This document shows, one piece after another, positions 1 through 34,250 of a stretch of DNA of 34,250 nt. A program made the translations under genes and the position numbers. Below the pieces are notes generated by a model, which saw only the letters and a list, made by a program, of their open reading frames with translations, did no database searches and had not been told where the DNA came from. Within the stretch, counting starts at the first letter, position 1. Every line of letters begins with the position of its first letter. Source of the stretch: a virus; the IMG/VR virus record IMGVR_UViG_3300045003_000097, positions 1-34,250 of that record; one strand, written 5' to 3'.

Positions 1-859
1 TTCCCCATACGCAATGCACCCCGGTCGCTTTGGCTTTTTCCTCAAGCGCCTTGATCCTGGCGGCTGCTTCGGGGAACCAGGTTTCGATTTCCCTGATCTC
101 TCCGGTCCGGGCGAAAGCGCCGCACAGACACTCCCCAGACATGCATAGCAGGGGGACAACCGGGCTTGGTTCCAGGCCCACCGTCTTGATGTAACTCTCC
201 CTTTCATCTCTGGTCCAGTGGACGATGGGGGCGCACCACACCCTCGCCCCTTCCCGCCGCATCTCCTCAGCGGTCCCCATGCGCCGGACAGACTCCTCCA
301 GTCGCATCCCGCCCACCAGCACGATTCGATCCGTCTTCTTTTCTTTGGACTCTCTGACCAGCCTTCGCAGACACCTTTCCTTGAGCCGGTTATAAATGAA
401 GGTGTGTCCCCCGGGGCCAGGAAAGCCGTGATGCAGGACGATGGCCTCATAAGCTGGCAGGTTACCGTAGTCGATGCCGGGACGAAGTTTCGCCTGGCAT
501 TTCGGACATTCCTCCCGTGTGGGGCGAATAATCTCCATTTTCCTCTGACAGGACTTACACCGTCCGGGCCAGTAAGGGGGAGGGTGCAACTCAGTTAAAC
601 TCCAACCCTGGCGCTCGCAGGTGCGGTAGACAAAATCCCTGGTCTCCTTGATCCCGGTGCCGGTGTTAATGTGGACGGCCCCGGCGAACAGGTCCATGAA
701 GGAAGCTAGGTGGACGGCCACCAGGGAATCATGTCCACCACTAAAGAGTCCAAAAATCTTGGACGGATGGAAAGCATCGACGGCCTTTTGGAGGATGGAA
801 TAAGCCTCGTGGATCTTCCCCTCCGGGTTACGTCCAAAATTCTCAAAGAACTTTTTCAT
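1..859 (-). CDS. PP-loop ATPase, PAPS reductase/DndC-like superfamily (3' end cut by window edge)
   Basis: Open from an ATG at 859 to the window edge, 286 codons with no stop. Residues 40-45, SGGHDS, form the PP-loop that binds ATP in the PAPS reductase/ATP-pyrophosphatase superfamily. Two Cys pairs (C101/C104 and C118/C121) suggest a zinc knuckle insert, and a C-terminal Cys cluster (C239, C244, C246, in CMSGECLCGAF) could hold Fe-S or zinc. The superfamily activates a substrate by adenylation for sulfur or nitrogen chemistry; DndC, the DNA phosphorothioation enzyme, is a member, and phages carry many uncharacterised ones. The start overlaps the stop of the upstream 65-aa gene (ATGA), so they are probably co-translated from the promoter near 1100. 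Family call is firm; substrate is unknown. Confidence 0.8.
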   Translation of the reverse strand, partial: MKKFFENFGRNPEGKIHEAYSILQKAVDAFHPSKIFGLFSGGHDSLVAVHLASFMDLFAGAVHINTGTGIKETRDFVYRTCERQGWSLTELHPPPYWPGRCKSCQRKMEIIRPTREECPKCQAKLRPGIDYGNLPAYEAIVLHHGFPGPGGHTFIYNRLKERCLRRLVRESKEKKTDRIVLVGGMRLEESVRRMGTAEEMRREGARVWCAPIVHWTRDERESYIKTVGLEPSPVVPLLCMSGECLCGAFARTGEIREIETWFPEAAARIKALEEKAKATGVHCVWG

Positions 860-1053
860 TTGGAATTCGGGGCCTTCTGGAATTTCGTAAACTTCTCGGC
901 CTGGGACCGGAGAGAGGTTAGACGATTTTGCTCTTCCCGGCTCAGGTATCCACAAAGCAGTGCTTCGTCAACTCTGGGAAGGATCTCGTCCAGCAGCCAG
1001 AGAATATCCTGAGCCAAATAGGAAGAACGTTGCTTCAGTTCTTTGGATTCCAC
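856..1053 (-). CDS. small helical hypothetical protein (65 aa)
   Basis: GTG start at 1053, chosen because AAAGGAG sits about six bases upstream. The product is charged and probably helical (LKQRSSYLAQDILWLLDEILPR), with no Cys cluster, signal peptide or membrane segment. It is the first gene after the promoter at 1091-1119 and its stop overlaps the ATG of the PP-loop enzyme by four bases, so it may be a partner of that enzyme. Family not recognised. Confidence 0.65.
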   Translation of the reverse strand: MESKELKQRSSYLAQDILWLLDEILPRVDEALLCGYLSREEQNRLTSLRSQAEKFTKFQKAPNSK

Positions 1054-1090
1054 GGCGGGCTCCTTTTCTTTTCGTTTGAACTACCCTATT

Positions 1091-1119
1091 CTTATACGGT
1101 TCCTACCTACCATTTTTAA
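1091..1119 (-). promoter_or_regulatory. sigma70-like promoter for the 65-aa gene and PP-loop enzyme
   Basis: On the minus strand a -35-like TTAAAA (1114-1119, 4/6 to consensus) is separated by exactly 17 bases from a -10-like TATAAG (1091-1096, 5/6). It lies in the gap after the RecA-like gene and about 40 bases before the 1053 start. The gap is much richer in A/T than its surroundings. Confidence 0.55.
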
Positions 1120-1137
1120 CCGATTCCAAAATCCCAC

Positions 1138-2268
1138 TCACTGATACCGGGGCTGGCGGACCACGGTGGCCCGGCTCTCCTCCTCCACCTCCGCCCAGAC
1201 CCTCGCGACCAGCTGGCGTAGCTCGTCGGCCTTCCCCTCCGCCTCCAGCTTCCGGATCAGGGTCTCGGCCGTCCCCTCGAAGCCGAACTCAGGAGCAGTG
1301 ATCTTACTCCCCTTCTCGGCCTTGCTCCAGTGCTTCTCCAGGAGGAGGTAGTTGACGCAGGAGCCTAAATCATCGAAGCCGAAGGCCGGGTAGAAGGGGA
1401 CCTCCACAGAAGCCTCCCGGCCGGTCTGCCGGTTCTTCTCCACCCGGATCTTCAGGGTATCCCCCACGGTCCGGTCCTTCCCCCGGACGGTCTTCTTGAT
1501 CTTCCCGACCACGGAGAACCATAGCTCCTCCGTCGCGTAGAAGGTCAGGGCGTGGCCACCCCCCCGGGTCTTGGGCTTGAAGCCGAACCCCAGGTTGTCC
1601 CGGGTCTGGGAGATCACGATCAGGATGGAGCCGGTCTCCTGGACCATGTTCCGGGCCAGCCGCAGGTGGGAGGAGTTAAGCTTGGCCTTGGCTACCCCGT
1701 AGGAGCCGGCCGGCTCCTTGGACTTCTCCTCCCCGTCCTCCTGCCTCTGCTTCCTGGCATGGGCCTGCTTGTGCTGCCGGAACTTCTTCTCGTCCGCTTC
1801 CGGATACAGGGCGTCCATGGAATCCAGGATGTAGATGAAGGGCCTCCCGGCCCGGGCCGCGTCGTCGAGATGAAAATAAAAGGCTTCAACGGTAGAGGAG
1901 TGCTGGCCCTTCTTCCCGGGAGCCTCGATCCGCTTCGTCGCCTCGGTCCCGAAGAAGGCCGGGAAATCCATCAGAGCCCCATCCTCCGCATTGTCAAAGA
2001 TAAAACGATATGATTTGAAGGCCGGGTGCCTGGCCGCCTCCGCCAGGCAGGTCAGGGACAAGAAGGTCTTCCCGCTCCGGGAGTCTCCCACCAGGTAGTA
2101 AAAACGGCCGCAGCTGAAGCCCCCGTCCGGACGGCCTGAGCAGGCCAGGTTGAGCAGGGTCAGGCCCGTAGGCAGGTAGACCAGCCCATTCTCAGAAGCC
2201 TTCTCCGGCTTCGGGGAGCGGAGGATACCCTTCACCTCGTCCAGAAAATTCCCGTTCTTCTTCGCCAT
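1138..2268 (-). CDS. RecA/UvsX-like recombinase
   Basis: 376 aa. Walker A is GDSRSGKT at residues 61-68 and a Walker B-like strand FIYILDS lies at 144-150. A later SQTRDNLGFGFKPKTRGGGHALTFYA-type segment (about residues 220-245, given here in outline) matches the RecA-core region with the Q sensor and the GG(G)xAL(x)F signature. RecA/UvsX proteins form ATP-dependent filaments on ssDNA for strand exchange and recombination-dependent replication. The protein has the core size of the family but a divergent C-terminus rich in charged residues. Its neighbours on the same strand include a gp32-like SSB and a possible UvsY-like mediator, which fits a phage recombination module. ATG at 2268; the preceding small zinc gene ends six bases upstream. 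Confidence 0.85.
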   Translation of the reverse strand: MAKKNGNFLDEVKGILRSPKPEKASENGLVYLPTGLTLLNLACSGRPDGGFSCGRFYYLVGDSRSGKTFLSLTCLAEAARHPAFKSYRFIFDNAEDGALMDFPAFFGTEATKRIEAPGKKGQHSSTVEAFYFHLDDAARAGRPFIYILDSMDALYPEADEKKFRQHKQAHARKQRQEDGEEKSKEPAGSYGVAKAKLNSSHLRLARNMVQETGSILIVISQTRDNLGFGFKPKTRGGGHALTFYATEELWFSVVGKIKKTVRGKDRTVGDTLKIRVEKNRQTGREASVEVPFYPAFGFDDLGSCVNYLLLEKHWSKAEKGSKITAPEFGFEGTAETLIRKLEAEGKADELRQLVARVWAEVEEESRATVVRQPRYQ

Positions 2269-2273
2269 GGTCC

Positions 2274-2414
2274 CTAGTCCTCATCCCCGTCGGTCCGCTC
2301 CTCCCGGTCCTGCCGGCAGTAGGGGCAGCCGGCCGGGTCGCACTCGCCCCGCTCGTGGTCGGCCCTCTGGTCCAGCAGCCGGTCCGTCCCCAGCTCCAAC
2401 CTCTTCCCATCCAT
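2274..2414 (-). CDS. small Cys-containing protein (46 aa)
   Basis: ATG at 2414 is preferred over upstream in-frame codons because GGAG lies about ten bases before it. The acidic 46-residue product contains CDPAGCPYC, three cysteines that could bind a metal, and ends in an Asp/Glu-rich tail. It ends six bases before the RecA-like ATG and is probably co-transcribed with it. Too short to assign. Confidence 0.5.
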   Translation of the reverse strand: MDGKRLELGTDRLLDQRADHERGECDPAGCPYCRQDREERTDGDED

Positions 2415-2441
2415 ACTCCGGGCTCCTTTTTCAGAACGACG

Positions 2442-2507
2442 AAAAGGGGGGGTGGCGGGGTCTGTCTTACCTCCCATATCCCAGAAGAGGTCCCCCCACG
2501 CCACCCC
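2442..2507 (-). terminator. possible terminator after the 297-aa gene
   Basis: Nine-base perfect inverted repeat GGGGTGGCG / CGCCACCCC (2499-2507 and 2449-2457) just after the stop at 2528, followed on the minus strand by C's and TTTT (2442-2445). The loop is long (about 41 bases), so strength is uncertain; it may only attenuate. Confidence 0.35.
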
Positions 2508-2527
2508 TGTACGTTCCTTCCCCCTCC

Positions 2528-3421
2528 CTAAGCGATCTTCGGTAGGGGAGCATCGGCATAGTACCGGAGGGCCGTCGGCTCCCCCTTACGCCAGGCGTTC
2601 CACGCGTGCAAACTACGGACGTAGAATTCCCTGGCTGTGGCGCTCTTGACCAGGGCGTTCGGGCTAGAGCTGCCTCCCTTCATGATGGTCTGGTGGAGGT
2701 AGCGGGCCAGCTTCCGGGACGGGCTGGAGGGGTCCGGGTTGGTCTCGTCCCGGACGGCCGTCCAGAACTCCGTGGCCGGCCCCTTCGCCTTGAGCCAGCA
2801 GCCGAACATGGCCGCCGCTACCGGCTGCCTGCGGATATGCTTACCGGACAGCTCCCCCTCCTCCCCCCGGAGGAACAGGTCGTTGAGCCAGACTACGAAG
2901 TCGGCATACTCCAGCAGGGTCTCGGCCCGCTCAGCCGGCTGCTTCCTCCAGGGCTCTGAGGGGTCCAGGTGGTAGGTCATGCCGGCCACGGCCGTGTTGA
3001 TAGTCTTCTGGGAGAAGCCGGCCAGGGCCGGGACCGTGGCCGCGAAACTCATGTTAATGTCGGAGGTGTTCCGGGACTGCATCCGGGAGTCGAACGTGGC
3101 GTACAGCTTGGCCACGTCTTCCAGGGTCTCGCACTCGTAGGTCTCCTCCAGGACGTACAGCTCCGGCAGGGGGTCCAGGTCGGCAAACAGGTGGCTGGTG
3201 TGCTTGCCGTTGACCCGGTAGGTCCCGCCGGTCTCCCGGCAAAATGCTTTAGCCCAGGTCACCGGCCGGAACAGGTCCCTCTCCACCATGGCCCGGTAGA
3301 CATCCAATCTCCGCTTTGACAGGGGGCGATCGTGGGGAGCAGGGTCCATGTCCCGGTACTCCCTGGCCAGGGCCTTCGTCACCTTCCGGGTGGTCGGTCG
3401 CTCTTTCAGGGTCCACGCCAT
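2528..3421 (-). CDS. phage protein, possibly ParB/DGQHR-like
   Basis: 297 aa, no signal or membrane segment. The part around residues 65-125 runs CRETGGTYRVNGKHTSH, then an LEDVAKLYATFDSR..SRNTSDI block. This resembles the spacing of ParB/DGQHR-type proteins, which have a (D/N)G(Q/K)H motif followed by a D...R....D segment; that resemblance is my inference, not a firm assignment. The C-terminal half is helical with conserved-looking tryptophans. ATG at 3421 has GAGGAG upstream (spacing about 11). It sits between the SSB terminator and the RecA-like operon, so a role in replication or DNA processing is plausible. Confidence 0.5.
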   Translation of the reverse strand: MAWTLKERPTTRKVTKALAREYRDMDPAPHDRPLSKRRLDVYRAMVERDLFRPVTWAKAFCRETGGTYRVNGKHTSHLFADLDPLPELYVLEETYECETLEDVAKLYATFDSRMQSRNTSDINMSFAATVPALAGFSQKTINTAVAGMTYHLDPSEPWRKQPAERAETLLEYADFVVWLNDLFLRGEEGELSGKHIRRQPVAAAMFGCWLKAKGPATEFWTAVRDETNPDPSSPSRKLARYLHQTIMKGGSSSPNALVKSATAREFYVRSLHAWNAWRKGEPTALRYYADAPLPKIA

Positions 3422-3436
3422 CGGATCTCATCTCCT

Positions 3437-3486
3437 CAAAAAGAAACAAACAAAGGGGAACCCCGGGGAGAGCATTTCCCCCCGGG
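3437..3486 (-). terminator. terminator after the ssDNA-binding protein gene
   Basis: Minus strand: CCCGGGG ... CCCCGGG, a seven-base perfect GC stem starting about 13 bases after the ssb stop, followed by a T-rich tail (TTTGTTTGTTTCTTTTT). A nested GGGGTTCCCC palindrome follows the stem. Layout fits a rho-independent terminator. Confidence 0.6.
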
Positions 3487-3498
3487 TAAGAAACCAGC

Positions 3499-4950
3499 CT
3501 ACCGCCTCCGGCCCCTGGCCGGGGGCTCCTCTTCCTCCTCTTCCTCGGGCTCCTCTTCCTCCTCTTCCTCGGGCTCCTCTTCCTCGGGCTCCTCTTCCTC
3601 CTCTTCCAACTCGCTGTCCTCATCCTCTTCGTCCAGGTCCTCGTCCTCCTCCGGGGGAGGGGGCTGGGTCTTCTTACCCTTCTTCTGGGCGGCCGGCCTA
3701 GGGGCCTCCTCCTCTTCCTCAGTCTCCAGGTTCTCCCGGTGGAGGACGGCCTTGCACCGGGCTGGGTCTACCCCCTTGATCGTCTTGCCCTCGTCGTCCG
3801 AGACGATCATGTTCCCGTCCGGGCCGATGGCGTCCACCTCCCACTCCTTGCCCTTGTACTCCACCCAGGAGCCCGGTTTGAAGGTCTTGACGATCTTCCC
3901 CTCCCCGTCCGTGTGGACCTTCGCGGAGGACGGCCTGCTGGTCTGGGTATCGGGGGGGGAGGGCCTCCTGGAGGCGGCCGGGGGGCCGCTCCCGACGGGG
4001 ACCTCCGGGGTGGCCGGGGAGAGCAGCTCCAGGTCCACCCGGATGGGCTCATCGTAGCCCTCCACCTCCACCTCGGCCTCCCCCCGGGCCTCGTTGATCT
4101 CCACCACGGTCCCGGTCATGGCCTTGCCCTTCTTGCTGGTCCAGGCTACGTAGGAGCCCTCCCGGACCGGCTCCGGGGTCGCCGCGGCCTTGGCCTGGCC
4201 CGGCCGGAGCAGGAACGCCTTCTCCAGTTCCGCGTAGCTCATGTGGACCAGGCAGTCGTCCAGGCACGGGGCCTGGTCCACCATGTCCAGGTCATAGTCG
4301 TACTTGCGGGGAACCATCTCGATGTTCGTGATCTTGTTGAAGGCCCGGCCCTTGAAGCTGTCCTTGGAGATGGACAGCTGGAGGGTCATGCCCCCGGCCT
4401 CCCGGGTCGGCTTGAAGAAGTGGCGGTGGTGCTCGGCCGAGTTGATCTTGGCCTTGAGCAGCTCCCCGAAGCCCTTGAAGTACGCCTGGTCGAGGATCTG
4501 GAAGCCCTTAGCCCTCTCGGCCTCGTTGGAGACGTCGATGACCGCGAACAGCATCCGCTTCTGGTCCCGGAGGGCGATCCAGGTGTCCTTGTCCAGGGCC
4601 CGGCCCTCGTCGCTCTCCAGCCACTCGCAGATGGGGCAGGGCTCGTTGAACATCCGCAGGCAGGGGTAGGACTTCTTGCCGTCCACCCCCAGGTTCCGGT
4701 GGCAGCGGTACTCCCGGGTGAAGTGGACCATGCCCTCGTCGGCGTCGGGGTTGCCCTTCCCCACGACGTAAGCCATGAAGTCCAGCAGGGCGAAGGTCCC
4801 GGGGGTCTTCTTGTTCAGGGACCAGAACCCGACCCCCTCCGGGGGCTTGATACAGGTCGGCTCGAAGCCGGCGTCCTGCTTCTCCACCCATTCTTTCGCG
4901 TCAACAAATCTTAATTCTCTTTTTTCTTTCTCTCGCCTATTCAGAGCCAT
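3499..4950 (-). CDS. gp32-like single-stranded DNA-binding protein with SH3-like repeats and acidic tail
   Basis: 483 aa from the ATG at 4950, chosen for its AAGGAGG ribosome site five bases upstream, although the frame is open further upstream. A Cys/His cluster (C83, H84, C97, C105, C108; ending CPICEW) inside an OB-like N-terminal region recalls the zinc subdomain of T4 gp32-type SSBs. Two beta-rich modules follow, at about 264-310 (GSYVAWTSKKGK) and 356-402 (GSWVEYKGKEWEV), that look like SH3/KOW-type barrels. Residues 434-475 are almost all Glu/Asp, the usual acidic partner-docking tail, but here capped by basic ARGRRR. SSBs coat ssDNA during replication and recombination. The first 21 codons are A/T-ending and unlike the rest of the gene (see findings). 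Confidence 0.75.
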   Translation of the reverse strand: MALNRREKEKRELRFVDAKEWVEKQDAGFEPTCIKPPEGVGFWSLNKKTPGTFALLDFMAYVVGKGNPDADEGMVHFTREYRCHRNLGVDGKKSYPCLRMFNEPCPICEWLESDEGRALDKDTWIALRDQKRMLFAVIDVSNEAERAKGFQILDQAYFKGFGELLKAKINSAEHHRHFFKPTREAGGMTLQLSISKDSFKGRAFNKITNIEMVPRKYDYDLDMVDQAPCLDDCLVHMSYAELEKAFLLRPGQAKAAATPEPVREGSYVAWTSKKGKAMTGTVVEINEARGEAEVEVEGYDEPIRVDLELLSPATPEVPVGSGPPAASRRPSPPDTQTSRPSSAKVHTDGEGKIVKTFKPGSWVEYKGKEWEVDAIGPDGNMIVSDDEGKTIKGVDPARCKAVLHRENLETEEEEEAPRPAAQKKGKKTQPPPPEEDEDLDEEDEDSELEEEEEEPEEEEPEEEEEEEPEEEEEEEPPARGRRR

Positions 4951-5670
4951 GGAAACCTCCTTCATTTTGGTAAGAAACCCTTCTGGAATCGCATGAACCC
5001 ATCTAGCCCCCCGGCGTATATCCTTGATAACTCCAGGTAAAACCGGGTAGTCTCGCGAAATAGATACGGCAGACTCTCCAGTTAGAAGTCGTTCGCAGAT
5101 AACCGGAATGTCTTCGTCTTTTAGCTTGGAATTCCCGTGGGTCGATCCCCTCGGCATCAAACCCATCTTCATGGCATGTTCGATATTCCCCCGCCTCGTG
5201 ATCCATTCCAAGTTACCCGGAGTATTGTCTGATCTATCGGCACTTTTGTGGTTTATTTCTGGAAGGTTATCCGGGTTTGGTAGGAAAGCATTAGCAACGA
5301 GCAGGTGGACCCCAGTCATCTTAGCTACCCCGTGTTTGCAAAGATCAACGCCTAAATATCCACCGGCCCAGGCCGCCTTCAGGATCTTCTCCCGTACCCT
5401 CTGAAATCCCCAATGAGGGCTATACTTCATCCTTTCCAGGGATTTTACCCTACCCCAGCAGGATACCTGGTAGAGCCCTTCATACCCCTGAATATCCTTC
5501 CAAATTTCTTCGCCATGCCTAACGAGAACCGGAGATGATTCTGGTTTCCTAGAATGATATGGCACGCCCTTGGCTCCTTTCACAGCTGGGGGTTTGTAAA
5601 TTGGTCGGGGGAGGGTAACTCTACCCTCTTCCGTCCTATTACCATACCTAATTCCAACCGTGAAAACCAT
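3499..5670 (-). CDS. HNH homing endonuclease (NUMOD4 + HNH_3 type) open in frame into ssb
   Basis: ATG at 5670 with AGAGGAG five to six bases upstream. The first 240 codons are endonuclease: a NUMOD4 motif at 54-80 (EEIWKDIQGYEGLYQVS), an HNH nuclease block with H122, N140-H141 and NLEW at 153-156, and a C-terminal helix-turn-helix-like DNA-binding segment (about 180-225). HNH homing enzymes nick or cut a target gene to spread their own gene. No stop separates this part from ssb, so translation from 5670 would give a 723-aa endonuclease-SSB fusion, while ssb also has its own start at 4950. The 5' part is clearly A/T-richer (about 42% GC in 5221-5280 by hand count) than the flanks, a sign of transfer. 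Confidence 0.75.
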   Translation of the reverse strand: MVFTVGIRYGNRTEEGRVTLPRPIYKPPAVKGAKGVPYHSRKPESSPVLVRHGEEIWKDIQGYEGLYQVSCWGRVKSLERMKYSPHWGFQRVREKILKAAWAGGYLGVDLCKHGVAKMTGVHLLVANAFLPNPDNLPEINHKSADRSDNTPGNLEWITRRGNIEHAMKMGLMPRGSTHGNSKLKDEDIPVICERLLTGESAVSISRDYPVLPGVIKDIRRGARWVHAIPEGFLTKMKEVSMALNRREKEKRELRFVDAKEWVEKQDAGFEPTCIKPPEGVGFWSLNKKTPGTFALLDFMAYVVGKGNPDADEGMVHFTREYRCHRNLGVDGKKSYPCLRMFNEPCPICEWLESDEGRALDKDTWIALRDQKRMLFAVIDVSNEAERAKGFQILDQAYFKGFGELLKAKINSAEHHRHFFKPTREAGGMTLQLSISKDSFKGRAFNKITNIEMVPRKYDYDLDMVDQAPCLDDCLVHMSYAELEKAFLLRPGQAKAAATPEPVREGSYVAWTSKKGKAMTGTVVEINEARGEAEVEVEGYDEPIRVDLELLSPATPEVPVGSGPPAASRRPSPPDTQTSRPSSAKVHTDGEGKIVKTFKPGSWVEYKGKEWEVDAIGPDGNMIVSDDEGKTIKGVDPARCKAVLHRENLETEEEEEAPRPAAQKKGKKTQPPPPEEDEDLDEEDEDSELEEEEEEPEEEEPEEEEEEEPEEEEEEEPPARGRRR
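3526..3607 (-). repeat. tandem GAG/GAA-rich coding repeat
   Basis: Repeated units of GAGGAAGAGGAGCCC type encode the Glu-rich EEEEEP tail of the SSB. Such near-perfect purine repeats are prone to length change by slippage. Confidence 0.7.
4956..4962 (-). promoter_or_regulatory. ribosome binding site for ssb inside the endonuclease ORF
   Basis: AAGGAGG, five bases before the ATG at 4950. It makes independent initiation of ssb likely even though the endonuclease frame runs through. Confidence 0.7.
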
Positions 5671-5680
5671 CCGGGCTCCT

Positions 5681-5725
5681 CTACCCCAGCTCCCTCTTCT
5701 CCTTCTCCCGTCGTGACAGCACCAT
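5681..5725 (-). pseudogene. displaced original 5' end of ssb
   Basis: A 14-codon ORF upstream of the HNH gene reads MVLSRREKEKREL then Gly and TAG. The functional ssb begins MALNRREKEKREL. Eleven of the first 13 residues agree, but the codons differ: this copy uses GC-rich phage codons (12 of 14 third positions G/C), the functional copy A/T-rich ones. It is best read as the native start of ssb, cut off after codon 13 when the endonuclease gene inserted. Confidence 0.75.
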
Positions 5726-5809
5726 GATGATTCCCTTTCTCTCTCTGGAAATTAGAAACGAAATGTCCCTATCGAATCCGTAAAGGATACGGTAGACTCT
5801 GACAGAATA

Positions 5810-6025
5810 CTAGCCTGGTAGCTTGGTTGGCTTCTCGGGTTCACTGGAAGGGTCAGTCTCGGGAGCCGCGTCGCTCCCCGGATACAGCTGGGAGAACCGC
5901 CGCCGTGCCTGGAGGACCCCGTAGGTCCACATCTTGCCGATGAGGTAGACGGACAGGGGCACGGCCCCCAGGCCCAGGAGCAGGCTCCCCCCCACCAGCC
6001 ACAGGAAGTTCTCCCAGCCCGTCAT
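5810..6025 (-). CDS. small single-pass membrane protein (71 aa)
   Basis: ATG at 6025, sharing one base with the TGA of the Mom-like gene (TGATG), so translation is coupled. One hydrophobic span covers about residues 7-27 (LWLVGGSLLLGLGAVPLSVY), followed by a basic segment (QARRRF) and an acidic/proline tail ending KPTKLPG. No signal cleavage motif seen. The basic side after the span suggests the C-terminus faces the cytoplasm. Function unknown; holin-like size, but nothing else supports lysis. Confidence 0.6.
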   Translation of the reverse strand: MTGWENFLWLVGGSLLLGLGAVPLSVYLIGKMWTYGVLQARRRFSQLYPGSDAAPETDPSSEPEKPTKLPG

Positions 6026-6690
6026 CACTTCTTCTTCCCTTCTCCAACGATGTGGACGAACCTCTTCTTCCGGAAGAACCCCACCCTCTCGCACCCCTGC
6101 CGGAGCATGTCTTCGTGGGTCATGGTAGGGCTGGACCCCTTCTTCCTCCCCATGACCCGGCCGTCAGCCTTCCGGACGTACTGGGGGACCGGGACCGTCC
6201 AGCCCATCTCCACCCAGCCGGCCGCCCTGTAGATTGTCCCCTCGTGCCCCTGCCACTCGTCAGCATAGGAGAGCAGGCAGGGCCACCGCTCCCGGTCTAT
6301 CAGTCGCATCGAGTGCCGGATCAGGAAGGAGCAGGCGTTCTTCGGGACTCCGGGGACGACCACCAGCCGGGACAGGGACAGGACCCCCCTCCAGTTCTCC
6401 GGGTAGCAGTAGTTCGCCGCATCCATGGTCGGGGGCATCCACCAGGAGACCCCCCGGCAGTCAGAGTCGAATAAAGCCCTGTCCTTCCGGAACAGGCCGA
6501 AGACGTAGGTCCCGGTATGACTGCCTCCCCTGGAGTAGTGGAATCTTTTCACCAGTAGTCGGGCAATCCGAACAGAGCACGGCCGGACTACCCACTCCTC
6601 CTTCCGGAATAGCCCCGGGATAGGACTCGAACCTTCTCCCCCCCCCTGGTTCGGGGGGTGTGCCACCCTTACACTACCGGGGCCGGTCAC
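6025..6690 (-). CDS. Mom-like DNA modification protein (GNAT-related)
   Basis: 221 codons. The pattern FHYSRGG near residue 51, LSLSRLVVVPGVPKNACSF near 105-123, then LLSYADEWQGHEGTIYRAAGW near 139-160 (quoted in outline) matches phage Mom-family proteins as I know them. Mu Mom converts adenine in DNA to a carbamoylmethyl derivative to evade restriction. Cellular role here would be protection of phage DNA. The GTG at 6690 overlaps the upstream stop (GTGA), but the first 28 codons coincide with a tRNA-like sequence; no other good start exists in this frame before the GTG at about codon 48. A strong GGAAGGAGG sits downstream of the tRNA-like element without a matching start in frame. Family call good, start uncertain. 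Confidence 0.65.
   Translation of the reverse strand: MTGPGSVRVAHPPNQGGGEGSSPIPGLFRKEEWVVRPCSVRIARLLVKRFHYSRGGSHTGTYVFGLFRKDRALFDSDCRGVSWWMPPTMDAANYCYPENWRGVLSLSRLVVVPGVPKNACSFLIRHSMRLIDRERWPCLLSYADEWQGHEGTIYRAAGWVEMGWTVPVPQYVRKADGRVMGRKKGSSPTMTHEDMLRQGCERVGFFRKKRFVHIVGEGKKK
6612..6683 (-). tRNA. degenerate tRNA-like sequence (no clear anticodon)
   Basis: Minus strand, 72 bases: acceptor arms GCCCCGG/CCGGGGC pair perfectly; D-arm TAGTGTAAGGGTGGCAC has a GTGT/GCAC stem and GG loop; T-arm has the canonical GGTTCGAGTCC. The anticodon arm is CCCCC-CGAACCA-GGGGG, so base 33 is G rather than T, and the T stem has an A-A mismatch plus one extra base. It resembles a decayed or unusual tRNA rather than a working one. 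It lies inside the 5' end of the Mom-like ORF. Confidence 0.4.
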
Positions 6691-7205
6691 TTCTTCTTCC
6701 CCCTCCGCCCCTCCGCCTCAAATGCCGCCTTATACTCGAACTTCTCCGCGGCCTCCCGCCCGGCCCCGGCCGGCTTCCTCGGCTCCGCGAAGTAGTCGCT
6801 CAAAAACAGGTCCACGGCCTTCTCCAGCCCCTTCTTGCGGTTGTCCAGGGTGCCCATGGCCGCCCGGAGGACCTCGACGGCATGGCGGGCGTCGATCTCG
6901 GCGGCCACGGCGTGCTGGTACTCCCGCTGCATCTGGACGATCTCCTTGACGGCATCCTCCGTGGTCTTGGGAGCCCCGTACTTGGTGGGGTTCCGGCGAA
7001 CGTCCTGGGCCAGCTCCGCCCAGGCTAATTCCGTGGCCGCCTTGGCCCGGTCCCAGTCGGCCTGGGCGTCAGCCAGCTTGAGGGCGAAGTGGTGGTAGAG
7101 CCGGACCTGGGAGACCCACGCCTCGTCGAGCCGGTACAGGTCGATCTCGTACCAGTCATCCGGGAGGTCCGGGTCAGGCTTCGGCTTGATCGGCAGGGGG
7201 ACCAC
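6687..7205 (-). CDS. coiled-coil phage protein, possible UvsY-like recombination mediator
   Basis: 172 aa from a GTG at 7205 with GGAGGAG seven bases upstream. Mostly helical; the middle holds a DVRRNPTKYGAPKTTEDAVKE block and the C-terminal third a DNRKKGLEKAVDLFL helix. Phage proteins with this NPxxYGxxKxTE pattern and similar length are widespread and are sometimes called recombination mediators (UvsY-like), proteins that load RecA on SSB-coated ssDNA. That function is inference, supported only by the nearby RecA and SSB. Basic Lys/Arg-rich C-terminus (GRRGKKK). Stop overlaps the GTG of the Mom-like gene. Confidence 0.55.
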   Translation of the reverse strand: MVPLPIKPKPDPDLPDDWYEIDLYRLDEAWVSQVRLYHHFALKLADAQADWDRAKAATELAWAELAQDVRRNPTKYGAPKTTEDAVKEIVQMQREYQHAVAAEIDARHAVEVLRAAMGTLDNRKKGLEKAVDLFLSDYFAEPRKPAGAGREAAEKFEYKAAFEAEGRRGKKK

Positions 7206-7209
7206 GGCT

Positions 7210-7366
7210 CTACTCCTCCCAACTTTCCGGTACGTCTCCCGGGGGGTAGGTCCCGTCGGGATAGCTCTCGTCCTTCATGACCTGCTCGACCTTCCGGAAG
7301 CACTCCCCGCAGTAGCGACCGTGGAACCATCGTGGCCGGACGGTCACAGGCATCACACTTACTCAC
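7210..7366 (-). pseudogene. small zinc-ribbon protein split by a +1 frame change
   Basis: From GTG 7366 the frame encodes VSKCDACDRPATM. The other half of the expected ribbon, RYCGECFRKVEQVMKDE and an acidic end SWEE, lies in the next frame and stops at 7210. The two frames together give a normal CxxC...CxxC zinc ribbon of about 51 aa. A one-base insertion/deletion, a sequencing error or a frameshift near 7325-7330 would join them. Alternatively an ATG at 7353 gives an intact 47-aa protein (MPVTVRPRWFHGRYCGECF) with only one Cys pair. GGGGA-type site lies before GTG 7366. Confidence 0.45.
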
Positions 7367-7386
7367 AAACTCTTCCCCATCCCCGG

Positions 7387-7836
7387 TCAGCTCCCGGTAG
7401 TTTGCTCCGGTTCCCACGAGCCATCCTCCCTCATCTCCGTCGGCCCGTCCCGCCGGACCGGCTCCGGGGACCGGCTGTCCGCTTCCGCCTGCCCGTTCGT
7501 GCCCCCCAGGTCCCCGTAGCTCCGGGCCACCAGGAGGAGGAGGTCGGAAGCCTTCCGGAGGGCGGCCGCCAGGTCCAGGCTCTCCTCATAGGCTTCCTCG
7601 GCCGCCGCCTTGCCCGCCGCACAGGCTGAGCCGATGGCCGCCAGGTCCAGGTCCCAGGCCATGGCGCAACTCCTCAAGTCGGACTTTGACTTTTGCAGTA
7701 ATCTCTTGGATGCTTCGAGCTGGCTGTAGAACTGGGCCAGCAGACTGATTACCTTACCGCTGTAGCCGGTCCCGAGCAGCCTGTCCCGGAGGTCCCCGGG
7801 AAACCCGGCCGCCTTTCGCCCCTCTACCCCCTCCAT
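7387..7836 (-). CDS. helical hypothetical protein (149 aa, or 91 aa from an internal start)
   Basis: The frame from ATG 7836 is helical throughout (LLAQFYSQLEASKRLLQKSKSDL, then Ala/Glu-rich helices) and ends in a disordered polar tail. The upstream ATG has poor ribosome-site spacing. A second ATG at 7662 (MAWDLDLAAIG) has GAGGAG seven bases upstream and would give 91 aa; either may be used. Coiled-coil-like heptads around residues 30-110. Family not recognised. First gene downstream of the non-coding region at 7.87-8.32 kb. Confidence 0.5.
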   Translation of the reverse strand: MEGVEGRKAAGFPGDLRDRLLGTGYSGKVISLLAQFYSQLEASKRLLQKSKSDLRSCAMAWDLDLAAIGSACAAGKAAAEEAYEESLDLAAALRKASDLLLLVARSYGDLGGTNGQAEADSRSPEPVRRDGPTEMREDGSWEPEQTTGS

Positions 7837-7972
7837 ACTCCACCTTCACTTCCAGATACGGGTCCATGGACTTGTTTCCTTTCCTGCTGACCACCCCCCG
7901 CCATGAGGGCTGGTCCTCTCATAGGAGAAGTAAACGGCCTTCCCCCCTAGATAGTCGGGAAGCTACGGGATT

Positions 7973-8027
7973 TTCCCTATTTCATTTTCGGCCGGAAAAC
8001 CCTATAATTTTCCCTATCTTCGGCCGT
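7973..8027 (-). repeat. A/T-rich direct repeats ATAGGGAAAAT with GGCCG neighbours
   Basis: On the plus strand ATTTTCCCTAT occurs twice about 36 bases apart, each followed by a TTCGGCCG. One unit also forms a GGAAAA/TTTTCC hairpin. Could be binding sites for a regulator or initiator. Confidence 0.4.
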
Positions 8028-8243
8028 CTGCTCCCGAACGGCAGAACCCTGAGGGGTCGGGAGGGAAAGCGATTGCCGACCGCGACCTAGAAGAAGTCGG
8101 CGTTCCGACCCGTATATCCTCCTCCGGATGGTGGAGGAACGGTAACAAAGTCGGAATAACCAGGTAGCCGGTTTTGGTAGCCCCTTTGACCGGCGAGGAA
8201 TCGTGCTCCCGCGGACAATGGGGTATCTGGCGTCGTGACAAAG

Positions 8244-8272
8244 GTTAGATTCAAGGTAACGACGAAAATCAA
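8244..8272 (-). promoter_or_regulatory. possible sigma70-like promoter
   Basis: TTGATT (8267-8272), 17-base spacer, TCTAAC (8244-8249) on the minus strand; four of six matches in each box. It follows the terminator at 8325-8343 and would drive the structured region and genes beyond. Confidence 0.35.
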
Positions 8273-8324
8273 CCACCCTTGGAGACTCAGTGGTACCCGG
8301 AACCCGTACCCGTAAGACGCACTG

Positions 8325-8343
8325 AAAAAGCCCCAAAGGGGCT
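8325..8343 (-). terminator. rho-independent terminator after the clamp loader
   Basis: Minus strand AGCCCC-TTT-GGGGCT followed by TTTTT: a perfect six-base GC stem with a tight loop and T-run, about 70 bases after the clamp-loader stop. It ends the large operon running from 19.8 kb or from an unseen promoter within it. Confidence 0.85.
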
Positions 8344-8414
8344 AGTGTCCCCCTACCCACCCCGAAGACCTTACCAATTAACTGATTCAAACGAATGAAC
8401 GGGATCACGATTAC

Positions 8415-9389
8415 CTACCCCGGTTTGGAAACCACTTCATAGCAGGCCCGGATCAGGGAAGCCTTTTTCCCATCGTAGAAGTTGGACTCGAAAGCGTTAA
8501 TGATCCAGTAAGCTCGGGCTGATAACTTCCCCCCCGATAGCAGGATGGTAGAGGCATAGGACAGGATCATATGTCGCAGGGATTCCGGCTCTTCATCTAC
8601 CGATTTCAGGATCGGAGCCATGTCAGACCACTTAGTACGGGGATCGAGCAGGGCCCGGGCTATCTCGATGGACTTATGTTTGGCATCAGTCCTTTGGATA
8701 AGGTCTAGACGAGCCTTATCCTCTTCCAACTGGAGGACCTGGTGAAGGAGAACAAGAGCCTTCCGGGCCGAGCCCTCCGAGGCTTCGGCTAACCGGGAAG
8801 CAAGCTCCTCCGACAGGGAAGCTCCCTCCTTCTCAGCAACCGAGCATACCAACTCCTGGATCACATCGACGGTAATCGGGGACAACCGGACCTCCGTACA
8901 GCGAGTGTGGATGGTCTTCAGGAGCTTCCCCGGGTCCGTGGTGGCCAAGATAAAATAGACGTGTCTGGGGGTATCCTCCAGCATCTTCAGGAGGGCCTGC
9001 TGGGCAAAAGTGGCCCGGCTGAGCGACTGTACCTCGTCAAGATACCAGATCCGGCAAGGACCGAACACGGGAGATAGACCCATCCGGATCTGGATAGACC
9101 GGACCGTCTCCATAGCCCCTTCGACAGAAGCACAATTAACTTCGGCATAGTCCGTCCGGCTGCACTTCAACCTCTTACAAAGGATGCGGGCGATGGTGGT
9201 CTTGCCCACCCCGGAGGGGCCGGTCAGGAGCAGGGTATGGGGCACCTTCCCCGAGGCCAGGAAGCCGGAGAGGGTCTTGACGGCCTCCTCCTGGCCCACC
9301 AAGTCCTTGAGCCGTTTGGGCCGGTAGCGGTGGTACAGCTCCAGCCCGTCGTCCCCGTTCCTCTCCGGCTGCTGCTCTAGTACGGTCAT
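8415..9389 (-). CDS. clamp-loader ATPase (DnaX/RFC-like)
   Basis: 324 aa from ATG 9389, chosen over an upstream in-frame codon because GAGGGAG precedes it and the longer version would overlap the previous gene. AAA+ features in order: YRPKRLKDLVGQ box at 22-33, Walker A GPSGVGKT at 57-64, Walker B WYLDEV at 115-120, sensor 1 ATTD at 149-152 and an HTRC motif at 161-164 equivalent to the SRC arginine-finger motif of DnaX/RFC. The C-terminal third is helical, as in the collar domain. It loads the sliding clamp (19950-21080) on primed DNA. Lacks the zinc cysteines of bacterial DnaX, like many phage forms. Confidence 0.88.
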   Translation of the reverse strand: MTVLEQQPERNGDDGLELYHRYRPKRLKDLVGQEEAVKTLSGFLASGKVPHTLLLTGPSGVGKTTIARILCKRLKCSRTDYAEVNCASVEGAMETVRSIQIRMGLSPVFGPCRIWYLDEVQSLSRATFAQQALLKMLEDTPRHVYFILATTDPGKLLKTIHTRCTEVRLSPITVDVIQELVCSVAEKEGASLSEELASRLAEASEGSARKALVLLHQVLQLEEDKARLDLIQRTDAKHKSIEIARALLDPRTKWSDMAPILKSVDEEPESLRHMILSYASTILLSGGKLSARAYWIINAFESNFYDGKKASLIRACYEVVSKPG

Positions 9390-9397
9390 GTTCTCCC

Positions 9398-10309
9398 TCA
9401 CTTCCCACAGAAGAACCCACAACTCGTCACCGACAGCAAGTCTTCCGGGTCTTTGGCAGCCCTCCGGTCCCGGAGGACCTTGAGGATCTGGACCACCCGC
9501 TTCCGGACGATCCTCTCCCGATTCTGCCTAATCCAGTCCAGGGGCTTCCCGGCGATCCAGGTGTAGGGCTGGTCCCGGCGCTCCCCCTGGGAACCAGCAG
9601 CCCCGATCCTCCCCTCGATCTCCTCCGCCTTAGAGAATAGGTCCGGGTGGTGCTCCAGGAGCCCGGCCCACTCGTACTGCCTCTGGAAGAAGCACAGGAA
9701 GCAGTTACTCCTAGTCCTCCAGGCAAACAGGCTGTCGAAGACCCAGCGGGGCAGGGAGCCCAGGACCTCGTCGGCCGGGGGGAGCAGCCGGAACCCCCCC
9801 CTATGCTTTCGCTCCAGGGCTTCCCGGACCAGATCGTGGACCCGCTGCCAGAAGAACGTCGGGGGCCGGAGGTCCGCTTTATCGAGGATAGCGTAGACCA
9901 TCGGCAGGTCGATCCCCAGCTCCTGCAGCGGGTAGGTCGGGAAGATGTTCGCCTTCCCCTCCCCGTAGCCGGCCCGGTCCTCGTCGGCCCTCAGACCGAA
10001 GTAGACGGTGGCCGGGTCCTTCCCGATCCACTTCTCCATGGGCCGGATCTTCCCCTGCCGGGTGCAGAACCTCATCTGCGGGGACGGGAGCATGTCCTCC
10101 CGGACGATGATCTGCTCCAGGGACTTCCCGATCCGGACCAGGGGCCTGCCCAACCGCTCCTCCACCCGGTCTAGCCAGGCATAGGTCTCCGGTAACTCAC
10201 AGCCCACATCGTTAAAAAACAACTCATAAGGTAAATCCGGCTGCCGGGCGATCTGGACCAGGGCCGTGGCACAGGAGTCCTTCCCGGAGATGGGGATCAG
10301 GTGTCTCAT
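9398..10309 (-). CDS. second PP-loop enzyme, PAPS reductase-like superfamily
   Basis: 303 aa. PISGKDSCAT at residues 6-15 is a PP-loop (SGKDS). CTRQGKIRPME near residue 82 and the early substrate-loop region fit phage PAPS reductase-family proteins. Extra cysteines occur as CFLC near 213 and in the extreme C-terminus SCGFFCGK, which could ligate a metal or Fe-S cluster. True assimilatory PAPS reductases end in a catalytic ECGLH motif, which is absent. The role may be ATP-dependent sulfur or amine transfer on a nucleotide or RNA/DNA; not determinable here. Lies between a nucleotidyltransferase and the clamp loader, with short gaps of 3 and 8 bases. Confidence 0.75.
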   Translation of the reverse strand: MRHLIPISGKDSCATALVQIARQPDLPYELFFNDVGCELPETYAWLDRVEERLGRPLVRIGKSLEQIIVREDMLPSPQMRFCTRQGKIRPMEKWIGKDPATVYFGLRADEDRAGYGEGKANIFPTYPLQELGIDLPMVYAILDKADLRPPTFFWQRVHDLVREALERKHRGGFRLLPPADEVLGSLPRWVFDSLFAWRTRSNCFLCFFQRQYEWAGLLEHHPDLFSKAEEIEGRIGAAGSQGERRDQPYTWIAGKPLDWIRQNRERIVRKRVVQILKVLRDRRAAKDPEDLLSVTSCGFFCGK

Positions 10310-10312
10310 GTC

Positions 10313-10729
10313 TCAGAACGGGCAGTCGTCCTCAAACTTCCGGGGCCTCCTCCCCCCCTCCGGCTCCCGGGGCACGACCAGCCCGGCCTCCTCCCGGAGC
10401 CGCCGGAAGAACTCAACGGCAAACTCCCGGGACACCGGGGCCTGCCGCTTGAGCCGCTTCGTCCCCTTCCGCCAGATGTCAAACTGGTACTCCTGGGTCG
10501 TGGCCAGCAGGTTCAGCCTGCCGAAGCGGAGGGACCAGGTGCTCGTGTAGACCATGTAAGCCTCGTCCGCTTCCGATCCCCGGGGAGGGTCAGCGGTAAC
10601 CTGCAACTTTGTCAGCTCGGCCTCCGTCACCAGGACCACCAGGTCGATGTCGGAGTCCCTCCCGGGAATCCCGTAGGCGTGGGAGCCGGTCAGGAACGGT
10701 TTCCAGGACTTGAAGACTTCTTCCTTCAT
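10313..10729 (-). CDS. nucleotidyltransferase-fold protein (MNT/Pol-beta type)
   Basis: 138 aa from ATG 10729, which overlaps the upstream stop (ATGA). GSHAYGIPGRDSDIDLVV at 15-32 is the nucleotidyltransferase signature: GS near the helix start and the acidic DSDID metal-binding residues (D25, D27, D29). Such minimal domains transfer NMP to proteins or small molecules; in cells they are often antitoxins or HEPN partners, but no HEPN gene is adjacent. C-terminus is basic, then acidic (FEDDCPF). Substrate unknown. Confidence 0.75.
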   Translation of the reverse strand: MKEEVFKSWKPFLTGSHAYGIPGRDSDIDLVVLVTEAELTKLQVTADPPRGSEADEAYMVYTSTWSLRFGRLNLLATTQEYQFDIWRKGTKRLKRQAPVSREFAVEFFRRLREEAGLVVPREPEGGRRPRKFEDDCPF

Positions 10730-11046
10730 AGGATTTCCAACACCTCCCTCCACAGCCTCCGGAGGACCTTCCCCACCGGGGACGGCCCCGCCGGAGCCCT
10801 CTTCGGTTCGACCTCACGGACCCGGGCAGCCTTCCGGGGCTTAACAGACATGCCGGCCCAGGGGTCCCGTAGGGCCGGCCGGGTATCCAGCTCGGCTACC
10901 GGCCACCGGGCCCCCGGGTCCTCCACGGCCCCACACCTCTCACACCGGGCCGGGGGCCGGTCGTCGGCGAACCGCCACAGGGCTGGGACCGATACCCTCC
11001 CCCCGCAGAGGGAGCAGCGGCCGATAATTACCAGGTCCCCGGTCAC
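10726..11046 (-). CDS. zinc-ribbon protein A (tandem paralogue)
   Basis: 106 aa from GTG 11046, which overlaps the upstream stop (GTGA) and has GGGGGAAGAC before it; a longer TTG start is less likely. CSLCGG and CERCGA pairs form a zinc ribbon over residues 10-40. The rest is basic and proline-rich. The ribbon closely matches that of the next upstream gene (GRCSxCGxxVSVPxxW), so the two are duplicates with different tails. Probably nucleic-acid or protein binding. Confidence 0.65.
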   Translation of the reverse strand: MTGDLVIIGRCSLCGGRVSVPALWRFADDRPPARCERCGAVEDPGARWPVAELDTRPALRDPWAGMSVKPRKAARVREVEPKRAPAGPSPVGKVLRRLWREVLEIL

Positions 11047-11336
11047 GTCTTCCCCCCGCGGCACCGGGGCCCCCGTCGAAAGGTTTGCCAACGGAGGTTC
11101 CCGGGAGTAAACCCCTCCGTAATCCGGTAATCGCTACCGGGACAGTAGGTCCTTCGCTCCCTCCGGACGGACTTCATCGGAACCACCGGCAGGTTTGCCG
11201 CCTCATCCATAACAGCATGGCACGTCTCGCAGGTAGCCGGGGGCCGGTTTACCCCCCACCAAATTGTCGGAACCGATACCACCCTGCCGCAGATGGAGCA
11301 CCGGCCCACAGGCTTCCTGTTCAGGTTCCCGTACAT
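11043..11336 (-). CDS. zinc-ribbon protein B (tandem paralogue)
   Basis: 97 aa from ATG 11336, preceded by GGGAGG with about seven bases spacing. CSICGR and CETCHA pairs form the ribbon; GVNRPPATCETC is close to DDRPPARCERC in the downstream paralogue. The C-terminal half (YRITEGFTPGNLRWQTF) differs. Start codon follows closely on the 25-codon ORF whose TAA is inside its ribosome site. Confidence 0.65.
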   Translation of the reverse strand: MYGNLNRKPVGRCSICGRVVSVPTIWWGVNRPPATCETCHAVMDEAANLPVVPMKSVRRERRTYCPGSDYRITEGFTPGNLRWQTFRRGPRCRGGKT

Positions 11337-11340
11337 AATC

Positions 11341-11418
11341 TTACCTCCCGAACAAATCTTCAAATACCTTATTCACGTCCCGGAAGACCTTATCCAGGTC
11401 GGAGCAGGCCCGGTCCAT
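11341..11418 (-). CDS. 25-codon ORF, likely C-terminal part of the preceding gene
   Basis: ATG 11418 follows directly after the TAG of the 58-aa gene and is in the same frame (TAGATG). It encodes an amphipathic helix, MDRACSDLDKVFRDVNKV. It may be translated by reinitiation, by readthrough of the TAG, or be the cut-off end of an 84-codon gene. The ribosome site GGAAG is weak. Confidence 0.4.
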   Translation of the reverse strand: MDRACSDLDKVFRDVNKVFEDLFGR

Positions 11419-11595
11419 CTACTTCCGGGTCTCAATTACCTCCGCCGGGGACAGGCTCTCCCCCCCGTCATTCAGGACAGTAGTTTCCCGGACCACCTTC
11501 CCGTCCGGGCCGAATACCCGGGTCCTGGAGTAGGAGATAACCCTGGGGCCGCCCCCACGAACCTTTCCCAGGACCTCCCGCAACCTCTCGAACAT
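11419..11595 (-). CDS. small hypothetical protein (58 aa)
   Basis: ATG 11595 with GGGAGG about nine bases upstream. The sequence (MFERLREVLGKVRGGG, then PRVISYSRTRVFGPDGKVV) suggests a helix followed by a beta hairpin. It ends at TAG in ...AEVIETRK, and the frame continues directly into the 25-codon ORF. Not recognised. Sits between the methyltransferase and the zinc ribbons. Confidence 0.55.
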   Translation of the reverse strand: MFERLREVLGKVRGGGPRVISYSRTRVFGPDGKVVRETTVLNDGGESLSPAEVIETRK

Positions 11596-11644
11596 GATCC
11601 TAACCTCCCGAACGAGCGGACTTCCCCCAAGGAATAGTCGGGGA

Positions 11645-12649
11645 TCACTCCTCCTCTTCCCCGGAAGCCTTCCCCAGCCGGAAGCCGGTCCTCATCTTCC
11701 GGTCCAGGGCTTCCAGGTTGCGGACGGCCATCCTGTGGTAGGAGGGCTTCAGCTCGACCCCCAGCCCCCGCCTCCCCGACCGGACGGCCATGTAGACCGT
11801 ACTGCCCACCCCCGAGAAGGGGTCCAAAACAACGTCGCCCGGCCGGCTCCACAGCTCCAGGCACCGCTGGACCACGTCGAGCTGCAGGGGGCAGATGTGG
11901 CGGACGTCGTCCGGGTCCCTCCCCCCCTTGAACGGGAGCACCTTCGTTTGTCTAATGTCGTCCCACACCGGGGAGGCGTACCGCTGCCAGATCCAGTGGC
12001 TCCGCTTGTTCGTGTGCTGGTCCTTGTGGCCCAGGTAGCGGTCCAGGGTGCCGGGGACCGCCCGGGCCCCGTGGTACTCGGTCAGGCCGTCCGGGTGGGG
12101 GATCGGGGCCGGGTTCTCCCCCTTCTTCCGGAAGGCCAGGACGTAGTCGGGGATGCCCGTCCGGCACAGGGCCGAGTCCTTCACGAGCTGCTGGTGGGCC
12201 AGGCCCACGGCCTTGGTCCGGGTGGCCGCCACCAGGGGGTCCTTCCAGATGACGAAGCGGGAGTGGTACACGAAGCCGGCCGCCTCGTGGCAGCGGATGA
12301 TATCCCCGGGGAAGTCCTTCAGTCCGATCTCCTCCCCGTTGACCTTGAACGTGGGCAGGTCCATGCAGTGGGCGGCCGCGACCCTCCCGGGCATCAGGAG
12401 CCGCTCCGTCTCCCGGACCACGTAGCCGTAGTGCTCGAAGAACTCCTCATAGTCCTTACTGTTGGATAGGTCCCGGGGGTCATCCGAGTATGAAAACAAC
12501 TGAGCGAAGGGAGGTGAGTACAGGATCAGTCCAACCGTTTCGGCTGGCAGCTGGGGGAGGACGGAGCAGGAGTCTCCCAGGAACAGGGAGTACCGCTCCG
12601 TCTTGACGGACTTCCCCCGGCTCACCTTCTCCGCCCGTTGCCCAGCCAT
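11645..12649 (-). CDS. amino-group DNA methyltransferase (N4-C or N6-A)
   Basis: 334 aa, ATG 12649 with GGAGG eight bases upstream. Catalytic motif IV is SPPF at 45-48; the SAM-binding motif I, DPFSGVGST, is at 276-284, so the order is catalytic then SAM (beta-type permutation). SPPF/SPPY favours N4-cytosine methylation over N6-adenine (usually DPPY), but does not prove it. Transfers methyl from SAM to a base in DNA, probably for protection against host restriction; no restriction nuclease is adjacent, so it looks solitary. The 5' end overlaps the helicase gene by 28 bases. Confidence 0.85.
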   Translation of the reverse strand: MAGQRAEKVSRGKSVKTERYSLFLGDSCSVLPQLPAETVGLILYSPPFAQLFSYSDDPRDLSNSKDYEEFFEHYGYVVRETERLLMPGRVAAAHCMDLPTFKVNGEEIGLKDFPGDIIRCHEAAGFVYHSRFVIWKDPLVAATRTKAVGLAHQQLVKDSALCRTGIPDYVLAFRKKGENPAPIPHPDGLTEYHGARAVPGTLDRYLGHKDQHTNKRSHWIWQRYASPVWDDIRQTKVLPFKGGRDPDDVRHICPLQLDVVQRCLELWSRPGDVVLDPFSGVGSTVYMAVRSGRRGLGVELKPSYHRMAVRNLEALDRKMRTGFRLGKASGEEEE

Positions 12650-13986
12650 GCCGGCACCTCCACTTCCTCACTCTCCAGAAACCCGTTCCCACCCGTCACT
12701 CGTAAAACTTCCTTCATGGAGGCGATGATCCCGTCGTACATAGCCGACATCTGCCGCTCCTTCAGGAGCAACCCGTCCACCACCCTTCGCTCCGCCTCCG
12801 AGGAGACCACGTGGACCGTTACCTCCCTCTCCTGCCCGAACCGCCAGCACCGCCGGATGCACTGGTAGTACGACTCCATGGACCACGACGGGAAGTAAAT
12901 AACGTCGGAGCAGTGCTGCCAGTTGAGCCCCCAGCCGGCCAGGACAGGCTTGGAGACCAGGACCCGGACCTGCCCCTGGGAGAAGGCGTCTAGCCTTTCC
13001 TCCTTCTCTTCATCGGTATGTCTCCCGGCGACCTGGACGGCGTCGGGGATCAGCTTCTCTAATAAATCCCCCTCAGGATTCAAGTGGCAGAACAGGACGC
13101 AGGGCCGGTCCTCCGGGACCAGGGAGGCGGCCAGCTCACACCTGGCTTGCAAGGTGTCCCGCCGCTCCCTCCTCTGCTGGTTTAGAGTCCGGGCCAGGGT
13201 CGGGAAGAAGCCCCCGTTAGCCTTGCTGGGGACGGTGTGGTGCTTCACCCTCAGCGGGGGCAGCTGGAAAGCCCCGTCCGGGAAGCCCAGGTCGGAGGGC
13301 TTCCGGCAGGCCCTCGCCCAGCCGGCTACCCACTGCCAGAACCGCCTCCGGGCATGGCCCTTCAGCTCCCACTTGCTTCCCGTGTTCTGGGGCCCCATCA
13401 GGGGGGAGAAGAACGTCCCCAGCATCCGGGCCTTGGTCACGACTCCCAGAACGTCGGAGGAGGAGCCCAGCTCGACATAGTCGTTGGGAGCCGGGGTAGC
13501 CGTAGCCAGCAGACGGTACGGGAGCCTGTGGGCGAAGGCCGACACGAACTTTCTGGTCTGGGAGTCAAAATCCTTGCAGCACCCGACCTCATCGCAGATG
13601 ATCCCGTCAAAGTCGGCCGGGTCCAGGTGGTGGAGCCTCTGGTAGTTCAGGACGTTGATCCCCGGCCACAGCTTCTTCCCCTTGATCCGGTGGGCCTCTA
13701 CCCCGAACTTTTCGGCCTCCCTTATCATCTGGGGACCGACGGCCAGGGGGGTCAGGAGCAGGACCCGGCCGCTCGTCTTCCGGACCACGTTCTCCCCGAA
13801 GATACACTCCATCGCTGATTTGCCCAGCCCGCAGTCGCACAGGAGGGCTCCCCTCCCGGTCCGGACGGCCCACTCGGTCAGGACCCTCTGGAAGTCAAAC
13901 AGCTTGGGAGACAGCCACAGGGGCTCGAACCCGGCCGGCTTCCTCTGCTGCTCCTTGACCTTCAGGAATTCCGAATAGCTCTTCAT
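12622..13986 (-). CDS. SNF2/DEAD-like superfamily 2 helicase
   Basis: 454 aa from ATG 13986, overlapping the polymerase stop (ATGA). Motif I DCGLGKSA at 51-58, motif II DEVG at 132-135, motif III TATPAPND at 162-169, motif V VLAGWGLNWQHCSDVIYF and motif VI CIRRCWRFGQ in the C-terminal RecA-like domain. The QRxxRxGQ-like motif VI (here RRCWRFGQ) is typical of SNF2-family translocases. Motif II has DEVG instead of DEAH/DEAD. Placed directly after the polymerase it probably remodels forks or displaces proteins. Confidence 0.85.
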   Translation of the reverse strand: MKSYSEFLKVKEQQRKPAGFEPLWLSPKLFDFQRVLTEWAVRTGRGALLCDCGLGKSAMECIFGENVVRKTSGRVLLLTPLAVGPQMIREAEKFGVEAHRIKGKKLWPGINVLNYQRLHHLDPADFDGIICDEVGCCKDFDSQTRKFVSAFAHRLPYRLLATATPAPNDYVELGSSSDVLGVVTKARMLGTFFSPLMGPQNTGSKWELKGHARRRFWQWVAGWARACRKPSDLGFPDGAFQLPPLRVKHHTVPSKANGGFFPTLARTLNQQRRERRDTLQARCELAASLVPEDRPCVLFCHLNPEGDLLEKLIPDAVQVAGRHTDEEKEERLDAFSQGQVRVLVSKPVLAGWGLNWQHCSDVIYFPSWSMESYYQCIRRCWRFGQEREVTVHVVSSEAERRVVDGLLLKERQMSAMYDGIIASMKEVLRVTGGNGFLESEEVEVPAWLGNGRRR

Positions 13987-15536
13987 GCTGCCTTCGGCCC
14001 CCACAGACCGTCCTCCCCCCGGACCCAGGGGCTCTTGTCTGCCCACGTCTTACCCAACCCGACCACGTCAATTTCCACAAGTAAGGGGACGATCAGCCAG
14101 TCCCACGCCTTGCGGATATCGGAAGTCATGACCCGTTCGATCAGGTCCAGGACCTCCTGTAACTCCTCCGGGGGTACGTCCAAAAGTAGGCAATCATGGA
14201 TTTGTCCTACGATCAAACTCTTCAGTCTCCTCTTCCGAAGGATCTTCTGGATGCGGATCAGGGACCAGAGCAGACAGTGGAAGGCAGGTCCCTGGACCGG
14301 GTCGTTCAGCAGGTTGTTCCGGCTGCATAGGCCCCCCTTGCCCCAGACCACCTCGAAGCCCGTCACCAGGGAGGACCGGCCCTCCCGCTCGTAGTCGGCG
14401 AACCTCTGCTCCTTGCCGGCCGCAAAGACCGGGAACCGCCGGTAGAAGTTCGCCTCCACCGCCTTGACGTGGGCCTCGTAGGAGCCCGGCCGGGGGTCCC
14501 GCTTCGGGTCGAAGTCTCCCGGGGAGCGGATGCCCTGCCTCCGGAGCCACCTCGCCACCAGGGTCTCGTCGTCCTTCATCTTGACCCCGGGGATGGCCTC
14601 CCAGATGTTCCGGGCCATCTGCAAGTAGTAGGAGCCGTACAGGGTGGGGAACACGAACTGGTTCTTGGCCAGGTAGCGCATCTGCTTCGACACCTGGGAC
14701 GGTTCGCATAGGAACAGCTCGGCCGCCGAGTCCCGGTGGATATCCTTGCTGGGGTCCGAGGCATAGGCCACCATCTCCGGGTCCTTCCAGACGCAGGCCG
14801 CGATCTTGAACTCCATGGCCCCGAAGTCTGCCTCTACCAACAGCCGGCCCGGCCGGGGGACAAAAGCCTTCCTGATCAGGGGTCCGATCTTAGAATCCCG
14901 GATGGGGATGTTGTGCAGGTTCGGTGAGTCTGATGAGGACCTGAAAGTACGGACCGTATTCAGGTTCTCCGTGGGGTGCAGGAACCCGTCCACCACCTCC
15001 CGCCGGACCCCCTCCAGGTAGGTAGACTTGAGCTTCTTTAGCCTCTCCACCGCGAGCAGGGTCTTGACGAAGGGCAGGTCCACGGAGGCCAGGGCCGCCT
15101 CGTCCGTGGACGGCTTACCGTCCGGGTAGCGGTCCGTGGGGGCCGTCCGGAACGGGCAGGGGTAGCCCAGCCTCTCGTACAGGACCACCCCCAGCTGCTC
15201 CCGGGAGCCCAGGTTGGTCTTAGCCCCGAACGCCTTCCGCCAGACCCCGTAGGTCGGGTCCCTCCGCAGCTCCTCCTGGAGGGAGCGGATCTGGTCCCCC
15301 ACCTCGACGATGGTCCGGTCCAGGTAGTCCACGTCGATGGCGATACCGGCATCCTCGACCTCGGCCAGGGCCAGGGTCCCCTCTAGGAGCAGGTCCACGG
15401 CTTCCAGGGTAGCGGTCACTCTCACCTCCTCGGGCCGGACGGGTACTCGTATCTCATCCGAATCCGTACGGAAACTCCTACCCTCTATGCCGATGCTCCG
15501 GAGGACCTTCCTCACTACTCTTTCCGATACCCCCAC
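13983..15536 (-). CDS. family A DNA polymerase lacking an exonuclease domain
   Basis: 517 aa from GTG 15536, with GGGGAG just upstream. Thumb region near 105-175 (STDEAALA, LKKLKSTYLEG), then SSSDSPNLHNIP at 200-211, motif A VEADFGAMEFKIA at 234-246 with catalytic D237, motif B around RYLAKNQFVFPTLYG at 287-301, and motif C QIHDCLLLDVP at 445-455 with D448. Only about 65 residues precede the thumb, so there is no room for a 3'-5' exonuclease; a fitting one is encoded at 17739-18947. Motif B departs from the usual KxxxNFGxxYG: one extra residue and Pro instead of Gly. The first 20 residues match a nested protein at 26454-27005. Confidence 0.88.
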   Translation of the reverse strand: MGVSERVVRKVLRSIGIEGRSFRTDSDEIRVPVRPEEVRVTATLEAVDLLLEGTLALAEVEDAGIAIDVDYLDRTIVEVGDQIRSLQEELRRDPTYGVWRKAFGAKTNLGSREQLGVVLYERLGYPCPFRTAPTDRYPDGKPSTDEAALASVDLPFVKTLLAVERLKKLKSTYLEGVRREVVDGFLHPTENLNTVRTFRSSSDSPNLHNIPIRDSKIGPLIRKAFVPRPGRLLVEADFGAMEFKIAACVWKDPEMVAYASDPSKDIHRDSAAELFLCEPSQVSKQMRYLAKNQFVFPTLYGSYYLQMARNIWEAIPGVKMKDDETLVARWLRRQGIRSPGDFDPKRDPRPGSYEAHVKAVEANFYRRFPVFAAGKEQRFADYEREGRSSLVTGFEVVWGKGGLCSRNNLLNDPVQGPAFHCLLWSLIRIQKILRKRRLKSLIVGQIHDCLLLDVPPEELQEVLDLIERVMTSDIRKAWDWLIVPLLVEIDVVGLGKTWADKSPWVRGEDGLWGPKAA

Positions 15537-15736
15537 GGGCTCCCCCCTTTCTTTGCCGTCTCCCGGCCGTCCCGGGAAATGAGCCGGCACCAGACGGAAA
15601 ACGCCAGCAGGAAGGTCCCCCTGGGGTAGTTCCCGGAGTGGGCCTCCTGCATGGCCGCCACGAACAGGACCAGGCTCCCGACCCCTAGCAGGAGTGGGCA
15701 AACTTCGTCCACTACCTTCAAAACGGTCCGGATCAC
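15515..15736 (-). CDS. small membrane protein (73 aa)
   Basis: GTG 15736 overlaps the thyX stop (GTGA) and follows GGGAGG. A hydrophobic stretch VCPLLLGVGSLVLFVAAM (about 11-28) and a second moderately hydrophobic one near 45-55 suggest one or two membrane spans; the C-terminus is basic. The 3' end overlaps the polymerase start by 22 bases. Function unknown. Confidence 0.55.
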   Translation of the reverse strand: MIRTVLKVVDEVCPLLLGVGSLVLFVAAMQEAHSGNYPRGTFLLAFSVWCRLISRDGRETAKKGGSPWGYRKE

Positions 15737-16509
15737 GGGGCCTCCCTCCCGCACTCGCAGAAGGCCCGGTAGGTCAGGGGCCAGTGCTCGGCGAACGGCC
15801 CCTCGCACTTCCGGGCCGCCGCCTCGATCTCATAGAGCGGATAGCTGGGGTGGTTAGCCCCGGGCTCGTGGGTCCGGAGGGACAGGAAGGCCATCATCGA
15901 GCGGGGGTTACACGTCACCCAGCAGGAGGAGTAGACCCCGACCGGCAAGCAGTCCCGGGCCAGGCCAGGGTCAATCCCCAGGGCCAGGTTCTCCTCGTAC
16001 TTCCGGTAGGCTAGCTCGTAGGACTCCCGGAGGTTGTCGCACAGGACCCGGTAGACGGAATCCCCGTAGGACGGCCGGGTCATACCCGGGGGATACCTCT
16101 CGTCGATGGTCAGGAACTTCGGCCGCCCCGGCTTCCAGTCATCTACCTTGAGCATCGGCCGGTCGCGGGGAGGGACGTAGAAAACCGGCTCCAGGACCGA
16201 GTAACGCCCGCTCTGCTCATTAAAAGACTGGACCCTGTGCCTGTGCCACTCCCTCCAGACCAGGATCGGAGCGTGGACGAAGAACGTCATAGACCCGTGT
16301 TCAAAACAACTACCGTGCTTCATCCTCATGAGGTAACGGATCAGACCGTAGTTATCCTCGGCCCTCCCGGGGTCAGAGAAGGCCAGGGCCTCCTCCCCGG
16401 AGACGGAGACCTTAGCCGCCGCTATGACGGAGTAGTCCCCCCCGACCTGCTGGACCAGTCGGACGGTAATGTCACTAGTACACCGGACCTCAGTCTTCTG
16501 GTCACCCAC
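15733..16509 (-). CDS. thyX: flavin-dependent thymidylate synthase
   Basis: 258 aa from GTG 16509, with GGAGGAAGGGAA before it. The ThyX signature RHRxxSxNEQSGRYS is complete at residues 90-104, and the FAD/dUMP-binding helices continue with CNPRSMMAFLSLR near the C-terminus. ThyX makes dTMP from dUMP with methylene-tetrahydrofolate, FAD and NADPH. Phages carry it to supply dTTP. Given the likely thymine/cytosine hypermodification genes at 21-26 kb, a pyrimidine-supply link is possible but not shown. Overlaps the DUF1643 gene by eight bases. Confidence 0.93.
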   Translation of the reverse strand: MGDQKTEVRCTSDITVRLVQQVGGDYSVIAAAKVSVSGEEALAFSDPGRAEDNYGLIRYLMRMKHGSCFEHGSMTFFVHAPILVWREWHRHRVQSFNEQSGRYSVLEPVFYVPPRDRPMLKVDDWKPGRPKFLTIDERYPPGMTRPSYGDSVYRVLCDNLRESYELAYRKYEENLALGIDPGLARDCLPVGVYSSCWVTCNPRSMMAFLSLRTHEPGANHPSYPLYEIEAAARKCEGPFAEHWPLTYRAFCECGREAP

Positions 16510-17026
16510 TTCCCTTCCTCCACAACTGGGGCTTAGTGTCCCCCTTAACGTACAGGGGGTGCCGGGGGTAGCCCTGCTTCGTTAGACCTAAGCAGTAAAG
16601 GTCTACCCCCCGAAGCATGTCCAGGACCTCCCGGTCCCGGGCGAAGGGGACCGACGCCCCCCAGGCACAGACCACCAGGTCAGCCTCAACGGCTGTCCGG
16701 AGGTGGTCATTCCAGCCCGGGCCGACCGGGTCCTCCGCGTCCAGCAACTCCCCCGGGTCCGTGGCCCGGAGGGCGAACAGGTTCAGGACGGCCAGGGAGG
16801 AGTAGCCCCAGGACCGGGTAAAGCCCGCGCACCTCCGGACGGTCGGGTCATCCACCAGGGCGTCAGCCGTACTGGGGTTGAGCATGACGAAGCAGACTTC
16901 CCGCCCGTCCCCGCCACGGGCCCACTGCCTGTGCAGCCAGTAGCGGTACTTTCCACACCCGGACAGGGCGGCCGCCCGGCTCAGGTCGGAGTATCCGGAA
17001 GACAGCCCCCGAAAGAATCCGGGCAC
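16502..17026 (-). CDS. DUF1643 family protein
   Basis: 174 aa, GTG 17026 with GGGGGGA upstream. It matches DUF1643 along its length as I know the family: KYRYWLHRQW near 26-35, FVMLNPSTADALVDDPTVRRC at 46-66 (outline), VLNLFALRATDP, CAWGAS and YPRHPLYV near the end. The biochemical function of the family is not established; it is common in phages and mobile elements. Two bases separate it from the preceding gene. Confidence 0.85.
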   Translation of the reverse strand: MPGFFRGLSSGYSDLSRAAALSGCGKYRYWLHRQWARGGDGREVCFVMLNPSTADALVDDPTVRRCAGFTRSWGYSSLAVLNLFALRATDPGELLDAEDPVGPGWNDHLRTAVEADLVVCAWGASVPFARDREVLDMLRGVDLYCLGLTKQGYPRHPLYVKGDTKPQLWRKGSG

Positions 17027-17028
17027 GG

Positions 17029-17298
17029 CTAATAATCCCCCCAGGAAAGGTCCCTAGGATCGGGGACCGGCCCGCCCTTCGGCCTCCGCTCCTCCTCCAT
17101 GATCCGGGCAATCTGCTCCGCCTCTACTACCTGCTCATCCCCGGGCTGGTTCTTGCCGTGGGCGATCCTCCGGGAGATCCAGTAGCGGATGGTAGCCGGG
17201 GCGTTCTCGTCCCTCCCCAGGAGGACGAAGACCATCTCACTGTCCCGGGCCCTATTCAGACAGGAGTTCGGGTCAGTTAACTCATCTCGCTTCCTCAT
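17029..17298 (-). CDS. small conserved phage protein (89 aa)
   Basis: ATG 17298 overlaps the upstream stop (ATGA) and follows GGAGGAAGGAG. The core CLNRARDSEMVFVLLGRDENAP (shown in part), IRYWISRRI and NQPGDEQVVEAEQIARIMEEE fits a small family very common in phage genomes whose role is not known. Soluble, no metal site. Confidence 0.7.
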   Translation of the reverse strand: MRKRDELTDPNSCLNRARDSEMVFVLLGRDENAPATIRYWISRRIAHGKNQPGDEQVVEAEQIARIMEEERRPKGGPVPDPRDLSWGDY

Positions 17299-17504
17299 GA
17301 CTTCTTCTCCTTCCTCCACATACCCAGGATATGATCGACGGCGTTCACGGGGGTCTCGGGATCTTTTACGTCCAGCACCCACTTCAAAGCTACTTTCAGC
17401 CCGATCAAAATACCCCGCAGTTCCCCATCGGCCTTCTCCCATTTGGCCTTGGAGAACTCCAGCAAATCTATCAGGGCTTCCAGGATCTCCCTCTCGGTCT
17501 TCAC
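17295..17504 (-). CDS. small helical hypothetical protein (69 aa)
   Basis: GTG 17504 with GGGGAG upstream. Helical, with LEALIDLLEFSKAKW and GILIGLKVALKWVLDV segments; basic C-terminus MWRKEKKS. Probably a small soluble binding protein. Stop overlaps the next ATG. Confidence 0.55.
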   Translation of the reverse strand: MKTEREILEALIDLLEFSKAKWEKADGELRGILIGLKVALKWVLDVKDPETPVNAVDHILGMWRKEKKS

Positions 17505-17508
17505 GGCC

Positions 17509-17721
17509 TCAGTTCTCCCCCACGTTCTTCCGGGAATCCTCGATATCCCGGGCCTTCTTTAGGAGCAATCCGGCGACGTTCCGGGCCTCCTCCGGGGTAA
17601 AATGAATCCACCACTTCGGATCGGTGAACTGGACAGAGACATAGTTATAATCTTCAGTAATTCCGACGATTAAAGTCCCCGGACCCCGCACCTCATCAAC
17701 CGGATGTTTCTCCCGATCCAT
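17509..17721 (-). CDS. small hypothetical protein (70 aa)
   Basis: ATG 17721 is chosen over a longer frame because GGGGGG lies six to eight bases before it. The beta-rich first half (TLIVGITEDYNYVSVQFTD, then WWIHFTPEEARNVAGLLLKKA) and the closing helix resemble small phage proteins with an HFTPEEA segment. Not assigned. Confidence 0.55.
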   Translation of the reverse strand: MDREKHPVDEVRGPGTLIVGITEDYNYVSVQFTDPKWWIHFTPEEARNVAGLLLKKARDIEDSRKNVGEN

Positions 17722-17738
17722 AATTCCCCCCCCTACCC

Positions 17739-18947
17739 CTATAGTCGGAAGCCCATCTCTTCCATCTGGAGCCTGGCCAGCTCCCACTCCAGCAGGGAGT
17801 CGGCCCCGCAGTACGCGAGAAGTTTATCCATGGCCACCTGGCAGACCCGGTTCCGGGCGTTGGAGTTGGCCGCCTTCAGGTAGGGGGCTACCTGCTCATC
17901 GTAGGGGCCGACTCCCAGCCGGGCAAACGCCTGGAACTTCAGGCCGGTGATCCCCGGCCGGTTGTCGAGGACGTGCGCGGCCAGCATCGTGTCCCAGACC
18001 CAGTTCCGGACCCGGAGGCCCAGGACGGCCATGGAGTACCGCTGTTCATACTTGACGTTCGCCCCGCACTTGGGGACCTCGGACCGGAGGAACTCTTTCA
18101 TGGCCCGGACCGCCTCCCCCACCCAGGGGAAGGCTATGGTCGTCTCCCCGTCGCTTAGGGAGCAGCAGACAATCCCGGCCTCCGGCCCGTCCGGCTTCAG
18201 GGTAGACGCCTCGTAGTCAAAGGCCGTCAGCCGGCTCCCCCCCGCCAGCCTCCGGATCTCAGAGGCCGCCTCCTCCGGGTCGTAGAGGCAGCGGACCTGT
18301 CGGAGGGGGTCGGGGACCGGCTCCGGCCACGGTCTCCCGGAGCACTCCCCGGCTGTCCTCAAATGGTCCCGGAACATCCTCTCCAGGAGGGCGTACTCCC
18401 GCTTGCCCTGGGAGCGGAGCAGGAAGGACGGGTGCCAGGTGGGGCAGACCCAGGCGTTGACCTTCCGGGCCGGGACCTTCCACTTCACCCACCGGCCCAC
18501 CGGCCCCACGTCCTCCTTCCACAGCCACCCTACGACGCTCTGGACGGCCCCGGCCCCCAGCAGGATGATCGTCTCCGGCCCCAGCTCCTTGATCGCGTTC
18601 ACGACGTTCGGTCGGCAGTGGAAGACGGCCTTCTCCGGTAGGGCGTTGTGGGGTGGCCGGCAGATCGCCGAGTTCGTCACCCAGCAGTCCCGGAACAGGT
18701 CGATGCCCGCGGCTGCCAGGTGGCCCTGGAGGTACTGGCCGGAGGGCCCCACGAACGGCCTCCCCTGGGAGTCCTCCTCTGCTCCCGGTGCCTCTCCACA
18801 GACCAGGATCTTCCGCCGGCCCTCCCCGGCCACCGGCATCTTAGGGGACTGGCAGGTGAGGTGGAGCCGGCACTTGTGGCAGGCCGGCTGCAAGGGGACC
18901 CGGGCCCGGACCGTCTGGAGGGAGGAGGCAAGGAAGAAGCCGGCCAT
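17739..18947 (-). CDS. fusion of family 4-like uracil-DNA glycosylase and PolA-type 3'-5' exonuclease
   Basis: 402 aa from ATG 18947. N-terminal UDG domain (about 20-200): C23, C26, C96 and C111 fit the 4Fe-4S ligand pattern of family 4 UDGs; GEAPGAEED at 51-59, GRPFVGPSG at 62-70, TNSAICRPP at 91-99 and HPSFLLR at 172-178. C-terminal exonuclease (about 235-402): exo I FDYEAST with D244 and E246, exo II GANVKYE at 295-301, where the usual Asp is Glu, and exo III YCGAD with Y379 and D383. The second domain equals the proofreading domain missing from the polymerase at 13983-15536. The UDG removes uracil from DNA; the fusion would join uracil detection and proofreading. Confidence 0.8.
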   Translation of the reverse strand: MAGFFLASSLQTVRARVPLQPACHKCRLHLTCQSPKMPVAGEGRRKILVCGEAPGAEEDSQGRPFVGPSGQYLQGHLAAAGIDLFRDCWVTNSAICRPPHNALPEKAVFHCRPNVVNAIKELGPETIILLGAGAVQSVVGWLWKEDVGPVGRWVKWKVPARKVNAWVCPTWHPSFLLRSQGKREYALLERMFRDHLRTAGECSGRPWPEPVPDPLRQVRCLYDPEEAASEIRRLAGGSRLTAFDYEASTLKPDGPEAGIVCCSLSDGETTIAFPWVGEAVRAMKEFLRSEVPKCGANVKYEQRYSMAVLGLRVRNWVWDTMLAAHVLDNRPGITGLKFQAFARLGVGPYDEQVAPYLKAANSNARNRVCQVAMDKLLAYCGADSLLEWELARLQMEEMGFRL

Positions 18948-18951
18948 TCCG

Positions 18952-19170
18952 TCAGCCCCCGATGGTTTCCGTGTCCAGGTACAGCTGGTCCACCTCATCC
19001 AGGTCCCCCCACCACTGCTCCAGGCAGTCCCCGCAGACCTCCCCCGGCCGTGGCTGCTCTCCGGGAGTCAGGAAGACCTCCTGCCGGCAGCGGGGGCAGT
19101 GGACTACCTCCAGGTGGTCTATCCGGCCATTCTGATCCAGGTAGCGGCCGGCGTCGTCAGACAGGATCAT
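18952..19170 (-). CDS. zinc-ribbon protein (72 aa)
   Basis: ATG 19170 overlaps the upstream stop (ATGA); GAGGGG precedes it. CPRC at about 25-28 and CGDC at about 46-49 form a ribbon, followed by an acidic tail (WWGDLDEVDQLYLDTETIGG). It ends four bases before the UDG-exonuclease start and may be part of the same complex or simply co-transcribed. Confidence 0.6.
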   Translation of the reverse strand: MILSDDAGRYLDQNGRIDHLEVVHCPRCRQEVFLTPGEQPRPGEVCGDCLEQWWGDLDEVDQLYLDTETIGG

Positions 19171-19487
19171 GTTCTTTTCCCCTCCTCTAGCAAGACCTCC
19201 AGACCCTTCCTCAGCTGCTCCTCCGTATCTAGACGGCACTCGGCAACCAGGGCACGGGCCTGCCAGTAGTCCACCTTCCCCTCCAGGGGCCAACGCTTCC
19301 AGGCCGGGACCCGGACATAGGCTTCCCCGCCGCACTCCGGGCAGTAGCCGGGCTTGCCCTTCTCCCGGCCGGGGAGGCTGTGGCCCTGGCAGCAGGAGCA
19401 GTTCGCCTCCACCACCCGGTCCCCCTCGGCCACCAGCTTCTCGGCCTCGGCGAACCGGGAGTAGTCGAGGTCCTTCCGGAGGATCAT
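19167..19487 (-). CDS. zinc-ribbon protein (106 aa)
   Basis: ATG 19487 with GGAG about eight bases upstream. CSCC near 30 and CPECGG near 49 form a zinc ribbon in a mainly charged protein; the second half is helical (WQARALVAECRLDTEEQLRKGL). It is the first gene after a 115-base gap with a TATATT -10-like box but no clear -35. Confidence 0.6.
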   Translation of the reverse strand: MILRKDLDYSRFAEAEKLVAEGDRVVEANCSCCQGHSLPGREKGKPGYCPECGGEAYVRVPAWKRWPLEGKVDYWQARALVAECRLDTEEQLRKGLEVLLEEGKRT

Positions 19488-19562
19488 TCGTCTTCTCCAC
19501 TACTCGTCTAGCCAACCACTTCCACCATACTTCCAGCACTCCCACTCAAATATAACCGTAAT

Positions 19563-19585
19563 GAGCAGGGACAGAACTTCTGCTC
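19563..19585 (-). other. small hairpin in the 19.49-19.60 kb gap
   Basis: GAGCAG / CTGCTC, a perfect six-base stem, 17 bases after the stop of the 69-aa gene. No T-run follows, so it is not a standard terminator; it could protect the mRNA end. Confidence 0.3.
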
Positions 19586-19602
19586 CGAACCTTCCTCCGA
19601 CC

Positions 19603-19812
19603 TCAGATACCAGGGCGGCGGACCCGTTTACCATGGACAAAACGAACGAGATAGCAGGGGACCTCCCCGTAATCGGACCGGGGCAGGTTGTAGACCTTGA
19701 GCCCGGCCTCCTCCATCTCCCTCCGGACGACCTCCGCCACGTCCGGGTTCTCCTCGGGGGTCCCCCTCCGGGCCAGGTTCGGGAAGACCCTCCTGGCCGG
19801 GTTCGCTCTCAT
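19603..19812 (-). CDS. small hypothetical protein (69 aa)
   Basis: ATG 19812; the frame is open further upstream where GGAGGGAGG lies but without a usable start, so the start is uncertain. The middle is helical and charged (NPDVAEVVRREMEEAGLKV) and the end is beta-like and basic (YLVRFVHGKRVRRPGI). First gene after the clamp terminator. Not recognised. Confidence 0.5.
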   Translation of the reverse strand: MRANPARRVFPNLARRGTPEENPDVAEVVRREMEEAGLKVYNLPRSDYGEVPCYLVRFVHGKRVRRPGI

Positions 19813-19867
19813 GGCGATATAGTTCGACGGGTTTACAGAATCTTCCCTCCCTCCAATGAGACTAGAT

Positions 19868-19940
19868 AAAAAAGGTGCCCGGCCCCTGGCAACCCATCCC
19901 GATACTGCCCAGATACCGGGACGGCGAAACGGGGCCGGGC
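19868..19940 (-). terminator. branched terminator after the sliding clamp
   Basis: Minus strand outer stem GCCCGGCCCC / GGGGCCGGGC (10 perfect pairs; 19931-19940 with 19877-19886) encloses a second hairpin TCCCGGTAT...GTATCGGGA with two G-T pairs, and is followed by ACC and TTTTTT (19868-19873). Terminator confidence is high; the inner arm is unusual. Confidence 0.8.
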
Positions 19941-19949
19941 ATCAGCAGC

Positions 19950-21080
19950 CTACTCCGACTCCTCCTCGTGGTTCCCCACCGGGACCCGCTCCTTCTTCCT
20001 CTTCTTCGGATGGGGGGCCGGCTCCCCGTCCTCCTCCGGGGGCATCTCACCCTCCGTATTGCTCCCCTCCGGCAGGGTCAAACATGAGACGAACACGTAG
20101 GAGCCGGAGACCACTTTTAGCCGCTCGGCCGAGATCAGGCAGTCGGAGTGCTTCTTCACCAGGTCCATGAGGATCTGGGGGGCCACCAGGAACTTGATGG
20201 CCGGGCCGGCGTACTTCACCTTCCGGTCGCTCCGGTACCAGCCCGTGATACCTGTCCCCTTCAGGGTCAGGCGGCCGGGCTTCAGCTCGATGAGCACCGC
20301 GTCCCCCTCGGCGTTCTCGGAGGTGAAGACCTTGGCCTTGTCGGCCTCCTCCGCCAGACCCTTGGGGAGCATGGCCGGCTCGCCCCCCACCTCCAGGATC
20401 TCCCCCAGGTCCGGGAAGTCGTTCTCGAAGTACCGGCGGCAGGACAGGACCAGCTTGGCGGGGGAGCGGAAGTGGAGCCAGGTCTCGGTCTCGGCCACCT
20501 CGGTCATGCCCAGCCCCGCCACGTGCTTGACGGCCGACTGCCTCACCAGGGTGGGCTTGGCGATGGGGGTCTTCAGGTTCCAGCGGCACAGTTGGTAGTT
20601 ATCACAGGCCTCAATCCAGTCCGGGGTCAGGTTCACGCAGGTCAGGGCGAACTGGGACTCGTCCCGCCCGGCACAGGCCTGGACCACGGACACGGCGTCG
20701 GCGAACTCGGGGGGCAGGGCCTTCCACCTCTTCGGGATCTCCACGTCCTTGATGGGCAGGAGCACGTCAGCCTCCATCCGCAGGCCGCAGGCCCGCCGCT
20801 TGCCGGTCAGGACCAGCTCCCCCTCCCCGGCCGAGACCTCCAGCTCATCCTCGGGAAGCTTGCGTAGGATGGCCAGGAGGGGCTCGGCCTGGACGGCTCC
20901 CGTCAGCTCCTCCTCCAGCCCCGAGGGGCAGTGGCAGGCCACCTCCTCGTTGTAGGCGAACACCTTACCGGACTGGAAGACATAGCAGCTGCTCTGCTCA
21001 ACGATCTCCTTCTTCGAGACCCCGGGCAGGACGGACTCCAGGGCGCGGAGGAAGGTCTCCCTGCTGACGTAGGATGGCAT
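19950..21080 (-). CDS. DNA sliding clamp (DnaN/beta-like)
   Basis: 376 aa from ATG 21080, five bases after the upstream stop. Length and pattern match beta clamps: a first domain with LRALESVLPGVSKKE and LLAILRKLPEDELEVS, a middle domain with KHVAGLGMTE, and a C-terminal domain with GWYRSDRKVKYAGPAIKFL and LPEG near the end in place of the usual MPMR. The last about 35 residues are a charged extension (KKRKKERVPVGNHEEESE) not seen in cellular clamps. It tethers the polymerase to DNA and works with the loader at 8415-9389. Followed at once by a strong terminator. Confidence 0.75.
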   Translation of the reverse strand: MPSYVSRETFLRALESVLPGVSKKEIVEQSSCYVFQSGKVFAYNEEVACHCPSGLEEELTGAVQAEPLLAILRKLPEDELEVSAGEGELVLTGKRRACGLRMEADVLLPIKDVEIPKRWKALPPEFADAVSVVQACAGRDESQFALTCVNLTPDWIEACDNYQLCRWNLKTPIAKPTLVRQSAVKHVAGLGMTEVAETETWLHFRSPAKLVLSCRRYFENDFPDLGEILEVGGEPAMLPKGLAEEADKAKVFTSENAEGDAVLIELKPGRLTLKGTGITGWYRSDRKVKYAGPAIKFLVAPQILMDLVKKHSDCLISAERLKVVSGSYVFVSCLTLPEGSNTEGEMPPEEDGEPAPHPKKRKKERVPVGNHEEESE

Positions 21081-21085
21081 AGGTA

Positions 21086-22225
21086 TCACGTTCCTTTCTG
21101 CTTTGGTTTTCTGCGGACCAGCTCCATACCGTAGTCGTCGTCTCCGACCCTCCTCACGATGCCGGGCCGGAGGCGGAGCCGGTTCCGCCTAAAGGGCGAG
21201 TAGTCCACCAGGTGGTGCCAGCGGTTGAACCGCCAGACTACCTTCACCACGTCCGGGTGCTGGTCCCGGAGGGACTCCGCGAAGGCCAGCCGGTGGTCAT
21301 CCGTCTTGTACACGGTGTCGGTGTTCCCGCCCTTCATGGCCCGGGCCCCCTTGCACCCGGCCGTGTCGAGCTTCCTCATGAGCAGGGCCCGGAAGAGCAA
21401 CGTGACGTACCCGTCCTTGAGGACCCTCAGGGACAGGTCCGTATCCTCGTTGTACTTCCCCCGCCAGCGGTAGGGCAGGGACGTGTCGATCAGGATGCAG
21501 GAGTAGACCCGGCTGTTGAGGAGGAAGGGGGACAGCCGCGGCTCCCGGTCCATGACAAAGCCCACGTGGTGGGGGCCGGCCAGGGCCACGTTCTCGTAGC
21601 GGTCCACGAAGTCCTCCATGGCCAGGAAGAACCTCCCCCCGTGTACGGACAGGCGGCGGTTCTGGGTAGTCCGGTAGAAGTTGCGGATATTGTCGTCAAC
21701 TACCCAGTGCCTCCTGTGGCCGTTCTCCCTGGCCCACTCCCAGATGAAGTTCCGGGCCGGGATCGAGCCCTGGCCCAGGTCGTGGAAGGGGAGCTTGACT
21801 ACCTTGTCCTTCCCCAAGTGGCGGCAGTACCTCTTGTACTCCGTTTCCTCCACGAAGAACCTGTGGCTGACCCCCAGGCGGTCCAGGGCCCTCCCGGTAG
21901 TCTGGCAGTCCCAGCGGCCCTTGCTGGGGATACAGACCGGGTAGCGGCTATCCGCCTTGGGGCCGTCCCAGTAGAACTCGCCGCCGGAGAGGACCCCCTG
22001 GTCCGGGTACCAGGCCGTGTCGGAGCGGGCCGTCACGCGGAGCCCGGTCACCCTCGCGAACTCCTCCACGTCCTCCTTGGTCATGAAGTTGACCGTGATC
22101 GCGTAGTTGGGCCGGGCGTTGCCCATGGCGAAGCTGGGCATCCCCCACCACTCGGTCCGCCAGTCCGGCTCCAGGTCCAGCAGGCCCATCCTCGGGGGGT
22201 GCGTCTTCCGGGGGGGAACCTCCAT
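21086..22225 (-). CDS. TET-associated-type GT-A glycosyltransferase, copy 1
   Basis: 379 aa from ATG 22225, after a tandem GGAGGTA repeat that supplies ribosome sites. Glycosyltransferase core: YPVCIPSKGR at 95-104, LGQGSIPARNFIWEW at 150-164, the metal-binding HWVVDDNI at 173-180, EDFVDRYENVALAGPH at 204-219, RWRGKYNEDTDLSLRVLKDGY at 253-273 (outline), GGNTDTVY and a WHHLVDY-type segment near 340. This matches the TAGT family described by Iyer and colleagues (2013) for phage base hypermodification, which is predicted to sugar-modify oxidised pyrimidines in DNA. Residues 1-90 form an extra module (ITVNFMTKEDVEEFARVTG). The closest relatives are the two copies downstream in the window; copy 3 has 60-70% identity by eye. 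Confidence 0.75.
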   Translation of the reverse strand: MEVPPRKTHPPRMGLLDLEPDWRTEWWGMPSFAMGNARPNYAITVNFMTKEDVEEFARVTGLRVTARSDTAWYPDQGVLSGGEFYWDGPKADSRYPVCIPSKGRWDCQTTGRALDRLGVSHRFFVEETEYKRYCRHLGKDKVVKLPFHDLGQGSIPARNFIWEWARENGHRRHWVVDDNIRNFYRTTQNRRLSVHGGRFFLAMEDFVDRYENVALAGPHHVGFVMDREPRLSPFLLNSRVYSCILIDTSLPYRWRGKYNEDTDLSLRVLKDGYVTLLFRALLMRKLDTAGCKGARAMKGGNTDTVYKTDDHRLAFAESLRDQHPDVVKVVWRFNRWHHLVDYSPFRRNRLRLRPGIVRRVGDDDYGMELVRRKPKQKGT

Positions 22226-22230
22226 AGTGC

Positions 22231-22260
22231 TCTACCTCCTACCTCCTACCTCCTACCTCT
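22231..22260 (-). repeat. tandem TAGGAGG repeat acting as multiple ribosome sites
   Basis: On the minus strand GGAGGTA is repeated about four times between the stop of the 188-aa gene and ATG 22225. Each unit contains a near-perfect Shine-Dalgarno sequence. Copy number could vary by slippage and tune expression of copy 1. Confidence 0.7.
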
Positions 22261-22825
22261 ACTTCCGGAAGCCGAACCCGACCGGCTTCTTCGTCCTCCG
22301 CCCCCGGTAGGCGTGCAGCTTGCGGGCAAGGCGGCCGGCCTTACCCAGGGTCGTCAGGGAGACCCAGACCCAGTTCCGGGCATACTCGGGGCCCCACCTC
22401 TCCCGGAAAGCCGCGAAAATCGCCTCAAACTCCGGGGTGTAGGGCAGCTGGTCCCTGGTCAGGGGCTGGGCGTCGTAGGCTTCCACGAGGTGGCGGACCA
22501 TGGCCGGGGACAGGTTCGAGCCGCGGGCCGGGCCCCGCCTCTTCCCGGAGGTCCTGATCTCCACCCCGCCGACCCGGTAGTGCTGCTTCCTCAGGTAGAG
22601 GCAGCGGTAGTAGACCCCGGCCTCCGTCCCCCAGGGGTGGCCGGGGTGGGCCGCCCGGTAGTCTATGGCCAGCTGCCCCAGGTCCGGGGCATAGGCCCAC
22701 CGCTCCGGGTCGCCGGGGATCTCGGCGGAGTAGACGGCCAGCCAGGCGTCGTCCCACCAGTGTCCTTCGGGATCTCGGGCCACGGGAGTCTTCTCCTTTC
22801 CACCTTCGCTGGTACGGCCGGTCAC
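22259..22825 (-). CDS. hypothetical protein inside the glycosyltransferase cluster (188 aa)
   Basis: GTG 22825 overlaps the stop of glycosyltransferase copy 2 (GTGA) with GGAAGGG before it, so the two are co-translated. Tryptophan- and tyrosine-rich N-terminal half (HWWDDAWLAVYSAEIPGDPERW, shown in part), no metal motif, no membrane span; C-terminus strongly basic (RGRRTKKPVGFGFRK), as in DNA-binding tails. Not recognised. Its place between two glycosyltransferases suggests a part in the same modification. Confidence 0.65.
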   Translation of the reverse strand: MTGRTSEGGKEKTPVARDPEGHWWDDAWLAVYSAEIPGDPERWAYAPDLGQLAIDYRAAHPGHPWGTEAGVYYRCLYLRKQHYRVGGVEIRTSGKRRGPARGSNLSPAMVRHLVEAYDAQPLTRDQLPYTPEFEAIFAAFRERWGPEYARNWVWVSLTTLGKAGRLARKLHAYRGRRTKKPVGFGFRK

Positions 22826-23952
22826 GAACCCTTCCGGACCAGCTCCATACCGTAGTCGTTATTCCCCTCCACCCTCACCACCCCCGGTCTAGGAACCAGC
22901 CGGTTCTTCGCGAACGGGGCATAGTTCACCTCATGGTGCCACCTGTTAAACTTCCAGACTACCTTTACTACGTCCGGGTGCTGCTCTCTTAAAGATTCGG
23001 CGAAGGCGAGACGGTAGTCCCCGGTATTGTAGACCGTATCCGTATTCCCGCCCTTCATAGGTTTGTTATTCCTAGACCCCGCCGTACCGGGTTTACACAT
23101 ACATAGGGCACGGAATAGAACGGTACAGTAGCCATCCTTGAGCAGGCGTAGGGATAAATCGGTATCCTCGTTATAACGGCCCCGCCACCTATAGGGGAGT
23201 AACGTATCGAGTAGAATAAAAGAGTATACCCTACTATTTAATAAGAATGGGGTAAGTCTCTGGTTCCGGTCCCGGACAAAGTTCCTATCGTGGGGCCCCG
23301 CCATAGCGACGTTCTCGTACCTATCCACGAAGTCCTCCATGGCCCGGAAGAAACCCCCGCCACGAACTAATAACTTCCGGTTATTCGTCGTCCGGCAGCA
23401 GTGTTTGATATTATCGTCCACTACCCAGTGCCTCCTGTACCCCCTCTCCTTACACCACTCCCAGATGAAGTTTCTAGCCGGTATGGAACCCTGTCCAAGA
23501 TCATGGAAGGGGAGTTTGACTACCTTCTCCTCTCCGAGATGCCGACAGTATTCCTCATACTCGGTCTCCTCCACGAAGAAGCGGTAGCCGACTCCGAGCC
23601 GGTCCAAAACTTTCCCGGTCAGCTGGCAGTCCCAGCGCCCCTTGCTGGGGATGCAGACGGGATACCTGGAGTCGGTCTTGGGTCCGTCCCAGTAGAACTC
23701 CTCTCTCGACAAAACTTCCTGATGGGGATACCAGGCCGAATTGGACTGAGTTCTAATTCTCAAACCGGCTACTCTAGAGAACTCTTCCATGTCCCCCTTC
23801 GTCATGAAGTTAATGGTTATCCGGTAGTTAGGTAGGGTATCTTCCATAGAGAAACTCGGCATCCCCCACCACTCGGTCCGCCAGTCAGGATCTATGCACA
23901 GGAACCCCCTGTCCCGGATATGTGACCTCTTCTTACGGGGGGGAACATCCAT
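22822..23952 (-). CDS. TET-associated-type GT-A glycosyltransferase, copy 2 (A/T-rich)
   Basis: 376 aa. It keeps all core motifs of copy 1: YPVCIPSKGR, LGQGSIPARNFIWEW, HWVVDDNI, the RWRG-YNEDTDLSLR-LKDGY block and GGNTDTVY. After VVDDNI it has KHCCRTTNN where the other copies have RNFYRT, a local change near the likely substrate site. Codons are clearly A/T-richer than in copies 1 and 3 (about 43% GC against 67% over a matching 60-base stretch, hand-counted), although the proteins are alike. ATG 23952 follows GGAAGAGGTAGG. Probably adds a sugar to a modified base in phage DNA; substrate unknown. Confidence 0.75.
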   Translation of the reverse strand: MDVPPRKKRSHIRDRGFLCIDPDWRTEWWGMPSFSMEDTLPNYRITINFMTKGDMEEFSRVAGLRIRTQSNSAWYPHQEVLSREEFYWDGPKTDSRYPVCIPSKGRWDCQLTGKVLDRLGVGYRFFVEETEYEEYCRHLGEEKVVKLPFHDLGQGSIPARNFIWEWCKERGYRRHWVVDDNIKHCCRTTNNRKLLVRGGGFFRAMEDFVDRYENVAMAGPHDRNFVRDRNQRLTPFLLNSRVYSFILLDTLLPYRWRGRYNEDTDLSLRLLKDGYCTVLFRALCMCKPGTAGSRNNKPMKGGNTDTVYNTGDYRLAFAESLREQHPDVVKVVWKFNRWHHEVNYAPFAKNRLVPRPGVVRVEGNNDYGMELVRKGS

Positions 23953-23961
23953 ACCGCAAAC

Positions 23962-25083
23962 CTACCTCTTCCGGACCAGCTCCATACCGTAGTCGTTCTC
24001 ACCTACTGTCCTCACGATACCCTCCCGGAGCCGCAGCCGGTTCCTCCGGAACGGTGCGTAGTCTACCTTGTGGTGCCAGCGGCCGAACCTCCACACCACC
24101 TCCACGCAGTCGGGGTGCTGGTCCCTCAGGGACTCCGCGAAGGCCCGCCGGTAGTCCCCGGTACTGTAGACCGTATCCGTGTTCCCGCCCCGCATGGGTC
24201 TCACGCCCCGGGAGCCGGCCGTGTCCGGCTTATCCATGCACAGGGCGTTAAAGAGTAGGGTCGCGTACCCGTCCTTGAGCAGGCGGAGGGACAGGTCCGT
24301 GTCCTCGTTGTAGCGGCCCCTCCACCTGTGGGGCAGAGAGGTGTCCAGGAGGATACAAGAGTAGACCCGGCTGTTGAGCAGGAAGGGGGACAGGCCCGGG
24401 TTCCGGTCGTCCACGAAGGCGATGTCGTGGGGGCCCGCCATGGCGACGTTCTCGTAGCGGTCCACGAAGTCCTCCATGGCCCGGAAGAACCCGCCCCCGC
24501 GGACCGTCAGCCTCCTGTTGCCGTTCGTCCGGTAGAAGTTACGGATGTTGTCGTCCACGACCCAGTGGCGTCCGTATCCCCTCTCCCTGCACCACTCCCA
24601 GATGAAATTTCTAGCTGGTATGGACCCCTGCCCTAAATCGTGAAAGGGGAGCTTAACCACCCTCTCCCGGCCGAGGCTAGAGAAGTAGTCCGCGTACTCC
24701 GTCTCCTCCACGAAGAACCTATAACTTACCCCGAGCCGGTCCAGGATCTTCCCGGTCAGCTGGCAGCCGGCCCGCCCCTTACTGGGGATGCAGACCGGGT
24801 ACTTAGAGTCAGTCTTCGGGCCGCCGTAGTAGAACTCTCCGGCCCGGAGCCGGTCCCGGGCCGGGTACCAGGCCGAGTCCGACTTCGCCGTCACCCGCAG
24901 GCCGGAAACCTCGGCGAACCGCTCCACGTCACCCCTAGTCATGAAGTTCACCGTGATAGAGTAGCCCGGCCGGGCGTCCCGCATGGAGAACGCGGGCATC
25001 CCCCACCAGTGCTTCCTCCAGTCCTGTTCCAGGTCGAGGAGGCCGGACGCCTTCGGGCGGATATCCTTCGGCGGGACCTCCAT
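23962..25083 (-). CDS. TET-associated-type GT-A glycosyltransferase, copy 3
   Basis: 373 aa from ATG 25083, two bases after the stop of the UDG-like gene, whose end supplies GGAGGGGG. The same core motifs as copies 1 and 2 are intact, including the DDN metal site and the NEDTDLSLRLLKDGY block, so all three look active. Differences cluster at residues 1-95 (FYYGGPKTDSKYP) and in the sugar- or base-contact loops. First of the three in transcription order, with GC-rich codons like its neighbours. Confidence 0.75.
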   Translation of the reverse strand: MEVPPKDIRPKASGLLDLEQDWRKHWWGMPAFSMRDARPGYSITVNFMTRGDVERFAEVSGLRVTAKSDSAWYPARDRLRAGEFYYGGPKTDSKYPVCIPSKGRAGCQLTGKILDRLGVSYRFFVEETEYADYFSSLGRERVVKLPFHDLGQGSIPARNFIWEWCRERGYGRHWVVDDNIRNFYRTNGNRRLTVRGGGFFRAMEDFVDRYENVAMAGPHDIAFVDDRNPGLSPFLLNSRVYSCILLDTSLPHRWRGRYNEDTDLSLRLLKDGYATLLFNALCMDKPDTAGSRGVRPMRGGNTDTVYSTGDYRRAFAESLRDQHPDCVEVVWRFGRWHHKVDYAPFRRNRLRLREGIVRTVGENDYGMELVRKR

Positions 25084-25084
25084 C

Positions 25085-25531
25085 CTACCTACCCCCTCCG
25101 CACCTGCCCAGCAGCTGCCCGACCTCCGGTACGAACTCCGCCACGGCTGCCCGGGCTCGGGCTATGTTATCGGGATCGTTCCACAGCCGGCACCGCCCGC
25201 TGGGGTGGGGCAGGACCAGGGCCCTCCGGCCCCAGGAGACCTCGAACGCGGCGAACGGCCGGAACGGTACCCGGAAGGCCCCGCACACCCGGGAGCCTAG
25301 CAGTACCAGCCGGGAGTCCCGGACGCGGGCGGCCGCCTCCCGGGCCGCCTCCGTACTCCACTCCCCCACCACCAGGTTGACCCGCCGGAAGCTCCCCAGG
25401 TAGGCCCTCCGGCCCATGCCCAGGATCGCCGCGGCCAGACGGTGGCCGGAGCACCCGGCCGGGTACGGGTACAGGGCGAAGCGGGGGTCCGGGGTCCGGG
25501 TATTCGACTCGCCCACCAGGGTGGCGTACAC
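25085..25531 (-). CDS. uracil-DNA glycosylase-superfamily protein
   Basis: 148 aa from GTG 25531, chosen because GAGGAGG sits at the csrA stop just upstream. LVGESN near residue 5-11 and LPHPSGRCRLWN near 110-122 occupy the places of motif 1 and motif 2 in the UDG superfamily; LAAAILGMGRRAYLGSF and VLLGSRVCGAF lie between, as in compact members of that fold. It lacks the family 1 and family 4 signature residues, so true uracil removal is not assured. UDG-superfamily proteins occur in predicted base-hypermodification clusters, which fits the neighbouring glycosyltransferases. It may recognise or process a modified base. Confidence 0.6.
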   Translation of the reverse strand: MYATLVGESNTRTPDPRFALYPYPAGCSGHRLAAAILGMGRRAYLGSFRRVNLVVGEWSTEAAREAAARVRDSRLVLLGSRVCGAFRVPFRPFAAFEVSWGRRALVLPHPSGRCRLWNDPDNIARARAAVAEFVPEVGQLLGRCGGGR

Positions 25532-25541
25532 GGGGACCTCC

Positions 25542-25721
25542 TCAGTCCTGCTCCGGGGCCGCCTGCTGCTGGAGATCGAAGACCTCCTGCCGCTGGACGG
25601 AGACGTCCCTGGGGGCGTCGATCCCCAGCTTGACCCTGCCGTCCCGAATTTCCAGGACCTCAATACTGATGTCGGGGCCGATGCGGATGCGCTCCCGGAC
25701 CCTCCGGCTCAAAACGAGCAT
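25542..25721 (-). CDS. csrA: CsrA-type RNA-binding regulator
   Basis: 59 aa, ATG 25721 with GGGAGG four bases upstream. Full-length match to CsrA: MLVLSRRVRERIRIG at 1-15, V30-K-L-G-I-D-A-P-R-D at 30-39, VSVQRQEVF at 40-48. The RNA-contact residues L4, R6 and R44 are kept. CsrA dimers bind GGA motifs, often over ribosome sites, and block or alter translation. In this window it may act on phage mRNAs that carry the GGAGAYGATTCC leader, on host mRNAs, or both. The 5' end lies within the last 13 bases of the FkbM-type gene, so its own ribosome site is in that coding sequence. Confidence 0.93.
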   Translation of the reverse strand: MLVLSRRVRERIRIGPDISIEVLEIRDGRVKLGIDAPRDVSVQRQEVFDLQQQAAPEQD

Positions 25722-26440
25722 GTTCCCTCCCCCCTCCCAAAAATTTTCCGGTAGCCGCACGCCAGGTTCGGGGCATACCACCCCCGGGGCAGGAAGAACA
25801 CGTCCGCCGCCCCGGTAGGCCGGTCGTGTCTCTCGACCATCCCGAACTTGTTCACCGCCCGGCCGTACCCGTACCCGGAGAGGAAGTCGAACACCTCCGC
25901 CCGGGAGGAGCCCCCCCGCCTTAGGTGGCCGTCAATTACCTCCACGGCCAGGAGGGGCCTGCACTCTTCCAGCAATCTGGTCGCCCCCCTCAGGACCGCC
26001 AGCTCTCCACCCTCCACGTCGATCTTGACCAGACCGACATCTCCGTCTAGGACCTCATCGAGTCGCTCAACCCGGACCTGCTCCCTCACCCCCCTGCCGG
26101 ACGCGGTCAGGTGGCCGGTCACGGTCCCGCCCCCGACGAACTCCCCGGAGCCGCGGTAGTCCGCCAGGGCGACGGCGTGGAGCACCACGTTGGGGAGGTT
26201 CGACGTATTCTCTTCTAAAGCCGCATAGTTAGCAGGGGACGGCTCGAAGGCGTAGACCCTCCGGGCCGTCCTCTCCGCCAGGAACCGCGTGACCTTCCCG
26301 ACGTTCGCGCCGACATCCGCGCAGGCCCGGGTCGGGTCAAAGATCAGGCCGAGGTAGGCGACGAAGCCCGGGTCATAGAGCTGCGGCCCCGGGCTGTTCC
26401 ACCCGTCCTTCTCGGGGAGCTTGTAGATCCTACGGCCCAC
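25709..26440 (-). CDS. FkbM-family methyltransferase
   Basis: 243 aa from GTG 26440, after AGGGGGG. SAM-binding motif ADVGANVGKVTRFLAE at 41-56, acidic strand end VYAFEPSPANY at about 66-76, then VKIDVEGGELAVLRGA near 138-153, the standard FkbM layout. The family methylates hydroxyls on sugars and related groups. Beside three glycosyltransferases it may methylate the added sugar. The tail (APNLACGYRKIFGRGEG) is basic. Start 13 bases after the preceding gene's stop. Confidence 0.85.
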   Translation of the reverse strand: MGRRIYKLPEKDGWNSPGPQLYDPGFVAYLGLIFDPTRACADVGANVGKVTRFLAERTARRVYAFEPSPANYAALEENTSNLPNVVLHAVALADYRGSGEFVGGGTVTGHLTASGRGVREQVRVERLDEVLDGDVGLVKIDVEGGELAVLRGATRLLEECRPLLAVEVIDGHLRRGGSSRAEVFDFLSGYGYGRAVNKFGMVERHDRPTGAADVFFLPRGWYAPNLACGYRKIFGRGEGTCSF

Positions 26441-26453
26441 CGCTCTACCCCCC

Positions 26454-27005
26454 TCACTTCCGCAGGGCCTCCAGCTCAGCCGCCTGCTCCCGGGTCAGCG
26501 GGGCCGGGCGGCCGTACTTCTCGGTCTTCCCGCCGCTCCACTCCGTCTGGAGGGTCTTGTCCCGGTGGAAGACCACCCCCAGCCCGGCCAGGGCCTTGCG
26601 GACCTCGTCCACGGACCAGCCCCTCTGGGCCATCCAGTGCACGACCCGCCGGGCGGAGTAGCCGAAGACCTTCAGGGAGGAGCGGCCCTCCCCGGCCTCC
26701 CCCTCCGGCTTCTGCTTCCCGGCTGCTCCCTTCTTCCGGCCGGACTTCTTCGGGTCCGCACCGTTCTCCCCGTCCGGGGGGGTGATGGTCAGCTCGATGG
26801 TCTGGCCCCTGTTCAGGGCGCTCGACACCTTTTTCAAAAGCTGCTTGTCCTCCGGGTCCTCCGGGGTCTTGCCCACGGCGTCCAGGATAGCCGCGAACCG
26901 CTCCCGGTTGTTCAGCTTGGCCAGGAGCTTCTTCTGGGTCCAGTCCTCCTCCTTGACGCCGATGCTCCGGAACATCTTCCGGACAGCCTTCTCGCTTACG
27001 TTCAT
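26454..27005 (-). CDS. possible nested gene (183 aa) inside the 486-aa ORF
   Basis: ATG 27005, in frame, is preceded by GGGAGAGGGAGGG about six bases upstream, a strong ribosome site following a Gly/Pro-rich linker. Its start MNVSEKAVRKMFRSIG matches the start of the polymerase, MGVSERVVRKVLRSIG. This supports a self-contained unit, made alone or as part of the longer protein. Confidence 0.45.
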   Translation of the reverse strand: MNVSEKAVRKMFRSIGVKEEDWTQKKLLAKLNNRERFAAILDAVGKTPEDPEDKQLLKKVSSALNRGQTIELTITPPDGENGADPKKSGRKKGAAGKQKPEGEAGEGRSSLKVFGYSARRVVHWMAQRGWSVDEVRKALAGLGVVFHRDKTLQTEWSGGKTEKYGRPAPLTREQAAELEALRK

Positions 27006-27914
27006 GGTCGTCCCTCCCTCTCCCTTCGGGGTTTCCTCTCCTCCGGGGGAACCGCTCCCCGCGGACTCCCCGTTATTATCGGGAGGGGCTGCCGGATTTT
27101 CTACGGGAACTACACCGGATTCCGGCTTGTCCCCGTGCTCCGCCCGGGGCCGCCTGTGGAGGCCGTTCTCCCGGGCCTCCCGGACTACCTCCTTACCGTT
27201 GCCCGCGGGGGGGGCCTCCGGGTGGTGCTGGGCGTGGTAGATCTCCACGGCTGCCACGGCGGCCTCCAGGGTGCGGAGGTTATTGTCGATCTCCCGCTCC
27301 TTCGCCCCGGGGGCGTCGATCCGGGCCGTGGCCAGGAAGCGGGGCTCGGGACCCCCCACCCGGTAGACCTTGTATCCGTGGGCCTGATCCTCCCACACGT
27401 GGTAACGGGTGCCGTTGGACAGCTCCCCGGAGTGGGGCTGGCCCAGCCGGACAGCCTTGCTCCCCTGGAGGGCCAGGTTCTTGGCATATTCGGACGCCTT
27501 CGCCAGCCCGGCCAGGGTGACGTCGGCCGGGACCAGCCCGGCCTCTGCGAGGATCTCCGGGTAGTTGGCCCACGCGGGGAGGTTGGCCCCGTGCTGGGCG
27601 ATGAGCCGGTTCAGGGTGTCCTGGACGGCCCTCTTGTGATGTTTCTTCGTGGAGGCCGGGGCATACCCACCGTTGGAGTTGCCGGGCCGGTAGACGGGTT
27701 GGGCGGGAGGAACAATCGTGGACGGGGACCCCATTGTACCCTCGGTACTTGCTAGCTCCGGGGGAACTGCCCCCGGGTCAGGGGCCGGGGCTCCGTCGCC
27801 CTGGCCCGATGCCTCGCTCGGATTCAGGACGGTAGTTTCCTCCTGGGGACTGGTTAGCTTCTCCACGGCTCCTGCTTTGGAGCCGGAGGATGACCTGGTA
27901 CGCTTCTTACCCAT
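26454..27914 (-). CDS. large two-part hypothetical protein with possible DNA-binding C-terminus (486 aa)
   Basis: ATG 27914 follows GGAGACGATTCCC. Residues 1-95 are low-complexity and basic at the start (KKRTRSSSGSK); 95-235 look folded (HHKRAVQDTLNRLIAQHG, then beta-rich KVYRVGGPEPRFLATARID). A disordered linker follows to about 303. The C-terminal 183 aa start with MNVSEKAVRKMFRSIG and end in a segment like a winged helix (RRVVHWMAQRGWSVDEVRKAL). The C-terminal part may be made separately from ATG 27005. Not recognised as a known family. Opens the modification block in the direction of transcription. Confidence 0.6.
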   Translation of the reverse strand: MGKKRTRSSSGSKAGAVEKLTSPQEETTVLNPSEASGQGDGAPAPDPGAVPPELASTEGTMGSPSTIVPPAQPVYRPGNSNGGYAPASTKKHHKRAVQDTLNRLIAQHGANLPAWANYPEILAEAGLVPADVTLAGLAKASEYAKNLALQGSKAVRLGQPHSGELSNGTRYHVWEDQAHGYKVYRVGGPEPRFLATARIDAPGAKEREIDNNLRTLEAAVAAVEIYHAQHHPEAPPAGNGKEVVREARENGLHRRPRAEHGDKPESGVVPVENPAAPPDNNGESAGSGSPGGEETPKGEGGTTMNVSEKAVRKMFRSIGVKEEDWTQKKLLAKLNNRERFAAILDAVGKTPEDPEDKQLLKKVSSALNRGQTIELTITPPDGENGADPKKSGRKKGAAGKQKPEGEAGEGRSSLKVFGYSARRVVHWMAQRGWSVDEVRKALAGLGVVFHRDKTLQTEWSGGKTEKYGRPAPLTREQAAELEALRK

Positions 27915-27950
27915 GGGAATCGTCTCCTTCGTCAGAAAGGAATCATCTCC
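27915..27950 (-). promoter_or_regulatory. double GGAGAYGATTCC leader before the 486-aa gene
   Basis: Two copies: GGAGATGATTCC (27939-27950) and GGAGACGATTCC (27916-27927), the second ending two bases before ATG 27914 and containing the ribosome site. Each has GGA and TCC ends able to pair. GGA-to-GGA distance is 23 bases, compatible with a CsrA dimer binding both (inference). Confidence 0.6.
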
Positions 27951-28046
27951 GGGGAGGGATAGAGGTCCGGCTACTTCGCCGGCCCCCGTCCCATCCCCTT
28001 CCTAGTTAGTCGGTTTGGTCGGGGAAAAATATTTCTGAAACCCTAC

Positions 28047-28412
28047 TCAGAAGAAACGGGGGTTATCAACTGTTCCGTAATTAGCCCACTCGGGAGGATA
28101 GGGGAGGCGCCTACTCTCCTCTTCAACTTCGGCGGCCGTGGTGTCGGCCCCGTCCGTCTGGGCATCCCTCCGGCCCCCGTACCGCTTCCCCACCTCCTCC
28201 CGGAACCTGGCGGCCGAGCGGAAGGTAGTCATCCGGCCGGTCAGCAGATTAGTCACGTCAAAAACCGTGATCAGGGGCTTGACCCGACCCCTTCGGTCCG
28301 TAATTGACCCGGAAGAACTGGCCTCCCGAATCCGGTCTACCCGAACGGATACCAGCCGGCCGCTCACCTTAGCCACGTAGACCCCGCCCACCTTGATCTC
28401 ATTTTTCTTCAC
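28047..28412 (-). CDS. hypothetical protein with SH3-like beta core (121 aa)
   Basis: GTG 28412 in the leader GGAGACGATTCCCGTG. VGGVYVAKVSGRLVSVRVDRI and ITVFDVTNLLTGRMTTFRSAARF (in outline) form a beta-barrel-like core, as in small phage proteins of similar size; the tail is acidic. Upstream in-frame codons add Arg-rich sequence and are not used. Overlaps the preceding gene by 14 bases. Confidence 0.6.
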   Translation of the reverse strand: MKKNEIKVGGVYVAKVSGRLVSVRVDRIREASSSGSITDRRGRVKPLITVFDVTNLLTGRMTTFRSAARFREEVGKRYGGRRDAQTDGADTTAAEVEEESRRLPYPPEWANYGTVDNPRFF

Positions 28413-28686
28413 GGGAATCGTCTCCTTTTTCCAATATACCCTCGGCCGCCAGCCGCTCCCTCTCCCCCGGGGCAAAACGATTACCGGCTACCTCCCAGCC
28501 CCCCGCACAGGTCCGGCAGACTCCCCGGGACTTCTCGACCTCCGTAAACAAGGGGGTTCCGCAGGGCTCTGTCTCGACCGTAGTCCTCCGGATATTTTGC
28601 CTCCCCGAACTAAGGTCCAGGCTTCCGTAGGTAATAACTTTGATCCTCTGAACAGTACAATCCTGAAACCTATTCCGTTTTTTCAC
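28399..28686 (-). CDS. small protein with CxxC (95 aa)
   Basis: GTG 28686 in the leader GGAGACGAATCCCGTG. One CRTC pair near residue 57-60 plus C10 and C42 could bind a metal. Basic start, acidic end SREEK. Its final codons GGAGACGATTCCCGTGAA are themselves the leader of the next gene. No family recognised. Confidence 0.55.
   Translation of the reverse strand: MKKRNRFQDCTVQRIKVITYGSLDLSSGRQNIRRTTVETEPCGTPLFTEVEKSRGVCRTCAGGWEVAGNRFAPGERERLAAEGILEKGDDSREEK
28414..28425 (-). promoter_or_regulatory. GGAGACGATTCC leader before GTG 28412
   Basis: Copy of the shared leader, inside the 3' end of the 95-aa gene, with ribosome site GGAG. Confidence 0.55.
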
Positions 28687-28987
28687 GGGATTCGTCTCCT
28701 TTCTTCTTTGCCCACTCGGTATTCCGCTCCTCGATATACTCCTTACCTGCCTGGACCTCCTGCTCCCGAATAAAGGCCAGCAGCCGGTCCTTCATCTCCG
28801 GGGAGGCATACTGGACGAACTGCTGGAACTCGGCGAAGTTTTCGGAAGTCCGGGCGTCGGTCTTGCCGGACCCGCTGAGGATGTCGTCGGCCAGGTTGCG
28901 GAGGTGGGCCTCCAGCCCCAGGGCCACCATCAGCTGCTGGTCCTGCTCCCGCCTCTGCTCCTTCCGGGACTTTACCTTCGCTTTCAT
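28670..28987 (-). CDS. coiled-coil hypothetical protein (105 aa)
   Basis: ATG 28987, overlapping the upstream stop (ATGA), with GGAG upstream. Highly charged and helical (KSRKEQRREQDQQLMVALGL), likely coiled coil in residues 5-40 and 75-100. Ends GDESREKTE, which is encoded by the leader of the next gene. No metal or membrane motif. Confidence 0.6.
   Translation of the reverse strand: MKAKVKSRKEQRREQDQQLMVALGLEAHLRNLADDILSGSGKTDARTSENFAEFQQFVQYASPEMKDRLLAFIREQEVQAGKEYIEERNTEWAKKKGDESREKTE
28688..28699 (-). promoter_or_regulatory. GGAGACGAATCC leader before GTG 28686
   Basis: Copy of the shared leader with one change, inside the 3' end of the 105-aa gene. Confidence 0.5.
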
Positions 28988-29187
28988 CGGTCTTTCTCCT
29001 CATTCATCACGTCCAGGACCTCGACCCGGCCGTACTCGCAGCCGGAGAACTGCTTCTCTACCCAGCCGGCCGCCTGCTTCTCGCTCATGGTCCGGTCCGA
29101 GCACTCCTTCGTGATCCGGAGGATAACCCGGTGGGTCACAACCTTGTTCTGCTTCCTCCGGCTCGCCTGGTACTTACTCCCCGGCAC
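28984..29187 (-). CDS. small hypothetical protein (67 aa)
   Basis: GTG 29187 with AAGGA about 11 bases upstream. The beta strand VVTHRVILRITKE followed by MSEKQAAGWVEKQF and GRVEVLDVMNEEK suggests a small alpha/beta fold. Coupled to the next gene by ATGA. Confidence 0.55.
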   Translation of the reverse strand: MPGSKYQASRRKQNKVVTHRVILRITKECSDRTMSEKQAAGWVEKQFSGCEYGRVEVLDVMNEEKDR

Positions 29188-29190
29188 GTC

Positions 29191-29454
29191 TCACCCATCC
29201 TTTCCCCACAGTTTTTCCAGTTCGACCACCCTCTCCAGGAGCCGGGTATCCCCACGTTTCTCGGCTCCCTTCCTCATTTCCCCCAAGATAACTAGGCGAA
29301 GCCTCCTGGCCTCCTCCGGGGCCGGGGGGTTCTCCCGGCCGGCCCGGAGGATTTCATCCACCTCCCCGCTCACGTCCCGGGTCATGTTCCAGGCGTGGAC
29401 CAGCACGACCTCAAACGCCTCCCGGTCCTCCGGGCCCCGCTCCGGTCCGCTCAT
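29191..29454 (-). CDS. small helical hypothetical protein (87 aa)
   Basis: ATG 29454 overlaps the upstream stop (ATGA) and is preceded by GGAGG. All-helical (REAFEVVLVHAWNMTRD, then LLERVVELEKLWGKDG). No known motif. Confidence 0.55.
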   Translation of the reverse strand: MSGPERGPEDREAFEVVLVHAWNMTRDVSGEVDEILRAGRENPPAPEEARRLRLVILGEMRKGAEKRGDTRLLERVVELEKLWGKDG

Positions 29455-29780
29455 AGGACGTCCTCCTGTACCGGGCGAGGTTTGATCCTGGGCAGGACGA
29501 TCCGGTATCGTTTGGCCAGGTCTTTGGAAGCCGCGTTCCAGTGGTCCCAGCACTCACGGGGGAACTCCCGGTGGAGCCGGACGAACAGCCGGAGGCTGGC
29601 CACGGCCAGGTCTTCATCTAGCTCATCCAGGGGAATGCCCTGCTCAGAGCACCACCTCCGGACCTCCCCCCGGCCGACCCGGTAGGAGGCGTTCACCTCA
29701 TCCACCCGGGTGGCCGGGGTCCGCTCCCGGAACCGCCTCTCGACCTCGTCCACTACCAGCTTGATCTGGTCCGGGGTCAT
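29451..29780 (-). CDS. helical hypothetical protein (109 aa)
   Basis: ATG 29780 overlaps the upstream stop (ATGA). IKLVVDEVERRFRER, SYRVGRGEVRRWCSEQGIP and FPRECWDHWNAASKDLAKRY suggest a helical, possibly helix-turn-helix protein with basic surfaces. Not assigned. Confidence 0.55.
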   Translation of the reverse strand: MTPDQIKLVVDEVERRFRERTPATRVDEVNASYRVGRGEVRRWCSEQGIPLDELDEDLAVASLRLFVRLHREFPRECWDHWNAASKDLAKRYRIVLPRIKPRPVQEDVL

Positions 29781-29992
29781 GACAGACCTCCCCGCAGACG
29801 GGCATTATACTTCTCCCCCTGGATGCGGAACCTCCCGGCCGTATCTAGCTCCTTGAAGGAGGCCACCAGCCGGGCAGGGTCCGTCCCCCGCTCCCACTCC
29901 CGGAACAGCTGGTCCCCGGAGGGGACCAGGTAGCCGACTCCCTCCCTCCTGGCCAGTCGGATCACAGACACCTTGAACGCTGCAAATTCCAT
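29777..29992 (-). CDS. small hypothetical protein (71 aa)
   Basis: ATG 29992 preceded by GGGGG. MEFAAFKVSVIRLARREGV and LFREWERGTDPARLVASFKEL are helical. A longer in-frame reading upstream is a shadow of the 238-aa gene. Confidence 0.55.
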   Translation of the reverse strand: MEFAAFKVSVIRLARREGVGYLVPSGDQLFREWERGTDPARLVASFKELDTAGRFRIQGEKYNARLRGGLS

Positions 29993-30009
29993 GGTAGGTC
30001 CCCCTTCCC

Positions 30010-30726
30010 CTAGTCGTTGAACACTTCCACCTTCCGGCCGTTCCGGTAGCCGGTCCAGTGGGTGATCTCGCCCTCCCGGTCCCGGACCGGGGTCAGGCCG
30101 GCGACGCTCAGGCCGTCCGAGACGAACCCGGACTCGTCCCGGGCCTCCAGCTCGGCTACGGCCGCGTCCACTAGCCCCTTCTCCCCGGAGGCAATCCCCC
30201 CCTCGGAGGTGAAGCGGATGCCGGCCTTCTCGCAGGCTTCCCGGAGGTCCGCATCTCCCGGGGCCGTTTCCTTCCGGACCGGCCGGGGGGTCAGCCCCAT
30301 AATCTCGGCACACTCCGGGCCGATACCTAGCTCGATACTGTCCGGCCGGGTCAGGAGCCGGCCGCACCGGCAGCAGCGACCCGCGTGGTGGACCCGGTAG
30401 CCGGACCGCTCGTAGGCCTCGTGGTCGTCGGCCCAGATCCGGGCCAGGACGCGGTTGAGTAGCCGGAAGGACACGGCCCGGGGGTCCACCTGGCTCTTGG
30501 CCGTGGGGGTGACCTGGCCCGTGTAGGGGTCCAGCTTGCCCAGGTAGGAGTAGTCGGAGGTGTTGTCGGGGCCGGCCAGGAGCCGGGCGAAGAAGGCCTC
30601 CGGATAGCGGCCGTTGGCCTCCACCCGGACCACCCGGTAGGTCAGGTGGGGATGGGTGCAGCCCGGTGGGCACTCGACCGTGAAGAAGGCGTCTCCAGCC
30701 AGGATAAAAGTCTTGGACATCTTCAT
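30010..30726 (-). CDS. DUF6011-like zinc-binding phage protein (238 aa)
   Basis: ATG 30726 in the leader GGAGACGAGTCCCATG. RCCRCGRLLTRPDSIELGIGPEC (about residues 117-139, outline) resembles the DUF6011 zinc motif: CxxCGRxLxxPxSxxxGxGPxC. An N-terminal CPPGCTHPHLTYRVVRV segment (19-35) adds another possible metal site. Residues 60-105 are a conserved-looking DPRAVSFRLLNRVLARIW region and the C-terminus is beta-rich. Function of such proteins is unknown; several phage examples are long fusions of this motif to other modules. Confidence 0.65.
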   Translation of the reverse strand: MKMSKTFILAGDAFFTVECPPGCTHPHLTYRVVRVEANGRYPEAFFARLLAGPDNTSDYSYLGKLDPYTGQVTPTAKSQVDPRAVSFRLLNRVLARIWADDHEAYERSGYRVHHAGRCCRCGRLLTRPDSIELGIGPECAEIMGLTPRPVRKETAPGDADLREACEKAGIRFTSEGGIASGEKGLVDAAVAELEARDESGFVSDGLSVAGLTPVRDREGEITHWTGYRNGRKVEVFND

Positions 30727-30763
30727 GGGACTCGTCTCCAAAAGGACCGGGGAAGTCATCTCC
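30727..30763 (-). promoter_or_regulatory. double GGAGAYGA-TCC leader before the 238-aa gene
   Basis: GGAGATGACTTCC (30751-30763) and GGAGACGAGTCC (30728-30739) 24 bases apart, GGA to GGA, the same layout as before the 486-aa gene. The second holds the ribosome site of ATG 30726. Confidence 0.6.
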
Positions 30764-30818
30764 TCTATCATGGATACGGAAGCCGGGGGCAATTATTTAC
30801 AAATTTCGGAAAAATTTC

Positions 30819-31283
30819 CTACCAGGTCCAGTGGGTCCGGCCGGCCGCCCGGTGCAGCTGGCCCTGGGCTCGCCGGGAGGAGATCCGGTCCCGGATGGCC
30901 GAAGCGTCCTCCATCCCCTTCTTCCACAGGTCCACGTACCGGCTCAAACGGTCCAGGTTGTCTCCCGAGAGGTAGACCTCGACCTCCTTGGTCACGTGGG
31001 GGCCCCGGCCGACCGTGTAGACCTTACCGTCAGCCACCCCGATGCCGTAGGTCCGGGCCGTGGTGCCGGCCGCGGCCTTCCGGGAGGGGTTGGAGATGTG
31101 CAAGGTGCACAGGACCCAGCCCAGGTCCCGGACCCGGTAGAAGGTTAAAGAGTAGAGGTCCTCCAGGCCCAGCTCCTTCCGCCTCTCCCAGGGGAGGCCG
31201 CGGCCGGGCTCGGGGTACTTCAGGTCCTCCGGCTCCACGTCCGGGGGCAGTTCGGTCATCTGAACAGGTTTCTTCGTCGCCAT
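30819..31283 (-). CDS. hypothetical protein (154 aa)
   Basis: ATG 31283 in the leader GGAGACGATTTCCC. N-terminus acidic and proline-rich; middle beta-rich (GWVLCTLHISNPS, YGIGVADGKVYTVGRG), then a helix DRLSRYVDLWKKGMEDA and a basic, Gln/His-rich end. No recognised family. Confidence 0.6.
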   Translation of the reverse strand: MATKKPVQMTELPPDVEPEDLKYPEPGRGLPWERRKELGLEDLYSLTFYRVRDLGWVLCTLHISNPSRKAAAGTTARTYGIGVADGKVYTVGRGPHVTKEVEVYLSGDNLDRLSRYVDLWKKGMEDASAIRDRISSRRAQGQLHRAAGRTHWTW

Positions 31284-31284
31284 G

Positions 31285-31297
31285 GGAAATCGTCTCC
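31285..31297 (-). promoter_or_regulatory. GGAGACGATTTCC leader before ATG 31283
   Basis: Single copy of the shared leader with one extra T. Confidence 0.5.
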
Positions 31298-31321
31298 AGA
31301 AAAGGGAACGGGTAGGAGTAG

Positions 31322-31498
31322 TTACTCTGTAGCCGCCTGGACAGTGATTTGGTTGAAGGGGTACTTCTCCCTCATGGCCCGGATGAATTTATCACAGGCG
31401 TCCTGCTGGTCGTAGCCGTTGGCCTCGATACCGTGGTCCGGGCTGTAGACGGTAACGGAACCGTCCGGCTCCTCACGACTAAATACGTTCTCCTTCAT
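31322..31498 (-). CDS. small hypothetical protein (58 aa)
   Basis: ATG 31498 in the leader GGAGATGATTCCG. VTVYSPDHGIEANGYDQQDACDKFIRAM is compatible with a small double-stranded beta/alpha fold. First gene after the promoter at 31554-31582. Confidence 0.6.
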   Translation of the reverse strand: MKENVFSREEPDGSVTVYSPDHGIEANGYDQQDACDKFIRAMREKYPFNQITVQAATE

Positions 31499-31499
31499 C

Positions 31500-31511
31500 G
31501 GAATCATCTCC
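31500..31511 (-). promoter_or_regulatory. GGAGATGATTCC leader before ATG 31498
   Basis: Single copy of the shared leader. A GGAGG/CCTCC hairpin lies just upstream in the 5' leader. Confidence 0.55.
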
Positions 31512-31553
31512 TGAGAAAAGGTTCGCCGGAGGGTCTTTTGCCTCCCCCTATCC

Positions 31554-31582
31554 GTTATACGGAAGTCCCCGGGAAAAGTAAA
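31554..31582 (-). promoter_or_regulatory. sigma70-like promoter for the 31.5-28 kb genes
   Basis: TTTACT (31577-31582, 4/6), 17-base spacer, TATAAC (31554-31559, 5/6), directly after the stop of the ABA-sandwich gene and about 55 bases before ATG 31498. Confidence 0.6.
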
Positions 31583-32029
31583 CTACCTTTTCCGAATTAT
31601 TCGGGAAATCTCTCCCGGCTTCCACCCCTCCAGGGAGGCCAGGAGCAGGGCCCGGCAGAAGGCGTGGGGGCCGGACTCTCCCGGGACGGGGGGGACCGAC
31701 CCCTCCCCCTGGTTCCCCGGGCCCCAGAGGAGGCCACAGTACCAGCCGTGGTAGTTGGAGCCGGATAGCCTCAGCTTTCCATACTCCGTAGACTCTACCC
31801 ACTCCTCCACGGCCTTCCCGGCATCCTCCCAGGACGTTGAGTAATAAGGGACGATCTCCCGGACCTCCTCCAGTCCGGTAGGATACCCCTCCCACTCCAC
31901 CAGGGGAGGCAAATCCGGGGAGCCGGAGCGGACGGTAACTTCGCAGAAGCCGGTCCAGCCCAGGACCCGGGCCACCTCCACGTCCAGCTCCCGGCCGGGC
32001 TCCAGCTTCAAGACGGTCTGCCGGTCCAT
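31583..32029 (-). CDS. phage ABA-sandwich (DUF2591-like) protein (148 aa)
   Basis: ATG 32029. ELDVEVARVLGW at 14-25, VPYYSTSWEDAGKAVEEW near 79-96 and a C-terminal GPHAFCRALLLASLEGW match the common phage family often named phage ABA sandwich domain or DUF2591. Widespread in small accessory regions; no known biochemical activity. Confidence 0.7.
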   Translation of the reverse strand: MDRQTVLKLEPGRELDVEVARVLGWTGFCEVTVRSGSPDLPPLVEWEGYPTGLEEVREIVPYYSTSWEDAGKAVEEWVESTEYGKLRLSGSNYHGWYCGLLWGPGNQGEGSVPPVPGESGPHAFCRALLLASLEGWKPGEISRIIRKR

Positions 32030-32033
32030 GTTC

Positions 32034-32366
32034 TTACTCCCTGGAAAGGTGCCGGACCAGCTCCAGGAGGCAGGCCCGGACGTGCTCCGGCTCCGGCCTT
32101 GGGGTAGTCACCAGGGCGGCCAGGGCCGGCCACCTCCGGAGGAGCGGGTGGTTCGGAGGGTCGAGCAGGGAGGGCTCTCCGGGCTCCCGGGCCGTCGGGT
32201 GGACAGCCCGGACGGCCTCTACTTTCAAGTCCTTCCGGAGCCGGTCCGCCTCCTCGACGCTACGGAGCAGCTGCCTGGACAGGAGCCTCAGCCGGTCATC
32301 CGGGTCGGCCCAGGGCTCGTCCAGGAGCTTGTGGGCCAGCCGGACTGCCTCCTCCCTCTCGGTCAT
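32034..32366 (-). CDS. helical hypothetical protein (110 aa)
   Basis: ATG 32366 overlaps the previous stop (ATGA) and has GGAGGACGA upstream. EEAVRLAHKLLDEPWADPDDRL and ADRLRKDLKVEAVRA are helical; no metal motif. Resembles small phage proteins with an LLDEPWADPD core, function unknown. Confidence 0.6.
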   Translation of the reverse strand: MTEREEAVRLAHKLLDEPWADPDDRLRLLSRQLLRSVEEADRLRKDLKVEAVRAVHPTAREPGEPSLLDPPNHPLLRRWPALAALVTTPRPEPEHVRACLLELVRHLSRE

Positions 32367-32518
32367 TCGTCCTCCCTCCAATCCCCCTCCTCGGGGCAGT
32401 CCTCCTGTACCACAGCCACCGAGTAGGCCACACAACCCGGGCAGGGGCCGATGCCGATAGGGCAGTTACAGGTCTCACACCAGTCGGTCCAGCAACCCTC
32501 CTCCTCGAACTCGTCCAT
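32363..32518 (-). CDS. Cys-rich small protein (51 aa)
   Basis: ATG 32518 with GAGGGAAGACC upstream. CETCNC, CPGC and further cysteines (eight in 51 residues) suggest zinc or Fe-S binding. Acidic at both ends. Co-translated with the next gene (ATGA). Confidence 0.65.
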   Translation of the reverse strand: MDEFEEEGCWTDWCETCNCPIGIGPCPGCVAYSVAVVQEDCPEEGDWREDE

Positions 32519-32531
32519 GGTCTTCCCTCTC

Positions 32532-32816
32532 TCAGTTTGCCATTCGGATCTTCCGCCTCAGTTGGTTCACCCGCCTCGGGTTCTGCATGGTAATGACCTC
32601 GACCCAGCTGTACAGGCCGAGCCAGTCGGCGACGCCGTTGCCGGCCGCGTAGATCTTCTCCCTGGTTAATTTCGTCCCGTAGTGTGACCACGCTACGGCC
32701 AGGATGATTCACGGGGAGCCGTCGTCCCGGACTATCCCCTGCCGGCTGTCCAGGACGGCCCTCCTGGCAGCCCTCTTGTCGGCGACGGTGAGCCTGATCG
32801 TTGCCCCGCGCTTCAT
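32532..32816 (-). pseudogene. small gene interrupted by an in-frame TGA (35 + 58 codons)
   Basis: ATG 32816 with GGAGG nearby opens a basic helical segment (KRGATIRLTVADKRAARRAV), then TGA at 32711-32709, and the same frame continues (IILAVAWSHYGTKL through YSWVEVITMQNPRR) to a stop at 32532. The second half has no good start of its own. Base composition does not change at the TGA, so the whole 93 aa was probably one protein. Either nonsense mutation, sequencing error or readthrough. Confidence 0.5.
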
Positions 32817-32828
32817 GTGGATTCCTCC

Positions 32829-33113
32829 TCATTGGTACTTCCGGATAACCTTGTAAACTCCCTCTATCTCTGGCCCCAGCCACCGGGCCTCTACCCAGTC
32901 CCTTACCCGGGCGATGGCCGAATGAGGCTCCTCAGCGGCAGCCAGTTCGACTACCTCTGCCGCCAGGAGGCTGTTTACTTCCGGGAGGTCGAGCAGGGCC
33001 GGTAGGACCTCGTGGCAGAACCGGAGGACCGTATAGGACCTGTAGGCCGCGTGCATCCGGACCTCGATCTTCTCCGCCAGCCGACCGGCAAAGTCATCTC
33101 TTACCCTACTCAC
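32829..33113 (-). CDS. helical hypothetical protein (94 aa)
   Basis: GTG 33113 with AGGAGAGAT upstream. Helical, with DDFAGRLAEKIEVRMHAAY and LLAAEVVELAAAEEP. Resembles other small members of the same operon in length and style. Not recognised. Confidence 0.6.
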   Translation of the reverse strand: MSRVRDDFAGRLAEKIEVRMHAAYRSYTVLRFCHEVLPALLDLPEVNSLLAAEVVELAAAEEPHSAIARVRDWVEARWLGPEIEGVYKVIRKYQ

Positions 33114-33114
33114 G

Positions 33115-33375
33115 TTATCTCTCCTGCCACTCGTCCCTCAGCTTGCACAGGGCGTCCCGGAGCAGGCCCTTCTCGGCCCCGGCGTCCCCCGGCACGGCCT
33201 CCAGGGCGCTCCAGGCCCGGACCAGGTACTCGGCCGCCTCCCGGGGCAGGGTCTCCTTGAAGGTCTCCGTGAACCGCCTCAGGGCCATGGCCCCGGTCAG
33301 GCCCAGGTAGCACGCGATGCCCGGTAACTGCCGGTCGATCTCGGCAGCCAGATCCTTACCAGTTTTACCTTTCAT
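33115..33375 (-). CDS. helical hypothetical protein (86 aa)
   Basis: ATG 33375 overlaps the upstream stop (ATGA). GIACYLGLTGAMALRRFTETF and EAAEYLVRAWSALEAV suggest an amphipathic helical protein; no signal or membrane span long enough. Confidence 0.55.
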   Translation of the reverse strand: MKGKTGKDLAAEIDRQLPGIACYLGLTGAMALRRFTETFKETLPREAAEYLVRAWSALEAVPGDAGAEKGLLRDALCKLRDEWQER

Positions 33376-33779
33376 GGGGAACTACCGGGGTCCCGGGTAT
33401 CCTCCATTACCTGCTCGATCCGGTCAGCCAGCTCCTCCTGCTTCCCGGGAGCCATGGGAGGGGAGACGTTCTTATGCCTCAAAATGGCGAAACAAGGTCT
33501 CAGAACGGCCCGGAGCGAGGCTGTTTTCCTCCGTTCCTTCAGTAGCTCCCCGGCCAGATCAATCTGTCTGGAATCGTCCCAGTCCCGGCCATACCATTCC
33601 TCCCTGGCCCTTACGGCCAGATTCCAGGCATTCAAAACCTGTAGCAAGAACTCGGCCAGGATGAAGTCCGGGGTATTACTACCGTTCTCCTGGTCGTAGG
33701 CGTTGAGCAGGTTCTCCAGGGCCTTCGCGAACGAGGGCCGAACCTCCGGCCATTTTTCCTTCTCCGAAACGTCCCCCAT
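33372..33779 (-). CDS. helical hypothetical protein (135 aa)
   Basis: ATG 33779 chosen over an upstream in-frame ATG because GGAGGG precedes it. Asp/Glu-rich start, long helices (SFAKALENLLNAYDQE, FLLQVLNAWNLAVRAREEWY), and a polar end. Not recognised. Confidence 0.6.
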   Translation of the reverse strand: MGDVSEKEKWPEVRPSFAKALENLLNAYDQENGSNTPDFILAEFLLQVLNAWNLAVRAREEWYGRDWDDSRQIDLAGELLKERRKTASLRAVLRPCFAILRHKNVSPPMAPGKQEELADRIEQVMEDTRDPGSSP

Positions 33780-33795
33780 ATTTTCCCTCCTCCCC

Positions 33796-34250
33796 TCAAA
33801 CATGAGCATACCGGAACTCCCCCGCCACCAGCTTCCACGCGTCCCCTCCCGGCTCCCCGGTTCCTCTTACCTCCTCCAGGAAGGGGGCCAGGGCCGCCGC
33901 CACCTGCCCGGTCCGGAAGCCCCCCTCCAGGACCACCAGGGGGGGCCGCCCCGGCTTCCCGGAGACCTTCTCCTCCCAGGGTCCCTCTCCCGTCCCGAAC
34001 CACCAGGAGCAGCCCCGGTGCCTGGCCAGCAGGGTCAGGAGCCAGGGCCGGGCCACCACCTCCCTCCGGCCCCCTCCCTCCAGGAGGAAGCGGGGAGGGT
34101 GCCCGCGATCCAGCCACCGGGCCGAGACCACGGGGCCGGCCAGGGTCTTCGGGAAGTAGTCGGTGAGCCGGAAGGGTTCCTCGGCCTCCCACAGGGGGTT
34201 ATGGGCCACCAGGTCCCGGACCACGGCCGCCTCGTGGGGCTGGAGCCGGG
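33796..34250 (-). CDS. hypothetical protein, 5' end cut by window edge
   Basis: The frame is open to the right edge with no start needed (LQPHEAAVVRDLVAHNPLW). ARWLDRGHPPRFLLEGGG and LVVLEGGFRTGQVAAALAPFL suggest an alpha/beta domain with glycine loops. No confident family. Confidence 0.5.
   Translation of the reverse strand, partial: RLQPHEAAVVRDLVAHNPLWEAEEPFRLTDYFPKTLAGPVVSARWLDRGHPPRFLLEGGGRREVVARPWLLTLLARHRGCSWWFGTGEGPWEEKVSGKPGRPPLVVLEGGFRTGQVAAALAPFLEEVRGTGEPGGDAWKLVAGEFRYAHV

Follow-up and report, generated by a model that had tools for sequence, protein, structure and literature searches.

How does a phage gene come to possess its start twice, with another gene between the two copies? 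The window, by which we mean the full 34,250-nt stretch of DNA that was analyzed, is a single metagenomic virus record whose minus strand carries, in order, a small gene ending near position 5810, a short relic ORF, an HNH ORF, and ssb, the gene for a single-stranded DNA-binding protein. A sequence-only reading of this locus had proposed that an HNH gene inserted into the 5′ end of ssb, leaving the old start behind while a second start rebuilt the gene. That outline survives our analysis, with corrections on three points: the identity of the native copy, the length of the imported part, and the translation of ssb.

The duplicated ssb start and the HNH gene between the copies

The relic ORF (5681..5725, minus strand) runs from an ATG at 5725 to a TAG at 5681 and encodes MVLSRREKEKRELG. 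Its extent, 14 codons plus stop, had been read correctly at the outset, but the peptide given then omitted one residue, a G. When the first residues of ssb, which begins at 4950 (MALNRREKEKREL), were used as the query in a six-frame scan of the whole window, ssb itself scored 63, the relic at 5725 scored 54 (11 of 13 residues identical), and the next place scored 26, less than half as much; the maximum in ten shuffles was 25. The proposed match between the two copies and its coordinates are thus right. The relic and the working start differ at 15 of 39 nucleotides, with eight codons changed synonymously and two not, for an identity of 62% in nucleotides and 85% in amino acids. An annotation-free scan of 3.6 Mb of DNA, which looked for short ORFs whose start matches that of a longer ORF 250–2500 nt downstream, placed the pair among its top matches, with only a proline/glycine-rich repeat scoring higher; the HNH-rich first 50 kb of Pectobacterium phage CB7 yielded no duplicated start beyond a Pro/Gly-rich repeat. 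The duplication of the ssb start, with the HNH gene exactly between the copies, is therefore a confirmed observation.

The HNH gene (4951..5670, minus strand; 240 codons) begins with an ATG at 5670, 10 nt past the relic stop. It contains a NUMOD4 domain at residues 55–110 (Pfam 1.2e-11) and an HNH_3 domain at residues 121–162 (Pfam 8.5e-6), both above the Pfam cut-off, matches PHROG 59 (HNH endonuclease) at 3.1e-42, and ends in a stretch that is helix-turn-helix-like, as in the protein of locus L013 with which it was aligned. Its NUMOD4 and HNH_3 domains and its PHROG 59 match place it among free-standing endonuclease genes of the HNH homing type. Related proteins start at NUMOD4; the window frame has an additional N-terminal extension of ~53 residues (5508–5670, minus strand), for which no relative was found. 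A similarity between residues 1–53 and Lactococcus phage LW81 was dropped, as the matched DNA is interrupted by stops and lies upstream of the annotated HNH gene. The ATG at 5670 may not be the true start; a GTG at 5565 with a good Shine-Dalgarno (SD) site is an alternative.

The ssb gene (3499..4950, minus strand) encodes a protein of 483 amino acids with an acidic tail. By sequence alone, this protein gave a weak PHROG match to ssb, while nine of ten aligned family members matched PHROG 1192 (single-strand DNA-binding protein; best 4.8e-10). We used a structural model built from 51 sequences (pLDDT 83.8; an earlier model from 10 sequences had pLDDT 60). Foldseek returned the T4 gp32 core, 1gpc, as its best match (E 2.9e-5, prob 1.00), with T4 and RB69 gp32 cores at the top. 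As modeled, the protein has the gp32 core fold. This fold, together with the UvsX-like recombinase and the clamp loader encoded next to ssb, suggests that it binds single-stranded DNA. The N-terminal ~30 residues, which include the replaced part described below, were modeled with low confidence and are probably flexible.

The HNH gene had been correctly placed between the two copies, but it has no stop of its own before ssb; the two form a single frame of 723 codons (3499..5670, minus strand) that could yield a fusion product. Within the last HNH codons, however, lies an SD site for ssb (AAGGAGGT; 4955..4962, minus strand) whose predicted duplex with the anti-SD has an energy of −12.4 kcal/mol, compared to −8.3 for the HNH ATG and −5.3 for the relic start. 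By duplex energy, it is the strongest for any in-frame start from 5670 to 4950, and thus ssb is expected to be translated from 4950.

Two further features of the window were noted on the minus strand. A tRNA-Val gene (anticodon aac) at 6611–6683 overlaps the 5′ part of a Mom-like ORF (6025–6690), whose true start is probably further in. At 21086–25083 there are three similar ORFs of 373–379 amino acids, which look like paralogues; two of them adjoin, and a small gene precedes the third.

Codon composition and the native start

Which of the two starts is native can be told from codon composition. The fraction of codons ending in G or C (GC3) is 85% in the relic, as in the genes of this phage, 50% in the HNH gene, 36% in ssb codons 1–22, and 94% in ssb from codon 23 on. 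Only 8 of the first 22 ssb codons end in G or C (P about 7e-13 for eight or fewer at the rate of the rest of ssb), and change-point analysis of the joint frame put the switch at ssb codon 20, with a support interval of 20–23. Judged by this switch, the native start of ssb survives as the upstream relic, and the working copy is foreign, having arrived with the HNH gene. The insert would consist of the HNH gene, the ribosome-binding site, and about 22 recoded ssb codons (4885..4950, minus strand), so that its limits on the ssb side, like the embedded SD site, can be read from the DNA. The foreign origin of the replacement end rests on the GC3 break, the donor not being among the sequences found, and part of the difference in composition could be due to drift.

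These data changed two elements of the original proposal. A second copy of the 5′ end does rebuild ssb, but the codon usage of the insert and the switch at codon 20–23 do not fit a local duplicate; and the join, which had been set at 13 codons, gives way to an imported part of about 22.

We considered the possibility that the 5′ end of ssb was duplicated in tandem and that a free-standing HNH gene, a common type, later invaded between the copies. Such a history would produce the same order of parts. However, it predicts two GC-rich copies, whereas GC3 is 31% in codons 1–13 of the downstream copy; the foreign composition continues past the homologous part, to codon 20–23; and in the crAss-like phages described below it is the relic, not the working start, that matches the uninserted allele. 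We regard tandem duplication as very unlikely.

Relatives of ssb and an independent case in crAss-like phages

We gathered relatives of ssb through UvsX and through ssb alignment. An uninterrupted ssb in relatives had been set beforehand as the check on the insertion. The gene was uninterrupted in about 115 relative loci, where it has a K/R-rich start after an ordinary leader; one locus of the set, L073, has a break in the ssb frame, and in another, L034, much of the gene order around the locus is retained. No HNH gene of the window type lies beside ssb in any of the about 115, and its presence at this site is thus sporadic. The ssb of L277 aligned with that of the window without gaps over residues 1–28, across the proposed join (MAKTKRQREKTKIAYTRTKDWVENQDSG / MALNRREKEKRELRFVDAKEWVEKQDAG), which indicates that the relic, joined to codon 14 and what follows, gives a single continuous ssb start, as had been predicted. 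The two results named in advance as telling against an insertion, a conserved upstream peptide gene and an ssb that never started with such a sequence, were not seen among these relatives.

The relatives are distant. The closest are only about 40% identical to the window ssb, and no close uninserted relative of the window phage was found; the N-terminal part of ssb had no match in the phages collection, and neither ssb nor UvsX had one in the genome contigs. The mechanism therefore cannot be read directly from the window alone, as had been claimed for both the target site and the mechanism, and the before-and-after evidence comes from a crAss-like exonuclease gene.

The same survey bears on the idea that the relic is a functional leader peptide that controls translation of the HNH gene or ssb and only resembles ssb. 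Translation of the relic could be coupled to that of the HNH gene, given that it has a start codon and a weak SD and that only 10 nt separate its stop from the HNH ATG. As no such peptide precedes ssb in the relatives, we find this explanation very unlikely, although a secondary leader role, which may exist, is compatible with that absence.

To find independent cases, we made two further searches for HNH genes and looked for peptides shared between the two flanks of each gene, taking mispaired flanks as the control; removal of near-duplicates left 148 distinct NUMOD4-HNH loci. The clearest case was in crAss-like phages, where the gene encodes an exonuclease of the PD-(D/E)XK type. L092, a contig that also appears as L161 and L197, carries in this order a relic (MMDISIPYYEDRTR), the HNH gene, and the full exonuclease gene, which starts MMDISTPYYSDFSR. 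L162 carries the same exonuclease gene, 93% identical to that of L092, without the insert. Comparison with this uninserted allele revealed that the L092 relic is identical at 39 of 42 nucleotides and the upstream DNA at 287 of 300, while the working start is identical at only 28 of 42. In L163, which belongs to another lineage (exonuclease 71% identical), a different relic (MDISIPYYEDKSR) precedes the HNH unit; its HNH protein is 86% identical to that of L092/L161, and the DNA of both lineages places the insertion after the same exonuclease codon.

Other alleles carry less of the insert. In L167 and L191 the HNH gene is reduced to its last ~27 codons, and the imported start is still present; in L167 this HNH end matches L161, and TGGAGG is retained ahead of the ATG. 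L189 has an altered start (YYSD) and no HNH gene. The Glu of the PYYED motif is kept in 31 of 32 HNH-less alleles, while all four alleles linked to an HNH gene or remnant have Ser or Thr (Fisher P 8e-5, for alleles that are related by descent and are not independent events). We infer that the change from Glu to Ser or Thr may reflect an alteration at the DNA level that shields the carrier from its own endonuclease. Side by side, L161, L163, L167, L191, and L189 fall into a series from empty site through intact HNH gene and remnants to an HNH-less altered start, which looks like a full cycle of gain and loss. As a separate observation, the spacer between relic and HNH gene in L092 (2433–2472) encodes MQPYYADLSL and a stop, with matching spacers in L163 and L167; it resembles yet another altered exonuclease start and is possibly the remnant of an earlier round.

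These alleles also address whether a group I intron could contain the HNH gene and the second start, with the relic as exon 1 and ssb from codon 14 on as exon 2. The relic and codon 14 onward are in frame, HNH genes of this type are known from group I introns too, and related genes contain an I-HmuI-like domain. However, Rfam searches at permissive thresholds gave no group I or group II match on the window region (E up to 5) or on L092, nearly all of the space between relic and ssb codes for protein, a complete second start preceded by an SD site would be superfluous if the insert were an intron, and the remnants in L167 and L191 retain the imported start without an intron. We consider an intron highly unlikely. 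Equally doubtful is domestication of the HNH protein as the N-terminal domain of a 723-aa HNH-SSB fusion with an incidental start at 4950: the frame is uninterrupted, but its strongest SD is at the ssb start, the HNH stop overlaps the start of the restored gene at other insertions, and no HNH-SSB fusion occurs among the ssb relatives. An assembly chimera is unlikely given the in-frame join and the independent cases in other phages.

Additional genes appear to have been affected. In L234, a gene of 120 amino acids with weak resemblance to DUF3127 has a GC-rich relic of 47 codons (GC3 62%), then the HNH gene, then a replacement start that is AT-rich (GC3 30%), making it a candidate third gene with the 5′ form. 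L211 (1144–2716) has the end of a PD-(D/E)XK nuclease gene, then the HNH gene, then a GC-richer leftover copy of the C-terminus; it appears to be a phage case of the 3′ form, with the C-terminus replaced and the native one left over. Altogether, the 148 loci contain the 5′ form in three unrelated genes and the 3′ form in at least one.

Four other loci stood out in these comparisons. L115 and L125, raised by the flank-similarity scan, were left aside as low-complexity. In L250 (2418–3190) the HNH gene is flanked on each side by a similar stretch of ~60 nt, and the locus is not claimed as a case. In L261 (2349–3079) a metallophosphoesterase gene lies upstream of the HNH gene, and the HNH protein ends in a sequence (FEYDSERLRVTYDI) similar to the C-terminus of that enzyme. 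This could be a 3′ form whose leftover is fused to the HNH frame, but with a score of 49 against a control maximum of 45, we do not claim it.

A model for the insertion and its relation to known systems

The model we favor, and think likely to be right, is that the first codons of ssb were invaded by a free-standing gene for an HNH homing endonuclease, which carried with it a replacement for the piece it severed. We infer that the endonuclease would cut an uninserted ssb near codon 13 and that the inserted copy would then serve as the template for break repair. The homology arms would be the native start, now the relic, on the left (the relic probably is this arm) and ssb codons from about 23 on at the right; copied in between would be the endonuclease gene, the strong ribosome-binding site in its 3′ end, and the ~22 recoded ssb codons. 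Restoration of ssb would depend on a new translation start and involve no splicing of RNA or protein. Nearly all of the recoding is synonymous, and it would keep the endonuclease from cutting its own carrier. Because the ribosome-binding site of ssb is inside the endonuclease gene, deletion of the latter would be expected to harm ssb.

If this is correct, a selfish nuclease can occupy an essential, conserved gene without an intron or intein by bringing a spare part. A native relic, an imported end, and a sharp join would form a readable record, from which target site and insert limits could be taken from sequence in many phages. The model would explain odd short ORFs that resemble gene starts, and under it cleavage-resistant alleles should persist after the endonuclease is lost. 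There is a warning in it too, as the first codons of such genes may differ in history from the remainder.

We found no earlier description of a phage endonuclease that brings a replacement gene start in the literature searched, mostly papers available without subscription, and priority is not established. The closest parallels are fungal mitochondrial gene hybrids made by mobile ORFs, in atp6 of Allomyces macrogynus and in atp6, atp9, cox2, and nad3 of Glomus sp. (PMC3630166). In these hybrids an endonuclease gene is accompanied by a foreign C-terminal end, the native end is left unused, and the endonuclease frame is in some cases, such as atp6, in phase with the gene (PMC3630166). The two Glomus atp6 copies share 63.5% of nucleotides and 91% of amino acids, with mainly synonymous differences (PMC3630166). 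The window resembles these hybrids in having an endonuclease gene in an essential gene, a foreign replacement end, a native end left in place, and mainly synonymous differences. However, the fungal replacements affect the 3′ (C-terminal) end and involve LAGLIDADG or GIY-YIG endonucleases, whereas the replaced ssb end is 5′ (N-terminal), the endonuclease is NUMOD4-HNH, and the host genome is that of a bacterial virus; L211 has the C-terminal arrangement. The ssb replacement also differs in bringing a new ribosome-binding site and start codon.

Among phages, the free-standing endonuclease SegG of T4-like phages lies beside gene 32, whose expression signals are embedded in segG (PMC2988022). As in the window, a free-standing endonuclease gene adjoins a phage SSB gene and contains its neighbor's expression signals, and the SegG case suggests that embedding the signals of an essential neighbor favors retention of the endonuclease. 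SegG is a GIY-YIG enzyme with embedded promoters, in contrast to the embedded ribosome-binding site and start codon found here, and no duplicated, recoded gene start is described for it (PMC2988022). In the split-gene insertions of mobE in nrdA of phage Aeh1 and mobA in T4 gene 60 (PMC2988022), an HNH endonuclease gene likewise lies within an essential coding region, but there the gene is split into two polypeptides that must reassemble, whereas ssb is rebuilt as one.

With mobile group I introns and inteins, too, an essential gene stays functional although it contains an endonuclease gene; there this is achieved by RNA or protein splicing, while ssb relies on a replacement translation start. 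We lean, if only slightly, towards the broader view that phage homing endonucleases have repeatedly and independently come to use a third way of occupying essential genes besides introns and inteins, namely a recoded, cleavage-resistant gene end together with expression signals. Each insertion would swap the end of the gene, which would then depend on the 3′ end of the endonuclease gene. Over time, essential genes would be left with patchwork ends and with HNH-less resistant alleles like that of L189.

What the first reader, a model, noticed from the sequence alone, without database searches (positions are those of the whole stretch)
17739..18947. Uracil-DNA glycosylase fused to the proofreading exonuclease missing from the polymerase
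The polymerase has no room for a 3'-5' exonuclease, and this fusion carries a PolA-type one. The phage seems to have split its replicase and joined proofreading to uracil detection. It could act in trans with the polymerase and stop or edit at uracil.
Basis: partly seen in the sequence, partly recalled or inferred. Interest (0 to 1): 0.75.

Follow-up and report, generated by a model that had tools for sequence, protein, structure and literature searches.

The report
Phage proofreader split from its polymerase
This virus, and a large group of uncultured relatives, makes its DNA-copying enzyme as two separate proteins, a polymerase with no proofreader and a proofreader joined to a uracil-removing domain, and the proofreader's first few residues look like a hook onto the virus's own sliding clamp.

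Summary
ORF 17739-18947 (-) encodes a family-4 uracil-DNA glycosylase (UDG) joined to a PolA-type 3'-5' exonuclease. The family-A polymerase (about 13983-15419, -) has no exonuclease. What is new here is a clean cut between exo and pol.

The cut is old and widespread. In IMG/VR relatives, 62/62 polymerase-seeded loci have the UDG-exo and 71/71 UDG-exo-seeded loci have the polymerase, nearly always as separate genes. The one fusion (two contigs) is nested in the tree and looks like a re-fusion. Exonuclease residues are essentially invariant in 114 proteins; UDG catalytic residues are lost in about 15%. The window's UDG site is intact.

One-piece UDG-exo-pol phages with an adjacent clamp start the same way (15/15 loci); those without one do not. 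Best reading: a proofreading subunit held on the phage clamp, functionally like Pol III epsilon. Clamp binding and proofreading in trans are inferred. A uracil checkpoint is possible but untested.

The parts
17739..18947 (-). UDG-exonuclease fusion protein, 402 aa
18933..18947 (-). N-terminal short motif MAGFF (proposed sliding-clamp-binding motif) on a disordered ~20-residue tail
   Evidence: the function is inferred
18330..18890 (-). family-4 UDG domain (Fe-S Cys 23, 26, 96, 111; active-site E52, F65, N92, H172 all present)
17748..18314 (-). PolA-type 3'-5' exonuclease domain (D244, E246, E301, D319, Y379, D383)
13983..15419 (-). family-A DNA polymerase without exonuclease (478 aa from GTG 15419; GTG 15536 is an alternative start)
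19950..21089 (-). sliding clamp (PHROG 947, DNA polymerase processivity factor), upstream of the UDG-exo
8415..9422 (-). clamp loader (PHROG 5846; DnaX-like ATPase)
15515..17721 (-). genes lying between the two halves: small ORFs, DUF1643 protein (16502-17026), ThyX (15733-16509), small ORF ending at 15515
12622..14046 (-). DNA helicase (PHROG 62; Pfam Helicase_C) next to the polymerase

Best explanation
The phage replicase is a SPO1-type UDG-exo-pol family-A polymerase cut into two subunits at the exo/thumb domain border. Shown: the two genes are the two halves of one enzyme; the polymerase half has no exonuclease; the pairing is obligate in the lineage; the exonuclease active site is under strict conservation. 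Inferred: the UDG-exo is the proofreading subunit and works on the polymerase's primer end in trans. It is held at the fork by its disordered N-terminal GFF motif bound to the phage sliding clamp, and probably also docks where the exonuclease sits in the one-piece enzyme. This would be functionally like the epsilon subunit of bacterial Pol III. The UDG domain is probably an active family-4 glycosylase in this phage, so the same clamp-held subunit could remove uracil near the fork, but in the family as a whole it is partly reduced to a structural or DNA-binding role.
For: PHROG 17 maps the two proteins end to end. The UDG-exo model aligns to Klenow 324-518. Polymerase palm/finger motifs are invariant and there is no exonuclease. 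Obligate pairing 62/62 and 71/71. Exonuclease D/E/E/Y/D 113-114 of 114. Single fission lineage, one nested fusion L152 confirmed in a second contig, L181; its predicted structure is a UDG placed on a Klenow-like exo-pol (pLDDT 91.1; Klenow TM 0.82). Clamp gene upstream 81/84, often 5-45 bases away. N-terminal FF within 9 aa of a start codon 84/107 against 6/959 other ORFs, in a tail whose other residues vary and which is predicted disordered. One-piece polymerases with an adjacent clamp (MAR10/ZHS type) start M-[GSA]-F-[FY] in 15/15 loci, while those without a neighbouring clamp do not. The window carries a clamp and a clamp loader. Precedent: Pol III epsilon binds the clamp by a short motif and needs it for optimal proofreading (PMC3642679).
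Against: No binding or activity data. GFF is not the canonical Qxx(L/M)xF clamp motif. PaBG has a clamp but no N-terminal GFF; it has an internal QLGLF instead. About 6% of family members with an intact N-terminus show neither FF nor a close variant. Motif II Asp (Klenow D424) is Glu throughout the family; activity of that variant was not tested here. Co-variation of UDG-exo and polymerase distances did not exceed permutation (r 0.28; distances nearly saturated). No complex could be modelled with these tools.
Confidence: 0.68

Rival explanations
1. The UDG-exo is a stand-alone repair enzyme (uracil removal plus 3' end trimming) that does not proofread for the polymerase.
For: The UDG active site is intact in the window and in most relatives. 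The genes can lie up to 4.7 kb apart. Genome records do hold UDG genes with no polymerase gene beside them, e.g. L172 and L173.
Against: Exonuclease residues are kept where UDG residues are lost; pairing with an exo-less polymerase is obligate; the two halves are one polymerase by homology; one lineage fused them again.
Confidence: 0.12
2. The UDG-exo docks directly on the polymerase and rebuilds a Klenow-like enzyme; the GFF tail binds something else (SSB, primase or helicase), and the clamp is only a neighbour.
For: The natural fusion L152 folds as Klenow with exo and pol in the usual places; in about 40% of loci the polymerase frame overlaps the end of the UDG-exo gene, which suggests coupled translation.
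Against: The GFF start tracks an adjacent clamp gene across split and one-piece forms.
Confidence: 0.15
3. The halves are joined after all, by ribosomal frameshifting, a self-splicing intron or trans-splicing, so the split is only apparent.
For: In L001-L005 the two frames overlap by a few to about a hundred bases; phages SP8 and Youna2 have interrupted polymerase genes, with an HNH homing endonuclease in SP8.
Against: In the window 2.2 kb with ThyX, DUF1643 and other genes lie between; across 112 loci the gap runs from overlap to 4.7 kb; the polymerase has its own start and ribosome-binding site; the cut is at the exo/thumb border throughout the family.
Confidence: 0.03
4. An assembly error or decaying gene: the exonuclease was cut off by mutation, as the authors suggested for the lone viral exonuclease ExnV1.
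For: A stand-alone viral exonuclease from a metagenome was called a truncated gene (PMC9629493).
Against: Same split in over 100 distinct loci from many samples, with invariant catalytic residues in both halves.
Confidence: 0.01

Closest known systems
One-piece UDG-exo-pol phage polymerases (SPO1/SP8, PaBG gp205, Thermus phage phiLo, PDB 9qhs)
   Same: Same domain order and homologous domains (PHROG 17; 9qhs is the top Foldseek hit; PaBG described in PMC7412058)
   Different: Those carry exo and pol in one protein; here they are separate genes. The SP8-, PaBG- and phiLo-type ones lack the GFF start
Vibrio phage MAR10 / Edwardsiella phage ZHS polymerases
   Same: UDG-exo-pol, clamp gene directly upstream, N-terminal M-[GSA]-F-[FY], Glu in exonuclease motif II
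   Different: Not split; the MAR10 UDG domain has lost most UDG motifs
DNA polymerase III epsilon (DnaQ) with the beta clamp
   Same: Separate proofreading subunit paired with an exo-less polymerase; clamp-held by a short motif (PMC3642679)
   Different: DnaQ is a different exonuclease family and Pol III is family C; the motif is QTSMAF just after the catalytic domain, not an N-terminal GFF; epsilon has no UDG
Human UNG2 (from memory)
   Same: UDG whose N-terminal tail holds an FF motif and binds the sliding clamp PCNA
   Different: Unrelated UDG family, no exonuclease; resemblance of the tail is a lead only
ExnV1 (PDB 7r0t)
   Same: Stand-alone PolA-type 3'-5' exonuclease from a viral metagenome
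   Different: No UDG; read by its authors as a truncated polymerase; no partner polymerase described
Group 1 jumbo phage polymerases without fused exonuclease
   Same: A separate 3'-5' exonuclease gene is proposed to join the replisome (PMC7824862)
   Different: A different, divergent polymerase group; no UDG fusion mentioned

Membership tests
Family-4 uracil-DNA glycosylase | UDG superfamily fold | tested here: met
   PF03167 74.7 bits, cut-off 24.3; Z 22.9-23.9 to family-4 UDGs
Family-4 uracil-DNA glycosylase | Four Fe-S cluster cysteines | tested here: met
   C23, C26, C96, C111 in the window; 113-114 of 114 in the family
Family-4 uracil-DNA glycosylase | Active-site residues (T. thermophilus E41, F54, N80, H155; roles from memory) | tested here: met
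   All present in the window; in the family E 98, N 97, H 101 of 114, F54 is F in 48 and L in 50
Family-4 uracil-DNA glycosylase | NCBIfam TIGR00758 cut-off | tested here: not met
   97.6 bits, cut-off 125.3: a divergent relative, not filed as a standard family-4 enzyme
Family-4 uracil-DNA glycosylase | Uracil excision activity | not testable with these tools
   needs an assay
UdgX (covalent uracil-DNA binding) | NCBIfam TIGR03914 cut-off and KRRIH loop with His109 | tested here: not met
   81.6 bits against 189.95; no KRRIH in the sequence
PolA-type DEDDy 3'-5' exonuclease | Catalytic D, E, D, D plus Tyr | tested here: met
   D244, E246, D383, Y379 as in Klenow; motif II Asp424 is replaced by Glu301, invariant in 114
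PolA-type DEDDy 3'-5' exonuclease | Klenow exonuclease fold | tested here: met
   Z 22.0 to Klenow 324-518; Pfam PF01612 only 17.1 bits, below its cut-off of 23.6
Family-A DNA polymerase | Palm/fingers/thumb with motifs A, B, C | tested here: met
   PF00476 176.4 bits; motif A D..E, O-helix R/K/Y and HD invariant in 58 sequences
Family-A DNA polymerase with proofreading | Exonuclease domain in the same chain | tested here: not met
   Absent from the polymerase ORF
SPO1/PaBG-type UDG-exo-pol | Three domains in one polypeptide | tested here: not met
   Two genes 2.2 kb apart
SPO1/PaBG-type UDG-exo-pol | Domain order and homology | tested here: met
   PHROG 17 positions 475-827 and 832-1234
Clamp-held proofreading subunit (Pol III epsilon-like in function) | Separate exonuclease paired with an exo-less polymerase and a clamp | tested here: met
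Clamp-held proofreading subunit (Pol III epsilon-like in function) | Canonical clamp motif Qxx(L/M)xF | tested here: not met
   N-terminal GFF instead
Clamp-held proofreading subunit (Pol III epsilon-like in function) | Physical binding to clamp and polymerase | not testable with these tools
   only single chains can be modelled here

The most novel reading that the evidence does not exclude
A whole lineage of uncultured phages has rebuilt a family-A replicase on the Pol III plan: bare polymerase, separate proofreader, clamp and clamp loader. The proofreader also carries a glycosylase, so one clamp-held subunit checks both mismatches and uracil at the fork.
Probability: 0.35. Interest if true: 0.8.

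Novelty: new variant of a known kind. Interest (0 to 1): 0.58.

Why it matters
Family-A replicases normally carry proofreading in the same chain. A large phage group where the proofreader is a separate, apparently clamp-held subunit would show how a two-subunit proofreading replicase can arise by gene fission and be reversed by fusion. It would also explain why a clamp and a UDG domain occur together with these polymerases. It warns that lone viral exonucleases and exo-less polymerases in metagenomes may be halves of one enzyme, and it offers small separable parts (bare PolA, UDG-exo, clamp) for reconstitution.

Tried and rejected
(1) Exonuclease hidden in the polymerase N-terminus: rejected. 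(2) Stop between the UDG and exo domains: none. (3) Joining by frameshift, intron or assembly error: rejected. (4) UdgX-type covalent binder: motif absent. (5) Link of the split to the window's DNA-modification genes: TAGT glycosyltransferases not found in 8 other family contigs, which may be incomplete. (6) Mirror-tree test of co-evolution: r 0.28, not above permutation, saturated distances; inconclusive. (7) Host identification: only four hits in genome bins of unrelated phyla, likely binned virus contigs; host unknown. (8) A first mixed alignment for the fused model (A4) misaligned the UDG-exo rows and was replaced by A7. (9) Literature: fused UDG-exo-pol found (PMC7412058); no paper found in the held library describes the split form, but most subscription papers are not held.

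Full report
What was checked. The window is a 34,250-base virus record (G000). The minus-strand ORF 17739-18947 encodes 402 residues with no internal stop. Pfam and structure searches identify a family-4 UDG domain followed by a PolA-type 3'-5' exonuclease. The AlphaFold model has pLDDT 96.4 and pTM 0.92; residues 1-20 are its least ordered part. The exonuclease part covers Klenow residues 324-518, so the protein ends at the exo/thumb border. The polymerase ORF (mechanically 13983-15701) most likely starts at GTG 15419, after a strong ribosome-binding site, and begins at the thumb, as do 58 aligned relatives. PHROG 17, a one-piece phage polymerase family, aligns to the two proteins back to back.

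What is already known. UDG, exonuclease and polymerase in one chain occur in SPO1-like phages, in jumbo phage PaBG (PMC7412058) and in Thermus phage phiLo, whose solved structure 9qhs is the top structural match. So the UDG-exonuclease union is old. Cultured or deposited phages also show other breaks: MW202554 at the same place, Kuura before exonuclease motif III, RHph_TM39 inside the polymerase, and SP8 and Youna2 with interrupted polymerase genes.

How widespread the split is. Searches of IMG/VR with profiles of either half gave about 150 loci; 148 with both genes have them separate and one fused. Some loci come from the same contig; 114 non-redundant full-length UDG-exo proteins remain. With enough flank, 62 of 62 polymerase-seeded loci have the UDG-exo and 71 of 71 UDG-exo-seeded loci have the polymerase. 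The search patterns were taken from split members, so distant fused relatives are under-sampled. In a tree of 99 concatenated proteins the split forms of this family make one group; the fusion L152 sits deep inside it next to split L137 with full support, so it is most simply a re-fusion (quick method). A second contig, 97% identical, confirms the fusion. The predicted L152 structure places the UDG on a Klenow-like exo-pol.

Which activity is conserved. In 114 proteins the exonuclease residues are invariant or nearly so (113-114), with Glu in place of Klenow Asp424 throughout. The Fe-S cysteines are likewise kept (113-114). The UDG catalytic residues are kept in about 85% (E 98, N 97, H 101) and clearly lost in others such as L003 and L006. 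The window's UDG site is intact. Proofreading is therefore the common denominator; uracil excision is likely in this phage but not universal.

The clamp link. A sliding-clamp gene lies upstream of the UDG-exo in 81 of 84 loci with room to look, often 5-45 bases away. The window also encodes a clamp loader. The UDG-exo proteins begin M-x(0-4)-GFF: FF within nine residues of a start codon in 84 of 107, against 6 of 959 other ORFs; the rest of the tail is variable. The one-piece MAR10/ZHS-type polymerases, with a clamp gene directly upstream, start M-[GSA]-F-[FY] in 15 of 15 loci, although those loci are not all independent. One-piece polymerases without a neighbouring clamp do not. PaBG, which has a clamp, lacks the start but carries an internal QLGLF. 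I read the GFF tail as a clamp-binding motif. This is correlation, not proof.

Mechanism proposed. Bare polymerase plus clamp-held UDG-exo, the exonuclease removing mispaired 3' ends in trans, with the UDG domain able to remove uracil near the fork in members with an intact site. Pol III epsilon is the functional parallel: it binds its clamp by a short motif, and this is needed for optimal proofreading (PMC3642679). It is a parallel in how it works, not in family membership.

Verdict. Observation confirmed; interpretation half right. A new variant of a known replicase type with a testable clamp-tethering hypothesis.

Noticed in passing
window 21086-22225, 22822-23952, 23962-25083 (-): Three tandem paralogous TET-associated glycosyltransferases (PF20691, first copy tested; the copies are 73-75% identical), suggesting heavily modified DNA in this phage.
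   Followed up: partly
window 6025-6690 (-): Protein of the Mom family (PF25680, 77 bits), a DNA-modification protein of phage Mu type; further modification evidence.
   Followed up: no
window 26454-27914 (-): 486-aa protein with no PHROG or Pfam match, next to a methyltransferase (25709-26440) and the glycosyltransferases; could be the missing base-oxidising enzyme, untested.
   Followed up: no
L003 6571-9132: The exonuclease-less polymerase carries an intein with an HNH homing endonuclease inside its polymerase domain (PF14890, PF13392); other long polymerases (L022, L082, L083) may too.
   Followed up: partly
window 3499-5670 (-): 723-aa NUMOD4/HNH protein, unusually long for a homing endonuclease.
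   Followed up: no
L179 (PaBG) 5605-8703: The one-piece PaBG polymerase has no GFF start but has an internal QLGLF, a near-perfect canonical clamp-binding motif.
   Followed up: no
L176 (Caulobacter phage Kuura) 3986-7390: Polymerase split inside the exonuclease: motif III appears to lie at the start of the polymerase ORF, so the exonuclease would have to be assembled from two proteins.
   Followed up: no

Follow-up and report, generated by a model that had tools for sequence, protein, structure and literature searches.

Three in-paralogous TAGT-family glycosyltransferase genes in one gene run with the sliding clamp of a virus fragment

Three glycosyltransferase genes of the TAGT family, referred to here as GT1, GT2 and GT3, lie in tandem in a virus fragment of 34,250 bp and approximately 64% GC (IMG/VR record IMGVR_UViG_3300045003_000097, the whole of which is called the window), and they are retained in-paralogs. 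With moderate confidence, we read them as DNA-glycosyltransferases that act around replication, with the copies extending or varying the glycan. The minus strand holds the main genes of the window, and the features considered are listed below.

15733..16509, minus strand: ThyX flavin-dependent thymidylate synthase (PF02511, E 6e-37; TIGR02170)
19950..21089, minus strand: sliding-clamp ORF, DNA polymerase processivity factor (PHROG 947, E 2e-25)
21086..22225, minus strand: GT1, TAGT-family GT-A glycosyltransferase of 379 aa (PF20691, 134.8 bits), in-paralog of GT2 and GT3
21938-22186: equivalent in GT1 of the N-terminal domain of GT3
22232..22259: 7-bp unit repeated perfectly four times (GAGGTAG when read on the minus strand), resembling a Shine-Dalgarno sequence and directly upstream of the GT1 start
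22259..22825, minus strand: orphan ORF of 188 aa between GT2 and GT1, with no significant family or relative
22822..23952, minus strand: GT2, TAGT-family glycosyltransferase of 376 aa (PF20691, 139.5 bits)
23665-23913: equivalent in GT2 of the N-terminal domain of GT3
23962..25083, minus strand: GT3, TAGT-family glycosyltransferase of 373 aa (PF20691, 125.2 bits; AlphaFold pLDDT 87, pTM 0.86)
24808..25044, minus strand: N-terminal TAGT-partner domain of GT3 ('WWGMPxF...VNFMT.xDV..F')
25709..26440, minus strand: FkbM-family methyltransferase in the same gene run, upstream of GT3 (PF05050, E 9e-21; TIGR01444)

The glycosyltransferase genes, the orphan ORF and the sliding-clamp gene are tightly packed in one run, in which the sliding-clamp ORF begins with a GTG that overlaps the stop of GT1, and the orphan ORF with a GTG that overlaps the stop of GT2. 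This orphan ORF confirms the claim of the earlier note that one pair is separated by a gene of no known family, as it matched no significant Pfam or PHROG family and had no relative in the viral contigs or phages. Promoters and terminators within 17500-28600 were found at chance level only.

Family membership, predicted fold and the N-terminal domain

The three genes are intact, complete ORFs, and profile search agrees with the earlier note in placing them in the TAGT family, with PF20691 E-values of 5e-39, 2e-40 and 5e-36 for GT1, GT2 and GT3, respectively, and scores of 125-140 bits against a curated cut-off of 27.5 bits. PHROG 842 ('beta-glucosyl-HMC-alpha-glucosyltransferase') also matched every copy, and this profile match is the one tie between the three enzymes and a possible transfer of a second sugar onto a glucosylated base. 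The copies are of full length, and their metal and catalytic motifs are intact as had been noticed on first inspection: the putative metal (DDN) and catalytic (NEDT) motifs are invariant in 48 aligned sequences including GT1-3, and each residue that is invariant among the 48 homologues is retained in all three copies. The AlphaFold model of GT3, which was built on this 48-sequence alignment, displays a predicted GT-A fold, its best match being to GalNAc-T2 (VIA Z 14.3), with further structural matches to the cellulose, hyaluronan and chondroitin synthases, which are processive polysaccharide synthases. TAGT proteins were numerous among the named viral structural hits of this model. Neither sequence relatives of solved structure nor plasmid relatives were found. 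Judging from sequence and predicted fold, each copy would be a metal-dependent GT-A enzyme carrying the N-terminal partner domain of the family, and sugar transfer to a DNA base by these enzymes is plausible.

The first ~90 residues of GT3 constitute a domain outside the PF20691 match. Each of the 87 distinct TAGT proteins of the fetched loci comes with this domain, which is fused in 50 and encoded by a neighbouring ORF in 37, where a sensitive profile detected it upstream or downstream of the TAGT gene; the figure of 37 adjacent ORFs out of 37 is somewhat inflated, as retrieval favoured full-length matches. Among the annotated phages, a standalone copy of the domain was carried only by phages that were already TAGT hits. 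Fusion in some loci and a variable gene order in others suggest that the domain is a physical partner of TAGT. The domain is undescribed, and all of its Pfam and PHROG hits were below threshold; modelled alone, it reached pLDDT 72 and pTM 0.45 with no PDB match, and within the full-length GT3 model it is confident. Clamp-binding-like motifs of the Q-x-LF type were noticed in the disordered N-terminal tails of 16 of the 53 relatives that are not T4-like, against 1.9 in shuffles that ignore kinship, and the tails of the window copies display a degenerate GLL or GFL instead, so the motif is suggestive only as a putative clamp contact of TAGT relatives.

Divergence of the copies and tandem duplication in relatives

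Pairwise identities among GT1-3 amount to 73-75% for the proteins and 70-75% for the nucleotides, and the longest identical stretches span 29-36 nt. Though the record is an IMG/VR virus fragment, in which an assembly artefact, with duplicated reads or a repeat, or over-called ORFs might be suspected, nucleotide differences of 25-30% between the copies, the shortness of the identical stretches and the distinct flanking genes rule out the former, and the probability left to such an explanation as a whole is negligible. In all three comparisons dN/dS lies between 0.13 and 0.26, indicating that each copy is under purifying selection. In the maximum-likelihood tree of 48 sequences, the copies form one clade (support 100/98) with similar branch lengths, and this single clade identifies them as in-paralogs and not as three unrelated acquisitions. 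The GC3 of GT2 (0.68) is the lowest among the window genes tabulated, compared with 0.94 and 0.89 in the sister copies, which suggests that a related phage was the source of GT2 or a recombination partner of it. Recent gene conversion was considered and rejected, as windowed pS revealed no homogenised block, the lowest values being those of GT1 versus GT3 at about codons 200-260.

Comparatively, the copy number of the window is high. Out of 66 records scanned with PF20691, 61 recorded one match, four recorded two (G005, G028, G039 and G044) and the window alone recorded three, which supports the earlier statement that known phages usually have one such enzyme, within a sample in which most records are fragments and which is not a census, only the best 80 of 506 relatives having been fetched. 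Tandem pairs were also disclosed elsewhere. According to the tree, the L077 pair (record G028) arose by a duplication of its own; another tandem pair occurs in L082, and the pairs of L082 and L104 derive from one older duplication of which both members were kept as separate orthologues. The complete genome of Vibrio phage Kuja (NC_048827) has an annotated tandem TAGT pair, gp33 and gp32. These pairs, which arose separately from the window set, indicate that tandem amplification of TAGT is recurrent; no larger set than that of the window was seen.

Whether the copies differ in function has to be weighed against redundancy or dosage, according to which all of them perform one same transfer, or are transient recombination relics with GT2 imported. 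The departures from positions conserved in relatives are few in any of the three, which suits diversification no less than redundancy and keeps the latter well alive; the similar branch lengths agree with redundancy, and the low GC3 of GT2 fits the relic version. On the other hand, identical enzymes kept for dosage only need not diverge, whereas purifying selection has acted on GT1-3 while their identity fell to 73-75%; GT2 displays a reciprocal F183C/C243F exchange, a combination seen in 0 of the 47 other sequences; and both duplicates persist as separate orthologues in L082 and L104. We regard redundancy as possible, with a probability clearly below that of the preferred reading. Divergence under selection, coupled with repeated independent duplication, makes a division of labour somewhat likelier than redundancy.

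Replication context, sugar donors and the acceptor base

The replication cassette, comprising clamp, UDG/exonuclease, polymerase, clamp loader and RecA genes, occurs with TAGT in the window and in G005, and without a detected TAGT in the partial relatives L172-L177, so that TAGT looks like optional cargo. In 87 loci, the recurring neighbours of TAGT included clamp, clamp loader, polymerase, helicase and gp46/47-like genes, the names being given partly by inspection of sequences. The TAGT of T2 and T6 places a second glucose onto already glucosylated (hydroxymethyl)cytosine (PMC13216743, PMC13390438), and the T4 alpha-glucosyltransferase (alpha-GT) has been reported as associated with the replisome (PMC13216743). 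The analogy with these enzymes and the overlap of GT1 with the clamp gene make newly synthesised phage DNA the probable substrate of GT1-3. Sharing one gene run with the sliding clamp, they would probably act during or just after replication, using a nucleotide sugar as donor to glycosylate hydroxyl groups of the phage DNA itself. The copies would most likely serve to lengthen or diversify the glycan: each might use another donor, form another linkage or take another acceptor, for instance what the preceding copy has made. Sugar-decorated phage DNA blocks restriction enzymes and CRISPR nucleases, and host modified-base glycosylases attack such DNA. The glycan proposed here would hinder all three, and the presence of three copies against one in relatives suggests a more elaborate sugar coat on the DNA against bacterial defences.

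Regarding the sugar donors, a homologue of UDP-glucuronate decarboxylase (UDP-xylose synthase) adjoins TAGT, or lies one ORF off on either side, in six relatives (L004, L005, L006, L007, L064 and L070), and that of L006 scores 406 bits to the human enzyme. By sequence similarity, a UDP-glucuronate-epimerase-like gene stands beside TAGT in L133 and L124 and a GDP-mannose dehydratase-like gene in L105. Such neighbours predict donors other than glucose in the relatives, and their variety lends indirect support to the suggestion of the earlier note that different sugars may be added; an oligosaccharide or the recognition of different sequence contexts, also proposed there, may apply as well. Within the window, no nucleotide-sugar epimerase or decarboxylase of the kinds seen in relatives was found. 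The FkbM methyltransferase is possibly a sugar O-methyltransferase. A bolder scheme, which we consider rather doubtful, is a three-enzyme line at the replication fork that would build an oligosaccharide on a DNA base. The sugars in it might differ, FkbM might add a methyl cap, and the acceptor hydroxyl would come from an enzyme of a type new to such pathways; in the sister clade, in which a UDP-xylose-synthase homologue stands by TAGT, a UDP-xylose donor would yield a xylosylated base.

The name of the TAGT family implies a TET/JBP oxygenase in the same genome. No TET/JBP match (PF12851) was obtained in the window or 13 relatives, records that are mostly fragments, and no control genome matched either. 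C5-cytosine methyltransferase (PF00145) and ThyA-type hydroxymethylase (PF00303) were likewise not found in the window, itself a fragment, or in the 13 relatives, with ten and nine control genomes matching, respectively. A ThyA-family gene was noticed in one of 38 further TAGT-bearing contigs, and in L014, another locus, TAGT has a C5-methyltransferase nearby. The earlier note is partly upheld: it is right on family, copy number and intact motifs, and action on a modified base is conjectural; none of the three enzymes that might prepare such a base was found in the window or 13 relatives, the TET/JBP controls being silent. The window also harbors a Mom-like gene and an N6/N4-type DNA methyltransferase, neither of which gives an obvious hydroxyl acceptor, and these make it probable that the phage DNA carries other modifications as well.

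The sole pyrimidine-methylating enzyme present in the window is ThyX, which could in principle supply a hydroxymethylated pyrimidine. Its gene belongs to the same module, and ThyX also occurs in G004 and, at a distance of two ORFs from TAGT, in L071-L073. Bacillus phage SP-15 has a glycosylated hypermodified base (uracil) in place of part of its thymine, and one of its two PF02511 (ThyX-type) proteins has been proposed as a hydroxymethyluridylate synthase (PMC5977210), a precedent that keeps a ThyX-based 5hmU route open. ThyX would then be a hydroxymethyl-dUMP synthase, the acceptor 5-hydroxymethyluracil and the product a glycosylated uracil resembling base J. Against this, the window enzyme fits the thyX equivalog model, is 46% identical to the Streptomyces and Gordonia phage ThyX nearest to it, has matches in 990 phage records and looks like an ordinary actinophage type, and ThyX is absent from most TAGT relatives tested; we judge this route unlikely, more so than any other functional reading weighed here.

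A target other than DNA, namely a virion protein, a host surface polymer or a host factor, with FkbM O-methylating the glycan, would agree with the lack of any base-hydroxylating enzyme found in the window or 13 relatives. It also agrees with the FkbM gene upstream of GT3 and near TAGT in L073, with the position of one of the two G005 TAGT genes after a terminase-like gene and away from the replication module, and with the many protein and polysaccharide glycosyltransferases among the structural neighbours. Nonetheless, the family members of known product modify DNA (PMC13216743, PMC13390438), the clamp gene overlaps GT1, and replication genes neighbour TAGT in the relatives, so we hold a target other than DNA to be improbable.

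Comparison with known systems

Compared with the T2/T6-type TAGT, the window enzymes share PF20691 and PHROG 842 over nearly the full profile, the GT-A fold and the phage encoding, but they comprise three copies and not one, carry an extra N-terminal domain, and are accompanied by no T-even-type hydroxymethylase that could be found. A Klebsiella phage member of beta-glucosyl-HMC-alpha-glucosyltransferase type aligns at only 19% identity. Kuja resembles the window in its tandem TAGT pair, with gp33 alignable over residues 6-370 of GT3, and differs in having two copies, in an identity of 35.5% and in a thyA-type gene ~6 kb upstream of the pair. The TAGT proteins of IMG/VR phages L004, L005 and L006 and of contig L138 are much closer, being 64-68% identical with the same N-terminal domain, and a clamp gene lies nearby in L004-L006; each, however, is a single copy, and L004-L006 have the UDP-xylose-synthase homologue close by that is absent from the window.

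RB69 and Mosigvirus offer a likeness in product, as mono- and di-saccharides are placed on the base via two putative glycosyltransferases (PMC13390438), whereas their 5-hydroxycytosine comes from a thymidylate-synthase-superfamily enzyme and is accompanied by a sugar-nucleotide cluster, neither of which was found in the window. T4 likewise has a pair of DNA glucosyltransferases, alpha-GT and beta-GT, with a reported benefit against a stereoisomer-specific defence (PMC13216743), but these belong to the GT-B fold and an unrelated family. TAGT without a known first-step glycosyltransferase has been recorded in 288 of 753 genomes (PMC13216743).

The present locus and its relatives add test material: a phage with three sister enzymes, tandem duplications that recur, and a TAGT-linked domain with no significant Pfam or PHROG family. 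The sugar-nucleotide genes beside TAGT in relatives predict specific donors, UDP-xylose for example. In comparison with the systems above, what is known is a phage DNA-glycosylation gene of this kind, and what is new is its triplication and the partner domain.

The TAGT-partner domain and the repeat upstream of GT1

In the fetched loci, every TAGT was accompanied by a partner domain, either fused to it or separate, of about 85 aa with the pattern 'MPEF...F.t..D...Fa...gq..T.kT.SiW.P', for which no significant family was found in Pfam or PHROG. Among the places where it was detected as a standalone N-terminal domain ORF are:

L149 2905-3216
L161 2911-3210
L163 2899-3195
L087 5042-5368

In the N-terminal tails of TAGT-partner domains, tails that are predicted to be disordered, we also observed a sliding-clamp-binding-like motif, such as EQMNLFDL (L010), KQLNLFGE (L130) and EQLALF (L080); in the tails of GT1-3, the window's TAGT copies, this motif is degenerate. 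Directly upstream of GT1 lies a repeat, and slippage in its copy number could make GT1 translation tunable.

Window 22232-22259, perfect 4x7-bp Shine-Dalgarno-like repeat

Predicted sugar donor and DNA-modification genes

L006 9143-10087, UDP-xylose-synthase (UDP-glucuronate decarboxylase) homologue, by sequence homology
Window 6028-6690, DNA modification gene of the Mom family (PF25680, PHROG 1384)
Window 11648-12649, N6/N4-type DNA methyltransferase
L138 1985-2998, L080 2811-3995 and L156 533-1531, related N6/N4-type DNA methyltransferases

Since a UDP-xylose-synthase homologue occurs near the TAGT of a sister clade (including L006), a pentose is predicted from sequence as its sugar donor. 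Within this clade, such a homologue was likewise noticed near TAGT in L004, L005, L007, L064 and L070; in L004-L007, L064 and L070 it adjoins TAGT or sits one ORF off, on either side.

Among 13 TAGT relatives, no counterpart of the window's Mom-family gene was found. The start of its longest ORF overlaps a tRNA-Val gene (window 6611-6683), making a true start further downstream likelier. Three lineages besides the window's harbor the related methyltransferases close to TAGT.

Replication-associated ORFs

Window 3502-5670, 723-aa ORF with NUMOD4/HNH endonuclease sequence in its N-terminal part
Window 17742-18998, UDG domain followed by 3'-5' exonuclease-like domain, single ORF
Window 13986-15701, polymerase A domain, separate ORF

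The rest of the 723-aa ORF has homologues within replication cassettes of related phages, and the layout of a UDG and exonuclease-like ORF with a separate polymerase A ORF is conserved in relatives.
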